Below the pieces are notes generated by a model. It saw only the letters and a program-made list of their open reading frames with translations, was not told where the DNA came from and ran no database searches. Shown piece by piece: positions 1 through 64,000 of a stretch of 64,000 nt of DNA. Both the position numbers and the translations under genes were made by a program. Source of the stretch: Anoxybacteroides voinovskiense (GTDB lineage: Bacteria; Bacillota; Bacilli; Bacillales; Anoxybacillaceae); NCBI RefSeq assembly GCF_014196205.1, contig NZ_JACIDE010000008.1, positions 1 through 64,000 of the forward strand. The letters run 5' to 3'. Within the stretch, counting starts at the first letter, position 1; each line of letters opens with the position of its first letter.

Positions 1-89
1 TTTAGCATACTGTTTCAGAAAAGGGGAGGGGGACATTCCGAAGGAATTTGCAAAAAAGAAGGCGTTTTATTCGGGGATAAAATGATAAT

Positions 90-3000
90 TTACAGGATTA
101 AGTTCGAATAATCATTGTTACCACCATATTCTCTCGGTCTAATATGGTGAACTTCGTAAAAACTCTTAATTATAAATCCATAGTTTTCTATATACCAATC
201 TAAATATTTGTCTCTTTGACTAGTACTCCATTTTACTCGCTGCTCTTTAGGTACCCTATCCCATGTTGTTGACGATGGTTTTTTCATTACTTTTCTCATT
301 CTTGGGTCACGATAATAAGGATATATTACTCCCTTTTTATTCAGTAGAAACTTTTCACTCATTTTTACTTTTTGAGAAGTATATCCCCCTTTGTAATGAG
401 CAGTAATGTGAGTTTTTCCAATCCAGAATTTAGTTGACGTTATTCTTTTCTCAACACAAACGTCTTGGAGTAATTTTACATTATACTTTGTAGTTGACGC
501 AGCTACATCAAATGGGCCGTTCACATCATTTGAACTTAAAAGCGAAGCTTTAACTGTAAAATAATTCGGTCTTAAATTACCTCCTGCTTGTACCACTGTA
601 CTACAATGCACAATTGTAGCATTAGTAGTCCCTGCATTCTTTACATAAGTAACTTCCTTAGTGAGAAAATAACCAAGTTGTGGTAGATAAGAAGCAGTTT
701 GGACAGTGTTCCTCTGTTCTTTTGCTACTGCCTGCGAAATATATTCTTCAGTAGAGTAAGTCTCGCCAGTATTGCTATCGACCAGTATTAAATTAGTATC
801 AACATTCACAATTGTTTCCGGTAGAAACATATCCTCCGGATAATCATAAAAGACTTCCTCGATTTCTTCACTTGTATCATCTGGTTTACTACTAGTGAAA
901 GATAAATTATTTGCTGTAACACTATCAGATTGAACTTGTTCTGTCGTACTAGATTCACTGTATATAGTTTTTTCATTTTCAATTTGATGGGTTAAATTGT
1001 TAATTTCCTCTTTCACTACCTCTTCTTCAATATCGACGTTTGAAAGCTCATTATATATTTCAGTAGTTTCAGGGAAATCCTTCAATTCGTTAATTTGATC
1101 ACTAGTCTCTGAGATGTTTTCTTTTAAATCCTCTAATACCTTTTCACCATCTGTAGTTATGTCAATATCTTCATACCCTTCCTCGATCCATCCTTCCTCA
1201 TCTACAGGTGTATTATCAATCATAGCTTCCTTTTCAGTAATCGGACTAATTGATGAAACAAAGGCCTCAGAAACAACTGTTTCCCCATATTGATCATATG
1301 CACTAATCCTAAAATAATAATTATTGCTATTCGCATATTTGGCATCGGCATTAGTATAAAGCGGAGAAGGATTAATATCTAATTCAGTACCTGATCCATC
1401 TAAACATAATTTGTACCTACCATTAGCTATGTCTTCATCCCTAGGCCAAATTCCTTTTTCAGCAGTAGTCCAAGTATTTACATTTCCAACATCAATGCTC
1501 TCATATTCTTTTCCATTGAATATCCAAACCTTATAACCTGTTGCACCTTCCAATCCCCCCCAAGATAACTCAACTGCCCCTTTTTTCTCGTCATATCCAA
1601 AAGCGACACCTAATGGTGTAGCAGGTTTAGGCAAAGGTGATATTTTCGGCATATACGCATCCGAAAAGACCGTTTCCCCTTGGGAGTTATAGGCACTAAC
1701 GCGAATCCAGTAGTTCGTAGAATTGGCATAGCGCGTACCGGCTTTGGCATAAGTCGAAGAAGGATCGACTGGCAATTCCGCGCCTAGATTATCATTTAGG
1801 TGTAGCTGATATCGGCCGTTGCTAAATTCTGTTGGAGTTGGCCAATATTTTTTTCCTTGCGTGGTCCATGACGTCACATTTCCCACATCTAGTGATTCGT
1901 AATAAGAACCGTTAAACATCCAGATCTTATATCCCGTCGCACCGCTTACCGCCTGCCATTTGAAGTTGATATACCCAGTTCCATTTCCGTTCGTATAGCT
2001 GACTCCGGTTGGAACATCTGGTTTCGCCAAATTCGGAATCGTCGGCATATACGCACCAGATACGGCGCTTTCGCCTTGAGGGAAAATGGCGCTGACTCGG
2101 AGCCAGTAGTTCTTGCTGTTTGGATAACTTCCGCCTGAATTTCGATAGACCGGGGAAGGATCGACAGCTAACTCGGTTCCCAAGCCGTCATGATGCAAAT
2201 CATATCTTCCGGCGCTAATTTCGGAGGCAGTCGGCCAAATTTTCTTTCCTTTTGTGCTCCAAGAAGTCACATTTCCTACACTAAACGCTTCATATGCTTT
2301 TCCATTATAAATCCAAACTTTATAACCCGTCGCACCAGGAACTGGATCCCAAGATAGGTTGACATATCCTGTCCCATCTCCATTGCTAAAAACCGTTCCC
2401 GTCGGTGCATCAGGAATAGGGATCGTATACGTCACAGACAAATAAGGCTTGTAGCTACTGTTTGTCGTGGAGACAACTTTTTTCCAGTACGTTTGATCGT
2501 TTCCATTCGTATGGAGTTTCAATCCATAGTTTGGTTTGGTCCCTGATGCCCACGCTTTGACGGTGCTCGTCACATCAAATTGCGCCCATTGGTCTCTTGC
2601 CACATCGACTTTACCAATGTTCGTGGAAGAGGGTTTATTATTCCATGTTAAGGTGCTCGCAGACCATGAACCATTGACCGCATCTAACCATAAGCCGGTT
2701 GCTGTTGTTGCATAGTATGAGTGTGTCACATACACGTTGAATGTGGCACTCGTCACATTCATATTTTCGATATTTGATATATCAGGATTTAAAAATCCGT
2801 AACAAGTCCCTGTCGTTCCATCATAATAACCGACTTTTAACACATATTGTCCTTGCGCCGAATCCCATTTACTTGATGCAGAACCATAGTTGGTTGTCGG
2901 GTAGGCGCTCATGACAAATGCATCGGCAGCAATAGCAACAGAAGTGCTAGGGTCAATATAAACCGGATAGACGCGCTTCGGATCTTTCAACCACTGCGGA

Positions 3001-3830
3001 TCAGCTTTAACCGTTAAAATATACCCTTGATCATCCTGTTGAAGTTCGTATGTTACATGTTCCGAGCGCTGTGCTTCTCCCGAGTGTTCGTCGATATTCG
3101 AATCGACCATAAATGGTTTAGGAAGTTCAAATACTTTTTCATTTTCTTTGTTTGTAAATAAAATCGATCCATCGTCTTGAATATTGGCATGCAAATCGGT
3201 TTTCAAACGAAATTTGAAAATGTGATAGCCCGTAAAAGAGTGAAGAACTAAATCTTCTTTCGTTGATTCGTTAAATACGATATTTTGCAAGTCTATATTT
3301 GGAAAAATATTTTTATGCACAATCTTATTGTCTTTTTTCTTATAAATAGCGGGAACATCTTTCGCTTGAATCGGCTTCAGTCCATTCCCTGATGCTTCTA
3401 AAATAGAATAAGAAATGGAATATTCATTATACAGAAATTTTGCATATTCTCCATCCACCATTTTCTTGTAAAAACGAGGTTCCAAAATCGTATTCTCTGC
3501 TTGAACATGATTGGGATGGTCGATGAAGAAAGTGGAAACTTCCTCAAATTGTTTTTCGTTCTTTTTCTTAATATGAATCGGTTCAAAGAAAATTTTTCTG
3601 GTAAACGTACCATCACCATTGTAATACACTTTCGTATTCTCTGTTCGTTCCCCTATCAGCTCTCCCGGCTTCAAGTTGATGCTAGGCGCTTCTGGTACTT
3701 TAAGAGGTGATTGTTTCATCGCATTGTCAGATTTAGAATAGATGAACTCCGCCAATCCCTCCATAGGAATACTCGTAAAAACTAATAAAAATACTAACCA
3801 CCAAACAAACCATGTTCTTAGATGCCTCAT
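90..3830 (-). CDS. Secreted DNRLRE / triple FnIII-like / HNH-type C-terminal protein (WapA-like tip)
   Basis: Large secreted protein of about 1246 residues. The start at 3830 follows AAGGAGAG at good spacing and opens a signal peptide (basic MRHLR, then a hydrophobic stretch ending near GLAEF). An upstream in-frame ATG at 3875 has no RBS. Domains: a DNRLRE-type carbohydrate-binding/cell-wall module at about 300-445; three tandem FnIII-like repeats of about 125 residues at about 468-860, each with the GATGYKVWIFNG-type core; an acidic low-complexity linker at about 863-1040; and a C-terminal tip with EVHHIRPREYGGNNDYSNL, the WapA/polymorphic-toxin HNH signature. The protein stops four residues after GGNNDYS, so the last metal-binding His of an HNH fold is missing. 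RHS/YD repeats are absent. It is probably an exported surface protein with a nuclease tip that is truncated or inactive. The function is inferred. Confidence 0.8.
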   Translation of the reverse strand: MRHLRTWFVWWLVFLLVFTSIPMEGLAEFIYSKSDNAMKQSPLKVPEAPSINLKPGELIGERTENTKVYYNGDGTFTRKIFFEPIHIKKKNEKQFEEVSTFFIDHPNHVQAENTILEPRFYKKMVDGEYAKFLYNEYSISYSILEASGNGLKPIQAKDVPAIYKKKDNKIVHKNIFPNIDLQNIVFNESTKEDLVLHSFTGYHIFKFRLKTDLHANIQDDGSILFTNKENEKVFELPKPFMVDSNIDEHSGEAQRSEHVTYELQQDDQGYILTVKADPQWLKDPKRVYPVYIDPSTSVAIAADAFVMSAYPTTNYGSASSKWDSAQGQYVLKVGYYDGTTGTCYGFLNPDISNIENMNVTSATFNVYVTHSYYATTATGLWLDAVNGSWSASTLTWNNKPSSTNIGKVDVARDQWAQFDVTSTVKAWASGTKPNYGLKLHTNGNDQTYWKKVVSTTNSSYKPYLSVTYTIPIPDAPTGTVFSNGDGTGYVNLSWDPVPGATGYKVWIYNGKAYEAFSVGNVTSWSTKGKKIWPTASEISAGRYDLHHDGLGTELAVDPSPVYRNSGGSYPNSKNYWLRVSAIFPQGESAVSGAYMPTIPNLAKPDVPTGVSYTNGNGTGYINFKWQAVSGATGYKIWMFNGSYYESLDVGNVTSWTTQGKKYWPTPTEFSNGRYQLHLNDNLGAELPVDPSSTYAKAGTRYANSTNYWIRVSAYNSQGETVFSDAYMPKISPLPKPATPLGVAFGYDEKKGAVELSWGGLEGATGYKVWIFNGKEYESIDVGNVNTWTTAEKGIWPRDEDIANGRYKLCLDGSGTELDINPSPLYTNADAKYANSNNYYFRISAYDQYGETVVSEAFVSSISPITEKEAMIDNTPVDEEGWIEEGYEDIDITTDGEKVLEDLKENISETSDQINELKDFPETTEIYNELSNVDIEEEVVKEEINNLTHQIENEKTIYSESSTTEQVQSDSVTANNLSFTSSKPDDTSEEIEEVFYDYPEDMFLPETIVNVDTNLILVDSNTGETYSTEEYISQAVAKEQRNTVQTASYLPQLGYFLTKEVTYVKNAGTTNATIVHCSTVVQAGGNLRPNYFTVKASLLSSNDVNGPFDVAASTTKYNVKLLQDVCVEKRITSTKFWIGKTHITAHYKGGYTSQKVKMSEKFLLNKKGVIYPYYRDPRMRKVMKKPSSTTWDRVPKEQRVKWSTSQRDKYLDWYIENYGFIIKSFYEVHHIRPREYGGNNDYSNLIL

Positions 3831-3881
3831 ATTTTCTCTCCTTATCAATCCTAAGTTGCCTAATTCGAGCCGCATGAGGAG

Positions 3882-3948
3882 ATTTTATGCTATAAAAAAC
3901 ATACTCGCAATATTTTCCGACAAACAAATTTCGTCATTATTCGACAAA
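3882..3948 (-). promoter_or_regulatory. Sigma-A-like promoter with three Spo0A-type boxes
   Basis: Reading the minus strand, TTGCGA (3905-3910) and TAAAAT (3882-3887) are separated by 17 bases, 52 bases ahead of the secreted-protein start. Immediately upstream lie three 0A-box-like sites: TTTGTCGAA at 3940-3948, TGACGAAA at 3929-3936 and TTTGTCGGAA at 3915-3924. The consensus core is TGNCGAA; two match it and the third has one mismatch. This suggests control by Spo0A and so expression tied to entry into stationary phase or sporulation. Confidence 0.5.
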
Positions 3949-4058
3949 AATCGATTTTATCACTTAACCTTTCAGACAGTAGCGATAACGGTCGTTTTTT
4001 TCAATTGTTTTGTACGATCATCCCGCTATGAGAAATGTGAGGAGTAGATGAACAATTA

Positions 4059-4247
4059 ATGATTTTTTTGGAGGATTTGATTACACTTATTCAAGAAAAG
4101 TACAATGAAACATTAACCGCGCCTACTGATGAATCCGCCGAGGACAAATCTTTTAGATTGGGCTCCAATTTCGCATATTTTGATGTATTTGATTTGATAG
4201 AATCCCAATTGACAATACACGAAATAAATTCTATTTTAGGACTGTGA
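4059..4247 (+). CDS. Small acidic hypothetical protein (62 aa)
   Basis: A 62-residue acidic protein on the plus strand, divergent from the secreted protein. The core LGSNFAYFDVFDLIESQL looks like a real protein, with amphipathic helix patterning, rather than a shadow reading frame. The ATG at 4059 has GAGGAG about 14 bases upstream, which is long spacing, so the start is uncertain. I do not recognise the family. Small acidic proteins next to polymorphic toxins are often immunity proteins, but here the gene lies 5-prime of the toxin-like gene and on the other strand, so an immunity role is only a guess. It may also be a C-terminally shortened remnant. Confidence 0.4.
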   Translation: MIFLEDLITLIQEKYNETLTAPTDESAEDKSFRLGSNFAYFDVFDLIESQLTIHEINSILGL

Positions 4248-4427
4248 CAAATGTTGCTGCTTTCTTAACTTGTTGACCATGAGAAGCACTCATTTGTCTA
4301 GTCCGAACTTTCAACAAACTACAAAAACAAAATTAATCCTGATTCGAAGACATCCTTATTTGATAAAACGATATAAATTCAACAGAGGGATACCAAAATA
4401 AGTAAAGCAAAAATTATATTTACTACC

Positions 4428-4598
4428 ATGACAGGGGTTATCATAGGGTTAATCGTTAGTCTTTTATTATTAGTCATAAAAAGTACCGCAAAAGATTTTT
4501 TAAAAACATACTCCCTCGATTGGGTTATTGATGTGCTACTCTTTCTTGTATTTATTTTCATTGTAGTGCAATATATCCAAAAGAAAAGAAAAACTTGA
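4428..4598 (+). CDS. Small two-helix membrane protein; possible ATA start 30 bases upstream
   Basis: The plus-strand frame encodes two hydrophobic segments (TGVIIGLIVSLLLLVI and VIDVLLFLVFIFIVV) joined by a short polar loop, ending in the basic tail QKKRKT and TGA. From the ATG at 4428 the product is 56 residues. A better-looking N-terminus starts at codon 4398: ATA AGT AAA GCA would read (M)SKAKIIFTTM, and AGAGGG lies 8 bases upstream of that ATA. Either ATA replaces an ancestral ATG or translation begins at 4428. Overlapping minus-strand reading is a shadow. The family is not recognised; a small holin-like or sensor-subunit role cannot be excluded. Confidence 0.5.
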   Translation: MTGVIIGLIVSLLLLVIKSTAKDFLKTYSLDWVIDVLLFLVFIFIVVQYIQKKRKT

Positions 4599-4604
4599 AA
4601 GAAA

Positions 4605-4632
4605 GGATGCCCTCATGCGAAGGCATCCTTAT
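4605..4632. terminator. Bidirectional terminator between small membrane gene and eno
   Basis: Perfect 7-bp stem GGATGCC (4605-4611) / GGCATCC (4622-4628). It is followed by TTATTTTTT on the plus strand and by TTTCTTTC on the minus strand, so it can serve both converging units, including the glycolytic operon. Confidence 0.8.
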
Positions 4633-4635
4633 TTT

Positions 4636-5931
<1,296 letters not shown>

Positions 5932-5943
5932 TCATCTCTCCTT

Positions 5944-9433
<3,490 letters not shown>

Positions 9434-9469
9434 GGAAAGGCCTCCTTTTCATTGTTTTGGCATACGAAA

Positions 9470-9494
9470 GGGAGTGGGGATCACCCCCGCTCCC
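9470..9494 (-). promoter_or_regulatory. GC-rich hairpin in the pgk 5-prime leader
   Basis: On the minus strand GGGAGCGGGGG pairs with CCCCACTCCC around a short loop, followed by TTTCG. It lies between the candidate pgk promoter and the pgk RBS. It could be an mRNA stabiliser or processing end, or a weak attenuator. The sequence alone does not decide. Confidence 0.45.
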
Positions 9495-9517
9495 CTTTTC
9501 GGTAGTTCCAACTATTT

Positions 9518-9545
9518 ATTATAAACCGTTTTGGGCAAACAATCC

Positions 9546-9547
<2 letters not shown>
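9518..9547 (-). promoter_or_regulatory. Candidate sigma-A promoter upstream of pgk
   Basis: Minus strand TTGGAT (9542-9547), an 18-base spacer and TATAAT (9518-9523). It would drive pgk-tpiA-gpmI-eno independently of CggR, in line with a constitutive pgk promoter reported for Bacillus (from memory). The -35 hexamer overlaps the first bases of the target-site duplication of the adjacent MITE, so the insertion lies right at the promoter's upstream edge. Confidence 0.5.
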
Positions 9548-10838
<1,291 letters not shown>

Positions 10839-10848
10839 TCAAAAATAT

Positions 10849-11883
10849 TTATGGTGAGGGATATGATTCCCTTACTAACGCTTTTGCTGCTCCTTCATCG
10901 GTGATTAATACCGAGCGCGGCGCTTGTTTCATATACGCTTCAATCGCTTTTGCTTTGGAAGCCCCGCCGGCTACCGCAATGACATGGCGAACATGACGAA
11001 GGTCATCGAGCTGAATGCCGATCGTTTGTACTTTATGAACGACATCGCCTGCTTGATTAAAATAGTAGCCAAACGCTTCGGCAACCGCATTACCTGCGAT
11101 AATTTTCGCCATTTCTTCTTCCGGCGTTTTCCGCCGTTTCGCCATCGTAATGGCATCCCCGATTCCGTGAATGACGATATTAGCGGACTGAATCAGCTGG
11201 AGTACTTCTTTTACCGCCGGTTCTTCAATGAGCGATTGATACGCTTCATTGCTTAAATAGTCAGGCACGTGAAGCAGCCGATAGTTCCCTGCCGCTTTTT
11301 CTGCCATTTTCGCACAAATCGTATTCGCTTGATTTTCGACGTGCTCTCCCAGACCGCCGCGCGCTGGGACGAACAGTACATCTCCTTGCTTCGGGTCAGC
11401 GGTCATCATCTCCGCAACTGCCGCAAGCGTTGTTCCACCTGTAACGGCAACGATGCTATGCGAAGACATTCTTTCTTTCAAGCGGGCTGCACAAGCTCTT
11501 CCCATTTCTTTTTTCACCCAAGGAGAAAGGTCGCTATCCCCTGCTACGACGATAACCTCCTCAATAGGAAGTATGCGCTTTAGCTTTGTTTCCAAGTCTT
11601 TTAGTCCTAAAATTTCTCGCATCACATCTTCGAGCGTTTGCAACAGTTGCTCTCCATCCGGCGTTACGACCATTCCTGTTGAACTGATGGAAAGCAAGTT
11701 TTGTTCTTTTAAAAACTGCACTTCCGCCCGAAGAATACGTTCGCTTATTCCGATGTTTCCAGAAAGCGTCCTTCTGCCAATGGGCTGCATCAACCGAATA
11801 TATTGCAAAATGCGGTATCGCTTTTGCATAACATCGAGAAGATCAGGTAATAATTTTTTTTGTGCATCAATCAATGGTCGCAA
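10849..11883 (-). CDS. cggR: Central glycolytic genes repressor CggR
   Basis: SorC-family repressor of the gapA operon; fructose-1,6-bisphosphate relieves repression (family knowledge). An N-terminal winged helix is visible with IGRRTLSGNIGISERILRAE as the recognition region, followed by the C-terminal sugar-phosphate-binding domain with GDSDLSPWVKKEMG and VTGGTTLAAVAEMM. I place the start at TTG 11883, giving (M)RPLIDAQKKLLPDLLDVMQKR like the Bacillus protein and lying 7 bases after AAGGG. An upstream in-frame TTG at 11907 would add eight residues but lacks an RBS. First gene of the glycolytic operon. Confidence 0.93.
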   Translation of the reverse strand: MRPLIDAQKKLLPDLLDVMQKRYRILQYIRLMQPIGRRTLSGNIGISERILRAEVQFLKEQNLLSISSTGMVVTPDGEQLLQTLEDVMREILGLKDLETKLKRILPIEEVIVVAGDSDLSPWVKKEMGRACAARLKERMSSHSIVAVTGGTTLAAVAEMMTADPKQGDVLFVPARGGLGEHVENQANTICAKMAEKAAGNYRLLHVPDYLSNEAYQSLIEEPAVKEVLQLIQSANIVIHGIGDAITMAKRRKTPEEEMAKIIAGNAVAEAFGYYFNQAGDVVHKVQTIGIQLDDLRHVRHVIAVAGGASKAKAIEAYMKQAPRSVLITDEGAAKALVRESYPSP

Positions 11884-11915
11884 TTCATTTCCCTTCCCCT
11901 TGTACAAACTAGTTG

Positions 11916-11951
11916 GACTTAAATCGTCCCTGTGTGACTTATTATGTCCCG
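11916..11951 (-). promoter_or_regulatory. CggR operator (tandem direct repeat)
   Basis: On the minus strand CGGGACATAATAAGTC (11936-11951), spacer ACAC, then AGGGACGATTTAAGTC (11916-11931). This matches the known CggR operator pattern of two CGGGAC-N6-TGTC units separated by four bases, with single-base deviations. It lies between the promoter and cggR, the expected roadblock position. Confidence 0.85.
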
Positions 11952-11987
11952 CTTGTGCAAAAAAATTACTCCTGCCCTACATGTTTA

Positions 11988-12016
11988 ATTGTAACAGGAG
12001 TATTGGCGATGTTCAA
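11988..12016 (-). promoter_or_regulatory. Sigma-A promoter of the cggR-gapA operon
   Basis: Minus strand TTGAAC (12011-12016), 17-base spacer, TACAAT (11988-11993). The CggR operator follows downstream. The -35 overlaps the stop codon of the glutaredoxin-like gene. Confidence 0.8.
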
Positions 12017-12258
12017 CTATTCATTCGCTCAAGCAAACGCTTTCTTATGAATTCTTTGTGAATACGTCCGTATGCCAGCTCTTCCCCGTCTACTTCAACC
12101 ACTGGAATCATGAGCTGGTATTTTTCTAACAATGCGTCGTCTTTATAAATATCGATTTCATTGATTTCAAATCCATATTCCTGTTGCAGCTCTTGCAACA
12201 CCGCTTTCGCTTTTTCGCAGAGCGGGCAATCGATTTTCGAATAAAGAGTTACAATCAC
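12013..12258 (-). CDS. Glutaredoxin-like thioredoxin-fold protein
   Basis: 81 residues with an N-terminal CPLC redox motif after TLYSKID, a thioredoxin-fold cis-Pro region (MIPVVEVDGEEL) and a short C-terminal helix, as in the glutaredoxin/DUF836 group. Probably a small cytoplasmic thiol oxidoreductase with unknown partner. I choose GTG 12258 as start because AGAGGTGG lies 5 bases upstream. The earlier in-frame GTG at 12267 falls inside that RBS. It follows rpoN closely and may be co-transcribed with it. Confidence 0.75.
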   Translation of the reverse strand: MIVTLYSKIDCPLCEKAKAVLQELQQEYGFEINEIDIYKDDALLEKYQLMIPVVEVDGEELAYGRIHKEFIRKRLLERMNS

Positions 12259-12269
12259 TATTTCCACCT

Positions 12270-13565
12270 CTAATACCGTTTTCGTTTCGCGGATGAAGGA
12301 ATGTGCAGCTGCTCGCGATATTTCGCCACCGTTCGTCGCGAGATGGCAATGCCGTACGTTTCACCTAATAAATCGGCAATGGCTTGATCTGAGAGCGGAT
12401 TATGTTTGTTTTCCGTCTCAATTAGTTGCGTAATAAGCGCTTTCGTTTTTGCCGCCGATGCTTCTTCCTCGCTCATCGAGGAGAGCGAACTTGTAAAGAA
12501 ACGGCGCAATTCGACCGTTCCAAACGGCGTCTGCACGTATTTGTTTTTGACTGCACGGCTGACCGTCGATTCGTGAATGTTCAATACTTCCGCCACTTCC
12601 CGCATCGTCAACGGCTTTAACGCTGCCAATCCTTCCGTTAAACATTGTTTTTGTCGATCCATTACTTCTTTTGCCACGTCTAGAAGCGTCTGTTTGCGCT
12701 GTTCTAAACTTTTCGCTAGCCACGAAAATTGGCGATATTTTTCTTTTATAAAGAAGCTTGTTTGCTCATCGCAGCTGTCAGCCATTTTTTTCTCATAAGC
12801 GTAATTCCAGCGAATTTCTGGGAGGAACTCATCGTTCAGCCAAACGGATACGTCTTCTCCGCGCCGCTCCACGATCACATCAGGCACGATAAAATGCGGG
12901 TCGGCTGCTGTATAATGGCTGCCTGGACGAGGTTCAAGCGTGCGAATAAAATCCCATATTTGCTGCAAGTCAGATACGCCAATGCCTAATTGTTTCGCCA
13001 ACACCTTCCACGCTTTTTCCGCAAATGCGACGAAGTGTTTTTCAACCACTTTTTCTGCTAACTCGTTGCGGACAGGCAGCCGTTTGAGCTGTAGCAACAA
13101 GCATTCTTGCAGCGACCTTGCGCCTACTCCTGCCGGTTCAAGCGACTGCAGTAGCTGCACTGCTTCTTCTAATTCCGCTTCTGAAATGGCTAAGAAAGCA
13201 GCTGTGTCGCTCATATTAATGCGCAAATATCCGTCTTCGTCAAGGGAGGCGATTAAATAGTCAACCACTTTTCGTGTTCGAGAGGGCAATGACATCGTAT
13301 GTAGCTGGTTGGCTAAATACGCTGCTAACGTGTCGGACGGTTTGCTGATGTTTTCTAGCCAATTTCGTTCTTGTTTTGTCATCGTCCGTTTAGGTGAACG
13401 AAGCGGTTTTCCTTCTTTTATTTCTAGAAAAGGATTTTCCAACGACTGTTCATATAAAATCGAACGCAGTTCAAGCGCAGAATATTGAAGCAACTCAATC
13501 GCTTGCGCCAACTCTTTTGTTAACGCAAGCTTTAAACGTTGTTCTTGCAACAATTCAGCCCTCAT
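12270..13565 (-). CDS. rpoN: RNA polymerase sigma-54 factor (SigL)
   Basis: Alternative sigma factor recognising -24/-12 promoters and needing AAA+ activators. 431 residues, usual length. Region I is seen as the Leu/Gln-rich N-terminus (LALTKELAQAIELLQYSALEL), then core-binding domain, HTH (MREVAEVLNIHESTVSRAVKNK) and the diagnostic C-terminal RpoN box in the form SRRTVAKYRE. In Bacillaceae it controls levanase, amino acid and acetoin catabolism genes (family knowledge). The gene precedes cggR as in relatives. Confidence 0.96.
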   Translation of the reverse strand: MRAELLQEQRLKLALTKELAQAIELLQYSALELRSILYEQSLENPFLEIKEGKPLRSPKRTMTKQERNWLENISKPSDTLAAYLANQLHTMSLPSRTRKVVDYLIASLDEDGYLRINMSDTAAFLAISEAELEEAVQLLQSLEPAGVGARSLQECLLLQLKRLPVRNELAEKVVEKHFVAFAEKAWKVLAKQLGIGVSDLQQIWDFIRTLEPRPGSHYTAADPHFIVPDVIVERRGEDVSVWLNDEFLPEIRWNYAYEKKMADSCDEQTSFFIKEKYRQFSWLAKSLEQRKQTLLDVAKEVMDRQKQCLTEGLAALKPLTMREVAEVLNIHESTVSRAVKNKYVQTPFGTVELRRFFTSSLSSMSEEEASAAKTKALITQLIETENKHNPLSDQAIADLLGETYGIAISRRTVAKYREQLHIPSSAKRKRY

Positions 13566-13670
13566 ACTTAGTCCCCCTTCTCCCCTTATTGTACACTAAC
13601 ATCGAAACGACGGGTATGGAAATGAAATGTAAGCGCTATTTTGCTTATATATATTCATTGAGCGCATAAA

Positions 13671-13705
13671 AAAAGACCTGCTGCATCGTTCGCAGCAAGT
13701 CTTTT
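13671..13705. terminator. Bidirectional terminator between tRNA-Arg and rpoN
   Basis: Stem AAAAGACCTGCTGC / GCAGCAAGTCTTTT around a seven-base loop. The minus-strand read runs into a seven-T tract, which fits termination of the tRNA-Arg transcript. Confidence 0.75.
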
Positions 13706-13769
13706 ATGAAGTACTCCAAAAATAAAATAGGGGAGGTTTTTCACTAACTCCCCCACCAGTGTTTCGTCA

Positions 13770-13841
13770 CGCCCTCGGCAGGATTCGAACCCACGCTAAG
13801 AGAACCGGAATCTCTCGTGCTATCCACTACACTACGAGGGC
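13770..13841 (-). tRNA. tRNA-Arg (anticodon CCG)
   Basis: A 72-nt cloverleaf on the minus strand. Acceptor GCCCTCG pairs with CGAGGGC, the D arm carries AGTGGATA, the anticodon stem AGAGA/TCTCT holds loop TTCCGGT (CCG, reading CGG codons), and the T loop is TTCGAAT. CCA is not encoded. A promoter lies just upstream and a terminator just downstream, so it is a solo transcription unit. Confidence 0.95.
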
Positions 13842-13863
13842 ACAATGTTCAGTTGCATATTCA

Positions 13864-13892
13864 ATTATACTCAAGACACTCCCGTTTGGCAA
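13864..13892 (-). promoter_or_regulatory. Promoter of tRNA-Arg
   Basis: Minus strand TTGCCA (13887-13892), 17-base spacer, TATAAT (13864-13869), about 22 bases before the tRNA. Confidence 0.75.
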
Positions 13893-13995
13893 GAGGAAAA
13901 TATGCGTTTAAAAAATGGAAAAGAGGGTATGATGGAAAAAGGGATACGGTCGAACGGTGGCGAATATATTTAGGTAGAAGGAAAAACGCTTTTTG

Positions 13996-14025
13996 TTTGA
14001 CCTTCATTGACCAATTATGTATCAT
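13996..14025 (+). promoter_or_regulatory. clpP promoter overlapped by a CtsR box
   Basis: TTTGACC (13996-14002), TTC, ATTGACC (14006-14012) matches the CtsR direct heptad operator read on the opposite strand (RGTCAAA-N3-RGTCAAA) with one mismatch. The first heptad contains -35 TTGACC, and TATCAT (14020-14025) follows at 17 bases. Heat-shock repression by CtsR is therefore expected. Confidence 0.8.
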
Positions 14026-14069
14026 AAAAATACATACGATTTAGCCAAATTGGCAAAGGAGGAAAGCTT

Positions 14070-14660
14070 ATGAATTTAATCCCTACAGTTATTGAGCAAA
14101 CGAGCCGCGGGGAGCGCGCTTATGACATTTACTCCCGTTTATTAAAAGACCGCATTATCATTTTAGGAAGCCCAATTGACGATCATGTCGCGAACTCGAT
14201 CGTTTCCCAGCTTTTATTTTTAGCAGCCGAAGATCCAGAGAAAGACATTTCGCTGTATATTAACAGCCCTGGTGGGTCGATTACGGCTGGAATGGCAATT
14301 TACGATACGATGCAATTTATTAAGCCAGACGTTTCGACGATTTGCATCGGCATGGCGGCATCGATGGGTGCTTTCTTGCTTGCGGCAGGGGCAAAAGGAA
14401 AACGGTTTGCTTTGCCAAACAGCGAAATTATGATTCATCAGCCGCTTGGCGGGGTGCAAGGGCAAGCGACCGAAATCGAAATCGCTGCGAAACGCATTTT
14501 GTTCTTGCGCGATAAATTAAACCGCATCCTTTCCGAAAATACTGGCCAGCCAATCGAAGTCATTGAGCGCGACACAGACCGCGACAACTTTATGACTGCT
14601 GAAAAAGCAAAAGAATATGGCTTGATCGACCGTGTATTGACGCGCGTTGATGAAAAATAA
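14070..14660 (+). CDS. clpP: ATP-dependent Clp protease proteolytic subunit
   Basis: Serine peptidase subunit that forms tetradecamers with ClpX, ClpC or ClpE. 196 residues with catalytic triad regions: Ser in [14 protein letters not shown], His in [13 protein letters not shown] and Asp in [25 protein letters not shown] precedes the ATG. It is one of the few plus-strand genes here and is convergent with crh, sharing a terminator. Regulation by CtsR is visible upstream. Confidence 0.98.
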
Positions 14661-14665
14661 AAGAA

Positions 14666-14700
14666 ATCGGCTGCTCTCTTTTGGAGAACAGCCGTTTTTT
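14666..14700. terminator. Terminator between clpP and crh
   Basis: Stem CGGCTGCTCTC / GGAGAACAGCCG with a TTTT loop, followed by eight Ts on the plus strand and a shorter T run on the minus strand. It ends at the crh stop codon. Confidence 0.85.
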
Positions 14701-14957
14701 TATCCTTCGCGCTGAACGTATTTGGTTAATGTGTCTAGCGCTTCGTTTTCGTCTGGACCGTCGGCGATGAGCGTAATGACCGAACCGGAGCTAATCGCTA
14801 AACTCATGAGCCCCATAATGCTTTTCGCGTTCACTTTTTTCCCGTCTTTTTCTAAATAAATGTCCGATGAAAACCGGTTCGCTTCCTGAACGAAGAGCGC
14901 GGCTGGGCGCGCTTGCAATCCTGTTTTCAACAACACTTCCACTTGTTTTTCCACCAT
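14700..14957 (-). CDS. crh: Catabolite repression HPr-like protein Crh
   Basis: HPr paralogue that acts with CcpA after phosphorylation at Ser46 by HprK. 85 residues. The diagnostic replacement is visible: GLQARPAALF has Gln where HPr has the PTS His15, while the regulatory Ser is retained in NAKSIMGLMSLA. It therefore cannot carry PTS phosphate but can be a substrate for the HprK encoded at 30697-31632. It lies just after whiA, as in Bacillus. Confidence 0.95.
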   Translation of the reverse strand: MVEKQVEVLLKTGLQARPAALFVQEANRFSSDIYLEKDGKKVNAKSIMGLMSLAISSGSVITLIADGPDENEALDTLTKYVQREG

Positions 14958-14971
14958 GTTTCTTCTCCCCT

Positions 14972-15928
14972 TTATTTAAAATCAATTGGTTGGCCTGCTC
15001 GCAGTTTCTCGGCAATCTCATCAATTTTTCGCAGCCGATGGTTAATGCCAGACTTGCTAATTTTCCCGCCTGACACCATTTCCCCTAACTCTTTTAACGT
15101 CACATCTTGGTACGTGACACGCAACTCGGCAATTTCTCGTAATTTCTCTGGAAGTGCACTTAACCCGATCGTTTCGTCAATATAGCGAATGTTTTCCACT
15201 TGCCGAATCGCTGCACCAATCGTTTTATTTAAATTCGCCGTTTCGCAGTTCACGAGCCGGTTGACTGAGTTTCTCATATCGCGGACGATGCGGACATCTT
15301 CAAACCGGAGCAGCGCTTGATGCGCCCCGATAATATTCAAAAACTCGGAAATTTTTTCTGCTTCTTTTAAATACGTAATAAACCCTTTTTTCCGTTCCAA
15401 CGTTTTTGCATGAAGGAAAAAATGGCTGTTCATCAGTTCACATAACGATTCGTTATGTTCTTTATAGAGCGAAAAAATTTCCAAGTGGTAAGAAGACGTT
15501 TCTGGATTATTTACCGAGCCTCCGGCAAGAAACGCACCGCGCAAATACGAGCGTTTGCAACATTTTTTCTTGACCAATTCCGGTGAAATGACGCGAATAA
15601 ACGAAAACGGCTCTTCTAATATTTTTAAATCCTCTAATAGCTCACGTGCCCCTTCAACGACGCGAACGATATAGACATTATTTTTTTTCAGCCGCATTTT
15701 TTTGCGAACGAGCAGTTCAACCGTGACGGTGTATCCTTTTTTCGTTAACGTATAAATTCGCCGAGCAATAGCCGCGTTTTCCGTTTGTACATCGACGGTC
15801 AACTTGCGATTGGAGAACGATAAAGAACCGTTCATTCGCAATAATGCAGACAACTCTGCCTTTAAACAACATGGTTTTACTTCTAAATTGGTTAATTCTT
15901 TTTTCGTTTCGGATGCAAATGACAACAT
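14972..15928 (-). CDS. whiA: DNA-binding protein WhiA
   Basis: Conserved Gram-positive protein with an N-terminal LAGLIDADG-like domain ([20 protein letters not shown]) and a C-terminal helix-turn-helix ([20 protein letters not shown]). In Bacillus it influences cell division and chromosome segregation (family knowledge). About 318 residues. I choose ATG 15928, 5 bases after GGAGG. The ATG at 15940 lies before the RBS and is not needed. It sits between yvcK and crh. Confidence 0.95.
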
Positions 15929-15960
15929 GCTCACCTCCATTTCATCATCGCAGCCGGCAA

Positions 15961-16938
15961 TTAGGAGGTGCGGTTTTCCTGCGTTTCTAAAAGCGAAACA
16001 AGCAACGCCGCCACCTTTTGCGTATCATGGCGGATGACGCGATCTTTGTAGCTGACGATGTTTTCGCGAATGACCGTTACCCCTAGCGCTGCTAATTGCT
16101 CCGCATCATCTTTCACCGGTTCGGCGTATTCTTCCGCATAGCGTTGCTGAATGTCTTCTGGAATGTGCCCGTTATTGACAAGAATGTAATCTAAAAACGC
16201 ACATCCCATATGGTTATACAGCGCTTTCACATGATCGCTCGCCGCATAATGCAACGTTTCCCCTGCTTGGGTCATCACATTGCATACATATACTTTTTTC
16301 GCGTTCGCCTCGCACACTTCTCGCCCGATTTTCGGAACTAATAAATTCGGCAAAATGCTCGTATATAAACTTCCCGGTCCGATGACAATTAAATCTGCCT
16401 GACGAATTTCCTCAATCGCCTCTGGCAGCGGTTCAATTTGCTCTGGCGTTAAAAACACTTTTTTGATTCTCTTTCCTGAATACGGAATTTTCGATTCCCC
16501 AGATACAACCGTTCCGTCTTCCATTTCCGCGTGTAACACGACGCTTTTATTCGCTGCTGGCAGCACTTTGCCACGGACGTTCAACACTTTGCTCATTTCA
16601 CGAACCGCGCGGACAAAGTCGCCTGTAATCGACGTCATCGCTGCTAAAATTAAATTGCCTAACGAGTGCCCTGATAACCCATTTCCATTCTCAAACCGGT
16701 GCTGAAACAACTCGACAACGAGCGGCTCGACATCCGAAAGCGCAGCGAGCACGTTGCGAATATCGCCTGGGGGCGGCATATCGAGCTCATCGCGCAATCG
16801 TCCTGAACTCCCTCCGTCGTCAGCAACCGTCACAATCGCAGTAATATCGACAGCGTATTGTTTCAATCCTCTAAGCAGTACAGGAAGTCCTGTTCCGCCG
16901 CCAATGATGACAATTTTCGGATGCTGTGTGGTGCTCAT
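15961..16938 (-). CDS. yvcK: YvcK/MgfK-family gluconeogenesis and morphology factor
   Basis: 325 residues of the CofD-like UPF0052 family, with the N-terminal nucleotide-binding [14 protein letters not shown] and [20 protein letters not shown] motifs and [16 protein letters not shown] in the middle. In B. subtilis it binds UDP-GlcNAc and is needed for growth and normal shape on gluconeogenic carbon sources (family knowledge). Its start overlaps the rapZ stop by four bases. Confidence 0.95.
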
Positions 16939-17825
16939 GAATGTTTTTCCTTCCTCTTCTCCATATCGCGATGGGATACATGCGTTCTATAATCAGCAGC
17001 AAAATAGTTCGCAATATATTCTGCCAGCGCCACCGACCGATGCTGGCCGCCCGTGCAACCGATGGCGATGACGAGCTGGCTTTTCCCTTCTCGTTTATAA
17101 TGCGGCAGCATAAACGCTAATAAATCTGTCACTTTTTCCAAAAACTTTTGTGTTTCATGCCACTTTAATACATAAGAAGCGACTTCTTCATCTAATCCTG
17201 TTTTCGGACGCATATGGTCAATATAGTGTGGATTCGGCAAAAAGCGGACGTCAAACACTAAATCGGCATCAATCGGCAATCCGTATTTAAATCCAAACGA
17301 TACGACATTGACGGTAAACGGTTGCTGCTTATTCGCCGAAAATTGCTGTAAAATTTTTTCGCGCAACTCCCGCGGTTTTAAATCGGACGTATCGTAAATG
17401 ATTTGCGCCCGTCCTTTTAGCTCTTCTAACAGCTGCCGCTCTAACCGGATGCCTTCTAATGGCAACCCGTTCGGTGCAAGCGGATGCGTGCGCCGCGTTT
17501 CTTTGTAGCGCGCCACAAGCGTATCGTCTTTCGCATCTAAAAATAAAATTTGCGGCGTCACCCATGAACGCTCGGCCAAATCGTCAAGCGCTGCAAATAA
17601 ACTGTCAAAAAAGTCGCGGCTCCGCAAATCCATCACAAGCGCGACTTTATTCATTTTATTCCCTGATTCTTTCATTAGCTCTAAAAATTTCAAAAGTAAC
17701 GTCGGTGGCAAATTATCGACACAAAAAAAGCCTAAATCTTCAAAACTTTGAATCGCCACCGTTTTCCCTGCACCAGACATTCCGGTAATAATCACCATTT
17801 GAATATCGCTTGAGCCCGTACTCAT
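16935..17825 (-). CDS. rapZ: RNase adapter protein RapZ (YvcJ)
   Basis: P-loop nucleotide-binding protein of 296 residues. Walker A is [14 protein letters not shown], and the C-terminal domain carries [18 protein letters not shown]. In enterobacteria it guides RNase E to GlmZ; in Bacillus YvcJ has GTPase activity and affects competence (family knowledge). It is coupled to yvcK and preceded by the Nudix gene. Confidence 0.94.
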
Positions 17826-17837
17826 TCTAATCCCCCC

Positions 17838-18305
17838 TTAGCTTGGGTCTAGCCGATACGAAAGAAGTTGAAAATCTTCGGTATATACAAATGTGCCATA
17901 CATCATCCCTGACCCTTTTAGCACATGATCGAAAATATAGTAATCGCCCGGCGCCATTGGCAGTTCGTGAATCGTTTCCTCTGCATGCCAAGCGAGCGTC
18001 CCTTCCTCACAGTGCGACACCAATTCGCCAGCAAATTGTTCCGCGAAAAACGTAAACATCATCCATTCGGAAACGACCTCTTCCCCTCTTTTTATGATGA
18101 TGGTAAAAACGCCTTTTAATTGAGGATGCTTTACGTCAATGCCTGTTTCTTCGCGATATTCACGAATACATGCTTCCCGCACCGTTTCGCCTTGCTCCAT
18201 CTTGCCGCCAGGTGCGACCCACCAGCCGCGCCGCGGTTTTTGCAGCAACAACACTTTCCCATCGTTTCGTAAAACGCAATTTGTCACCCGTTGCAACTCG
18301 TTCAC
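17838..18305 (-). CDS. yvcI: Nudix hydrolase (YvcI-like)
   Basis: 155 residues with a complete Nudix box GKMEQGETVREACIREYREETGID, immediately after WWVAPGG. Substrate unknown; the family cleaves nucleoside diphosphate derivatives. The GTG at 18305 is used. A TTG at 18296 with GAGG eight bases upstream is an equally good start. First gene of the nudix-rapZ-yvcK-whiA-crh run. A TATAAT -10-like element lies about 35 bases upstream without a good -35. Confidence 0.9.
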   Translation of the reverse strand: MNELQRVTNCVLRNDGKVLLLQKPRRGWWVAPGGKMEQGETVREACIREYREETGIDVKHPQLKGVFTIIIKRGEEVVSEWMMFTFFAEQFAGELVSHCEEGTLAWHAEETIHELPMAPGDYYIFDHVLKGSGMMYGTFVYTEDFQLLSYRLDPS

Positions 18306-18378
18306 CTCAACATCACAATCAATGCTGTTTCCTTTATTATACTATGCTGAGCCAGTTCATGCCAGCTAAAGTCCCGGC

Positions 18379-18410
18379 GAAAAAAGAAGCACGGGAAAGC
18401 GCCCGTGCTT
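18379..18410 (-). terminator. Terminator downstream of trxB
   Basis: Perfect stem AAGCACGGG / CCCGTGCTT (18387-18410 with a six-base loop), followed by CTTTTTTC on the minus strand. Confidence 0.85.
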
Positions 18411-18519
18411 GAAAAGGGTTTATATAAAAGGGGGTCAATTACTTACTTTTATCTTACAGGAAAATTATTTCAATTGTGTTACAGTCGAGTTAAACGTATA
18501 TTACGTTTTCGTTAACAAA

Positions 18520-19545
<1,026 letters not shown>

Positions 19546-19557
19546 CTAATAGTTTGC

Positions 19558-21000
19558 TCACGATAACCATTTCCGTACTTTTTGCACGTATTTTTGTACG
19601 GTTGCCGAAGAAATATCGTACTTTTCTGCCATCATTTTTTGCGTCACTGGTTCTCCTTGCATTTGTCTCCATACGTATTCCGTTGCCGCCGCCCATGCGC
19701 AATGATTCGTAAAATGCAGCTCGGTATTGGCAGCGTGAAGAAAGACGCGAAACCACGCGATATGCAGTTGTTCATCCCCTAGCAAATTTCGCTGCCATAA
19801 TTCGTCCATTACGGCATACCCATCAGAAATAGTGAGGGATACTTCTCTATCCGAGCCAAAAATATAGTCCGCAAATGCCTGTGCCGACGCTGGAAGCTCG
19901 CTTTTTATTTGCTGGTAGCGAACCAATTCGTCCGCCGTCAGCGACTTACTCATCATATATAATCCGTACAACACTTCCGCCATCTCCGCACTCGTCAGCC
20001 ATCGCATCAATTTACTAGGCACCGCCCACGGCTCTTGTCCAAGCTTTTCTGGACTTTGCTCCATCACTTTTTCCCATGCTGTTTTCGCAAGCTGTTCATG
20101 GCCGGTATAATATGCCGAATACGCAAGCCAATAATAAAACGAATAGTCGCCGTCAAACCCGATTTTATACAAATGGCGCAGCCATTTAAACGCGAGATCA
20201 AAGCGGCCGACGAGCGCAAATGTTGCGCCTAGTTTGTAGCGATGTTCGATTAAAAACGGATGCACACATGCCAACTCGTCCGCCAACCGTTGTACTTGTT
20301 CTTCCTCTTGCAAATAGTGCGAAAAAACAAGCCGATTGCAAAGCGCGTGCAAGTTGCCTGGATTTTTTTCAAGTACGTCATCGAGAATTTGCTGCGCCCG
20401 TTCCGCATTTCCCATATAAAAATACGCAAGCGCTAAGTTGTTATATGCCGACCAAAACTCTGGAAACTCCTGCACCATTGTTTCTAAGACGTGAATCGCT
20501 GCCAAAAACTCGCCTTTTTCTAACAACATCCGCGCTTTTTCTTGCTTTATAATTAAATCTTCTTGGTCATCGAGCACTTCTTGTTCAATGCTCAATAAAT
20601 CGATTAAATCTTCCACTTCCTCGGCGAAGCTACCGTCAGGCTCTCGTTCTAAATATTTTTCCGCATAGTTCATTGCCTCGCGAAACAAGCCAAGATGGGC
20701 GTAATTGTTGGCTAAAAAGTAGAAACATTCGTTCATATCTGGGTCTAATTCGGCGATAATTTTTAAAAACCATTCGTTCGACGCCTGATATTCGCCTAAC
20801 TCCGAGAGCACAACCGCCAGTTGACAGGCGTACATCGCCTCATCCCCCTCAAGATGTACCGCCCGTTCCAAATATTTTTTCGCTTTCAATAAATCACGGC
20901 GCCGATACGCACGTACCCCTTTGGTAAAATAATAATCTCCGCTCTGCACGAACGGAATGACGTTCATTGTCGATCGCTTCGTTTTGAATCGTTTGTTCAT
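19558..21000 (-). CDS. TPR protein with C-terminal helix-turn-helix (YvcD-like)
   Basis: 480 residues rich in tetratricopeptide repeats over most of the length (for example AMYACQLAVVLSELGEYQAS and AYNNLALAYFYMGNAERAQQ), ending in an HTH-like segment MMAEKYDISSATVQKYVQKV. It has no signal peptide and is probably cytoplasmic. Position between the his operon and trxB matches B. subtilis yvcD. A protein-interaction or regulatory role is likely, but the target is unknown. RBS GGAGG precedes the ATG. Confidence 0.85.
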   Translation of the reverse strand: MNKRFKTKRSTMNVIPFVQSGDYYFTKGVRAYRRRDLLKAKKYLERAVHLEGDEAMYACQLAVVLSELGEYQASNEWFLKIIAELDPDMNECFYFLANNYAHLGLFREAMNYAEKYLEREPDGSFAEEVEDLIDLLSIEQEVLDDQEDLIIKQEKARMLLEKGEFLAAIHVLETMVQEFPEFWSAYNNLALAYFYMGNAERAQQILDDVLEKNPGNLHALCNRLVFSHYLQEEEQVQRLADELACVHPFLIEHRYKLGATFALVGRFDLAFKWLRHLYKIGFDGDYSFYYWLAYSAYYTGHEQLAKTAWEKVMEQSPEKLGQEPWAVPSKLMRWLTSAEMAEVLYGLYMMSKSLTADELVRYQQIKSELPASAQAFADYIFGSDREVSLTISDGYAVMDELWQRNLLGDEQLHIAWFRVFLHAANTELHFTNHCAWAAATEYVWRQMQGEPVTQKMMAEKYDISSATVQKYVQKVRKWLS

Positions 21001-21140
21001 CTATTCCTCCATACTCCGTTGAATTCACCGAAAAGAAGTATATCACATTCTTTCGCCCAACCGGAACATTTCCAAAAAAAATAACAGAAGAAGCTTATAG
21101 TTAGTGCTGTTTTTCTGCACGACTCCTAAAATAAGAAAAA

Positions 21141-21167
21141 CTAGCCCATCTTCGGATGATGGACTAG
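21141..21167 (-). terminator. his operon terminator
   Basis: Stem CTAGTCCATC / GATGGGCTAG on the minus strand (one G-U pair) followed by TTTTTCTT, 8 bases past the hisIE stop. Confidence 0.85.
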
Positions 21168-21174
21168 CTTCCGT

Positions 21175-21798
21175 TCACTTGCCCGCATGCCGTTCGGTTA
21201 AGACCGCAAGCACCTCATCGAGCGGCAGCTTTTGTTCACGCAATAAGACAAGCAAATGATACAGCAAATCGGCTACCTCCCATTTCAGCTCTTCCGGTTG
21301 GCGGTTTTTCGCGGCAATAATTACTTCTGCTGCTTCTTCGCCGACTTTCTTTAATATTTTATCCACGCCTTTGTCGAATAAATACGTCGTGTACGCCCCT
21401 TCTGGACGTTCTGCCTCCCTTGCGGCAATTACACTTTCTAGTTCGTTAATAATGGCAAAGCGGTGAGCCGACGGATCGTTGTATTCACCAGTAAGCCGAT
21501 GCGAAAAACATGAATAACTTCCTGTATGACAGGCAGATCCTTTCGGTTCGACAAGCACAAGCAGCGCATCGCGGTCACAATCGTAGCGCATCTCGACAAT
21601 GCGCTGCGTATGGCCGGACGTTTCTCCTTTATGCCAAAGCGCTTGGCGCGAGCGACTGTAAAACCATGTTTCGCCTGTTTCGAGCGATTTTTGCAACGAC
21701 TGTTCATTCATATACGCTAACGTTAACACTTCTTTGCTTTGTGCATCTTGAACAATGACAGGCACAAGCCCTTGCTCGTTAAAACGAATATCATTCAT
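21175..21798 (-). CDS. hisIE: Bifunctional phosphoribosyl-AMP cyclohydrolase / phosphoribosyl-ATP pyrophosphatase
   Basis: Steps 2 and 3 of histidine synthesis. 207 residues: the N-terminal HisI half has the Zn/Mg motifs [19 protein letters not shown] and CHTGSYSCF, and the C-terminal HisE half has [13 protein letters not shown]. Last gene of the operon. It overlaps the hisF stop by four bases. Confidence 0.97.
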
Positions 21799-22553
21799 CG
21801 GACGTTCACCCCTTGCATGCGCAAATAATGCTTCACTTCGCGCACCGATGTTTCTTTATAATGGAAAATGGAAGCAGCTAACGCAGCATCTGCTTTCCCT
21901 TCGACAAACGCTGCAAGAAAATGTTCCGCACTTCCTGCACCACCCGAAGCGATGACCGGAACGGATACCGCTTCGCTCACCGTTTTTGTCAACGCTAAAT
22001 CAAACCCGTTTTTCCCGCCATCGCAATCCATGCTCGTCAATAAAATCTCCCCCGCGCCGCGCGCGACGACTTCTTTCGCCCATGCTACGACTTCCCATTC
22101 GGTCGCACGACGTCCACCGTGCGTATAGACGCGCCATGACTGAATCGTTTCATCGTATTTGGCGTCGATGGCGACAACGATGCATTGCGAACCAAAAAAG
22201 TCTGCCCCTTCCGTAATCAGATTTGGGTTGTTCACAGCCGCTGTATTGATTGACACTTTATCCGCACCGGCACGCAACATTTTTTTCATATCGTCAAGTG
22301 TGTGAATGCCGCCGCCAACCGTAAACGGAATCGCCAACTGTGCGGCAACTTGCTCGACGACGTCTACCATCGTTTTTCGTCCTTCGTGCGACGCAGAAAT
22401 GTCTAAAAACACAAGTTCATCTGCCCCTTGGTCGTCGTAAAACGTTGCCAATTCGACTGGATCGCCAGCATCGCGCAGTTGCACAAACTGCACCCCTTTT
22501 ACGACCCGTCCATCTTTCACATCTAAACAAGGAATAATGCGTTTCGTAATCAT
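21795..22553 (-). CDS. hisF: Imidazole glycerol phosphate synthase cyclase subunit
   Basis: Beta/alpha barrel subunit that closes the imidazole ring using ammonia from HisH. 252 residues. N-terminal [17 protein letters not shown], the catalytic Asp in CLDV and a second Asp in [13 protein letters not shown], and phosphate loops GGGIHT and ASGGAGS are visible. Overlaps hisA and hisIE by four bases at each end. Confidence 0.98.
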
Positions 22554-23284
22554 GCTTGCACCGCCTTTAGCGCTTCTGCGAGCGTAAATTGGTTCGTATA
22601 CAGCGCTTTGCCGACAATGGCTCCGACGACACCATCCGAAACATGCGCTGCTAATGTTTGCACATCCGCTAACGAGCTTACCCCACCAGAAGCGATCACG
22701 TGCTTACCGGTTGCCTGCGCCATCTCTACCGCCGCGTTTACGTTCGGACCAGACAGCATCCCATCGGTCGCAATATCGGTAAAAATAAACGTTTGTGCGC
22801 CAGCAGCCGCTAGTTCTTTTCCAAGGTCGACCGCTTTCACTTTAGAAGTGTTCAACCACCCTTCCGTCGCCACGAAGCCGTTTTTCGCATCAATGCCAAT
22901 GACGATGCGCTCACCGTAAAGCGAAAGCATCTTTTTGACAAACGGCGGATTGGCGATGGCGGCGCTGCCTAAAATGACGCGAGCAACCCCGTTTTCTAAA
23001 TAAAACAAGACGTCTTCTTCCGTACGAATTCCTCCACCAATTTGCACACGAACAGGAAGCGTATTCGCCACTTCCAACACAAAACGGTCGTTCACACGTT
23101 TTCCTGCTTTTGCTCCGTCTAAATCGACCATATGAATCCATTGTGCGCCTTGTTCGGCAAATAAACGCGCCATCTCTACCGGTGAATCGCCGTATACTGT
23201 TTCTTTCGCGTAGTCCCCTTGCAGTAGGCGAACACATTTGCCGCCAAGCATATCGATCGCTGGATATACCGTAAATGCCGCCAT
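22550..23284 (-). CDS. hisA: ProFAR isomerase
   Basis: Isomerises the ProFAR aminoaldose to the ketose. 244 residues, half-barrel repeats typical of HisA/HisF. Catalytic Asp in [14 protein letters not shown] and Asp in [10 protein letters not shown] are present. ATG 23284 follows GGGGAG at good spacing; the GTG three bases earlier is less likely. The ATG shares a base with the hisH stop. Confidence 0.97.
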
Positions 23285-23919
23285 CACGAACTCCCCTTTC
23301 CTTCGACAAGACTCACATAGTTTTGTAAAATACGCATGCCGATGGTGCTGCTTTTTTCTGGGTGAAACTGCGTACCAAACACTCGTCCATTGCCGACTAC
23401 CGCTGGCACGTCGACATCGTATATGCTGCTTGCCAACACAACCGAATCGTCGTCTGTATCGACATAATACGAATGCACGAAATAAACGTATCCTTCTTCT
23501 ACACCAGCTAAAATTGGGGACGGATGACGAAATTGCAGACGGTTCCAGCCCATATGCGGCACTTTGTACGGTTCGCCGGTAGCCGTAACGCCCGGAAAAC
23601 GGACGACGCGCCCTTTTAATAACTTCAGTCCTGCCGTTCTCCCATTTTCTTCGCTTTCTTCAAACAATAGCTGCATGCCAAGGCAAATGCCAAGTAATGG
23701 CATTCCTTCTTGAACAGCGGTGCGAATAAACGCCGAAAGCCTTGTCTCGTTCAAGATGTGCATCGCATCGCGAAACGAGCCGACGCCAGGCAAAATTAGG
23801 CCGTTCGTTTGCGTCAACTTTTTTTGGTCGCTAGAAATCACATACTCACAGTTCAGCCGCTCGAGCGCTTTACTGACGCTATATAAATTCCCCATCCCGT
23901 AATCAATAATGCCGATCAT
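23284..23919 (-). CDS. hisH: Imidazole glycerol phosphate synthase glutamine amidotransferase subunit
   Basis: Class I glutamine amidotransferase supplying ammonia to HisF. 211 residues. Nucleophile Cys in [13 protein letters not shown], the oxyanion-region sequence PGVGSF, and His/Glu in [10 protein letters not shown] complete the triad. Confidence 0.97.
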
Positions 23920-24504
23920 TTACAACATTCCTTTCGTTGATGGAACTCCTTTCACGCGCGGGTCAACGGTCGTCGCTTCGTCTAACGCGCGCCCTAACGC
24001 TTTAAATACCGCTTCAATCATATGGTGTGTATTATGGCCGTAATGAACGATGACATGCAAATTCATGCGCGCCTCTAAGGCAAGTTTCCATAAAAATTCA
24101 TGCACTAATTCCACATCAAACGTTCCGACCTTTTGGCTCGGAAATTCGCCGCGAAACGCAAAATGCGGGCGGTTGCTTAAATCAACGACGACTTGCGCCA
24201 ACGCTTCATCCATCGGTACGAACGCGTTTCCGTAACGCTTAATCCCTTTTTTATCGCCGAGCGCCTCGCGCAACGCCTGTCCTAAGCAAATGCCGATATC
24301 TTCCGTCGTATGGTGGTCGTCAATATGCGTATCGCCTTTCGCTTTCACACGTAGATCAAACTGCCCGTGCTTCGCAAATAAATCAAGCATATGAGTTAAA
24401 AAAGGAACTCCGGTGTCTAATTGAGCGTTTCCTTCGCCGTCAATCGTTAGCTCGAGTTGAATGTCTGTTTCGTTGGTCGTCCGTGAAATGGCTGCTTTTC
24501 GCAT
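23920..24504 (-). CDS. hisB: Imidazoleglycerol-phosphate dehydratase
   Basis: Mn-dependent dehydratase, monofunctional form of 194 residues as in Bacillus. The two metal-binding repeats [14 protein letters not shown] and [12 protein letters not shown] are present. ATG 24504 overlaps the hisD stop (TGATG) and follows GGGGGAAAG. Confidence 0.97.
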
Positions 24505-25772
24505 CACTCTTTCCCCCTTGCCTCTATCGCCCGCGCATGCGCCTCTAACCCTTCTGCTCTCGCAAATGCGGCAATTTTGCGGCCGTTTTCTTTTAACGCT
24601 TGTTCGCTATAAAAAATAATACTTGACTTTTTCACAAATTCATCGACGCTTAAGCCACTTGAAAACCTTGCCGTTCCGTTCGTCGGCAATACGTGGTTTG
24701 GACCGGCAAAATAATCACCGACCGGCTCGGAGCTGAAACGACCTAAAAAGATAGCGCCGGCGTGGCGAATTTGGCCGAGCACAAGCAGCGGTTCTGCGGT
24801 CATTACTTCTAAGTGCTCCGGTGCAAGCTCATTGACGACCGCAATCGCTTCTTCAAGCGTATCGGTCACATAAATCGCCCCATATTGTTCCATCGATGCC
24901 GCCGCAATCGCTTGGCGTGGCAATGTTTCAAGCTGTTTTTGCACTTCGTTTGCCACTTCGTGTGCCAACTTCAGCGAAGGAGTAACGAGAATACTTGAAG
25001 CACGTTCGTCGTGTTCCGCTTGTGACAAAAGATCCGCCGCAATTTCATTCGCTTTCGCGGTTTCATCGGCCAACACGACAATTTCGCTCGGACCAGCAAT
25101 CATATCAATCGCTACTTGTCCGAACACTTCCCGCTTCGCTAACGCCACATAAATGTTGCCTGGACCGAAAATTTTATCGACTGGTTGAATTGTTTCCGTT
25201 CCGTACGCTAGCGCCGCAATCGCTTGTGCACCGCCGACCTTATATATTTCTTTCACCCCAAGTTCATGGGCAGCGACTAACACGCCCGCAGGAAGCGTCC
25301 CTTGCTTAGTCGGCGGGGAAACGATGACGATTCGTTTGACGCCTGCTACTTGTGCAGGGATGACGTTCATCAACACCGATGACGGATACGCTGCCGTTCC
25401 GCCGGGAACGTACAAACCGACCGCATCAAGCGGTGTCACTTTTTGCCCAAGCATCGTTCCGTCTTCTTTTGTCATTATCCATGATTCGCGTTTTTGCCGC
25501 TCATGATAATCGCGAATATTAGCGGCCGCTTCGCGCAGCACGTGAAGCAGTTCGTCGTTTATGTCACGATACGCTGCGTCGATTTCTTCTTTCGATACAA
25601 GAAAGTCGTCGATGGCTGCTTTGTCAAACTGTTCCGTATATTTTTTTAATGCCGCATCTCCGTTCGTGCGCACGTCATCGATAATCGCTTGCACCGCACG
25701 CCGTTGTTCTTCCGTGCCGGACTCAATCGTCCGCCGCAATGAAAGCTGCCCAGTAACCCGCTCAATTTTCAC
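24504..25772 (-). CDS. hisD: Histidinol dehydrogenase
   Basis: Zn and NAD dependent oxidation of histidinol to histidine. I choose GTG 25772 ([17 protein letters not shown]) because AGGAGGG is about 7 bases upstream; ATG 25793 precedes that RBS. About 422 residues. [30 protein letters not shown] and the zinc ligands around [10 protein letters not shown] and GPNHVLPT are intact. Confidence 0.97.
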
Positions 25773-25847
25773 TTTGCTCCCTCCTACTCTCATTTTCCTT
25801 CAAAAAGCAGCTCGTGGTGATTTTTGATGTTTTGACGCCACCCTTTT

Positions 25848-26486
25848 TTATAAAACTGCCTTTTCTTCATTCGCAATCACCGCTGCCAACCGTTCGACTA
25901 ATTCATCAATTTTTTCATCTTTCATGCGATAGCTCACAGGATTGACAATGAGACGCGATGTAACGTTAGCAATCGTCTCAAATTCGACTAAGCCGTTTTC
26001 TTTTAACGTTCGACCAGTCGAGACGATGTCCACGATGCGGTCGGCCAACCCGATGAGCGGCGCAAGTTCAATCGAGCCGTTTAACGGAATAATTTCTACT
26101 TGTTCTCCTTGCTCGCGGAAATAGCTAGAGGCAACGTTTGGATATTTCGTCGCTACGCGCGGCGCAATATCGTTTAGGCGGCTGTTTGGGAGTCCCGCCA
26201 CCGCCAAGCGGCATTGGCTAATGCGCAAATCCAACAATTCATAGACGTCGCGTTCTTCTTCGAGCAATACATCTTTTCCGGCAATCCCTAAATCGGCCAC
26301 GCCATGTTCGACGTATGTTACGACATCCATCGGTTTGGCTAAAATAAAACGCATCTCTTCTTCCGGAATGTCAATCATCAATTTACGTGATTCGACAAAT
26401 TCTGGCGGAAGCGCATATCCTGCTTTGCGCAACAATTCGAGCGCTTCTTCAAAAATACGCCCTTTCGGCATTGCAATCGTCAACAT
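25848..26486 (-). CDS. hisG: ATP phosphoribosyltransferase catalytic subunit (short form)
   Basis: First committed step of histidine synthesis. Short HisG (212 aa, [16 protein letters not shown] start) that lacks the C-terminal regulatory domain and so needs HisZ, encoded immediately upstream. ATG 26486 follows AAGGAGA. A longer open frame reaches back to 26825 but lies in the wrong frame of hisZ. The PRPP-binding stretch [16 protein letters not shown] is present. Confidence 0.97.
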
Positions 26487-26487
26487 T

Positions 26488-27663
26488 TTAGTTCTCCTTT
26501 CCTGCACGTCCGAGCAAATACGTGATGTTGTACCGTTTGCTGTAAGCGTCAATGTCACCAATGCCCGCGATATGCTGCAGCACGACTTTTTTGCCTTTCT
26601 TCCGCTGTTCTTCCGCCAACTGAATCGCCTCGGCAAACCGTTCTTGGCTGAACACGATGCATTCGATTTCGTTGTCGGCTGCGGCTTCTGGCAATGCTTC
26701 GATGAGGCGATCAAGGCGAATGCCAAATCCGGTCGCTGGCGCTTTGCACGAAAATTTTTCAAGCAGCTCATCGTATCGTCCGCCATTTCCAAGCGGAAAC
26801 CCGACACCGTCGGCATATACTTCAAACAAAATGCCAGTGTAATAACTCATATGGCTGACGAGCGGCAAGTCGATTTTAATCGTTTCTGTCACCCCAAATA
26901 ATTTCAACGCATGCCATAGTTCTTCTAGTTCTTCTACTGCTTTTTTTCCTTCCTCTGTCTGCACAAGTTCCCGAGCACGTGCTAACGCTTCCGTCCCCCC
27001 ACGCAGTTCAAGTAGTTTTAATAGCCGTTGCTGGTCGATGGACGAAAGCGGTAGCGATTTTACGTGATGACGATAGCCGACGTAATTTTTTTCATATAAA
27101 AAGCGACGCAACACGTTCGCCCGCTCTTCGTTGCCTAGTACATCGACAAACAAGGCGTTCACATAGCCGATATGCCCGACCGCCACCGCAAACCGCTCTA
27201 GCCCGACGTTTTCTAACGCCGCAATCATTAAGCGAATCACTTCGGCATCGGCTGTCACCGTCCCGTCGCCAATGCATTCTACGCCAATTTGCTCAAACTC
27301 CGCCGGACGTCCGCCTTCGCGCTGTTGGGCGCGGAACACGTTCGCATGGTACGCCAAGCGAAGCGGATTTCCATGCTGGTAAAGGCGGGAAGCGGCTAAA
27401 CGGGCGATTGGCGCCGTCATATCTGGTCGTAAGACGAGCGTATGCCCTTGTTGGTCTAATAGTTTAAACAGCTGGTGGTCAGCAATTGCAGAGGCAGTAC
27501 CGACTGTCTCGTAATATTCTAGCGTTGGCGTTTCAATAAACTCATAGCCCCATTGTTCTAGTTCTTGTGCCATCGCTTGCCGAACACGCTTTTTTACGTT
27601 ATATAAAAACGGCAATGTATCGCGCATGCCGAGCGGTTTTTCAAACGTAAATAACTTTGACAT
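26488..27663 (-). CDS. hisZ: ATP phosphoribosyltransferase regulatory subunit
   Basis: Histidyl-tRNA synthetase-like protein that completes and regulates short-form HisG. 391 residues with class II synthetase-like segments ([29 protein letters not shown]) but not a functional synthetase. First gene of the his operon; RBS GGACGGGG. The gene ends one base before hisG begins. Confidence 0.95.
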
Positions 27664-27727
27664 GTTTCCCCGTCCTTTTTTTCAATACTTTAGTTTGCTA
27701 ATATGGTAGAGAAGTGAAGTTACTTGT

Positions 27728-27756
27728 AGTTTACTCCTCCTTCTTTCATCCGTCAA
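27728..27756 (-). promoter_or_regulatory. his operon promoter
   Basis: Minus strand TTGACG (27751-27756), 17-base spacer, TAAACT (27728-27733), located just after the terminator of the preceding operon. I see no T-box or attenuator in the about 60-base leader. Confidence 0.65.
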
Positions 27757-27766
27757 TAATAAAAAA

Positions 27767-27793
27767 ATGCATTCTATTCCCGATAGAATGCAT
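27767..27793 (-). terminator. Terminator overlapping the end of yvoF
   Basis: Perfect 11-bp stem ATGCATTCTAT / ATAGAATGCAT followed by seven Ts on the minus strand. The stem contains the last codons and stop of the acyltransferase gene, so termination is built into the coding end. Confidence 0.9.
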
Positions 27794-28277
27794 GTTCTTC
27801 TTGGCGGATGACGCGCATCGGGTTGCCAGCGACAAAGGCGCCGGCCGGGACGTCTTTATGCACGAGCGTGCCCGCCCCGACAACGGCGCGGTCGCCGATC
27901 GTGACACCTGGCAAAATCGTCGTATTCGCGCCGATCATCACTTCGTCGCCAATCACCACGTCGCCAAGCCGATATTCGTCCACTAAATATTCGTGCGCTA
28001 AAATCGTCGTATTATACCCGATAATCGAATTGCGGCCAATTGTGATTTTTTCTGGAAACATAATGTCCGGCATGACCATAAACGCAAGCGCTGTTTTTTC
28101 GCCGATTTTCATGCCGAGAAACGTGCGGTACAACCAATTTTTCAGCGGCATAAACGGCGTGTACCGCCCGATTTGAATGACGATTACATTTTTAAACACT
28201 TTCCAAAAAGAAACTGTCCGGTACACTTGCCAAAGCGAATTTGCCCCCGATACCGGATATTTCGTCGTTCGTCTCAA
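27774..28277 (-). CDS. yvoF: Left-handed beta-helix acyltransferase (YvoF-like)
   Basis: 167 residues with hexapeptide repeats ([47 protein letters not shown]), the fold of O-acetyltransferases. Substrate unknown. Starts at TTG 28277, overlapping the ppaX stop by four bases; the resulting N-terminus (M)[15 protein letters not shown] matches the family. Last gene of the hprK operon. Confidence 0.88.
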
Positions 28278-28921
28278 ACTGATTCCACCCCTACAATGCG
28301 CAATAAATCGCTCATTTTTTCGAGCATAAAATCCGGTTCGTACTTTTCTAAGTATTCCCGTCCTTTAATCGCCCAAGCAACCCCTGCTGTTTTTGTTCCC
28401 GCTTGTTTTCCTGCTAAAATGTCGTGGTAGTTGTCACCAACCATGAGCGCTTCTTCTGGTGTCGAGCCAAGCAGTTCGAGCGCTTTTAAAATTGGCTCTG
28501 GGTGCGGCTTCGCGTTCGTTACATCATCCAATCCGACAATGCAATGGAAAAACGGATCGAGTTTCGTCCGCTTTAATCCCATGATCGCCGTCGCATTAAT
28601 TTTCGTCGTCACAACCCCTAAGCGAAAACCATTTCGGTGCAATGCCGCAATCGTTTCGTACACCGTTTCATATTCCCGAACGAGCGCATCGTGCTGTGCA
28701 TGATTAAAGGCGCGGTATGTCGCAATCATTTCTTGAACGCGCGCCTCATCCAGTGCGGCAAACGTATCGTATAGCGGCGGACCGATAAACGGCAGCACGT
28801 CTTCCCGCTTATATTTTCCCGGATAGTACGTTTCTAGCGTATGTAAAAACGATTGAATAATCAGTTCGTTCGTATCAATTAATGTGCCGTCTAAGTCAAA
28901 TAAAATCGTGCGAATGTTCAT
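28274..28921 (-). CDS. ppaX: Pyrophosphatase PpaX
   Basis: HAD-superfamily phosphatase that hydrolyses pyrophosphate, including that released when HprK dephosphorylates HPr-Ser-P (family knowledge). 215 residues from ATG 28921 ([23 protein letters not shown] seven bases upstream; earlier in-frame ATGs have no RBS). HAD motifs [14 protein letters not shown] and [11 protein letters not shown] are all present. Start and yvoD stop share a base. Confidence 0.95.
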
Positions 28922-29856
28922 CAAGCAGCTTCCTTTCTTCTCCATTGCTCTAAATGTTTCCAAACAAAGCTAATCATCATCGTTAGGATGATCGCCGTTA
29001 CTAACCGAATCGTTAATAGCGGCCACACCGGAATGCCGAGTGGGACGAATAAAAGCGTATCTTCGACGACTGCATGGCAGGCCGATAAAAACAAAAAAGC
29101 AAGCAGCACATCTTTTCTCGCTACCCCGTCTTCTTTTACCGCTTGAATCATGACGCCTGCACCATATGCCAATCCGAACAAAAGCCCTGCCGCTAACGTC
29201 AGCGACGTATTTTCTTTCATGCCGAGCGCTTTTGTCGCTGGTGCCATCCAGCGAGAAAAGACGTTCAGCCATTGTAAGTCTTTTAATATTTGAATACCAA
29301 CCATGAGCGGAATAACGATGATCGCCAATTGAACAATGCCGGCAAACGCTTTTTTCACCCCAGCAAAAAATATTGCTGTCCAACTTGTCAACACTTCTTC
29401 GGAAGGCGAAATGAACCCATACCGCGCGATGTCGTTTCCTCCGTGCCAAAAAAGATGAATGAAAAAGGCAGACACAACTGCTAACCCGACGCGAACGGCT
29501 GTCGCTAGCGCTGCATTCACTCCTACTTTTCTTGCGACCGTCACTTCGACGAGCAAATTGTGCGAAAACGACAGCATGACCGCCAAAAGAAACACTTCTT
29601 TTACGGTGAGTTTAAGCGTTAATATCGCCCCGATGCCTGCGTATAAATTTAGCACGTTTCCAAGTACTAGCGGAATCGCCGCATCGCCAGGAAGTCCTAT
29701 CCCTTTCATGAGCGGTGCGACTAGTTGGATGAGCCATTGCAATACAGGCGTATGTTGCAAAAGCGACACAAACAACGTCACCGGAAAAATGATTTTCCCG
29801 AGCGTCCACGTCGTCTTCAGTCCGACAGCCAACCCTTTTTTGACCGTTTCCCCCAA
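28921..29856 (-). CDS. yvoD: Nucleoside-recognition (Gate) domain membrane protein (YvoD-like)
   Basis: 311-residue integral membrane protein with several hydrophobic segments and the Gate-domain glycine-rich pattern ([36 protein letters not shown]). It starts at TTG 29856 with AAAAGGGGAG upstream. Transport substrate unknown. Between lgt and ppaX as in Bacillus. Confidence 0.85.
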
Positions 29857-29872
29857 CGTTTTTCTCCCCTTT

Positions 29873-30685
29873 TTAATCTAAATACCGTTCCGCCGCTAAT
29901 CCTTTTACCCGTCGAACAACCCCGATGCTTACCGCCAACACGATAAGCGCTAGCGACATCACTTGCGCCATTCGCAAATGTTCGGTCAACATTAAACTAT
30001 CGGTACGCATTCCTTCGATAAAGAAACGACCAACTGAATACCAAACCAAATAGCTTAAAAATAGTTCCCCGCGCCGCAAATTGACGCGGCGAAGCAAAAG
30101 AAGGAAGCAAAACCCTGTAATATTCCAAATGGATTCGTACAAAAACGTCGGATGATAATATTGCCCATCAATATACATTTGATTAATAATAACATCCGGC
30201 AAATGCAACCGTTCTAAAAACGCTCTCGTCACCGGTCCGCCGTGCGCTTCTTGGTTCATAAAGTTTCCCCAGCGACCGATTGCCTGTCCTAAAATAATGC
30301 TTGGCGCCGCAATATCCGCAAGCTTCCAAAACGACAGCCCGCGCCGTTTCGCAAACACAATGCCTGTCACGATTGCCCCAATCAGCCCTCCGTGAATTGC
30401 TAGCCCACCTTCCCAAATTTTTGGGATATCGGAAAGGTGCTGCGAATAATATTCCCATTCAAACAAGACATAATAGGCGCGCGCGCATATAATCGCAATC
30501 GGCACTGCCAGCAGCACAAGGTCAACAAACGTTTCTTTCGCTAATCCGCGCCGGACGGCTTCTCTTGTCGCAAGCCACAGCCCAAGCAATACGCCGGTAC
30601 CGATAATAACTCCATACCAATAAATCGTAATTGGTCCAAGGTGCAAAAATACGCGATCTAATGGCTGAATCGATGTCTCCAACAA
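29873..30685 (-). CDS. lgt: Prolipoprotein diacylglyceryl transferase
   Basis: Membrane enzyme adding diacylglycerol to the lipobox Cys of prolipoproteins, for example CccB encoded at 44762. 270 residues, seven predicted membrane spans, with the HGG-containing signature [13 protein letters not shown] and the [15 protein letters not shown] region. TTG start at 30685 after AAAGGGGGAG. Confidence 0.96.
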
Positions 30686-30696
30686 CTTCTCCCCCT

Positions 30697-31632
30697 TTAT
30701 TCGTAATCGTGTTCTCCGTCTTCAATCGCATCCGTCAGCCGTGCCGAAAACTCTTCCGCAGCGTTAACCCCCATTCGCTTCAAGCGGAAATTCATCGCCG
30801 CTACTTCAATAATGACGGCTAAATTTCGGCCAGGACGAACCGGAATCGTCAATCTCGTAATTTCTGTATCAATAATTTTCACTTTTTCTTCTTCAAGCCC
30901 TAATCGATCATATTGTTTATTCGGATCCCAAAGCTCTAAATCAATGACTAACGAAATGCGCTTATGCGTCCGAACTGCCCCAGCGCCAAACAATGTCATC
31001 ATATTAATAATGCCTAGCCCACGAATTTCCAATAAATGCTCAATCAGTTCTGGTGCACTGCCAACGAGTACCCCTTCGTCTTCTTGGCGAATTTCCACAC
31101 AGTCATCCGCCACGAGCCGGTGTCCGCGCTTCACTAATTCAAGCGCCGTTTCGCTTTTGCCGACCCCGCTTTTTCCAGTAATCAATACGCCAACCCCATA
31201 TACATCGACTAATACTCCGTGTACCGCTGTCGTCGGCGCGAGCTTGCTTTCTAAAAAGTTCGTCAATCGGCTAGAAAGGCGCGTCGTTTTCATCGTTGAG
31301 CGCATAACCGGAACCGAATGCCGCTCGGACGCCTCGATTAATTCCATCGGCACTTCTAGCCCACGCGACACAATAATGCCTGGCGTAATGTCTGTACAAA
31401 GCTTTTCCATCCGAATTTTCTTTTCGCGCGGATTTAATTTTTCAAAAAACGAAAGTTCCGTTTTCCCTAACAATTGAATTCGCTCCGCTGGATAATAGGC
31501 AAAATAGCCGGCCATTTCAATGCCAGGACGCGACAAATCACTTGTCGTAATCGGACGGTGAATCCCCTCCGCCCCGCTAATAAGCTCTAATTGAAATTTT
31601 TCCATTAAGTCTTTCGTCCGCACTTTTGGCAC
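30697..31632 (-). CDS. hprK: HPr kinase/phosphorylase
   Basis: Bifunctional sensor that phosphorylates HPr and Crh on Ser46 or removes the phosphate, depending on ATP, fructose bisphosphate and Pi. 311 residues from GTG 31632, which follows AAAGGAGGG and gives (M)[16 protein letters not shown]; codons further upstream are unsupported. Walker [15 protein letters not shown], the HxH-like catalytic region [10 protein letters not shown] and the family signature [15 protein letters not shown] are visible. First gene of the hprK-lgt-yvoD-ppaX-yvoF operon. Confidence 0.97.
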
Positions 31633-31656
31633 AAAAATCCCTCCTTTGCTTTCTTC

Positions 31657-31685
31657 ATTGTAACACTTTTCCGCGTACGTGTGAA
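31657..31685 (-). promoter_or_regulatory. hprK operon promoter
   Basis: Minus strand TTCACA (31680-31685), 17-base spacer, TACAAT (31657-31662), about 25 bases ahead of the hprK start. Confidence 0.7.
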
Positions 31686-31692
31686 AAAAGAA

Positions 31693-31717
31693 AACGTTCA
31701 CGCTTAAGCGGAACGTT
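31693..31717 (-). terminator. Terminator after yvlD
   Basis: Imperfect stem AACGTTCCGCTT / AAGCGTGAACGTT on the minus strand followed by TTCTTTTTT, directly after the yvlD stop. Confidence 0.7.
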
Positions 31718-32059
31718 TTAGTCGCTACTGACTGCATCAATCACAACATGGAAAAGCGAGATGGCTAACGAAGCAAATAGTGCCGCACCAAATCCGTCAA
31801 TCGTAAACGAATCGCCCATCAACCATGATGTTAACCAAAGGGTGATGGCGTTAATCACAAATAAAAATAAGCCGAACGTCAGCACCGTTACCGGAAGCGT
31901 AAGCAAAATAAGGACAGGCTTCACGACAATATTTAAAACCGACAGCAAAAAACTAGCGACGAGCGCCGCGCCAATACCGGATAAATGAATCGACTCAAAA
32001 TAACCAGCAAGCGCCAATAGCAGCACAGCATTGACGATAATATGCGCGATCCATTTCAT
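31718..32059 (-). CDS. yvlD: Phage holin family 4 / YvlD-like membrane protein
   Basis: 113 residues with four hydrophobic segments ([71 protein letters not shown]). Small integral membrane protein of the holin-4 superfamily, function unknown, associated with envelope-stress regulons. Last gene of a three-gene coupled operon behind a sigma-W-type promoter. Confidence 0.88.
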
Positions 32060-32250
32060 GCTTCCACCTCATTCGGGATGATGAAAATCGCCAATACGTA
32101 TAAAAAAGCAAACGGCATAACCCCTGTGATGAGAAGAAGGGCGATAAAAAGAAGCCGGACGACCGTCGCGTCCATTTGCACGTATTGCGCGATGCCGCTT
32201 AACACCCCTGCGAGCATTCGGTCATGCAGCGGGCGAACTAATTTTTTCAT
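32056..32250 (-). CDS. yvlC: PspC domain membrane protein (YvlC-like)
   Basis: 64 residues matching a minimal PspC domain: KLVRPLHDRMLAGVLSGIAQ followed by one hydrophobic helix pair. PspC proteins take part in envelope-stress responses. Overlaps both neighbours by four bases, which implies translational coupling. Confidence 0.9.
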   Translation of the reverse strand: MKKLVRPLHDRMLAGVLSGIAQYVQMDATVVRLLFIALLLITGVMPFAFLYVLAIFIIPNEVEA

Positions 32251-32576
32251 TGATACATTCCTCCTGGCTCTTGCAATACTTTAATCCCCTTTATAATATT
32301 CCAAACGGCAACAATGAGATGCGCAAGGCCGCCGCCTAAAGCTCCAAGCATCCAAACGCCGAAAAAGGCGTCGCTTTGATTCATGCCAAGAACAATCGCG
32401 ACGATTGCACTGACGACAAACAAAGCCGCCGGAATGCAGTGCGATAAAAACGACGCTTTCGCATGTTGCTTGACGCGCGCATGCTTTGTCACAAAATAGA
32501 CGATGAGCGGAAATAAAAACGGAGCGAACAACACACTAAAATAACATAACGCCGCAATGAGTTTATTCCCTTCCAT
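32247..32576 (-). CDS. DUF4870-type small membrane protein
   Basis: 109 residues, three to four hydrophobic segments, with KLIAALCYFSVLFAPFLFPLIVYF at the N-terminus and a short polar HARVKQHAKAS loop typical of DUF4870. The start is ATG 32576, nine bases after AAAGGGG; ATG 32585 abuts the RBS. First gene of the sigma-W-type operon. Confidence 0.8.
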   Translation of the reverse strand: MEGNKLIAALCYFSVLFAPFLFPLIVYFVTKHARVKQHAKASFLSHCIPAALFVVSAIVAIVLGMNQSDAFFGVWMLGALGGGLAHLIVAVWNIIKGIKVLQEPGGMYQ

Positions 32577-32608
32577 TCGTTCCATCCCCTTTCGTTGTTA
32601 CTTATACA

Positions 32609-32634
32609 TACGATGCGCATGAGGAAAAGTTTCA
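32609..32634 (-). promoter_or_regulatory. Sigma-W-type promoter
   Basis: Minus strand TGAAAC (32629-32634), 16-base spacer, CGTA (32609-32612). This is an exact match to the ECF sigma-W consensus and precedes a yvlCD-like operon that is sigma-W controlled in B. subtilis (from memory). Confidence 0.8.
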
Positions 32635-32664
32635 CGAAATATACACCCGAATACGTTCACGGTC

Positions 32665-32876
32665 GTAAGAAAAGCGCAAAGCGCCCGCCTATCGGCGAAG
32701 ATCGCACAAGCCCCACCGAGGAGGCTCAGCCAAAGCAAAGCTTTGGCTTGCGTGGGATATTTCAAGGAAGCGAACTCAATGTGTCGCCGCCGAAAGAAGA
32801 GGCGGAGCGACTCGAGCCGATGGCGCTTGGAGCTAGACAACGCTCCACCTAATCGTAAAATTTTATACTTTCTTAC
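32665..32876. repeat. Structured intergenic repeat, long copy
   Basis: A 212-base non-coding block sharing both ends with the block at 46804-46935. Common left part: taagaaaagcg then AAAGCGCCCG and GAAGATCGCACAAGCCCC. Common right part: CCGATGGCGCTTGGAGCTAG, then CGCTCCACCTAAT and GTAAAATTTTAT. Short inverted ends GTAAGAAA / TTTCTTAC frame it. Stems: AGCGCC with GGCGCT, GGAGC with GCTCC, plus two hairpins found only in this copy (GCCAAAGC/GCTTTGGC and CCGCC/GGCGG). This fills most of the 32586-32899 gap. Confidence 0.7.
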
Positions 32877-32899
32877 CTTAGGACAAAAATTGCCGAGCA

Positions 32900-35764
<2,865 letters not shown>

Positions 35765-35769
35765 CGTTC

Positions 35770-37746
<1,977 letters not shown>

Positions 37747-37820
37747 TATGCAAAGCCTCCTATCCGCATTCATCTTACGTTTCATTTTATCATATTCCAC
37801 AAGAAGATGCACAAAAAATG

Positions 37821-37834
37821 CGAACTGACATTCG
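37821..37834. promoter_or_regulatory. LexA (DinR) SOS box of uvrBA
   Basis: CGAACTGACATTCG, that is CGAAT-N4-GTTCG on the minus strand. The Gram-positive SOS consensus is CGAAC-N4-GTTCG, so one position differs. It lies about 75 bases upstream of uvrB, next to a possible -35 TTGTGC / -10 GATAAA pair. Confidence 0.75.
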
Positions 37835-37904
37835 TTTTTTACAAGCATTCGTGCATATGCCCAGGCTTAAAGATTGCCCAAACGCGCATTTTTTCATAAA
37901 AAAA

Positions 37905-37926
37905 GTGCCTTCCTCTCGGAAAGCAC
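37905..37926 (-). terminator. Terminator after csbA
   Basis: Stem GTGCTTTCC / GGAAGGCAC (one G-U) with GAGA loop, followed by seven Ts on the minus strand. It separates csbA from uvrBA. Confidence 0.85.
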
Positions 37927-37927
37927 G

Positions 37928-38149
37928 TCATTTTTTTAAGTTCCGCACCATTTTCTCCGCTACGAAAAACCCCGCACCTGTCGAGGCGATGTCGGCAAAA
38001 ATTTCATACCATTCATTCGTATAGCCCTTCATGTAAGAAGCAACTAACAACGCGGCAGTCAACAACGTCCCGACGTAATGGTTGTACGTCACGCGCGTAA
38101 ATAACAACACTAACAAAAATGGCACAATTAAGGCAATGAGAAACCACAT
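37928..38149 (-). CDS. csbA: General stress membrane protein CsbA
   Basis: 73-residue hydrophobic protein (LIALIVPFLLVLLFTRVTYN, then a second helix LLTAALLVASYMKGYT and a third near ASTGAGFFVAEKM). It matches B. subtilis CsbA in sequence pattern and position ahead of uvrB. ATG 38149 follows GGGGAAG; codons upstream to 38326 overlap minJ and have no support. Function unknown; sigma-B dependent in Bacillus, though I see no clear sigma-B promoter here. Confidence 0.88.
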   Translation of the reverse strand: MWFLIALIVPFLLVLLFTRVTYNHYVGTLLTAALLVASYMKGYTNEWYEIFADIASTGAGFFVAEKMVRNLKK

Positions 38150-38165
38150 ACTTACTTCCCCTTCT

Positions 38166-39356
38166 CTACACCGCTTCCGATGTCCATTTTTTCCGATCTT
38201 GTACAAACAATAACCCAAGTTCATGGTGCTCGTCTTCGTATAGCGCCCCTTGAACAAAACGAATTTCTCCGTTTTCGTCCAACACTTCGAGCTTGCAATA
38301 CGCGCGGTTAGGCTGGAGCGCTTCATAAAACTCTTCTTCTGTATTCACTGGCGTTCCGTTCACTTTGACAATGATTTCGCCGATTTTTAACGCCATTTTT
38401 TCTGCCTTCGATTCAGGAAGAATACCTAAAATGACAAGTCCGTGCGCCCGATGAGCAAAATACGGCGGTTGCATTCGGTCTTGTGTATGTTGCCAAAACG
38501 CAAGCCACTCCCTTCCAAATAATGCAACAGCTGCGGCAACAATCGCCAGCACCCCGTACCAATAGCTAGCAAGCGCGAATACCCCCACGATGAGCCCAAG
38601 CAGACAGACGCGCTGTCCTGTCAGCTGAATCGAAAGCTGCGGCTGCATCCCTTGGACGCGCTGCGAAAACCCAAGCAAAAAAGGGACAAGTAGGAGCGAA
38701 TAAGCACCATCGCCTGTAGGGAACAACGGCCACCACGAAAAGGACGACAGCACCCCGTTTGGCACCGGCAAAAATACAGGCACAAGCCAAAGCCGCTCTG
38801 TCCAATGCTCCCCGACGATTAATCCGCGCTTTCCTTTCGTTAGTTGCGGCGACGTCCCTTCCGCACCGTTTCGCAAAATAAGCCACGCTTCCGCGAGTAA
38901 AAGAAGCGCTAATAGGAACGCCATCGACACAACGTTCATTTCTTTTACCCCTGGAAAATAAGCCGCAAAAAACGGTTTTGTTTTTTCATATTTCGTGAGC
39001 ACCGCTATAGCTAGCATCGTCCCCCCGACCGTATAGGCAGGCGACAGTAGCCTTAGTTGTAACGTCAAGCCAAGGAGCGCGGTCACGTAAAACAAAAGCC
39101 GTACCCCGTCCGTCGGAATGACAATTCCTGCAATTACCATGATCAACGAAAGCAAAAGCCCGATGCCAAGTCCGCTCCGCCAAAAAAACTTGCTTTCATG
39201 AAACCAATCATAGACGCGAATATGAAAAGACCGGCGCTCTCGCTTCACCCGACGCCATCCGACAAACGCCACAAGCAATATGCCGTAATACAAAAACGGC
39301 TGTGCCAATCCACGTCCAATACTGAAAAGCAATTCTATGCCCCATGCCGACGCCAT
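38166..39356 (-). CDS. minJ: Division topology protein MinJ (membrane, PDZ)
   Basis: 396 residues: an N-terminal region of about seven hydrophobic segments and a C-terminal PDZ domain (LVILGILPESKAEKMALKIG, EIIVKVNGTPVNTEEEF). It bridges DivIVA and MinCD at the pole and septum (family knowledge). Starts ASAWGIELLFSIGRGLAQPF, as in Bacillus MinJ. Gene order ctpB-x-minJ-csbA-uvrB is that of B. subtilis, but with racA in position x. Confidence 0.88.
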   Translation of the reverse strand: MASAWGIELLFSIGRGLAQPFLYYGILLVAFVGWRRVKRERRSFHIRVYDWFHESKFFWRSGLGIGLLLSLIMVIAGIVIPTDGVRLLFYVTALLGLTLQLRLLSPAYTVGGTMLAIAVLTKYEKTKPFFAAYFPGVKEMNVVSMAFLLALLLLAEAWLILRNGAEGTSPQLTKGKRGLIVGEHWTERLWLVPVFLPVPNGVLSSFSWWPLFPTGDGAYSLLLVPFLLGFSQRVQGMQPQLSIQLTGQRVCLLGLIVGVFALASYWYGVLAIVAAAVALFGREWLAFWQHTQDRMQPPYFAHRAHGLVILGILPESKAEKMALKIGEIIVKVNGTPVNTEEEFYEALQPNRAYCKLEVLDENGEIRFVQGALYEDEHHELGLLFVQDRKKWTSEAV

Positions 39357-39454
39357 GTTTCCACCTCCGATGGCAAACGTCTCTTACTATTTATTCTAGC
39401 AAATCCGCCAACTCCCTGCATATATTTTTCGTATATTGGCGTATTTTCACTTTC

Positions 39455-39483
39455 TTTGCCGAATGAACACTAGTTTTGTCAAA
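39455..39483 (+). promoter_or_regulatory. Two Spo0A-type boxes upstream of racA
   Basis: TTTGCCGAA (39455-39463) fits TTTGNCGAA exactly and TTTGTCAAA (39475-39483) has one mismatch. They lie about 70-95 bases before the racA start. A weak sigma-H-like pair (AAAGGAAAT, 12 bases, GAAAAATGA; two -10 mismatches) follows. In B. subtilis racA is switched on by Spo0A and sigma-H at the start of sporulation (from memory). Confidence 0.45.
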
Positions 39484-39549
39484 CCGAAAGGAAATAAGCA
39501 ATCGATGGAAAAATGATATACAGAAAGAAACGAAAAGGAGGAACGACCG

Positions 39550-40035
39550 ATGGAAATCAAAACAAGCAATGTCGCGAAACGGCTCGGGGTATCACCGAAA
39601 ACGGTGCAGCGTTGGGTGAAAAAGTACAATATTCCGTGCCAAAAAAATGAAGCCGGTCATTACGTCTTTGATGCAGAAACGATTACGTTGCTTGAACAAA
39701 TCAAGTTTGAACACGGTGCCGCACTGGAAGAAATGGAGTTTGAAGAAGAACATACTTTATGCCCAGACACGTTTTTCTCCACTTACATTCAACCGCACCT
39801 TGACAAGTTCACCACCCGATTGCACCGCGTCGAACGACAGCTAGAGCAAAAAGCGGACGAAGTCGTCTCATTCCAGCTGTTGCAGCACCGAAAAGAAATT
39901 GAAGAACTTCATGCGTATATCCGCCAACTCGAACAACGCCTTGCCTTGCTAGAAGAGCAGCAAAAACAAGCCGAAGACGTACCGAAACGACCGAAACGAC
40001 GCGGCGTCAGCCGAATTATGGGGATGTTTGTATAA
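39550..40035 (+). CDS. racA: Chromosome-anchoring protein RacA
   Basis: 161 residues: a MerR-like N-terminal HTH (VAKRLGVSPKTVQRWVKKYN), a central acidic linker, and a C-terminal coiled coil (QLEQKADEVVSFQLLQHRKE), with a basic tail PKRPKRRGVSRIMGM. The segment around VVSFQLLQHRKEIEEL closely matches B. subtilis RacA, which ties oriC regions to the pole through DivIVA during axial filament formation. RBS AAAAGGAGG. It is on the plus strand, convergent with ctpB and divergent from minJ. Confidence 0.88.
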   Translation: MEIKTSNVAKRLGVSPKTVQRWVKKYNIPCQKNEAGHYVFDAETITLLEQIKFEHGAALEEMEFEEEHTLCPDTFFSTYIQPHLDKFTTRLHRVERQLEQKADEVVSFQLLQHRKEIEELHAYIRQLEQRLALLEEQQKQAEDVPKRPKRRGVSRIMGMFV

Positions 40036-40080
40036 ACTGCCTCGTCGTGAAAATAACGACTAAACGATTTTCCAAAAAAA

Positions 40081-40110
40081 GAAGCGCCATTCGGTGGCGC
40101 TTCTTTTTTT
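40081..40110. terminator. Bidirectional terminator between racA and ctpB
   Basis: Perfect 9-bp stem GAAGCGCCA / TGGCGCTTC, followed by seven Ts on the plus strand and by TTTTTTGG on the minus strand. Confidence 0.9.
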
Positions 40111-40128
40111 CGTGATGAAAAACAATCA

Positions 40129-41577
40129 TTATTCAAACAATGCTTTCATCGCTGCTTTTAACTGGGCATCGTTTTGGTCGTCGCGGACGGCTTGCAATAC
40201 TTTTGTTTCGAGCAGTTCAGCGGTTTGCTTGTCGATTTTTCCGGTAACCGGCAATTTATTTGCTTGTTGGAACGATTTGACCGCTCGTTCCGTTTGTTTG
40301 CTAAAGTAGCCGTCTTCCCGTTCCGGATCGAAGCCAAGCCCTTTTAACATTTGTTGGGCGCTTTTAATTTGCTCGTTGTTCATGTCATATGCAAGCGGTT
40401 TGTCGATATGAATCGGCGTCGCATGGAAATAGTCTGGCTGTTGGACAGCAATATCTGGTTTAATTCCTTTTTTATGAATCCAATGCCCGTCCGGTGTGAG
40501 CCATTTATACAACGTCAGTTTAATGTTGCTGCCGTCGCCCATCGGGATGGCTTGTTGTACCGTTCCTTTCCCGAACGACGTTTCCCCAACTAATTTGTAG
40601 CCGCCTGCTTCTTTCATCGCACCGGCTAAAATTTCGGAAGCCGATGCACTGCCTTTATCGATGAGCACGACGATCGGATATGGCTTTTTCGCTTGTAAGT
40701 CGGAATAAAATTGCTGCTTATTCCCGTTTCGTTCTTCAATTTGGACGTACGGTTTATCTTTTGGAATGAACTGTTTTAAAATTTCTTCGACGCTTTGCAA
40801 ATAGCCGCCAGGGTTGCCACGCACATCAAGAATGAGCCCAGCAATTTTTTCTTTTTCTAATTTCGCCAATTTCTTTTGAAAATCTTGCGCCGTATTTTCC
40901 GAGAACGACGTAATTTCTAAATAGCCAATTTTTTTGCCGTTGTACGTTTTCACCGAATCGTACACCGTTTCAATCGGAATTTCGTCGCGAACGACGCTCA
41001 CTTTAATAATGTCTTTCACGCCAGGGCGCAAAATATCTAAATGGACGGTCGTTCCTTTTTTCCCGCGAATTTTTAAGACCGCTTCATACAAATCAAGCCC
41101 TTCTAAGCTTTTCCCGTCCACTTTTAAAATTTGGTCGTTCGGCTTTAGCCCTGCTTTTTCCGCTGGGGAGTTTTTAAACGGGGCAACGATCGTCACCTTT
41201 CCGTCGACCATGCTCACTTCCGCTCCAATTCCTTCAAAAGAAGAGTTAAGCGAGTCGTTAAATTGATGCGCCGTTTCTTCATCCATGTAGACAGAATACG
41301 GGTCGTCCAGCGTCTGAATCATCCCTTGGATGGCGCCTTCTACTAGTTTTTTGTCATCTACTTTTTGCACATACCGACTTTTAATGAGTTCATATGCTTT
41401 CTGAACTTTTTTTAATTCTTCCTCCTCGCTCTTCGTCATGGATTTCGTTGTTTGCTCCGATGGGAAAATCAAAGCATTGTCCGTCTTTCGTTCGGCAAAT
41501 TGCATGCCAGCATACGTTCCGCCTGCTCCGATTACCATCGATAATGCCATTAATAGTGCTACCGTTTGCTTCTTCAT
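40129..41577 (-). CDS. ctpB: C-terminal processing peptidase (S41, PDZ, peptidoglycan-binding)
   Basis: 482 residues. N-terminal signal/anchor (VALLMALSMVIGAGGTYAGM), PDZ domain around VTIVAPFKNSPAEKAGLKPND, the S41 catalytic Ser in IDKGSASASEILAGAM and Lys in GETSFGKGTVQQ, and a C-terminal PG-binding_1 module (QQMLKGLGFDPEREDGYFS). In B. subtilis CtpB cleaves SpoIVFA in the sigma-K checkpoint (family knowledge). The extra wall-binding module suggests an envelope location. It follows the M23 hydrolase of the ftsEX cluster. Confidence 0.92.
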   Translation of the reverse strand: MKKQTVALLMALSMVIGAGGTYAGMQFAERKTDNALIFPSEQTTKSMTKSEEEELKKVQKAYELIKSRYVQKVDDKKLVEGAIQGMIQTLDDPYSVYMDEETAHQFNDSLNSSFEGIGAEVSMVDGKVTIVAPFKNSPAEKAGLKPNDQILKVDGKSLEGLDLYEAVLKIRGKKGTTVHLDILRPGVKDIIKVSVVRDEIPIETVYDSVKTYNGKKIGYLEITSFSENTAQDFQKKLAKLEKEKIAGLILDVRGNPGGYLQSVEEILKQFIPKDKPYVQIEERNGNKQQFYSDLQAKKPYPIVVLIDKGSASASEILAGAMKEAGGYKLVGETSFGKGTVQQAIPMGDGSNIKLTLYKWLTPDGHWIHKKGIKPDIAVQQPDYFHATPIHIDKPLAYDMNNEQIKSAQQMLKGLGFDPEREDGYFSKQTERAVKSFQQANKLPVTGKIDKQTAELLETKVLQAVRDDQNDAQLKAAMKALFE

Positions 41578-41720
41578 CGTTTCTCCTCCCTACACCATGC
41601 AAGGAAAGGCACCACACCACCGTGCGATGCCCTTTATCGTCATTATATGTTTAGCTTGTACAAAATATGATACACGCACTACCAGTTTACACCGTTCGCT
41701 CGATTTTCTCAACTTATACG

Positions 41721-41749
41721 ACAACACCCCCGCAGTGGGGGGTGTTGTT
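41721..41749 (-). terminator. Hairpin at the end of the M23 hydrolase gene
   Basis: Strong GC-rich stem ACAACACCCCC / GGGGGTGTTGT next to the stop codon. There is no proper T-tract on the minus strand (CGTATAAG), so it may be a processing or stabilising hairpin rather than a full terminator. Confidence 0.5.
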
Positions 41750-43007
41750 AGAAGTTAATATAGCTTAACGGATTGACCGCATTTGATTTTGCAGCGTTCC
41801 ACGAGCCACGGTGCAATTCAAAATGAAGGTGTGCCCCTTCTGATTGGCCTGTATTGCCCATATAGCCAATAATTTGCCCTTTGCTTACCGTCTGTCCTTC
41901 CCCGACAAGCCGTGATTCTAAATGGGCATAGACAGTTGTATATATTTGTCCGTCAATCATATGCGTAATAAACACGACATTTCCATAGCTAGAAGAATAA
42001 TAGGAACGGAACACGACACCATCGGCTGCTGCGACGACCGGCACTTCTGGCGCGCGCTTGCCAATATCCACCCCATAATGGAACTCCCCGCCACGCGGAC
42101 CAAAGCCTGATGTAATCGGGCCATTAGCTGGGCGCATAAACGCACCGTCGGTTACCGGAGGGACGTTTCCACCGTTGCTCGAATGATTAGACGATGACGG
42201 TGATTGTTGGGCTGCTTGTTCTTGCTGCTTTTTTATGATTAGTTGTTGAAGTTGCGAGCGAATCGCCGCTTCTTGTTTTTCCAACAACTCTTGCTCTTCC
42301 GCTAACGATAATTTTTCTTCGTTAATGCTTTGCTCCTGCTGTTTTAATTGCGCGATAAGCTGTTCTTTTTCGTTCATTTGCTTGTTCAACGTTTGCTTTA
42401 ATTGCTCTAACTCTTGCAAGTCGCTTTGCAGCGATGTTAACTTCGACGTCAGTTCATTTTCTTTCTTTTCTTTCAACGCTTTATCTTCTTCTTGCTCTTG
42501 AATAATTTGCTTGTCCGCTTCAAAAATCGTCGTCACCGCACTAATGCGGTCGATAAAGTCACCAAAGCTTTGCGAACCAAGCAATACGTCTAAATAGCTA
42601 ATAATCCCGCCGCTTAACTGCAACGAACGTACCCGCTCTTTCAGTAGCTCATTTCGTTTCTTAATGCGCGCCTCGACTTCCGCAATTTCGCGTTTCAATG
42701 CTTCAATATCTTGCTTTGTGTCACTAATCGTTTGGGAAACGTTGCGGATTTTTGCACTCGTTTCCGATACTTCCATGTCCAATTTTTCCATTTCCGCTGC
42801 TAGTTGCGCTTGCTGCGTTTTTAGCTGTTCGATTTGCTGGTCTGCTTTCTTTATTTCGCTTTGGATGGAAGACTGTTTCGACTGGATGTTATTAATCGCA
42901 TTTCGTTTTTGCTGAATTTCTCGATTGCTTACCGCATTTGCCGGGTAAGAAAAGCTCGTCATCCCGAGCACGGCCGCTACCGCTAGTGACATGACTTTTT
43001 GCTTCAC
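41748..43007 (-). CDS. Secreted coiled-coil M23 endopeptidase (FtsEX-associated, CwlO/PcsB-like architecture)
   Basis: 419 residues: signal peptide (KVMSLAVAAVLGMTSFSYPANA), long coiled coil at about 30-260 rich in Gln/Glu, low-complexity Ser linker, and a C-terminal LytM/M23 domain with HYGVDIG, AADGVVF and the zinc-site HLHFELHR. Coiled-coil murein hydrolases of this type are activated by FtsEX, and this gene follows ftsX by 21 bases, so it is the likely FtsEX target. PcsB and CwlO themselves carry other (CHAP, NlpC/P60) catalytic domains; this one is M23. Confidence 0.9.
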   Translation of the reverse strand: MKQKVMSLAVAAVLGMTSFSYPANAVSNREIQQKRNAINNIQSKQSSIQSEIKKADQQIEQLKTQQAQLAAEMEKLDMEVSETSAKIRNVSQTISDTKQDIEALKREIAEVEARIKKRNELLKERVRSLQLSGGIISYLDVLLGSQSFGDFIDRISAVTTIFEADKQIIQEQEEDKALKEKKENELTSKLTSLQSDLQELEQLKQTLNKQMNEKEQLIAQLKQQEQSINEEKLSLAEEQELLEKQEAAIRSQLQQLIIKKQQEQAAQQSPSSSNHSSNGGNVPPVTDGAFMRPANGPITSGFGPRGGEFHYGVDIGKRAPEVPVVAAADGVVFRSYYSSSYGNVVFITHMIDGQIYTTVYAHLESRLVGEGQTVSKGQIIGYMGNTGQSEGAHLHFELHRGSWNAAKSNAVNPLSYINF

Positions 43008-43028
43008 GACTTCGTTCCCCTTTCTCTA

Positions 43029-43922
43029 TTAAACTTTTAAAAATTTCCGGACGGACATCATACTTCCCCAGACGCCAATGCATGCCCCTAACACCAATAA
43101 AATGGCGCTAATTTGCCACATAAACGGGTCAACCGGAAGCAATTGCAAAAACGGAACGGTGACTTTCGGCTTTAAAAATGTATAAAGGTTATAGTACACA
43201 AACGAAATTAACGCAATCGGCACGATCGCCCCAACCACGCCAAGCCATAATCCTTCCAAGAAAAACGGCCAGCGAATAAAGCCGTTCGTCGCACCTACTA
43301 ATCTCATAATCTCAATTTCACGCCGGCGTGCAAAAATCGTAATTTTAATCGTATTCGAGATTAAAAACATTGCCGTAAACAAGAGGCCAACAATTAAGCC
43401 AATCCCGACATTTCGCGCGACACGCAACGTTTTAAATAGCTTTTCTACTTGCCCTTGTCCGTATTTCACTTTATGGGCAAACTTAAACGTTTCTATTTTT
43501 TTGGCGATTTTTCCCGTATCTTCTGGTTTCGCTGCTTTAACGACATATACGTCGCTTAACGGGTTGTCTTGTTCAAAAAGGCGGAACGACGCTCCTTCTT
43601 CGCCAAAACTTTTAATTAAGTTTTGCAGTTCTTGCTCTTTTGACGAATATTGCACGTCTTTGACTCCTGGCACTGCCTCAATTTGCGCTTTTAACGCTTG
43701 CTTCTCTTTCTCGTTTGCCGTCACGTCAATATAGACGCGAATTTCGACATCGCTTTCGATTTTATTCGCAAAATGGTTCATGTTCATCATAATGACAAGA
43801 AACACACCGACAAGTAAAAGCGTCACTGTCACTGCGCTAATGGACGCAAACGTCATCCAGCCATTTCTCCCGAGACTTTTTACACTTTCGCGCATATGGC
43901 GGCGGAGGGTATTAATTCTCAT
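43029..43922 (-). CDS. ftsX: Cell division ABC transporter permease FtsX
   Basis: 297 residues with four membrane helices, the large extracellular loop after the first helix (about 55-160, receiving the hydrolase coiled coil) and the FtsX domain (ISNTIKITIFARRREIEIMRLVGAT). Overlaps the end of ftsE by 11 bases. Confidence 0.95.
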   Translation of the reverse strand: MRINTLRRHMRESVKSLGRNGWMTFASISAVTVTLLLVGVFLVIMMNMNHFANKIESDVEIRVYIDVTANEKEKQALKAQIEAVPGVKDVQYSSKEQELQNLIKSFGEEGASFRLFEQDNPLSDVYVVKAAKPEDTGKIAKKIETFKFAHKVKYGQGQVEKLFKTLRVARNVGIGLIVGLLFTAMFLISNTIKITIFARRREIEIMRLVGATNGFIRWPFFLEGLWLGVVGAIVPIALISFVYYNLYTFLKPKVTVPFLQLLPVDPFMWQISAILLVLGACIGVWGSMMSVRKFLKV

Positions 43923-44598
43923 AGCCGTATTCCCCCCTTACCTCATCGCGGACAATTTTTCCACCTTCAATCGCAATGACACGCTTTTTAATCGTATTAA
44001 CAATTTCACGGTTATGCGTTGCCATCACGATCGTCGTGCCGCGGTCGTTAATTGTTTCAAACAGTTCCATAATGCCCCATGAATTTTCTGGGTCTAAGTT
44101 TCCTGTCGGCTCGTCAGCAATGACGATTTTCGGCGAGTTGACAATCGAACGAGCGATAGATACGCGCTGTTGCTCCCCACCAGAAAGCTCGTTCGGATAA
44201 AAGCGAGCTTTATGTTTTAGGCCGACTAAATCTAATACTTCCATTACTTTCTTTTTAATCACTTTTGGCGATTCTTCAATTACTTCCAAAGCAAACGCTA
44301 CATTTTCATATACCGTTAGCTTAGGAAGCAATTTAAAATCTTGGAATACAACACCAATATGGCGGCGTAAAAGCGGCACTCGGCTATCTTTCATTTTTGC
44401 TAGATTGACCCCATTAACCATAATCGAGCCGCTCGTTGGCTTTTCTTCGCGGTACATCATTTTAATAAACGTCGATTTCCCCGCACCGCTCGGGCCGACG
44501 ACGTACACAAATTCTCCTTGCTTAATGCGGACGCTAATGCCATTTAAGGCAATGACGCCGTTTGGGTATGTTTTATATACATCTTTCATTTCGATCAT
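43912..44598 (-). CDS. ftsE: Cell division ATP-binding protein FtsE
   Basis: 228-residue ABC ATPase: Walker A GPSGAGKSTFIKMMY, signature LSGGEQQRVSIARSIV, Walker B IVIADEPTGNLDPE. Drives FtsX to regulate wall hydrolysis. ATG 44598 follows AAGGTGAT; the GTG at 44607 is inside that RBS. First gene of ftsE-ftsX-hydrolase-(ctpB). Confidence 0.96.
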   Translation of the reverse strand: MIEMKDVYKTYPNGVIALNGISVRIKQGEFVYVVGPSGAGKSTFIKMMYREEKPTSGSIMVNGVNLAKMKDSRVPLLRRHIGVVFQDFKLLPKLTVYENVAFALEVIEESPKVIKKKVMEVLDLVGLKHKARFYPNELSGGEQQRVSIARSIVNSPKIVIADEPTGNLDPENSWGIMELFETINDRGTTIVMATHNREIVNTIKKRVIAIEGGKIVRDEVRGEYGYEN

Positions 44599-44671
44599 TT
44601 TAATCACCTTGTTTTATAGTTGTCATTTTTCGTGCTGCCTCGCGCTGTTTATACAAAATTCCACAAGACAT

Positions 44672-44680
44672 ATTATAACA
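44672..44680 (-). promoter_or_regulatory. Extended -10 promoter candidate for ftsEX
   Basis: TGTTATAAT on the minus strand (TGnTATAAT), about 74 bases upstream of ftsE. No convincing -35. Confidence 0.45.
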
Positions 44681-44727
44681 CGGTTCGATACATTTTTCGT
44701 TTACAGTTATATTTCAAAATAAAAACA

Positions 44728-44753
44728 ATCCAGTGCCAAATAGCACTGGATTG
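44728..44753 (-). terminator. cccB terminator
   Basis: Perfect 10-bp stem AATCCAGTGC / GCACTGGATT with a six-base loop, followed by GTTTTTATTTTG on the minus strand. Confidence 0.85.
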
Positions 44754-44761
44754 TTTGTTAG

Positions 44762-45085
44762 TTATTTTTTCGACGCTAACCATTCCGCGACTTTGTCGAC
44801 GTCGTCGCCTTGAATGACGCCAGCTGGCATGCCGCCGCGTCCTTTTTCAATAATTTGTTTAATTTCGTCTTTTGAGTATTTGCTGCCGACTTTTTGAAGG
44901 TTCGGTCCTACTTTTCCTTCTAAGTTTTGGCCGTGGCAGCTAGCACAGCTTTGCTGGAAAATTTGCTCTGCTGCAGAAGCAGTCGAGCCGCTGTTGTCTT
45001 TATTGTCGCTTGCACTATTCCCCCCACTACATGCAGCTAGTACAAGTGACGCACCTACGAATAGGCCGATGAGTTTTCCTTTCAT
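44762..45085 (-). CDS. cccB: Cytochrome c-551 lipoprotein
   Basis: 107-residue lipoprotein: signal peptide with lipobox LAAC, a Ser/Asn linker, then a class I cytochrome c with heme site CASCH and a distal Met in GGMPAGV. Membrane-anchored electron carrier between the cytochrome bc complex and oxidase. ATG 45085 is 7 bases after GGGGGGAG; upstream in-frame codons are unsupported. The lipobox would be modified by the Lgt in this window. Confidence 0.93.
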
Positions 45086-45146
45086 GAATGAACTCCCCCC
45101 TGTGGAAAATTGCATACGCTTCTATTATAACCGATTTTTGCATTTT

Positions 45147-46010
45147 TTACGCACGTTTAAATCCTTCACCAAGCACTTCCGCGGCGTCCATAACGACGAC
45201 AAATGCTGATGGATCAATGCTTTTCACCAATTGTTTCAATTTTGTGAACTCCGTCTGCTCGACGACGCACATCAATACAGGTCGCTCATGTTCGGTATAA
45301 CCGCCAAATCCGGACAATTTCGTTACCCCGCGGTTAATTTTATGCAAAATCGCTTCGCGCACTTCTTCCTCTTTGTTCGTAATAATCATCGCCATTTTCG
45401 AGTAGCCAAAGCCCACTTGAACGAAATCGATTGTTTTGCTTGTGACAAATAAGCCAATAAGCGCATATAATGCCCGTTCAATATCAAACACAATTGCCGC
45501 TGTTAAGACGATTAGCCCGTCAATTAAAATCACGCACGTGCCTAACGACAACCCTGTATATTTATGAATAATTTGCGCTGCCAAGTCCGTCCCGCCCGTC
45601 GATGCTTTGCCGCGAAAAACAATCCCGAGTCCGATGCCGACGCCAATGCCGCCGAACAGCGAGCCAAGCAGCGGATCATGCGTCGCTGGTTCGATGTCTT
45701 TTGTCAAATAGACGACGAACGGCAAAAAGATCGTGCCGACGAGCGTTTTCGCCCCAAACTGCCGCCCGAGCAACACAACTCCCGCGATAAAGAGCGGAAT
45801 GTTACACGCCCACTGCACATACGCCGGCTGCCAACCAAGCGTCGCATGCAAAATCGTACTAAGTCCGCTCACTCCGCCAGAAGCGACACGGTTCGGCAGT
45901 AAAAAGACGTTAAAAGTTACTGCAACAATCGCCGAGCCAACCAATATGTATACATACTCCATAATCGTTTCCATCGTTGGATGCAACGTTTTTCCTCTCT
46001 TTTTTCCCAT
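45147..46010 (-). CDS. yvjA: YitT family membrane protein with DUF2179 (YvjA-like)
   Basis: 287 residues: about five or six hydrophobic segments (VYILVGSAIVAVTFNVFLL, SLFGGIGVGIGLGIVFRGKASTGGTDL) then a cytoplasmic DUF2179 domain (AMIITNKEEEVREAILHKIN, RGVTKLSGFGGYTEHERPVL). Function unknown. Between prfB and cccB as in B. subtilis. Confidence 0.9.
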   Translation of the reverse strand: MGKKRGKTLHPTMETIMEYVYILVGSAIVAVTFNVFLLPNRVASGGVSGLSTILHATLGWQPAYVQWACNIPLFIAGVVLLGRQFGAKTLVGTIFLPFVVYLTKDIEPATHDPLLGSLFGGIGVGIGLGIVFRGKASTGGTDLAAQIIHKYTGLSLGTCVILIDGLIVLTAAIVFDIERALYALIGLFVTSKTIDFVQVGFGYSKMAMIITNKEEEVREAILHKINRGVTKLSGFGGYTEHERPVLMCVVEQTEFTKLKQLVKSIDPSAFVVVMDAAEVLGEGFKRA

Positions 46011-46100
46011 ACCTTTCCCACCTTCCTTTGTGAGTATAGCATGCCCGTTTTAGCAAGTAAATGCCGGCTCATTAACGCAATAATGTGTTACTATAATAAA

Positions 46101-46125
46101 GGAAAAAGGCGAGCATGCGCCCGCC
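46101..46125 (-). terminator. Terminator after the relBE-like module
   Basis: Stem GGCGGGC / GCTCGCC (one G-T) around a GCAT loop, followed by TTTTTCC on the minus strand. Confidence 0.7.
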
Positions 46126-46164
46126 GAATGTAGAAAAATGTGGAACATTGATTGGGGAGAACGG

Positions 46165-46528
46165 TCAATACACATCTCCGCGATTTCCAATCGCTTCAAT
46201 ATAGACGCCCATGCCGAAAAAATTCGGCGCCATCGGAAGGATGAAAATACCTTTTTGTCGAATATTTTAAGTTTACACATTTTGGGATTTGGGTATTTTC
46301 AGGATAGATGATTCGTTCTTGATGATCGAGGCGAAACAGAATGCGGTATGTGCCGATGCGCAAACGGTACAGTCCTTGCTGCCCTTTCATCTTTTTAATA
46401 TCCCCTTGGGGCGGAACATCAAGCAATCCTTGCAGCCCTAGAGCAATCCGTTCTTGTGCGACCTTTTCCTGCTTGGCAAGGAATTTTACCGCTTCTTTAC
46501 GGTAGATCAACTTGTAGCCCGAACTCAC
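46165..46528 (-). pseudogene. RelE/ParE-type toxin gene interrupted by a 103-bp insertion
   Basis: The first about 74 codons give a normal RelE-fold toxin (YKLIYRKEAVKFLAKQEKV, DIKKMKGQQGLYRLRIGTYR, ILFRLDHQERIIY). After TAT (46304-46306) the frame runs into unrelated sequence and ends at 46196. The expected C-terminus IEAIGNRGDVY and stop are found intact at 46165-46200 in another frame. Removing 46201-46303 restores a continuous RIIY-IEAIGNRGDVY. RelE C-termini carry residues needed for mRNA cleavage, so the toxin is probably inactive. A start at GTG 46528 or 46540, overlapping the antitoxin, is likely. Confidence 0.85.
46201..46303. mobile_element. Small palindromic insertion inside the relE-like gene
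   Basis: A 103-bp segment whose removal repairs the toxin gene. A 4-bp duplication ATAG is present at 46201-46204 and 46304-46307. Internally GAAAATACC (46243-46251) pairs with GGTATTTTC (46292-46300), and GCCGAA (46213-46218) with TTCGGC (46223-46228). No coding capacity. It is a probable miniature element mobilised in trans; the family is not recognised. Confidence 0.7.
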
Positions 46529-46745
46529 GCTTTGCTTCACTCCCCGTCACATACCCTTCATCTCCTTGCAATTGTTGACGCTCTTCTTCCGTCAACGGCT
46601 CCTCGTCTTCCTCGATTTGCTCCCAAATGATTCTTTCTCGTTTTGGTCGTTCTAATAAATACGATAGAAAATCATAGGCAGACTTTCGATCTGCTTCACT
46701 TAATTGCTCAATCATGTCATGAAGCGCCTTTTTCCCAACTTCCAT
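46497..46745 (-). CDS. RelB-like antitoxin of the broken toxin-antitoxin pair
   Basis: 82-residue, highly acidic protein (EQIEEDEEPLTEEERQQLQG) with a helical N-terminus (ALHDMIEQLSEADRKSAYDF) and an unstructured acidic tail overlapping the toxin start. Position and overlap with the RelE-type gene mark it as the antitoxin. It appears intact although its toxin is disrupted. Confidence 0.75.
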   Translation of the reverse strand: MEVGKKALHDMIEQLSEADRKSAYDFLSYLLERPKRERIIWEQIEEDEEPLTEEERQQLQGDEGYVTGSEAKREFGLQVDLP

Positions 46746-46803
46746 CTCATTTCCCCCTTGCCTATTTTACGTTCAGATTACCATGCGAGTTTGTGCACGT
46801 CAA

Positions 46804-46935
46804 ATAAGAAAAGCGTAAAGCGCCCGACTATCAGTGAAGATCGCACAAGCCCCACCGGAGAGGGAACGCCTCAGGCCGATGGCGCTTGGAGCTAGACAGC
46901 GCTCCACCTAATGGTAAAATTTTATCCTTTCTTAC
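46804..46935. repeat. Structured intergenic repeat, short copy
   Basis: A 132-base relative of the block at 32665-32876, in the same orientation, with both termini conserved but without the about 80-base central part. Stems AGCGCC...GGCGCT and GGAGC...GCTCC are kept with compensating or neutral changes. As at the other locus it lies just beyond the terminator of a minus-strand gene (prfB here, uvrA there). Confidence 0.7.
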
Positions 46936-46948
46936 CTGTACAAAAAAG

Positions 46949-46966
46949 GCGATCCAATCGGATCAC
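46949..46966 (-). terminator. prfB terminator overlapping its stop codon
   Basis: Minus strand GGTGATCCGATTGGATCGCC followed by TTTTTTG. The stem begins at the prfB TGA. Confidence 0.75.
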
Positions 46967-48073
46967 CCTTGTTTTAGTTTCGAACGTAAATAGGCGTCGA
47001 TAAAGACGTCAATTTCGCCGTCCATGACCGCTTGAACGTTGCCGACTTCGGTATTTGTGCGATGGTCTTTGACAAGCGAATACGGATGGAACACGTACGA
47101 GCGAATTTGGCTGCCCCAGCCGATTTCTTTTTGCTCGCCACGAATTTCCGCCAGTTCGGCTTGCTGCTCTTCCATTTTCTTTTGATAAAGCTTTGCTTTT
47201 AACATGTTCATCGCTTTTTCACGGTTTTTAATTTGCGACCGCTCCGATTGGCACGTCACAACAATGCCGGTCGGAAGATGGGTAATGCGCACCGCTGAGT
47301 CGGTCGTATTGACGTGCTGGCCGCCCGCACCGCTCGAACGGTACGTATCGACTTTAATTTCGTCCGGGCGAATTTCTACCTCAATATCATCGTCAAACTC
47401 CGGCATCACTTCGCACGACACAAACGATGTATGGCGGCGTCCTGAAGCATCAAACGGCGAAATGCGCACAAGCCGGTGTACCCCTTTTTCCGCCTTTAAA
47501 TAGCCGTAAGCGTTATGCCCTTTAATTAAAAGCGTCACACTTTTAATGCCAGCTTCCTCGCCTGGTAAATAGTCGAGCGTTTCGACTTTAAAGCCTTTTT
47601 TCTCCGCCCATCTCGTATACATCCGTAAAAGCATCGAGCCCCAGTCTTGCGATTCCGTGCCGCCCGCCCCCGGATGCAGCTCTAAAATCGCATTGTTTTT
47701 ATCGTACGGCTCGTTTAATAACAGCTGAAGCTCAAATTCGCTAAAATCTTTTGCAAGCTTTTTCGCCTCTGCTACAAGTTCTTGCTGCAAGTCTTCATCC
47801 GGCTCTTCTTTGACGAGTTCATAAGTGACTTCTAAGTTTTCAAACCGCTCCTCTAGGGCGCGAAACTCGCCGACTAACTCTTTCAGCGCATTCGCTTCGC
47901 TAATGACCGCCTGCGCTCCTTTTTGGTCGTCCCAAAAATTAGGCGCAGCCATTTGCTCTTCTAACGCTTGAATGCGCGCTTCTTTTGCTTCGAGGTCAAA
48001 GAGACCCCCTAATATCCGCTAATCGCTTAGCCATTTTCTCTAACTCTTGCTTCACTTCTACTAAATCAAACAT
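46963..48073 (-). CDS. prfB: Peptide chain release factor 2 (programmed +1 frameshift)
   Basis: RF2 recognises UGA and UAA. The gene is two frames: ATG 48073 (RBS GAGGTGA) encodes 25 residues ending [12 protein letters not shown], then in-frame TGA at 47996-47998. A +1 shift continues as [20 protein letters not shown] to 46963, giving 369 residues in all. The peptidyl-hydrolysis motif GAGGQHVN and the stop-recognition tripeptide SPF ([11 protein letters not shown]) are intact. The gene itself ends in TGA. Downstream of secA by 77 bases, as in Bacillus. Confidence 0.96.
47995..48010 (-). promoter_or_regulatory. RF2 programmed frameshift site
   Basis: AGGGGGTCTCTTTGAC on the minus strand: an internal Shine-Dalgarno AGGGGG three bases before the slippery CTT and the stop TGA-C. 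This autoregulates RF2: low RF2 lets the ribosome shift +1. Confidence 0.95.
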
Positions 48074-48133
48074 GACGTTCACCTCAAGCATTATTGTATT
48101 CAAACATCCTAACGAACGCAACATAAGGAAAGC

Positions 48134-48148
48134 GAGGGAAATTCCCTC
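48134..48148 (-). terminator. Short hairpin after secA
   Basis: Palindrome GAGGGAAATTCCCTC directly after the secA stop, followed by only a weak T stretch (GCTTTCCTT). Partial read-through into prfB is likely. Confidence 0.5.
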
Positions 48149-48150
48149 AC

Positions 48151-50658
48151 TTATCGTCCGCAACAGTTTTTATATTTTTTGCCACTGCCGCAAATGCACG
48201 GGTCGTTTCGACCGATATCCATCGCTTTGCGTACCGGCTTTTTCTTCACTTCTCCTTCATCCTCTTTCGGATGAACGGCTTCCCCTTTGGCAACTTCTTG
48301 TCGCTCAAGGTTGCTGTGAATTTCTGCTTTCATCATGTATTTCGCGACTTCTTCTTCGATGGACGCGATCATCGCTTCAAACATCGCATATCCTTCCATT
48401 TGATACTCACGAAGCGGGTCGACTTGGCCGTACGCCCGCAAGTGAATGCCTTGGCGCAACTGCTCCATCGCATCAATATGATCCATCCATTTCATATCGA
48501 CAGCGCGAAGGACAATGACGCGCTCAAACTCGCGCATTTGCTCTGGTGCGATTTGCTGCTCTTTTTCGTCATAGCGCATTTTTACTTTTTGCCAAATGAG
48601 TTCGATCATTTCTTCCGGCTCTTTGCCGCGCAAGTCGTTGACCGTGACATCGCCTTCTGGTAAAAGGTTTGCGTTCACATAGTCGATAATGCCTTTTACA
48701 TCCCAATCTTCCGGCATTTCTTCACTCGGCGTATGCGCGTTCACGACCCGCTCGATGACCGATTGAATCATTTTTTCAACAATGCCGCGCAAGTTTTCCG
48801 AATCGAGCACTTCAAAACGTTGGCGGTAAATAATTTCGCGCTGCTCGCGCAACACATCGTCGTATTGCAACAATTGCTTGCGCGCATCGAAGTTGTTCCC
48901 TTCCACTCGTTTTTGCGCCGATTCGACCGCTTTCGTCACCATTTTGCTTTGAATCGGCTGCGAATCGTCCATGCCTAAGCGATCCATCATCGCCATTAAG
49001 TTTTCTGAACCGAAGCGGCGCATCAATTCATCTTCCAGCGATAAATAAAATTGCGATACCCCTGGGTCACCTTGGCGCCCAGAACGACCGCGCAGCTGAT
49101 TATCAATGCGGCGGCTTTCATGGCGCTCCGTACCAATGACCGCAAGTCCGCCAAGTTCTTTCACGCCTTCACCAAGCTTAATGTCCGTTCCGCGGCCTGC
49201 CATGTTTGTTGCGATCGTTACCGCGCCTTTTTGTCCTGCTTGCGCGATAATTTCCGCTTCTTTCGCATGGTTTTTCGCATTTAACACGTTATGCGGAATG
49301 CCGCGTTTCTTTAACAGGTTGGAAATTAATTCGGACGTTTCAATCGCGACCGTCCCGACGAGCACCGGCTGTCCTTTCGCATGGCGTTCCGCAATATCGT
49401 CCACGACGGCGCGGAACTTTCCTTCCATCGTTTTATAAATTAAGTCTGGGCGGTCGTCGCGGATGACGGGACGATTTGTCGGAATGACGACGACATGCAT
49501 GTTGTAAATGTTGCGAAACTCCTCTTCTTCCGTCTTTGCTGTACCAGTCATCCCAGCTAATTTTTCATACATCCGGAAGTAGTTTTGGAACGTAATCGTC
49601 GCAAGCGTCATCGATTCATTTTGGATTTCAAGCCCTTCTTTTGCCTCGATTGCTTGATGCAATCCATCGCTGTAGCGGCGACCGCGCATCAACCGGCCGG
49701 TAAACGGGTCAACGATCACGACTTTTCCGTCTTCGACGACGTAATCAATATCGCGATGCATTGTCACATGTGCTTTTAGCGCTTGGTTAATATGGTGGTT
49801 CAACGTCACATGTTTCAAGTCAAACAAGTTTTCGATGCCAAACGCCCGCTCGGCTTTCGTAATACCTTCTTCCGTCAGCTGGACGCTTTTTGTTTTTTCG
49901 TCGTACGTATAGTCGACGTCTTTTTTCAACGTGCGGACGAACGCATTTGCTTGAATATATAATTTCGTCGATTTTTGCGCGGTGCCGGAAATAATGAGCG
50001 GGGTGCGCGCTTCGTCAATTAAAATCGAGTCCACTTCGTCGATGACGGCAAAGTGAAGCGGCCGTTGCACCATATGCTCTTTATAAAGCACCATGTTGTC
50101 ACGCAAATAGTCAAAGCCGAATTCGTTGTTCGTTCCGTACGTAATATCGGCATTATACGCCGCTTGTTTTTCTTCGCGCGACATGCCCGTTAAGTTTAAA
50201 CCGACGGTTAACCCTAAAAATTCGTACAACCGCCCCATTTCTGTTGCGTCGCGGCTCGCGAGGTATTCGTTCACGGTAACGACGTGCACACCTTTCCCAG
50301 TAAGTGCATTTAAATACACCGGCATCGTCGCCGTTAACGTTTTCCCTTCCCCTGTTTTCATTTCCGCGATATTGCCTTCATGTAAGACAACACCACCCAT
50401 AATTTGCACTTTGTATGGATATAAACCAAGGACGCGCTTTGCCCCTTCACGCACCACCGCAAACGCTTCGACTAATAAATCATCGAGCGATTCGCCTTGT
50501 TGGTAGCGCGCTTTAAATTCTTCCGTTTTTTGGCGCAACGCTTCATCCGAAAGCTTCGCCATTTCCGGACCGAGCGCATCGACTTGCTCTGCAATTTTTT
50601 CTAATCGATGAATTTGGCGCTTGTTCGGGTCAAACACCTTTTTTAACACTCCAAGCAT
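48151..50658 (-). CDS. secA: Preprotein translocase ATPase SecA
   Basis: Motor of the Sec pathway. 835 residues, usual Gram-positive SecA1 length. Walker [19 protein letters not shown]-like [15 protein letters not shown], helicase motif [16 protein letters not shown], and the C-terminal zinc tail [13 protein letters not shown]. Precedes prfB. Confidence 0.98.
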
Positions 50659-50758
50659 ACTGAACGCCCCTTAATTATAGAATCACTAATTTACATCATA
50701 TCATTTACAGGAAAAGGTGACAACTAAGACGAAGGAAAGAGAGGAAAACGAAGAAAAA

Positions 50759-50781
50759 AGAAAAACCAGCATTCCCGCTGG
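50759..50781 (-). terminator. Terminator after the heptad-repeat gene
   Basis: Stem CCAGC / GCTGG with loop GGGAAT followed by TTTTTCTTTTTTC on the minus strand. Confidence 0.75.
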
Positions 50782-50786
50782 ATGAT

Positions 50787-51428
50787 TTACACTTGCGATT
50801 GCAGTTGTTCGATCGTTGCTTCCACTCGCAACAGACGTTTGTTAAGAGCATGGATTTCAAATCCTTTTTCATCGATCTTTCTATAAATGCTTTGCAATAA
50901 TGCATGTACATCATCGGCTAGTTGAATTTCTAGTCGTTGCACCGTTTCTTTTACCTCGCCTAGTTGCGTTTCTACATGCTCAAGCCGCGCCTTGACGTCA
51001 CGCATATCCGCTTCAAGACGGCTAATGCGCTTGTTTGTTTCTTTCATCTCTTGTTCAAGCGCGCCTAATCGAGTTTCCATGTGCGCAAACCGGTCATCCA
51101 TCTGAGCAAACCGGTCATCCATCTGAGCAAACCGTTCGTCAATCTGAGCAAACCGCTGATCAATCTCCGCAAACCGCTCGTCCATCTGTGCAAACCGCTG
51201 ATCAATTTCCGCAAACCGAGTATCAATTTGCTCAAACCTCTTGTCAATCTCCGCAAATCGCTCGTCCATCTGAGCAAACCGCTGATCAATTTCCGCAAAC
51301 CTAACATCCATTTGCTCAAATCGCTTGTCCATCTGGGCGAATCGGTCGCGCACTTCTTGTTGAAAAGATGAAAAACTACTTTCAATATTCGTCACTTTCG
51401 CTAAAATTTCGCGCAAAATGGCTTCCAT
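50787..51428 (-). CDS. Heptad-repeat coiled-coil protein
   Basis: 213 residues, almost all alpha-helical coiled coil. Residues 29-119 are thirteen near-identical heptads of the type RFAEIDQ / RFAQMDE, followed by less regular coiled coil to the C-terminus (ALEQEMKETNKRISRLEADM). It has no signal peptide or membrane segment. RBS GGAGGTGAGG. I do not recognise a specific function. Such proteins may be structural rods or tethers. It sits between secA and hpf. Confidence 0.8.
   Translation of the reverse strand: MEAILREILAKVTNIESSFSSFQQEVRDRFAQMDKRFEQMDVRFAEIDQRFAQMDERFAEIDKRFEQIDTRFAEIDQRFAQMDERFAEIDQRFAQIDERFAQMDDRFAQMDDRFAHMETRLGALEQEMKETNKRISRLEADMRDVKARLEHVETQLGEVKETVQRLEIQLADDVHALLQSIYRKIDEKGFEIHALNKRLLRVEATIEQLQSQV
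51072..51344 (-). repeat. 21-bp tandem repeats encoding RFAxxDx heptads
   Basis: Thirteen in-frame 21-base units. Neighbouring units are close copies at DNA level (for example the repeated cgctgatcaatttccgcaaa phrase at different positions), so length changes by slippage or unequal recombination are likely. Because the period is a multiple of three, the other frames are also open here. Confidence 0.85.
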
Positions 51429-51493
51429 CCTCCCTCACCTCCTTCCAATAGTAGTATATCACCCTCTGCCGAAAAGCGACAGAGGGTGTGGGA

Positions 51494-52042
51494 TTAGTTC
51501 GTTTCAATTAAGCCGTACCGGCCGTCTTTGCGGCGGTAGACGATGTTTGTTCGGTTCGTTTCGGCGTTGGTAAAGACGAAGAAGTTATGTCCGAGCATGT
51601 TCATTTGCAAAATCGCTTCTTCGCTATCCATCGGTTTTAAGCTGAATCGCTTCGTTCGCACGAGCTCGAATTCTTCTTCTTCCGTTTCGACTGCCGTCGC
51701 TGGCGCATCATTTGGCGCAAATACTTGTTTCGTATCTTTATCGCGCCATTTCCGGTTCACTTTCGTTTTATGTTTGCGGATTTGGCGCTCTAATTTATCG
51801 GCGACTAAATCGATTGCCGCATACATATCGTCGTGGCGTTCTTCCGCCCGCAACACTAACTGCGGCATCGGAATCGTTACTTCAATTTTCGCTTGTTTAT
51901 CGTTATATACTTTTAAATTAACGTGTACTGTTACTCCTTCCGTCGATTCAAAATAACGTTCAAGTTTGCCGATTTTTTTCTCGACATACTCCCGTAGTGC
52001 CTGGGTAACCTCAATGTTTTCACCGCGAATGTTGTACTTCAT
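51494..52042 (-). CDS. hpf: Ribosome hibernation promoting factor, long form
   Basis: 182 residues from ATG 52042 (MKYNIRGENIEVTQALREYV; RBS AAAGGAGG ten bases upstream). The N-terminal S30AE domain binds the decoding region, and the C-terminal domain (QMNMLGHNFFVFTNAETNRT) dimerises to form 100S ribosomes. Same position as B. subtilis yvyD relative to secA. Overlapping stress promoters lie upstream. Confidence 0.96.
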   Translation of the reverse strand: MKYNIRGENIEVTQALREYVEKKIGKLERYFESTEGVTVHVNLKVYNDKQAKIEVTIPMPQLVLRAEERHDDMYAAIDLVADKLERQIRKHKTKVNRKWRDKDTKQVFAPNDAPATAVETEEEEFELVRTKRFSLKPMDSEEAILQMNMLGHNFFVFTNAETNRTNIVYRRKDGRYGLIETN

Positions 52043-52078
52043 ACGCTGTATGCCTCCTTTAATCAAAGGTTATATATA

Positions 52079-52114
52079 TAATTCTACAATACCCTACAAA
52101 ATCCTTCTTCAAAC
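52079..52114 (-). promoter_or_regulatory. Overlapping sigma-B and sigma-H promoters of hpf
   Basis: Sigma-B: GTTTGA (52109-52114), 14 bases, GGGTAT (52089-52094). Sigma-H: GAAGGATTT (52099-52107), 11 bases, GTAGAATTA (52079-52087), an exact fit to RNAGGAWWW / RNNGAATWW. The dual control matches what is known for B. subtilis yvyD. Confidence 0.8.
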
Positions 52115-52227
52115 GTCGAATGTTTTTTTGAAAATTTTGTGAAGCACACGCAATTATGTGGTAATATCTACTTAGGTGATTGTTCGAATATGCTAGTTCT
52201 ATTTTACTACATACGGAGTGTTTAGTG

Positions 52228-53310
52228 ATGCGCAAAGTGCACATCTCAGAAGTCAAAAGCGGCGATATGTTGGCCGTTGATATTTATGGCGCCAATGGCG
52301 CAATTTTATTGTCGAAAGGGGTCAAATTAACCGACCTTTACATTCGGGCGTTGCGGCAAAAAGGCGTACAATATTTGTATATTGATGATGTATACACATT
52401 CGATATTACCGCATGGCCGATGCTGAACTCTGCGATTCGAAAACAGGCGGTTAAAAAAGTATATGAAACGATGACGTCGCTCATTAATGAAAAATCGTTC
52501 ATGAAGCGCGTGTCGTCGTTTGATTTAGGGAAGGCGTATCAAACTATTTTCAAACAAATATTAGAAGATGTATTAAACCGCCAAGAATTGATGATTCAAC
52601 TATCTGATTTAGTCGTATCGAACGGCTATTTTTTCCATCATGCGGTCAATGTCGCAACGATTGCGGCGGTCATTGGCGTAGCGAAAGGGTATCGGACAGA
52701 GCAGCTATTTGACCTTGGGATTGGCGCATTATTATTTGATATCGGCATGACGCAAATTCCTGAAGAGCTTTGGCGGAAAAAAGGGTTTTTAACGCCGGAA
52801 GAACGAGCCATTCTTCATCAGCACACGATCCTTGGCTTTCACATGTTAAAAGACCAAGACAACATTTCGCTCGCTTCCGCGTACTGTGCGCTGCAACATC
52901 ACGAGCGGTATGATGGAAGCGGCTATCCGCGCGGCATTAAAGGAAAGGAAATACACGAATACGCGAAAATTGTGGCGATTGCCGACGTATTTGACGCGCT
53001 CATATCGGCGCGCTACCACCGCAAACAATATTCGCCGCACGAAGCAGCAGAATATTTATCCGCCGCTGGAAACATTTTATTCGATTATGAGCTAATTAAA
53101 ACGTTCCTTTCGCATGTTGCTATCTATCCAGTGGCCACTACCGTCGTTTTAAATACCGGCTACATCGGCGTCGTCGCCAAAGTGTTCCCTGACTTTCCGC
53201 TGCGCCCAATCGTTCGCATCATCCAAGACCCGTACGGCGAAGAGCTAAAAAGCCCGTACGAAATCGACTTGCGAAAAGAAATGAATGTGACGATTGTAAG
53301 GGCGGTGTAA
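52228..53310 (+). CDS. HD-GYP domain protein with degenerate metal site
   Basis: 360 residues from ATG 52228 (MRKVHISEVKSGDMLAVDIY; RBS GGAG). An N-terminal DUF3391-like beta region is followed by an HD-GYP domain: HHAVNVATIA, HQHTILGFHML, HHERYDGSGYPRGIKG and ADVFDALISARYH. The canonical LLHDIGK is LLFDIGM, so the HD His is Phe170 and the following Lys is Met174. Cyclic-di-GMP phosphodiesterase activity may be lost, leaving a sensing role. Plus strand, convergent with darG. Confidence 0.85.
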   Translation: MRKVHISEVKSGDMLAVDIYGANGAILLSKGVKLTDLYIRALRQKGVQYLYIDDVYTFDITAWPMLNSAIRKQAVKKVYETMTSLINEKSFMKRVSSFDLGKAYQTIFKQILEDVLNRQELMIQLSDLVVSNGYFFHHAVNVATIAAVIGVAKGYRTEQLFDLGIGALLFDIGMTQIPEELWRKKGFLTPEERAILHQHTILGFHMLKDQDNISLASAYCALQHHERYDGSGYPRGIKGKEIHEYAKIVAIADVFDALISARYHRKQYSPHEAAEYLSAAGNILFDYELIKTFLSHVAIYPVATTVVLNTGYIGVVAKVFPDFPLRPIVRIIQDPYGEELKSPYEIDLRKEMNVTIVRAV

Positions 53311-53338
53311 AGGAGCTCTGCTAGTAACGAGCTCCTTT
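53309..53338. terminator. Bidirectional terminator between HD-GYP gene and darG
   Basis: Perfect 10-bp stem AAAGGAGCTC / GAGCTCCTTT with a ten-base loop, overlapping or abutting both stop codons. Confidence 0.7.
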
Positions 53339-54379
53339 ATCATTTCCTTTCCCCACTATTCCAACCGCTTGTAAATGTTCCCATGCTTTTTGAATATGTT
53401 CTTTTTGGAATATTTTACGTTTTCGCTCATTCCATTGGTGTATTGCCTCAACAATCTGATGAATATCATTTATGTTACCATTTTCTTCGATTACCCAATG
53501 TACGGTAGAAAGCAACTCTAAGCCATACGGCGTTTCAAACCCCTGAATAATATCTCGTACTTTTCGTAACCGGTCATAAGCTTCTGCATCCCCTTGCAAA
53601 TATTGCTCTGCTTGTTGGACAGCGTTCGGCATCACATATATTTCTGCTTTTCGACTTCGGTCACCAAATCCGCGAATAAAATGACCGTCTAAACGAATGA
53701 ATACGTGGTTTAAGTTTTCGGCATACGGCCCGTACTTGCTTTTTTCAAATCGCAGCTTCAGTGGCTCTCCCACCACTTGGAGAAAATAGGCTAATTTTTG
53801 TACTTCAAGCAATGATAATTTATACCCTGGAATCGAGTAATCGTTCATTACCAGCAATAACAATGCCCTCGCTCTCGTCATCTTCGGAGGATTGGTGCGA
53901 ATCATTACTTGGTCGGGAACTGGGCTTTCAGCTGGCTCATATAAATGTACCTCGATGTTTGGTAGCGATTCAAACGTTTCTTCAATTTTTCGCCGTACTT
54001 CTTCCCATTGCAACCCTCCGTTCCCACACCCAAGCGGTGGAATGGCGATTGAGCGAATCCCAAGTTTTTTAATAACGTTTACTAAATCTACCAATCCTAA
54101 TTCAATATCCTCTATCCGCGATTTTTGTTTCCAATGGCGCTTTGTTGGGAAGTTAATGATATATTTTGGTGGAAAGAAAGAATCTCTTTTAAAAACATGC
54201 ATTTTCCCCGGCTGTAATTCTCCTCGTCGATAAGCTTTTTCATACTCACAAAACATATCGGGATACGCTTGTTTGAATTGCAAGGCAATTCCTTTTCCCA
54301 TCACACCGACGCAATTTACTGTATTCACAAGCGCTTCCGCATCATCTTCCAGTAAATTTCCTTGTTTGAAAACGATCAT
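53321..54379 (-). CDS. darG: DarG-type antitoxin: macro-domain DNA ADP-ribosyl glycohydrolase
   Basis: 352 residues. The N-terminal macrodomain (about 1-150: GNLLEDDAEALVNTVNCVGV, MGKGIALQFK, PPLGCGNGGLQW) removes ADP-ribose from DNA, and a C-terminal helical domain (about 175-350) is the usual DarG extension that binds DarT. ATG 54379 overlaps the darT stop as ATGA, which indicates coupling; in-frame ATGs upstream lie in the RBS. Identification as DarG rests on the macrodomain plus the adjoining DarT. Confidence 0.88.
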   Translation of the reverse strand: MIVFKQGNLLEDDAEALVNTVNCVGVMGKGIALQFKQAYPDMFCEYEKAYRRGELQPGKMHVFKRDSFFPPKYIINFPTKRHWKQKSRIEDIELGLVDLVNVIKKLGIRSIAIPPLGCGNGGLQWEEVRRKIEETFESLPNIEVHLYEPAESPVPDQVMIRTNPPKMTRARALLLLVMNDYSIPGYKLSLLEVQKLAYFLQVVGEPLKLRFEKSKYGPYAENLNHVFIRLDGHFIRGFGDRSRKAEIYVMPNAVQQAEQYLQGDAEAYDRLRKVRDIIQGFETPYGLELLSTVHWVIEENGNINDIHQIVEAIHQWNERKRKIFQKEHIQKAWEHLQAVGIVGKGNDKGARY

Positions 54380-55023
54380 TTCCATCTCCCCTCTCCATAG
54401 TACCAATGTGGACGAACAACCACTTGCTTATCGTGACGGTATTGCTGAAGAATCAGGTCTATTTTTTGTTTCATTTCACGATCCTTAACCGCAATCGCGA
54501 CAATCAATGCCACCGGAACGAACTGATGAACTAAAAACTCTGCTTGTCTTCTTCTTTTTCGGTCAGGGTCTTCTTCTGTGTCAAACCAAAACGAAGACTG
54601 CATCACTTTCCAATCAATTTTATTTAAATCCGCTAAGTCATGATAGAAACCAGTAAACTTCATAATGGCGTGACCGTCGGTGAACAAATAAGCTAATCCG
54701 CTACGATGGATAAGATCGGTTCGCGACAGAAGATAGACAATTTCATTCTGTCCTTCTTTATATCCTTCTACGTAGCCCTTATGAATAGCATACAACATAG
54801 GGGACTTAGGGGCAAAATAGAAAGGAACATAGTCATGCAAAGTACCATATGGAGGAATTGGGATAGAAGTCAGCGATCGTTTATTTTGTATTCCTACATT
54901 GGCAATGTCGATGTACGGAATACGGCTGCCCTTTATCATGCGATGTGCAACTAATCCCCCTTGCTCGAAAATAGACGGGAGATTCCTATAGTGAGTAAGA
55001 TGATACAACCATTTTTTGCTCAT
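54376..55023 (-). CDS. darT: DarT-type DNA ADP-ribosyltransferase toxin (DUF4433)
   Basis: 215 residues. DarT features: N-terminal LYHLTHYRNLPSIFEQGGLV NAD-site segment, PFYFAPKSPMLYAIHKG loop, and the catalytic Glu in RRRQAEFLVHQFVP. The family transfers ADP-ribose from NAD to thymidine in single-stranded DNA, stopping replication; it serves as a toxin and anti-phage effector. ATG 55023 lies nine bases after GGGGAGGG. It is preceded by a terminator-like hairpin of the fli operon, so it probably has its own transcript. Confidence 0.88.
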   Translation of the reverse strand: MSKKWLYHLTHYRNLPSIFEQGGLVAHRMIKGSRIPYIDIANVGIQNKRSLTSIPIPPYGTLHDYVPFYFAPKSPMLYAIHKGYVEGYKEGQNEIVYLLSRTDLIHRSGLAYLFTDGHAIMKFTGFYHDLADLNKIDWKVMQSSFWFDTEEDPDRKRRRQAEFLVHQFVPVALIVAIAVKDREMKQKIDLILQQYRHDKQVVVRPHWYYGEGRWK

Positions 55024-55059
55024 TATTATCATCCCTCCCCATTTATTCTAAAAGGAAGA

Positions 55060-55088
55060 AGCTGACTTCCAAAAGTAAGAAGTCAGCT
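55060..55088 (-). terminator. End of the flagellar fliD operon
   Basis: Perfect stem AGCTGACTTC / GAAGTCAGCT with a nine-base loop. The minus strand continues TCTTCCTTTTAG, a modest T tract. Confidence 0.65.
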
Positions 55089-55099
55089 GGAGAATAATG

Positions 55100-55486
55100 T
55101 TACTGCTCCACATATGGACGCAAGTGGTGTAAGATGCTTGTTTTCCACGCTTCGAACGCAGGGGCTAAATGGTTCTCAACGATGTGTTGCTTCGCATTTT
55201 GGTCATCTAGTTTGCCGTCTAGCTTCCAAGCTTCGTCCACAACTGCCGAAAATCGCTCAATTTCCGCTAAAATCGCTTCATCTTCCGCAAAAAAGGAGGC
55301 AAGCGACTGCTGGTTCGTCATATCAATTTGTCCAAACGCCGTAAAAATATCCGCTAATACGACATCGCCATGTGTTCGTTCGTAATTGTGGAAACTTTCC
55401 ACGACATACGTAAACCCTTCTTCGACCGTATCAAGCAGCGCCGCATACTGGCGAACGACTGCCAATTGTTCTGGAGTTAAGTTCAT
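55100..55486 (-). CDS. Unknown helical protein at the end of the fli operon
   Basis: 128 residues, acidic, predicted all-helical (VVRQYAALLDTVEEGFTYVV, IVENHLAPAFEAWKTSILHH), with no signal or membrane segment. It starts at ATG 55486; its RBS AGGTAGG overlaps the fliT stop, so it is translated as part of the flagellar operon. I do not recognise a family. A chaperone or regulator of flagellar export is possible from context only. Confidence 0.7.
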   Translation of the reverse strand: MNLTPEQLAVVRQYAALLDTVEEGFTYVVESFHNYERTHGDVVLADIFTAFGQIDMTNQQSLASFFAEDEAILAEIERFSAVVDEAWKLDGKLDDQNAKQHIVENHLAPAFEAWKTSILHHLRPYVEQ

Positions 55487-55495
55487 CACGATAAC

Positions 55496-55849
55496 CTACC
55501 TTTTTTTATCATAAAACATACCGTCCATCGAAACCGTTTCTTGGTACGGATTGGTATAGTTTTGATTTGCTTTCTTTTTTTGTTTTAAGGTGGCTAAGTC
55601 TTGCTGGATTTGTTGCTTAAGCTGCGTAAGCTTTTTCCCAATCGTTTGATTGAGCGCAACGATCTCTTGCCCAAGCCGCTGCTCTTCTTCGCTATATGGT
55701 GGCGATAGCTGGGCGATTAACTCCTCGCGACGCTCAAGCCACTGCTCAACCGCCGCAATCGTTTCCTCGCGCGCTTCTTTAGCAACTGGCTTTTCGAGCA
55801 GCGCTACTAATGTTTTCGTCACTTCCCATAATTCCGCTACGACGCTCAC
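55496..55849 (-). CDS. fliT: FliT-like flagellar chaperone
   Basis: About 117 residues, helical and Gln/Glu-rich (WLERREELIAQLSPPYSEEE, QTIGKKLTQLKQQIQQDLAT), the size and composition of Bacillus FliT, the export chaperone for FliD. Start GTG 55849 shares a base with the fliS stop (TAGTG) and follows AAGGTGG. Assignment rests mainly on position after fliS. Confidence 0.75.
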   Translation of the reverse strand: MSVVAELWEVTKTLVALLEKPVAKEAREETIAAVEQWLERREELIAQLSPPYSEEEQRLGQEIVALNQTIGKKLTQLKQQIQQDLATLKQKKKANQNYTNPYQETVSMDGMFYDKKR

Positions 55850-56250
55850 TACGCTTGCCCACCTTGCGCATATTGCCGCTGGCGATTGATTTGAATGACT
55901 TGTTTCCACGTATCACGGAATTCCGTCACATATCCTTCGACCTCGTCCAAAATCGCCACATCGCTTTTAATATTTGCTTCCACGAGCCGGCGATACATAT
56001 AGTCGTACATCGTCATCATGGATTTTGCAACTTCATAGTCCATGTTCAGCGTCACCATGAGCTCTTGAATAATTTTTTGCGCTTTTAATAAATTTGTATG
56101 GCGCTCCTCGACATTGTTTTCCTCCATCGCTTTGCGCGCCATCTTAATAAATTTCAAACAACCGTTATACAGCATAAGCGTTAACTCACCTGGCGATGCC
56201 GTCTGCACCGCATTGGCTTGATACGATTGATATGGATTATTTGTAGCCAT
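55849..56250 (-). CDS. fliS: Flagellar export chaperone FliS
   Basis: 133 residues binding flagellin to prevent premature polymerisation. Typical N-terminus NPYQSYQANAVQTASPGELT, then LMLYNGCLKFIKMARKAM and MMTMYDYMYRRLVEANIKSD. ATG 56250 follows AAAGGAG; the GTG at 56259 falls in that RBS. Confidence 0.95.
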   Translation of the reverse strand: MATNNPYQSYQANAVQTASPGELTLMLYNGCLKFIKMARKAMEENNVEERHTNLLKAQKIIQELMVTLNMDYEVAKSMMTMYDYMYRRLVEANIKSDVAILDEVEGYVTEFRDTWKQVIQINRQRQYAQGGQA

Positions 56251-56268
56251 TGGCAACACTCCTTTTCA

Positions 56269-57768
56269 TTATTTCGTTCCGCCGCCAAAGGCGTTCATTA
56301 AGTACGCACTTTGCGAATTCGCTTTATTAATCGCTTCCTCCATCGCCGTAAACTGCCGATAATAACGGTCTTCGATTTGCTTGAGACGGTCGTTGAAGGC
56401 ATCGATTTGGCTGTTGATTTGATTCAAATCACGACCAATCGAAAACTGCTGATTCGTCCAAACCGTTTTTCCGGCTTTTTGTTCAATCTTTCCGATCGTC
56501 CCTTTAATCGTATCCCGCAAGCGGCGGGCGATGCCTTTCGTATCAAACGTCGTGCCGTTGGCGTTAAATAGCTGGTACACCGAATTCGGGTCGTTTTCAA
56601 TCGCCGCTCGTAGCTTCGTTTCATCAATAATCAACTTTCCGTTTTCCAAATAGTTGCTCGATGTCGTAATCCCAATTTCCGAAAGGGTATCATAATTTGG
56701 ATTGATCGTTGGATCGTTCACTTTGCTGTAGACGTCAAGGCGCATTTGGCTTAAGCCGCCTGACAAAATCGAATCACGGCGGAGAAGCCCGCTTTTCGCT
56801 TTCTCTTCCCAAAGCTCGACTTGTTTCTCCGACATCGCTTGTTTTTGTTCATCTGTCAGCGGTAAGTAGTCGCGGTACCGTTCTTCTGATATTTTCGCAT
56901 TAATTTTACCAATAATTTCGTTATATTTGTCGACGAAGCCTTTAATTGCATTAAACGTGGCATCTGTATCGTTTGTCGTGGTGACAGAAGCCGTTCCTGC
57001 TTTTTTCAGCGTATAGGTGACATTATTAATCGTAAACGTATTCGTTGAACGTGATGTCACAAGACCGTTAATCGTAAATTGTGCATTCTCCCCCGCCGTT
57101 TTCCCTGTCAATTCTGCACCATTCGCAGCGCCCGTAAACCCGAGCTGTTGGAAAAACGAAGCAGTCGTTGCGTCCCCCATCACTAAACTTGCCGCTGCCC
57201 CTGTATCTTTCTTTGTAATCGAAATTTTTCCTGTCTGTGTATCACGGAACACCGTAATGCCAAGGTCGCTATTGCTGTTTAGTTGAGAGATCACCGCATC
57301 TAACGACGAGTTGGCTGCGATTGTAATCGTCACAGGGTTGGTTGGACTCGTGCCGTCACCGTTTGTTACGTTAATTTTCAATGTCGTATCTGTACCGCTT
57401 GGTGTATAACTAGAAGAAGCTGCTGAGACCCAAGTTGCTGCGGTAGCGACTTGCGTAACCGTTAAATTGGTGCTAATATTCGCTGCCGACGTATTCGCTG
57501 TCGCCGTAACAACACTCTCATCCGAACTCGTTGTCTTCTTTTTTAACATGTTGCTTTGCAACGTTAAATTATTAAAAATATAGCTATCTAAATCTTGAAG
57601 CAACGTATTCATCGAGCGATAGTCATCGCGCTGCCATTCTAAAATTTGTTTCTTTTGTTTTAGTTTATCAAGCGGCATGCGTTCGGCTTTCATTAAATCA
57701 CTGACGAGTTTGTCAATGTCCATACCGCTCGCCAAACCACTAATGCGCATATTGCTTGCCAATCTCAT
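56269..57768 (-). CDS. fliD: Flagellar hook-associated protein 2 (filament cap)
   Basis: 499 residues. Conserved N-terminal MRISGLASGMDIDKLVSDLM, central variable Thr/Ala-rich surface domain, and a C-terminal coiled coil with QIEDRYYRQFTAMEEAINKA. Forms the pentameric cap under which flagellin assembles. Start is either ATG 57768 or TTG 57762, which has better spacing from GGAGG. Confidence 0.94.
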   Translation of the reverse strand: MRLASNMRISGLASGMDIDKLVSDLMKAERMPLDKLKQKKQILEWQRDDYRSMNTLLQDLDSYIFNNLTLQSNMLKKKTTSSDESVVTATANTSAANISTNLTVTQVATAATWVSAASSSYTPSGTDTTLKINVTNGDGTSPTNPVTITIAANSSLDAVISQLNSNSDLGITVFRDTQTGKISITKKDTGAAASLVMGDATTASFFQQLGFTGAANGAELTGKTAGENAQFTINGLVTSRSTNTFTINNVTYTLKKAGTASVTTTNDTDATFNAIKGFVDKYNEIIGKINAKISEERYRDYLPLTDEQKQAMSEKQVELWEEKAKSGLLRRDSILSGGLSQMRLDVYSKVNDPTINPNYDTLSEIGITTSSNYLENGKLIIDETKLRAAIENDPNSVYQLFNANGTTFDTKGIARRLRDTIKGTIGKIEQKAGKTVWTNQQFSIGRDLNQINSQIDAFNDRLKQIEDRYYRQFTAMEEAINKANSQSAYLMNAFGGGTK

Positions 57769-57777
57769 TCACCTCCA

Positions 57778-58152
57778 TCAAATTTTCTTATCAACAATTA
57801 ACCCGACGAATTCCATCATCGCTGCATACATATCTAACAGCTTTTTCGGCGGAATTTCGCGAATGACTTCTTTCGTCCGCTCATCGACAATTTGCACATA
57901 ATATTCCTTCAACTCATCGTGTAACTCAAACTTCAACGACGTCTGGCTTGGCTGCAAAAATTCATTCATCCCTTTAATAATGTTTTCAAGTTGATCTTTT
58001 GATAACTCCTTGGGCGATTCTTTCGTCTCTTTATGTGCTTCTGCTTTCGGTTGATCGTCTGTCTGTTGCACCGGCACCTCATTTGAAGCCTTTTGGCTGC
58101 TTATATCCGAAAACGAAAAAGAAGGTTGTGAAGAAATACGTTCAATGGTCAC
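57778..58152 (-). CDS. flaG: FlaG family flagellar protein (YvyC-like)
   Basis: 124 residues: polar disordered N-terminus, then the FlaG domain with SLKFELHDELKEYYVQIVDE, EVIREIPPKKLLDMYAAMME and a hydrophobic C-terminus. It influences filament length in other bacteria. First gene of flaG-fliD-fliS-fliT. Confidence 0.92.
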   Translation of the reverse strand: MTIERISSQPSFSFSDISSQKASNEVPVQQTDDQPKAEAHKETKESPKELSKDQLENIIKGMNEFLQPSQTSLKFELHDELKEYYVQIVDERTKEVIREIPPKKLLDMYAAMMEFVGLIVDKKI

Positions 58153-58189
58153 CTTAGTTCGCTCCTTTGATAAACACTTACTACTTCTT

Positions 58190-58197
58190 ATATCGGA
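58190..58197 (-). promoter_or_regulatory. Sigma-D-like -10 element upstream of flaG
   Basis: TCCGATAT on the minus strand, one mismatch from the sigma-D -10 GCCGATAT, about 38 bases upstream of flaG. The matching -35 (TAAA) is not evident; TTTACA lies at 58212-58217. Confidence 0.4.
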
Positions 58198-58241
58198 TCA
58201 AAATGAAGGGTTGTAAAGGGGGAGATGAGGAAAAATAAGAG

Positions 58242-58274
58242 CAACCCGCTAAAAACGAATAACAAACGGGGTTG
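58242..58274 (-). terminator. Terminator-like hairpin downstream of the pse cluster
   Basis: Minus strand CAACCCCG / CGGGTTG around a 17-base loop, followed by CTCTTATTTTTCC. It could end transcripts entering from the pse cluster before flaG. Confidence 0.45.
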
Positions 58275-58384
58275 TTTCTTGAAATGATATCTAATAAAGT
58301 TAAAATCAGTAAATTACCCAACCTATCATACATCAATTCATACGATTCATCTCAATATTTTTGGAAACAAGTGAACTACTTATC

Positions 58385-58730
58385 ACTTACCTAACTCTTG
58401 AAGTGGGAACTTCTCTCAGTTCCACGACGAAAGCAATCTTTTGTCTCCCTGAGCGTTACTTTGGGTCGTTCCAACCCTAGGTATCCGATGATTCGGGGTT
58501 CTTTCGCGTCTTGGATATTTTACGCATGGAAGGCTTTGCTTGGTTTTCGCATTGGATTTTCTCCATGCCCCCTAATATCCAGTTCGCAAAGAACATGATA
58601 TACGTTTATTCTATCATGCGTTTTGGCTGACGCCAACCGACATTCATCTCCCACCTACTCACTGGGTTACACCCTTCACGTTCCTTGAGATGGGAGACTT
58701 CTTTCGGAAATCCGTTAAAATATGATGTAC
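58385..58730 (-). mobile_element. IS200/IS605-like remnant (solo structured end, no transposase)
   Basis: Most of the 58153-58840 gene-free gap. On the minus strand a short tail reads KEVSHLKEREGCNPVSRWEM then NVGWRQPKRMIE and a stop at 58606. It is followed by about 220 bases of strongly folded sequence: TTGGCGTCAGCCAA, GTTCTTTGCGAAC and finally GTGGAACT / AGTTCCCAC at 58403-58425, before AAGAGTTAGGTAAGTGATAA. This resembles the tnpB 3-prime end plus omega-RNA/right end of IS605-type elements. TnpA and the body of TnpB are missing. The family call is from remembered patterns and is moderate. Confidence 0.45.
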
Positions 58731-58840
58731 ATAACCATATTTACAGGTGAAAACTATCCTCTATATTGTTCACTCTCTTCTTCGTATAAGAGGTGGATGC
58801 ATTAACATCTATAGAAGAAGAGAAAAATAAATTGCTAAAA

Positions 58841-60031
58841 CTATTCGATGCTGTAATACTGTATAACCTTTTTTACCCCTTGTATTATACTATCTATATC
58901 CTCATCGGTCATTTTCGGAAACAAAGGCAGGGTAATTACATTTTCATACCATTCTTCAGCAATTGGACATATTCCTCTTTTATATCCCGATTTTTGGTAA
59001 TAAGGATGGAAATATATCGGAATATAATGTACTTGGACTCCAATATTTTCAGCTTGCAACGCTTCGAAAACCTCTTTTCTTCCGACTTTCAATGCTGAAA
59101 CATTTAATTTGATAATATAAAGATGCCAGCTAGATGTCACACAATTGAGATGATGTGGTACAATGATTTCTTTCATCTCTTGAAAAGCCTCGTTATATCG
59201 ATTTGCTATCAATTGACGCCTCTCAATAAATTGATTAAGCTTTTGTAATTGCGAAAGACCTAATGCAGCTTGAATATCTGTCATACGGTAGTTGTAACCG
59301 AGATCAATCATCTCATAATACCATGGTCCTTCATGTTTGCTAAGAAGATGTGACTCTTTCGTAATTCCATGAGAACGGAACAATTTTAGTTTTTCATAAT
59401 AAACAGGAGAATCAGTGACAATGATTCCACCCTCCCCTGTCGTCACCAGTTTAACAGGGTGAAAGCTAAACATTGTCATGTCAGCTATACTCCCGATTTT
59501 CCTTCCTTTATACGTTGCACCTAAAGAATGGGCTCCATCTTCAATCACAGCTAACCCATACCTTTTAGCAATTTCCATAATAGGATCCAAATCCGCCGGT
59601 TGACCTGTAAAATCAACAGGTACAATTGCCTTGGTTTTTGGAGTAATCGCTTTCTCTATTTTACTTACATCAATATTATACGTTTGAGGATGAATATCAG
59701 AAAAAACTGGTTTCGCTCCTAAATATAAAACTGCATTTGCGGTAGCTGCAAAAGTAATCGGAGTCGTAATAATTTCATCACCTTCTCCGATCCCTGCAGC
59801 ATAGTAGGCTCCGTGCAACGCGGCTGTCCCGTTACAAAAGGCAACAGCATACTTTGCACCCACATAATTAGCAACCGCTTTTTCAAATTGTTCTAGCACT
59901 GGTCCTTGAGTGAGATAGGGACTTTTAAGGACTCTAACAACACTTTGAATATCATCATCATCAATCCACTGCCGACCATACGAAATCATTGTGTCTCGAA
60001 TTGGAGTACCGCCAAACAATGCAAGCTCCAA
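58841..60031 (-). CDS. pseC: UDP-4-amino-4,6-dideoxy-N-acetyl-altrosamine transaminase
   Basis: 396-residue DegT/DnrJ/EryC1 PLP aminotransferase. GKG-type N-terminus, AFCNGTAALHGAYYAAGIGE, TTPITFAATANAVLYLGA, and the PLP Lys in FSFHPVKLVTTGEGG. In pseudaminic acid synthesis it aminates the 4-keto sugar made by PseB. TTG start at 60031, seven bases after AGGAGG. Assigned PseC because PseG, PseH and PseI are adjacent. Confidence 0.9.
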   Translation of the reverse strand: MELALFGGTPIRDTMISYGRQWIDDDDIQSVVRVLKSPYLTQGPVLEQFEKAVANYVGAKYAVAFCNGTAALHGAYYAAGIGEGDEIITTPITFAATANAVLYLGAKPVFSDIHPQTYNIDVSKIEKAITPKTKAIVPVDFTGQPADLDPIMEIAKRYGLAVIEDGAHSLGATYKGRKIGSIADMTMFSFHPVKLVTTGEGGIIVTDSPVYYEKLKLFRSHGITKESHLLSKHEGPWYYEMIDLGYNYRMTDIQAALGLSQLQKLNQFIERRQLIANRYNEAFQEMKEIIVPHHLNCVTSSWHLYIIKLNVSALKVGRKEVFEALQAENIGVQVHYIPIYFHPYYQKSGYKRGICPIAEEWYENVITLPLFPKMTDEDIDSIIQGVKKVIQYYSIE

Positions 60032-60053
60032 AAAAATTCCTCCTATCCTTCCC

Positions 60054-61106
60054 TTATAAAATATGATCCCACGTTAAAGCTGTTCCCTTTTGCAAACGAA
60101 CTTTTGCTGTTTTTCCAATGATCTTCTCATAATATTTCGGTTCAAGCCCAAATCCCGGACGAATAACTTTTATATTTTCTTTTGTGAATGGCTGTCCTTC
60201 TTCTATATCTTGTGCAACATAAATTGATCTTCTAAATTTTATGGAGGCTTTCTCTTTTTCCGTCGGTCCGTAATGTACGTTACCCATCGCTTCCCAAGCA
60301 CGCTTTGTTTCCTCTACCAGCGCTTTCATTTCATGAGGCTCTAGAGAAAACGCTGCATCTACCCCACCATCTGCTCTTGAGAGAGTAAAATGCTTTTCAA
60401 TGACTGTTGCACCAAGCGCTACACTTGCTACGGCGACACCAATTCCTAGTGTATGATCTGATAACCCTACTTCACAATCAAATAGTTTCTTCATATGTGG
60501 AATCGTTAAAATATTTGAATCTGTCGGTGAAGCAGGATATGTACTTGTACATTTTAGAAGGACTAATTCTTTGCATCCAGCCTCGCGCGCTGTTCTGACT
60601 GTCTCATCAATTTCAGCAACCGTTGCCATTCCTGTTGAGATAATCAGTGGCTTGCCTGTAGAAGCCACTTTTTTAATTAGTGGAAGATCTGTATTTTCAA
60701 ACGATGCAATTTTATACATCGGTACATTTAGCTCTTCAAGAAAATCAACAGCTGTTTCATCAAATGGCGTACTAAAAGCAATAATCCCTAATTCGCGCGC
60801 TCTATCAAAAATTGGTTTATGCCACTCCCAAGGAGTATATGCTTGTTGGTAAAGTTTATAGAGAGTGTGTCCTTTCCATAAGCTTTTTAGATCTTCTATT
60901 TTAAAATCTTTGTTATCCAAATCTAACGTCATTGTATCCGCAGTATACGTTTGAATCTTTAGCGCATGTACTCCTGCTTTAGCTGCAGCTTCTACAATTT
61001 CTAGGGCGCGTTCTAGTGACTTATTGTGGTTCCCGGACATTTCAGCAATGATAAATGGCGGATGATCAGAACCTACTTTTTTATCTCCTAACGTCATTTC
61101 TGTCAC
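60054..61106 (-). CDS. pseI: Pseudaminic acid synthase
   Basis: Condenses 2,4-diacetamido-2,4,6-trideoxy-altrose with phosphoenolpyruvate. 350 residues: NeuB-type TIM barrel (FIIAEMSGNHNKSLERALEI, KIASFENTDLPLIKKVASTG, GLSDHTLGIGVAVAS) plus a C-terminal SAF/antifreeze-like domain (RRSIYVAQDIEEGQPFTKEN). GTG start 61106 after GAGGTGAGAG. Confidence 0.95.
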   Translation of the reverse strand: MTEMTLGDKKVGSDHPPFIIAEMSGNHNKSLERALEIVEAAAKAGVHALKIQTYTADTMTLDLDNKDFKIEDLKSLWKGHTLYKLYQQAYTPWEWHKPIFDRARELGIIAFSTPFDETAVDFLEELNVPMYKIASFENTDLPLIKKVASTGKPLIISTGMATVAEIDETVRTAREAGCKELVLLKCTSTYPASPTDSNILTIPHMKKLFDCEVGLSDHTLGIGVAVASVALGATVIEKHFTLSRADGGVDAAFSLEPHEMKALVEETKRAWEAMGNVHYGPTEKEKASIKFRRSIYVAQDIEEGQPFTKENIKVIRPGFGLEPKYYEKIIGKTAKVRLQKGTALTWDHIL

Positions 61107-61115
61107 GCTCTCACC

Positions 61116-61646
61116 TCACAATATATTTCTTTTAACAAGCTCCCATCTCTCTCGAAGCAGTACAAATAAAAGAACATCAACAAGTACATCATTCTTTTTT
61201 ACGTGCTTAAGTAGCCTTCCCTCATTATAGAAACCCAATTTCTGGTGAAAACGAATACTTATTTCGTTAAATTCTAGTACCTCCGCACATATCTTCCGCA
61301 TTTGTAACTCATAGAATGCATATTCAATCCCTAAATATCCTAATATCGTGCCGGCACCTTTTGGAGCATGTTCGTTGCCAATATAAAACCCCCAACTGCA
61401 TCTTCCATTTTTTCTGTCAATTTTGTTAAAACTTACGGTTCCGATCGGCTCATCTTTATAGATGAACATTTTAAATATTCTCGATGAATCATTTTGTAGA
61501 CTTTCAAACCAGCGAATGTGCTCTTCCATACTAATCGTATGATCATGATACATATATCTTCTGATACGTTCTGAATTTCTCCAACACAAAACAGTTTCTA
61601 AGTCTTCTTCAGTTATATCCCTTAGTCGATAGTCAAATAATAACAT
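61116..61646 (-). CDS. pseH: UDP-4-amino-sugar N4-acetyltransferase
   Basis: 176-residue GNAT acetyltransferase (YRLRDITEEDLETVLCWRNS, GFYIGNEHAPKGAGTILGYL, EFNEISIRFHQKLGFYNEGR). Acetylates the 4-amino group made by PseC. ATG 61646 with GGGGGATAG; overlaps the pseG end by 14 bases. Confidence 0.9.
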   Translation of the reverse strand: MLLFDYRLRDITEEDLETVLCWRNSERIRRYMYHDHTISMEEHIRWFESLQNDSSRIFKMFIYKDEPIGTVSFNKIDRKNGRCSWGFYIGNEHAPKGAGTILGYLGIEYAFYELQMRKICAEVLEFNEISIRFHQKLGFYNEGRLLKHVKKNDVLVDVLLFVLLRERWELVKRNIL

Positions 61647-62733
61647 CGCTATCCCCCTTTAACAAGGATACAACTAATTCATTCCCTAATGATTCGCCAA
61701 ACAAGTCTCTACATTTTCTTGACATATCCCTTAAGATTTTTTTATTATTTATTAACTTTTTTAGTGAGCAAACGATGTGCTCAATACAAATATTCTCTTT
61801 ATACCCAAGGTTATAAACAGCACCGTACCACTCTAGAGCATGGATTACTTGCTCTTGGTTACTCGCCAGTATAATAACTAAAGAAGGTAACCCTAGATAA
61901 CAACGCTCCCAAATCGCTGTACCACCAGCACCAATTGCTAAATCTGCTGTAGCCATTAATTCAGCCATATTGTTGATTTGACAGTGAAAGTGAAATCGGG
62001 GTACTTGACTACAAATATTTTGAATGCGTTCTTTATGTATATTTGACGTCCCTACAATAACATTGACTTCAATGTTACGAAACTCCTCTATCTTCAACGC
62101 CTCAAGAACCAACTCTGTCACATTATGCGGATCACTTCCGCCTAAAAAAACAACTATTCGTTTAACCTCTCCATTACGTTCCTTTAAATTGAGGCGAACT
62201 TTCTTAAATTCCTCTCTAATTAGAGCATATTTTGGTCCAAGCAGTAACCTCGTTTCATTTTTTACCAGATGTCTATATCTATTTTCCATTTGTGCATAGT
62301 AATTTTGATCCAATAAAAGATCGCAGTCATGCTTTCGATCCGCTAAATCATCAATCACCATTATTTTTTTTACATAAGGGCGAACTTCCTTTTGCCAATT
62401 TTCTTCGATACCGTAATGATCAATAATGAGCCAATCAATCGGTGCATTTTTTTTCAGCGATTGAATGGTGTCATGTACGTCTGTCAGCCAATGAGCACCT
62501 AGCCAATGAGAATGAGGCGTTAACCACTCAATTTCTTCTTGTATTTGAGGTAAACGAGCAACTTCATATCCCTTGCTTTCAATGAAATTACATAAATGCC
62601 CTTTATGCATACGACATATGAACATGACACGATTGCCGTACTTTTTTAATTCGTCAGCTAACGTTAAACATCTCATCACATGACCTGTACCGATCTCAAT
62701 AGATGCGTCAACACGAAAAAAAATGTTCATCAT
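61633..62733 (-). CDS. pseG: UDP-2,4-diacetamido-trideoxy-altropyranose hydrolase
   Basis: 366 residues, MurG-like glycosyltransferase-B fold used as a UDP-sugar hydrolase. N-terminal FFRVDASIEIGTGHVMRCLT carries the essential His, then VFLGGSDPHNVTELVLEALK and AIGAGGTAIWERCYLGLPSL. Releases UDP before PseI. Two consecutive ATGs at the start (62733, 62730). Confidence 0.93.
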   Translation of the reverse strand: MMNIFFRVDASIEIGTGHVMRCLTLADELKKYGNRVMFICRMHKGHLCNFIESKGYEVARLPQIQEEIEWLTPHSHWLGAHWLTDVHDTIQSLKKNAPIDWLIIDHYGIEENWQKEVRPYVKKIMVIDDLADRKHDCDLLLDQNYYAQMENRYRHLVKNETRLLLGPKYALIREEFKKVRLNLKERNGEVKRIVVFLGGSDPHNVTELVLEALKIEEFRNIEVNVIVGTSNIHKERIQNICSQVPRFHFHCQINNMAELMATADLAIGAGGTAIWERCYLGLPSLVIILASNQEQVIHALEWYGAVYNLGYKENICIEHIVCSLKKLINNKKILRDMSRKCRDLFGESLGNELVVSLLKGDSDVII

Positions 62734-62745
62734 TATAGTCCCTCA

Positions 62746-64000
62746 TTACGAACGAATTTTAAACAAAGGCTCTATTGGCTTTGTTCGCAACATTTGCTCT
62801 AGCGTTTCATTTTCCATCGCTTGCTTAATGACTGTTAGCACTTCAGCGTAAACGTTCAATGTTATTTCAATATCCTCGTCACTATGAGCGTAACTCATAT
62901 TATGCGTGCCAATCATCAACACGCCGCGCTGAAACAGTTCTTGCATAAATAATGTCTTTATTTCCCAAATGTTATATCGACTAGTCGGCTTAACATGTAC
63001 AAACGACCACGAAGGGTGTCCCGATAAATCAATCACTTCTTGAAGCTGCAATTTCTCTATAATATTCCGCAATCCATTTATAAGTTTACTTCCTTGTACA
63101 TACAACGTGTCAATAACGGGCTCTCGTTGCAATTTATTAAGGGTGGCTAACGATGCGGCTAACGACAATGTTTCCCCACCGAATGTAAACGAAAAGAAAA
63201 TTTCTTCCATCAGTTGCATAATCTCTTTTTTCCCTACAATTGCAGATAACGGATATCCATTAGCTAATCCTTTTCCAAATGTAGCTAAATCAGGGATTAC
63301 TCCGAAATATTCTTGAGCCCCACCATTTGCAAAACGAAAACCTGTAATCGTTTCATCGAAAATAAGGATGGCTCCGTGTTGATGTGTCAGCTCTTTTACC
63401 TCGTGCAAAAAGCCATTCTTTGGTTCTTGTACATTCATTGGCTCTAAAATAACAGCTGCAATATCATTAGGATACTGTTGAAACAGTTTCTTTAATGAAT
63501 CGATGTCATTATAAATAAACACGTGAGTCAGTTCTTTTGTTGCTTTTGGTACCCCTAAATCGCGTGACGTGGAGCCAATGTACCAGTCTTGCCACCCGTG
63601 ATACCCACATACTGCAACACGGTCACGGCGTGTAAACGCACGCGCTAAACGAATAGCACCAGCCGTAGCATCTGATTCATTTTTTCCAAAACGAACCATT
63701 TCTGCACAAGGAACCATCTCTATTATTTTTTCAGCTACAAATGTTTCTAACGGATGAGGTAGTGAGAAAATTGTCCCTTCATGTATTTGGGCAATGACTG
63801 CTTCTTGAACATCTGGATCGTTATAGCCGAGCGTAAGGGAAGCGAGACCATTCACAAAGTCAATATATTCATTACCATCAATATCAAATAGCCTACTTCC
63901 CTTTCCTTTTTGTGCAAATAACGGTGAAACACCTAAAGGATATTGTATCATACTTTTACTGAACGTCTGAGAAGCAAGCGGAATAGATTGAAGCGATCGC
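62746..64000 (-). CDS. Class III PLP aminotransferase (glutamate-1-semialdehyde aminomutase-like), 5-prime end outside window
   Basis: At least 417 residues. The frame stays open to the window edge (...LASQTFSKSMIQYPLGVSPLF), and related enzymes begin further upstream, so the start is not seen; ATG 63951 has no RBS. Features: DIDGNEYIDFVNGLASLTLG, DETITGFRFANGGAQEYFG and the PLP Lys in DLATFGKGLANGYPLSA. It lies 12 bases upstream of pseG in the same operon. It is not one of the six standard Pse enzymes and may modify the nonulosonic acid or make a donor amino group. Function inferred. Confidence 0.85.
   Translation of the reverse strand, partial: RSLQSIPLASQTFSKSMIQYPLGVSPLFAQKGKGSRLFDIDGNEYIDFVNGLASLTLGYNDPDVQEAVIAQIHEGTIFSLPHPLETFVAEKIIEMVPCAEMVRFGKNESDATAGAIRLARAFTRRDRVAVCGYHGWQDWYIGSTSRDLGVPKATKELTHVFIYNDIDSLKKLFQQYPNDIAAVILEPMNVQEPKNGFLHEVKELTHQHGAILIFDETITGFRFANGGAQEYFGVIPDLATFGKGLANGYPLSAIVGKKEIMQLMEEIFFSFTFGGETLSLAASLATLNKLQREPVIDTLYVQGSKLINGLRNIIEKLQLQEVIDLSGHPSWSFVHVKPTSRYNIWEIKTLFMQELFQRGVLMIGTHNMSYAHSDEDIEITLNVYAEVLTVIKQAMENETLEQMLRTKPIEPLFKIRS

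Follow-up and report, generated by a model that had tools for sequence, protein, structure and literature searches.

The class III aminotransferase (AT, also GSAT) gene that crosses the right edge of the window, the 64,000-nucleotide stretch of DNA analysed here, is not a stray gene but one component of an AKR-SpsF-AT module that recurs across many loci. We propose that, through an aldo/keto reductase (AKR), the AT, and an SpsF-type cytidylyltransferase, its operon produces and activates a pseudaminic acid (Pse) bearing an added amino group, most likely at C8, and that this sugar is placed on flagellin. We put the probability of this reading at about 0.6.

The operon and its flagellar setting

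Ten genes, in the order maf, methyltransferase, pseB, AKR, SpsF, AT, pseG, pseH, pseI, and pseC, form an operon that extends beyond the window (Table 1). The intergenic gaps from maf to pseC range from -19 to +22 bp, and 688 bp separate pseC from flaG. In profile searches, all five of PseB, PseC, PseH, PseG, and PseI exceed their curated cut-offs. The initial annotation had described pseG-pseH-pseI-pseC as consecutive genes beside flagellar genes, with the AT in the same operon. Both points are confirmed: all four proteins score above the NCBIfam cut-offs in a tight operon with flaG and fliD after it, and the gene spacing includes the AT. The curated families, the tight operon, and a similar gene order in other phyla together exclude a chance arrangement.

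Table 1. Genes of the operon and its flagellar neighbours. Contig and window numbering coincide; the window ends at 64000 and cuts the AT gene.
Gene	Position	Strand	Assignment and profile score
fliD	56269-57768	-	after flaG
flaG	57778-58152	-	inner island border; NF005834, 164 bits (cut-off 107)
pseC	58841-60031	-	UDP-4-keto sugar 4-aminotransferase, DegT family; TIGR03588, 516.7 bits (cut-off 423.5)
pseI	60054-61106	-	pseudaminic acid synthase, NeuB + SAF (Pfam); TIGR03586, 522.3 bits (cut-off 340.25)
pseH	61116-61646	-	N-acetyltransferase; TIGR03585, 144.8 bits (cut-off 93.1)
pseG	61633-62733	-	UDP-sugar hydrolase; TIGR03590, 335.7 bits (cut-off 153.55)
AT	62746-64038 (crosses the window edge)	-	class III aminotransferase, 430 aa; PF00202
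SpsF type	64056-64835 (right of window)	-	cytidylyltransferase; PF02348, 127.5 bits
AKR	64817-65698 (right of window)	-	PF00248, 110.1 bits
pseB	65695-66702 (right of window)	-	544 bits (cut-off 407.75)
TPR-methyltransferase	66709-67830 (right of window)	-	Methyltransf_11 + TPR_2
maf	67827-69662 (right of window; L009 9827-11662)	-	PF01973, 135.1 bits (cut-off 34.6)
hag	72029-73189 (right of window)	-	NF009446, 396.8 bits (cut-off 352)

The initial annotation had advised looking to the right of the window for pseB, pseF, and a glycosyltransferase, and would have taken a lack of pseB or pseF as evidence against its reading. pseB and a Maf-type glycosyltransferase are present, but canonical PseF is not: the operon's cytidylyltransferase, an SpsF-type enzyme, reaches 32.9 bits against the PseF model TIGR03584 (cut-off 205.7). 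The objection thus holds to the letter but not in substance, because the SpsF type is usual in pse clusters of this order. It is the cytidylyltransferase in 78 of 80 PseI loci from the window's order, with one further locus encoding both types and one neither. Across all 119 PseI loci surveyed, five lack any cytidylyltransferase match, and the 21 with canonical PseF as their sole cytidylyltransferase contain neither an AT nor an AKR.

GC content is 0.376 over positions 58001-70000, compared with 0.450 for the whole window. The cluster had been said to differ in composition from the genes to its left. This is true of most flanking stretches (0.43-0.51), but not of the far left of the window, where positions 1-6000 are similarly AT-rich (0.369-0.407). 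The site between hag and flaG has variable, mostly low-GC content in relatives (ten compared, two of them without a measurable hag-flaG gap), and here it includes Maf. The low GC and the differing contents of this site support the suggested horizontal transfer, and the gene cassette was probably imported.

Flagellin glycosylation, also suggested initially, is supported by maf, by the flanking hag and flaG genes, and by Geobacillus islands at the same flaA2-flaG site. These flagellin glycosylation islands share with the operon an insertion site between the flagellin gene and flaG, low GC, and horizontal acquisition, and carry pse genes in Types II-IV; unlike the operon here, they come with no mention of an AKR or class III aminotransferase in the available text of that study (PMC5109656). 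The proteobacterial Aeromonas islands (subgroups IA-IE), which we liken by description and not by sequence, include an AKR and a class III AT in both IA and IB, a pair that the available text describes without an assigned function (PMC7874193). Among 80 AT-centred loci (see below), maf matches occur in seven and hag matches in five, so most AT loci are not visibly flagellar.

The aminotransferase is not HemL

The AT scores 278.5 bits against the hemL model TIGR00713 (cut-off 527.3), whereas two other HemL copies in the genome pass it at 668.2 and 577.5 bits. It also falls below the cut-off of the aminomutase-like model NF004856/PRK06209 (426.7 versus 486 bits; relative L019 reaches 437.4, and L018, which has an internal stop, was left out of this comparison). 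In HemL, the arginine of the N-terminal NSPxR motif serves the substrate carboxylate. Both HemL proteins of the genome have this arginine, and the AT has Lys28 at that position (86/86 aligned sequences, plus 4/4). We rejected the identification of the AT as HemL on its sub-cut-off score, this substitution, and the two true HemL copies elsewhere; the AT does lie outside the standard pathway, as initially stated. We also rejected the idea that the AT is peculiar to this genome, since AT loci are widespread, yet rare among near relatives.

The PLP lysine K256 and D228 are kept in 86/86 aligned AT sequences, the window's included, indicating that PLP chemistry is retained. Likewise, the AKR tetrad (D49, Y54, K76, and H109) is kept in 78/78 sequences after one AKR shorter than 230 aa was dropped; loci L127 and L027, which appear to be one genome, are counted twice in both tallies. 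The AT structure model has a mean pLDDT of 86.4. Among the matches listed, GSAMs are nearest by E-value, and FumI has the best TM-scores (0.86/0.89) of the 50 structure matches listed. FumI works on an amine that neighbours a terminal methyl group; C8 of Pse would be in the same position, which we take as a hint only.

A recurrent AKR-SpsF-AT module

The 80 AT-centred loci come from about ten phyla, judged by record title, and contain AKR (64), SpsF (69), pseI (66), pseC (71), pseB (64), and pseG (59). All three module genes, AKR, SpsF, and AT, are found in 58 of the 80, and the usual gene order is pseB-pseC-akr-spsF-gsat-pseG-(pseH)-pseI. Bearers of the triad include Bacillus litorisediminis and Metabacillus arenae (loci L027 and L045) and Janthinobacterium strains (L037 and L046). 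The three functions are naturally fused in a single 982-aa frame at locus L094, and two further loci (L059 and L076) encode SpsF-AT fusions. The AT seems to depend on an oxidoreductase partner: an AKR (64 loci) or a Gfo/Idh/MocA protein (10 loci), never both, accompanies it in all but six loci. The module may serve other acids too, given that 11 loci have a distant NeuB relative (26-43%) as their only synthase match and 14 show none. The record title of one locus, L043 (Actinobacteria), is open to doubt: the AKR there is almost the same as in L053, a Peptococcaceae MAG.

The coupling of AT and AKR is also seen in a sample drawn by PseI and not by AT (80 loci from the order to which the window belongs, 39 from one class of Proteobacteria). 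Of these 119 loci, 11 contain both, none AT alone, three AKR alone, and 105 neither (Fisher p = 3e-13). The window and L037 entered this sample because of their AT; without them the tally is 9/0/3/105 (p = 3e-11).

SpsF tracks the aminotransferase

Gene trees built from the same loci for five genes (omitting loci without a match for a gene and pieces shorter than 120 aa) differ in how they follow the AT. On the SpsF tree, which includes 24 sampled plain SpsFs from the window's order and two others, AT presence requires one change (support 98; shuffled mean 15.6), whereas on the PseI, PseG, PseC, and PseB trees it requires 12, 13, 12, and 12 (shuffled 16-17). The AT label is still somewhat clustered on the latter four. 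For PseI (p = 5e-5) and PseC (p = 1e-7) the data reject a single AT clade; for SpsF they reject a single clade of the Bacillota rows (p = 4e-5). On a wider SpsF tree, AT presence requires three changes; four very divergent SpsFs from loci with MocA-type oxidoreductases fall outside, and those of the SDR loci L207 and L226 fall inside. By branch length, the SpsFs of L032 and L097 are about as near to plain SpsFs.

A precedent at C8

In Acinetobacter baumannii prophages, EpaA (542 aa) and EpaB (262 aa) convert Pse5Ac7Ac to 8ePse5Ac7Ac, as established by complementation and NMR (PMC12053666). Like the module, this system supplements an ordinary pse cluster and joins a cytidylyltransferase (CTP_transf_3) to an AKR (PMC12053666); it differs in its partner, the SDR EpaB, which yields the 8-epimer, where the operon here has a class III aminotransferase. 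In our operon, an SpsF-type cytidylyltransferase and an AKR of the nonulosonate-linked group are encoded by adjacent genes, a likeness to EpaA that is one of architecture.

The three PseI loci with AKR alone each carry an SDR. One of our loci, L207, encodes a 545-aa SpsF-AKR protein and a 263-aa SDR, matching the published EpaA/EpaB layout by architecture and length only, and on a Priestia plasmid (spsF-AKR-SDR-pseG-pseH-pseI) the SDR occupies the AT's slot. In a tree with a sample of 30 AT-linked AKRs of the main subtype, all five SDR-linked AKRs group with the AT-linked ones, apart from the genome's six other AKRs (support 99). Three of the five lie inside AT-linked groups; the AKRs of L207 and L226, the closest to EpaA in architecture, sit on a long branch in an unresolved position at the base of the AKR group, outside the AT-linked AKRs. 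A tblastn search with four SDR probes found no EpaB-type SDR (adh_short_C2) closer than 3 kb to the AKR at any of 74 loci with both AKR and AT, the window included, a count that holds partly by construction as four of the five SDR loci supplied the probes. A search of phages for an EpaA-like protein gave no match at 1e-10.

Proposed pathway and alternatives

Synthesis of Pse5Ac7Ac by PseB, PseC, PseH, PseG, and PseI is established, and these enzymes would produce it here in the usual way. We conjecture that the AKR then acts as the dehydrogenase: once the nonulosonic acid is complete, it would oxidise one of its hydroxyls, most likely that at C8, to a ketone, which the class III AT would turn into an amine. 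The module's SpsF variant would activate the product with CMP, presumably after amination, so that we expect CMP-5,7-diacetamido-8-amino-8-deoxy-pseudaminic acid to be the donor. Maf would transfer this sugar to Ser/Thr residues, probably of flagellin, and the methyltransferase may modify it further. The initial annotation had raised the possibility of a modified nonulosonic acid, which gains inferential support from the AKR partner, the SpsF that tracks the AT, and the Epa precedent. More tentatively, and at somewhat less than even odds, we suggest a widespread 8-amino-8-deoxy-pseudaminic acid pathway in which the AKR would form a common 8-keto intermediate, an SDR would lead to the 8-epimer and a class III AT to the 8-amine, and a matching SpsF would select the form to be activated.

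The module could instead aminate the nonulosonic acid at another carbon (e.g. C4) and give a different triamino sugar. The trees place it after PseI without fixing the carbon, and ten of the 80 loci have a MocA-type oxidoreductase and no AKR. We nonetheless consider another carbon unlikely: published NMR ties an SpsF-AKR protein with an SDR to epimerisation at C8 (PMC12053666), and the sole triamino Pse-like sugar that we found has its third amine at C8 (PMC3210612). Improbable, too, is earlier action of the AKR and AT on a UDP-sugar or the PseG product, with PseI condensing an already altered hexose. The AT does adjoin pseG in gene order, but the PseG and PseI trees do not track the AT as SpsF does, and the PseI data reject a single AT-linked clade (p = 5e-5).

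Class III aminotransferases mostly use small omega-amino compounds, and the nearest folds to the AT among the matches listed are GSAM and omega-transaminases. Both facts would suit a role of the AKR and AT in building a small substituent, either an amino acid or a hydroxy-amine, for attachment to ordinary Pse, leaving the nonulosonic carbon chain unaltered. We give this little credence, since profile searches found no ligase or carrier among the operon proteins, and it leaves unexplained both the AKR-SpsF-AT fusion and why SpsF, rather than PseB, PseC, PseG, or PseI, tracks the AT. The closeness of the AT to GSAM in sequence and fold might also mean that it is a glutamate-1-semialdehyde aminomutase out of its usual place, or has some other function apart from the glycan, with flagellin carrying ordinary Pse. 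This is very improbable in view of the two HemL proteins above the cut-off elsewhere in the genome, the AT's own score below it and missing arginine, and the AKR in 11 of 11 AT loci of the PseI-centred sample.

Related sugars and significance

Several bacteria cannot assemble flagella without nonulosonic acids, which also form part of the surface met by hosts and phages. A free third amine would make a strongly acidic surface sugar zwitterionic. If the proposed C8 amination is correct, the annotation pair 'aldo/keto reductase' and 'glutamate-1-semialdehyde aminomutase' would mark an amino-modified sugar in many genomes, and genes would be assigned to a sugar that we found described by structure only, one to be expected on flagella and other surface glycans in about ten phyla. 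It would also offer a testable route to the 8-amino sugar of Flexibacter maritimus and enzymes for making it.

A similar scheme operates in Kdo8N synthesis in Shewanella, where KdnA-KdnB oxidise an alcohol and then transaminate at C8 of an ulosonic acid. These enzymes differ from the AKR and AT in being a DegT-type AT and an iron alcohol dehydrogenase, and C8 of Kdo is a primary alcohol. Literature searches returned no genes for an 8-amino nonulosonic acid. A review that also describes Kdo8N reports 8-amino-3,5,7,8,9-pentadeoxy-manno-nonulosonic acid in the O-polysaccharide of F. maritimus (Tenacibaculum maritimum) (PMC3210612). This manno-configured 5,7,8-triamino-3,5,7,8,9-pentadeoxynonulosonic acid belongs to the predicted sugar class. 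In the review it appears as an O-antigen structure only, given without the C8 configuration (PMC3210612). It bears a 3-hydroxybutyryl group, placed at N5 in one sentence of the review and at N7 in another (PMC3210612). In the family of a flavobacterial MAG, matches at 1e-70 occur in three of 397 genomes; one of these is the MAG itself, and the other two show 37-39% identity. A lead from rhizobial rkp-3 was dropped because in Sinorhizobium fredii NGR234 the AT-like match (1.34 Mb) lies 0.4 Mb from PseI (0.94 Mb) and is unlinked.

A further amine might come with a further acyltransferase, yet the window has a single GNAT, which weighs against the proposed product. The mean number of GNATs per cluster is 1.45 in 11 AT loci, compared with 0.74 and 0.48 in plain sets of 74 and 31 loci, respectively, and 0.87 in 60 AT-centred loci; this picture is mixed and was not used as evidence. 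As a general rule, an odd nominal mass goes with an odd nitrogen count. Strains of Aeromonas hydrophila within FGI group I appear only under IA and IB, with two others in IIIC (PMC7874193). The flagellin sugar of A. hydrophila AH-1 has a mass of 403 Da, for which its authors give a formula without nitrogen (PMC4691044); we leave it as a hint only of an odd-nitrogen sugar.

Operon and island

The operon runs in the order maf, a TPR-methyltransferase gene, pseB, an aldo/keto reductase gene (AKR), an SpsF-type cytidylyltransferase gene (SpsF), the class III aminotransferase gene (AT), pseG, pseH, pseI and pseC. The initial annotation had described pseG-pseH-pseI-pseC as consecutive and placed AT in their operon, and both descriptions hold: the four pse genes are adjacent on the minus strand, all above their NCBIfam cut-offs, and gaps from maf to pseC are just −19 to +22 bp. 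hag and an IS110 transposase gene lie 5′ of maf, and flaG-fliD follows 3′ of pseC after 688 bp. The expectation of further pathway genes to the right was borne out for pseB, with maf also present, and failed for canonical PseF. The pseudaminic acid (Pse) pathway is complete except for this enzyme, in whose place the SpsF-type enzyme stands; beyond it the genome has two PF02348 matches, one of 26.8 bits in part of a 463-aa frame and one under the cut-off.

Coordinates of the operon and neighboring features (window and contig numbering coincide)
Feature	Position	Strand	Remark
pseC, pseI, pseH, pseG	58841-64000	minus	stretch holding all four together with the aminotransferase part below
Class III aminotransferase gene		minus	1255 of 1293 bases inside the window, counted from the stop
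maf	67827-69662		first gene of the operon
IS110 transposase gene	70888-71853		between hag and maf; 12888-13853 in L009, the contig stretch spanning the operon
DarT (DNA ADP-ribosyltransferase)	54376-55032	minus	toxin-antitoxin pair with DarG; adjoins fli genes
DarG (glycohydrolase)	53321-54406	minus
Low-complexity protein	50787-51428	minus	repeats of 'RFAQMDERFAEID'-like units
Flanking ORF	48151-50658		SecA-like by eye
Flanking ORF	51494-52066

The match to the C-terminal Transposase_20 domain of the IS110 protein spans only positions 2–35 of 87, so that it looks truncated. The low-complexity protein is probably a long coiled coil.

GC content per kilobase is 0.343–0.400 across 58001-70000 and 0.43–0.51 in most adjoining stretches. 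Ten stretches from relatives were fetched, and the hag-flaG gap was measurable in eight, five of them from the same genus. The gap spans 4.0 to 14.8 kb at a GC of 0.356–0.396, below the fetched flanks in seven of the eight. Its content varies: relative L242 has a plain pse cluster and L239 a different nonulosonate set, and tblastn turned up no AT and no AKR across the ten stretches. At 1e-90, AT occurs in 3 of 199 genomes (relatives and the genome itself). The earlier suggestion of transfer from base composition is supported by the low GC relative to most flanks and by the variable site; positions 1-6000, at the far left of the window, are likewise AT-rich (0.369–0.407). In the available portion of their paper, De Maayer and Cowan describe Geobacillus islands at the same insertion site with GC about 10 points under the genome, of which Types II–IV carry pse genes (PMC5109656). 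Because insertion site, low GC and pse genes are all described there, the island is of a known kind with different content; that kind is ordinary, namely flagellin glycosylation with pseudaminic acid. The gap of another relative, L243, also contains a DarG-like match.

The aminotransferase

AT scores 278.5 bits against the hemL cut-off of 527.3 and 426.7 against the NF004856 cut-off of 486; two other proteins of the genome, at 668.2 and 577.5 bits, exceed the HemL cut-off. K256, D228, Y146 and H147 are conserved in 86/86 aligned ATs of the close subtype, the window's included. Where both genomic HemL copies have the arginine of the NSPxR motif, all 86 have Lys28, as do 4/4 members of a second AT subtype. 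A structural model (pLDDT 86.4) resembles GSAMs most by E-value and FumI most by TM among the 50 matches listed.

A recurrent tailoring module

Scanning one genome per species with an alignment of five ATs confirmed at least 419 relatives, and the best 80, from about ten phyla judging by record titles and many of them MAGs, were taken. By tblastn, with counts that include distant homologues, these loci contain pseC (71), SpsF (69), pseI (66), pseB (64), AKR (64), pseG (59), pseH (23), maf (7) and hag (5). The best pseI match is just 26–43% identical in 11 loci and none was found in 14, some at contig ends; the low pseH count partly reflects PseG-PseH fusions (nine loci by an in-frame test). 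Flagellar genes were seen in few of the 80, which leaves room for a non-flagellar sugar in other bacteria. AKR, SpsF and AT occur together in 58 of the 80, in one case as a single 982-aa frame (L094), and SpsF is fused to AT in two further loci. The literature searched gave no function for this recurrent module. AKR (64 loci) and a Gfo/Idh/MocA oxidoreductase (10) never co-occur; six loci have neither, and in three of these (L042, L077, L089) AT lies ≤0.6 kb from a contig edge.

A B12-binding radical SAM gene goes with Gfo/Idh/MocA in 7/10 MocA loci. This AKR-less variant, sited between pseC and spsF (L024, L025, L026, L029, L036, L041, L055), perhaps makes another altered nonulosonate.

Sampling by PseI instead of AT gave 80 places in 73/397 genomes of the window's order and 39 places in 37/369 genomes of a proteobacterial class. 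Among these 119 loci, 11 have AT and AKR, none AT alone, three AKR alone and 105 neither (Fisher p 3.5e-13, shared ancestry uncorrected). Without the window and L037, both sampled because of AT, the counts are 9, 0, 3 and 105 (p 2.7e-11, likewise uncorrected). Seven of the 11 ATs are of the window's subtype and four of the second, 31–33% identical. Probed with an annotated Agrobacterium PseF, the loci divide into 21 with only PseF, 92 with only SpsF, five with neither and one with both (L149, which carries AKR); neither AT nor AKR occurs in any of the 21 PseF-only loci. These counts indicate that SpsF is the usual enzyme in the window's order, with AKR and AT an add-on around it.

Step and position of the modification

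Quick trees of five enzymes drew on one set of loci, 21 with AT and 35 plain (AT-less) pse loci, or fewer where a gene was missing (SpsF, 47 rows; just two plain SpsFs from outside the window's order). For SpsF, a single change accounts for AT presence (support 98; shuffled mean 15.6); PseI, PseG, PseC and PseB require 12, 13, 12 and 12 (shuffled, 16–17), and on their trees the label is still slightly clustered. A single AT-linked group was rejected for PseI and PseC, and a single Bacillota group for SpsF. A wider SpsF sample gave three changes, since four very divergent SpsFs from MocA loci fall outside the AT-side group and those of SDR-linked L207 and L226 inside it (support 97); three other SDR-linked SpsFs fall outside. 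By branch length, the L032 and L097 SpsFs are about as close to plain SpsFs as to those of the AT side. On the simplest reading of these trees, the early Pse enzymes would be ordinary and exchangeable, AKR and AT would act after PseI, and SpsF would accept the altered sugar.

The AKR partners bear on the carbon concerned. All three AKR-alone loci of the PseI sample have an SDR: L207 encodes an SDR of 263 aa along with an SpsF-AKR protein of 545 aa; L137, with a pse cluster from the window's order, encodes a natural 888-aa NeuB-SpsF-AKR fusion (6622-9288, minus strand) beside an SDR; and in L149 AKR is accompanied by Gfo/Idh and a more distant SDR. A Priestia plasmid (L225) carries spsF-AKR-SDR-pseG-pseH-pseI, and on a Marinovum plasmid (L226) a dehydrogenase gene adjoins that of an SpsF-AKR protein. 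In the part of their report available, Sharar et al. (2025, PMC12053666) describe EpaA (542 aa, CTP_transf_3 and Aldo_ket_red) and EpaB (262 aa, adh_short_C2), which together convert Pse5Ac7Ac to its 8-epimer, as shown by complementation and NMR. The placement of L207 and L226, both of this architecture, among the AT-side SpsFs is consistent with a substrate changed at C8.

On a 45-row AKR tree (34 AT-linked, five SDR-linked and six other AKRs of the genome), AT- and SDR-linked AKRs form one group separate from the other six (support 99). The Priestia AKR groups with two AT-linked AKRs (support 95), those of L137 and L149 belong to a group of 32 that is mostly AT-linked (support 95), and those of L207 and L226 form a long-branched pair at a base that the tree leaves unresolved. 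The catalytic tetrad is intact in 78/78 aligned AKRs. In 74 of 79 AKR loci AT is present and the 3 kb around AKR hold no SDR; the other five have an SDR and lack AT, a split that is partly by construction. Together with the Epa role, this grouping and exclusivity suggest that AKR would work on the C8 oxygen and that its partner would decide between epimer and amine. The module would thus work as Epa does, with an aminotransferase where Epa has an SDR.

We therefore favor, with a probability of roughly 0.58, an operon that makes and activates an amino-modified Pse for flagellin; product, carbon and acceptor are predictions. That an 8-keto intermediate from AKR is common to both systems, passing to the 8-epimer with SDR and the 8-amine with class III AT in a widely spread 8-amino-Pse pathway, has somewhat short of an even chance. 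Two things hold back confidence in both readings: the AKRs that most resemble EpaA in architecture do not sit within the AT-linked AKRs, and the wider SpsF tree splits less cleanly. Kdo8N synthesis follows a logic like that of the proposed AKR-AT route.

A sugar of the predicted class is the 5,7,8-triamino-3,5,7,8,9-pentadeoxy-manno-nonulosonic acid of Flexibacter maritimus O-polysaccharide, with its 8-amino group; the available part of a review gives its L configuration as tentative and leaves the configuration at C8 open (PMC3210612). The open-access literature searched yielded no genes for an 8-amino nonulosonic acid, and 'nonulosonic', 'pseudaminic' and '8-amino' are absent from the main text of the T. 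maritimum genome paper (PMC5561996). Forn-Cuni et al. (PMC7874193) place genes for an 'alpha/keto reductase' and a class III AT around pseF in subgroups IA to IE of Aeromonas; the pair fits the AKR-AT module and is given no function in the sections available.

Some AT clusters (L031, 6008-8644; L034, L089, L099 and others) carry HisH- and HisF-like genes and an adjacent conserved gene with no Pfam hit, presumably the set expected for acetamidino modification. On a Methylomagnum ishizawai plasmid (L105, 7247-13692), genes for a 'Glycosyltransferase family protein', a split transketolase, a class III aminotransferase, an SDR, a NeuB-family synthase and a HAD hydrolase lie in a row that looks like another ulosonic acid pathway.
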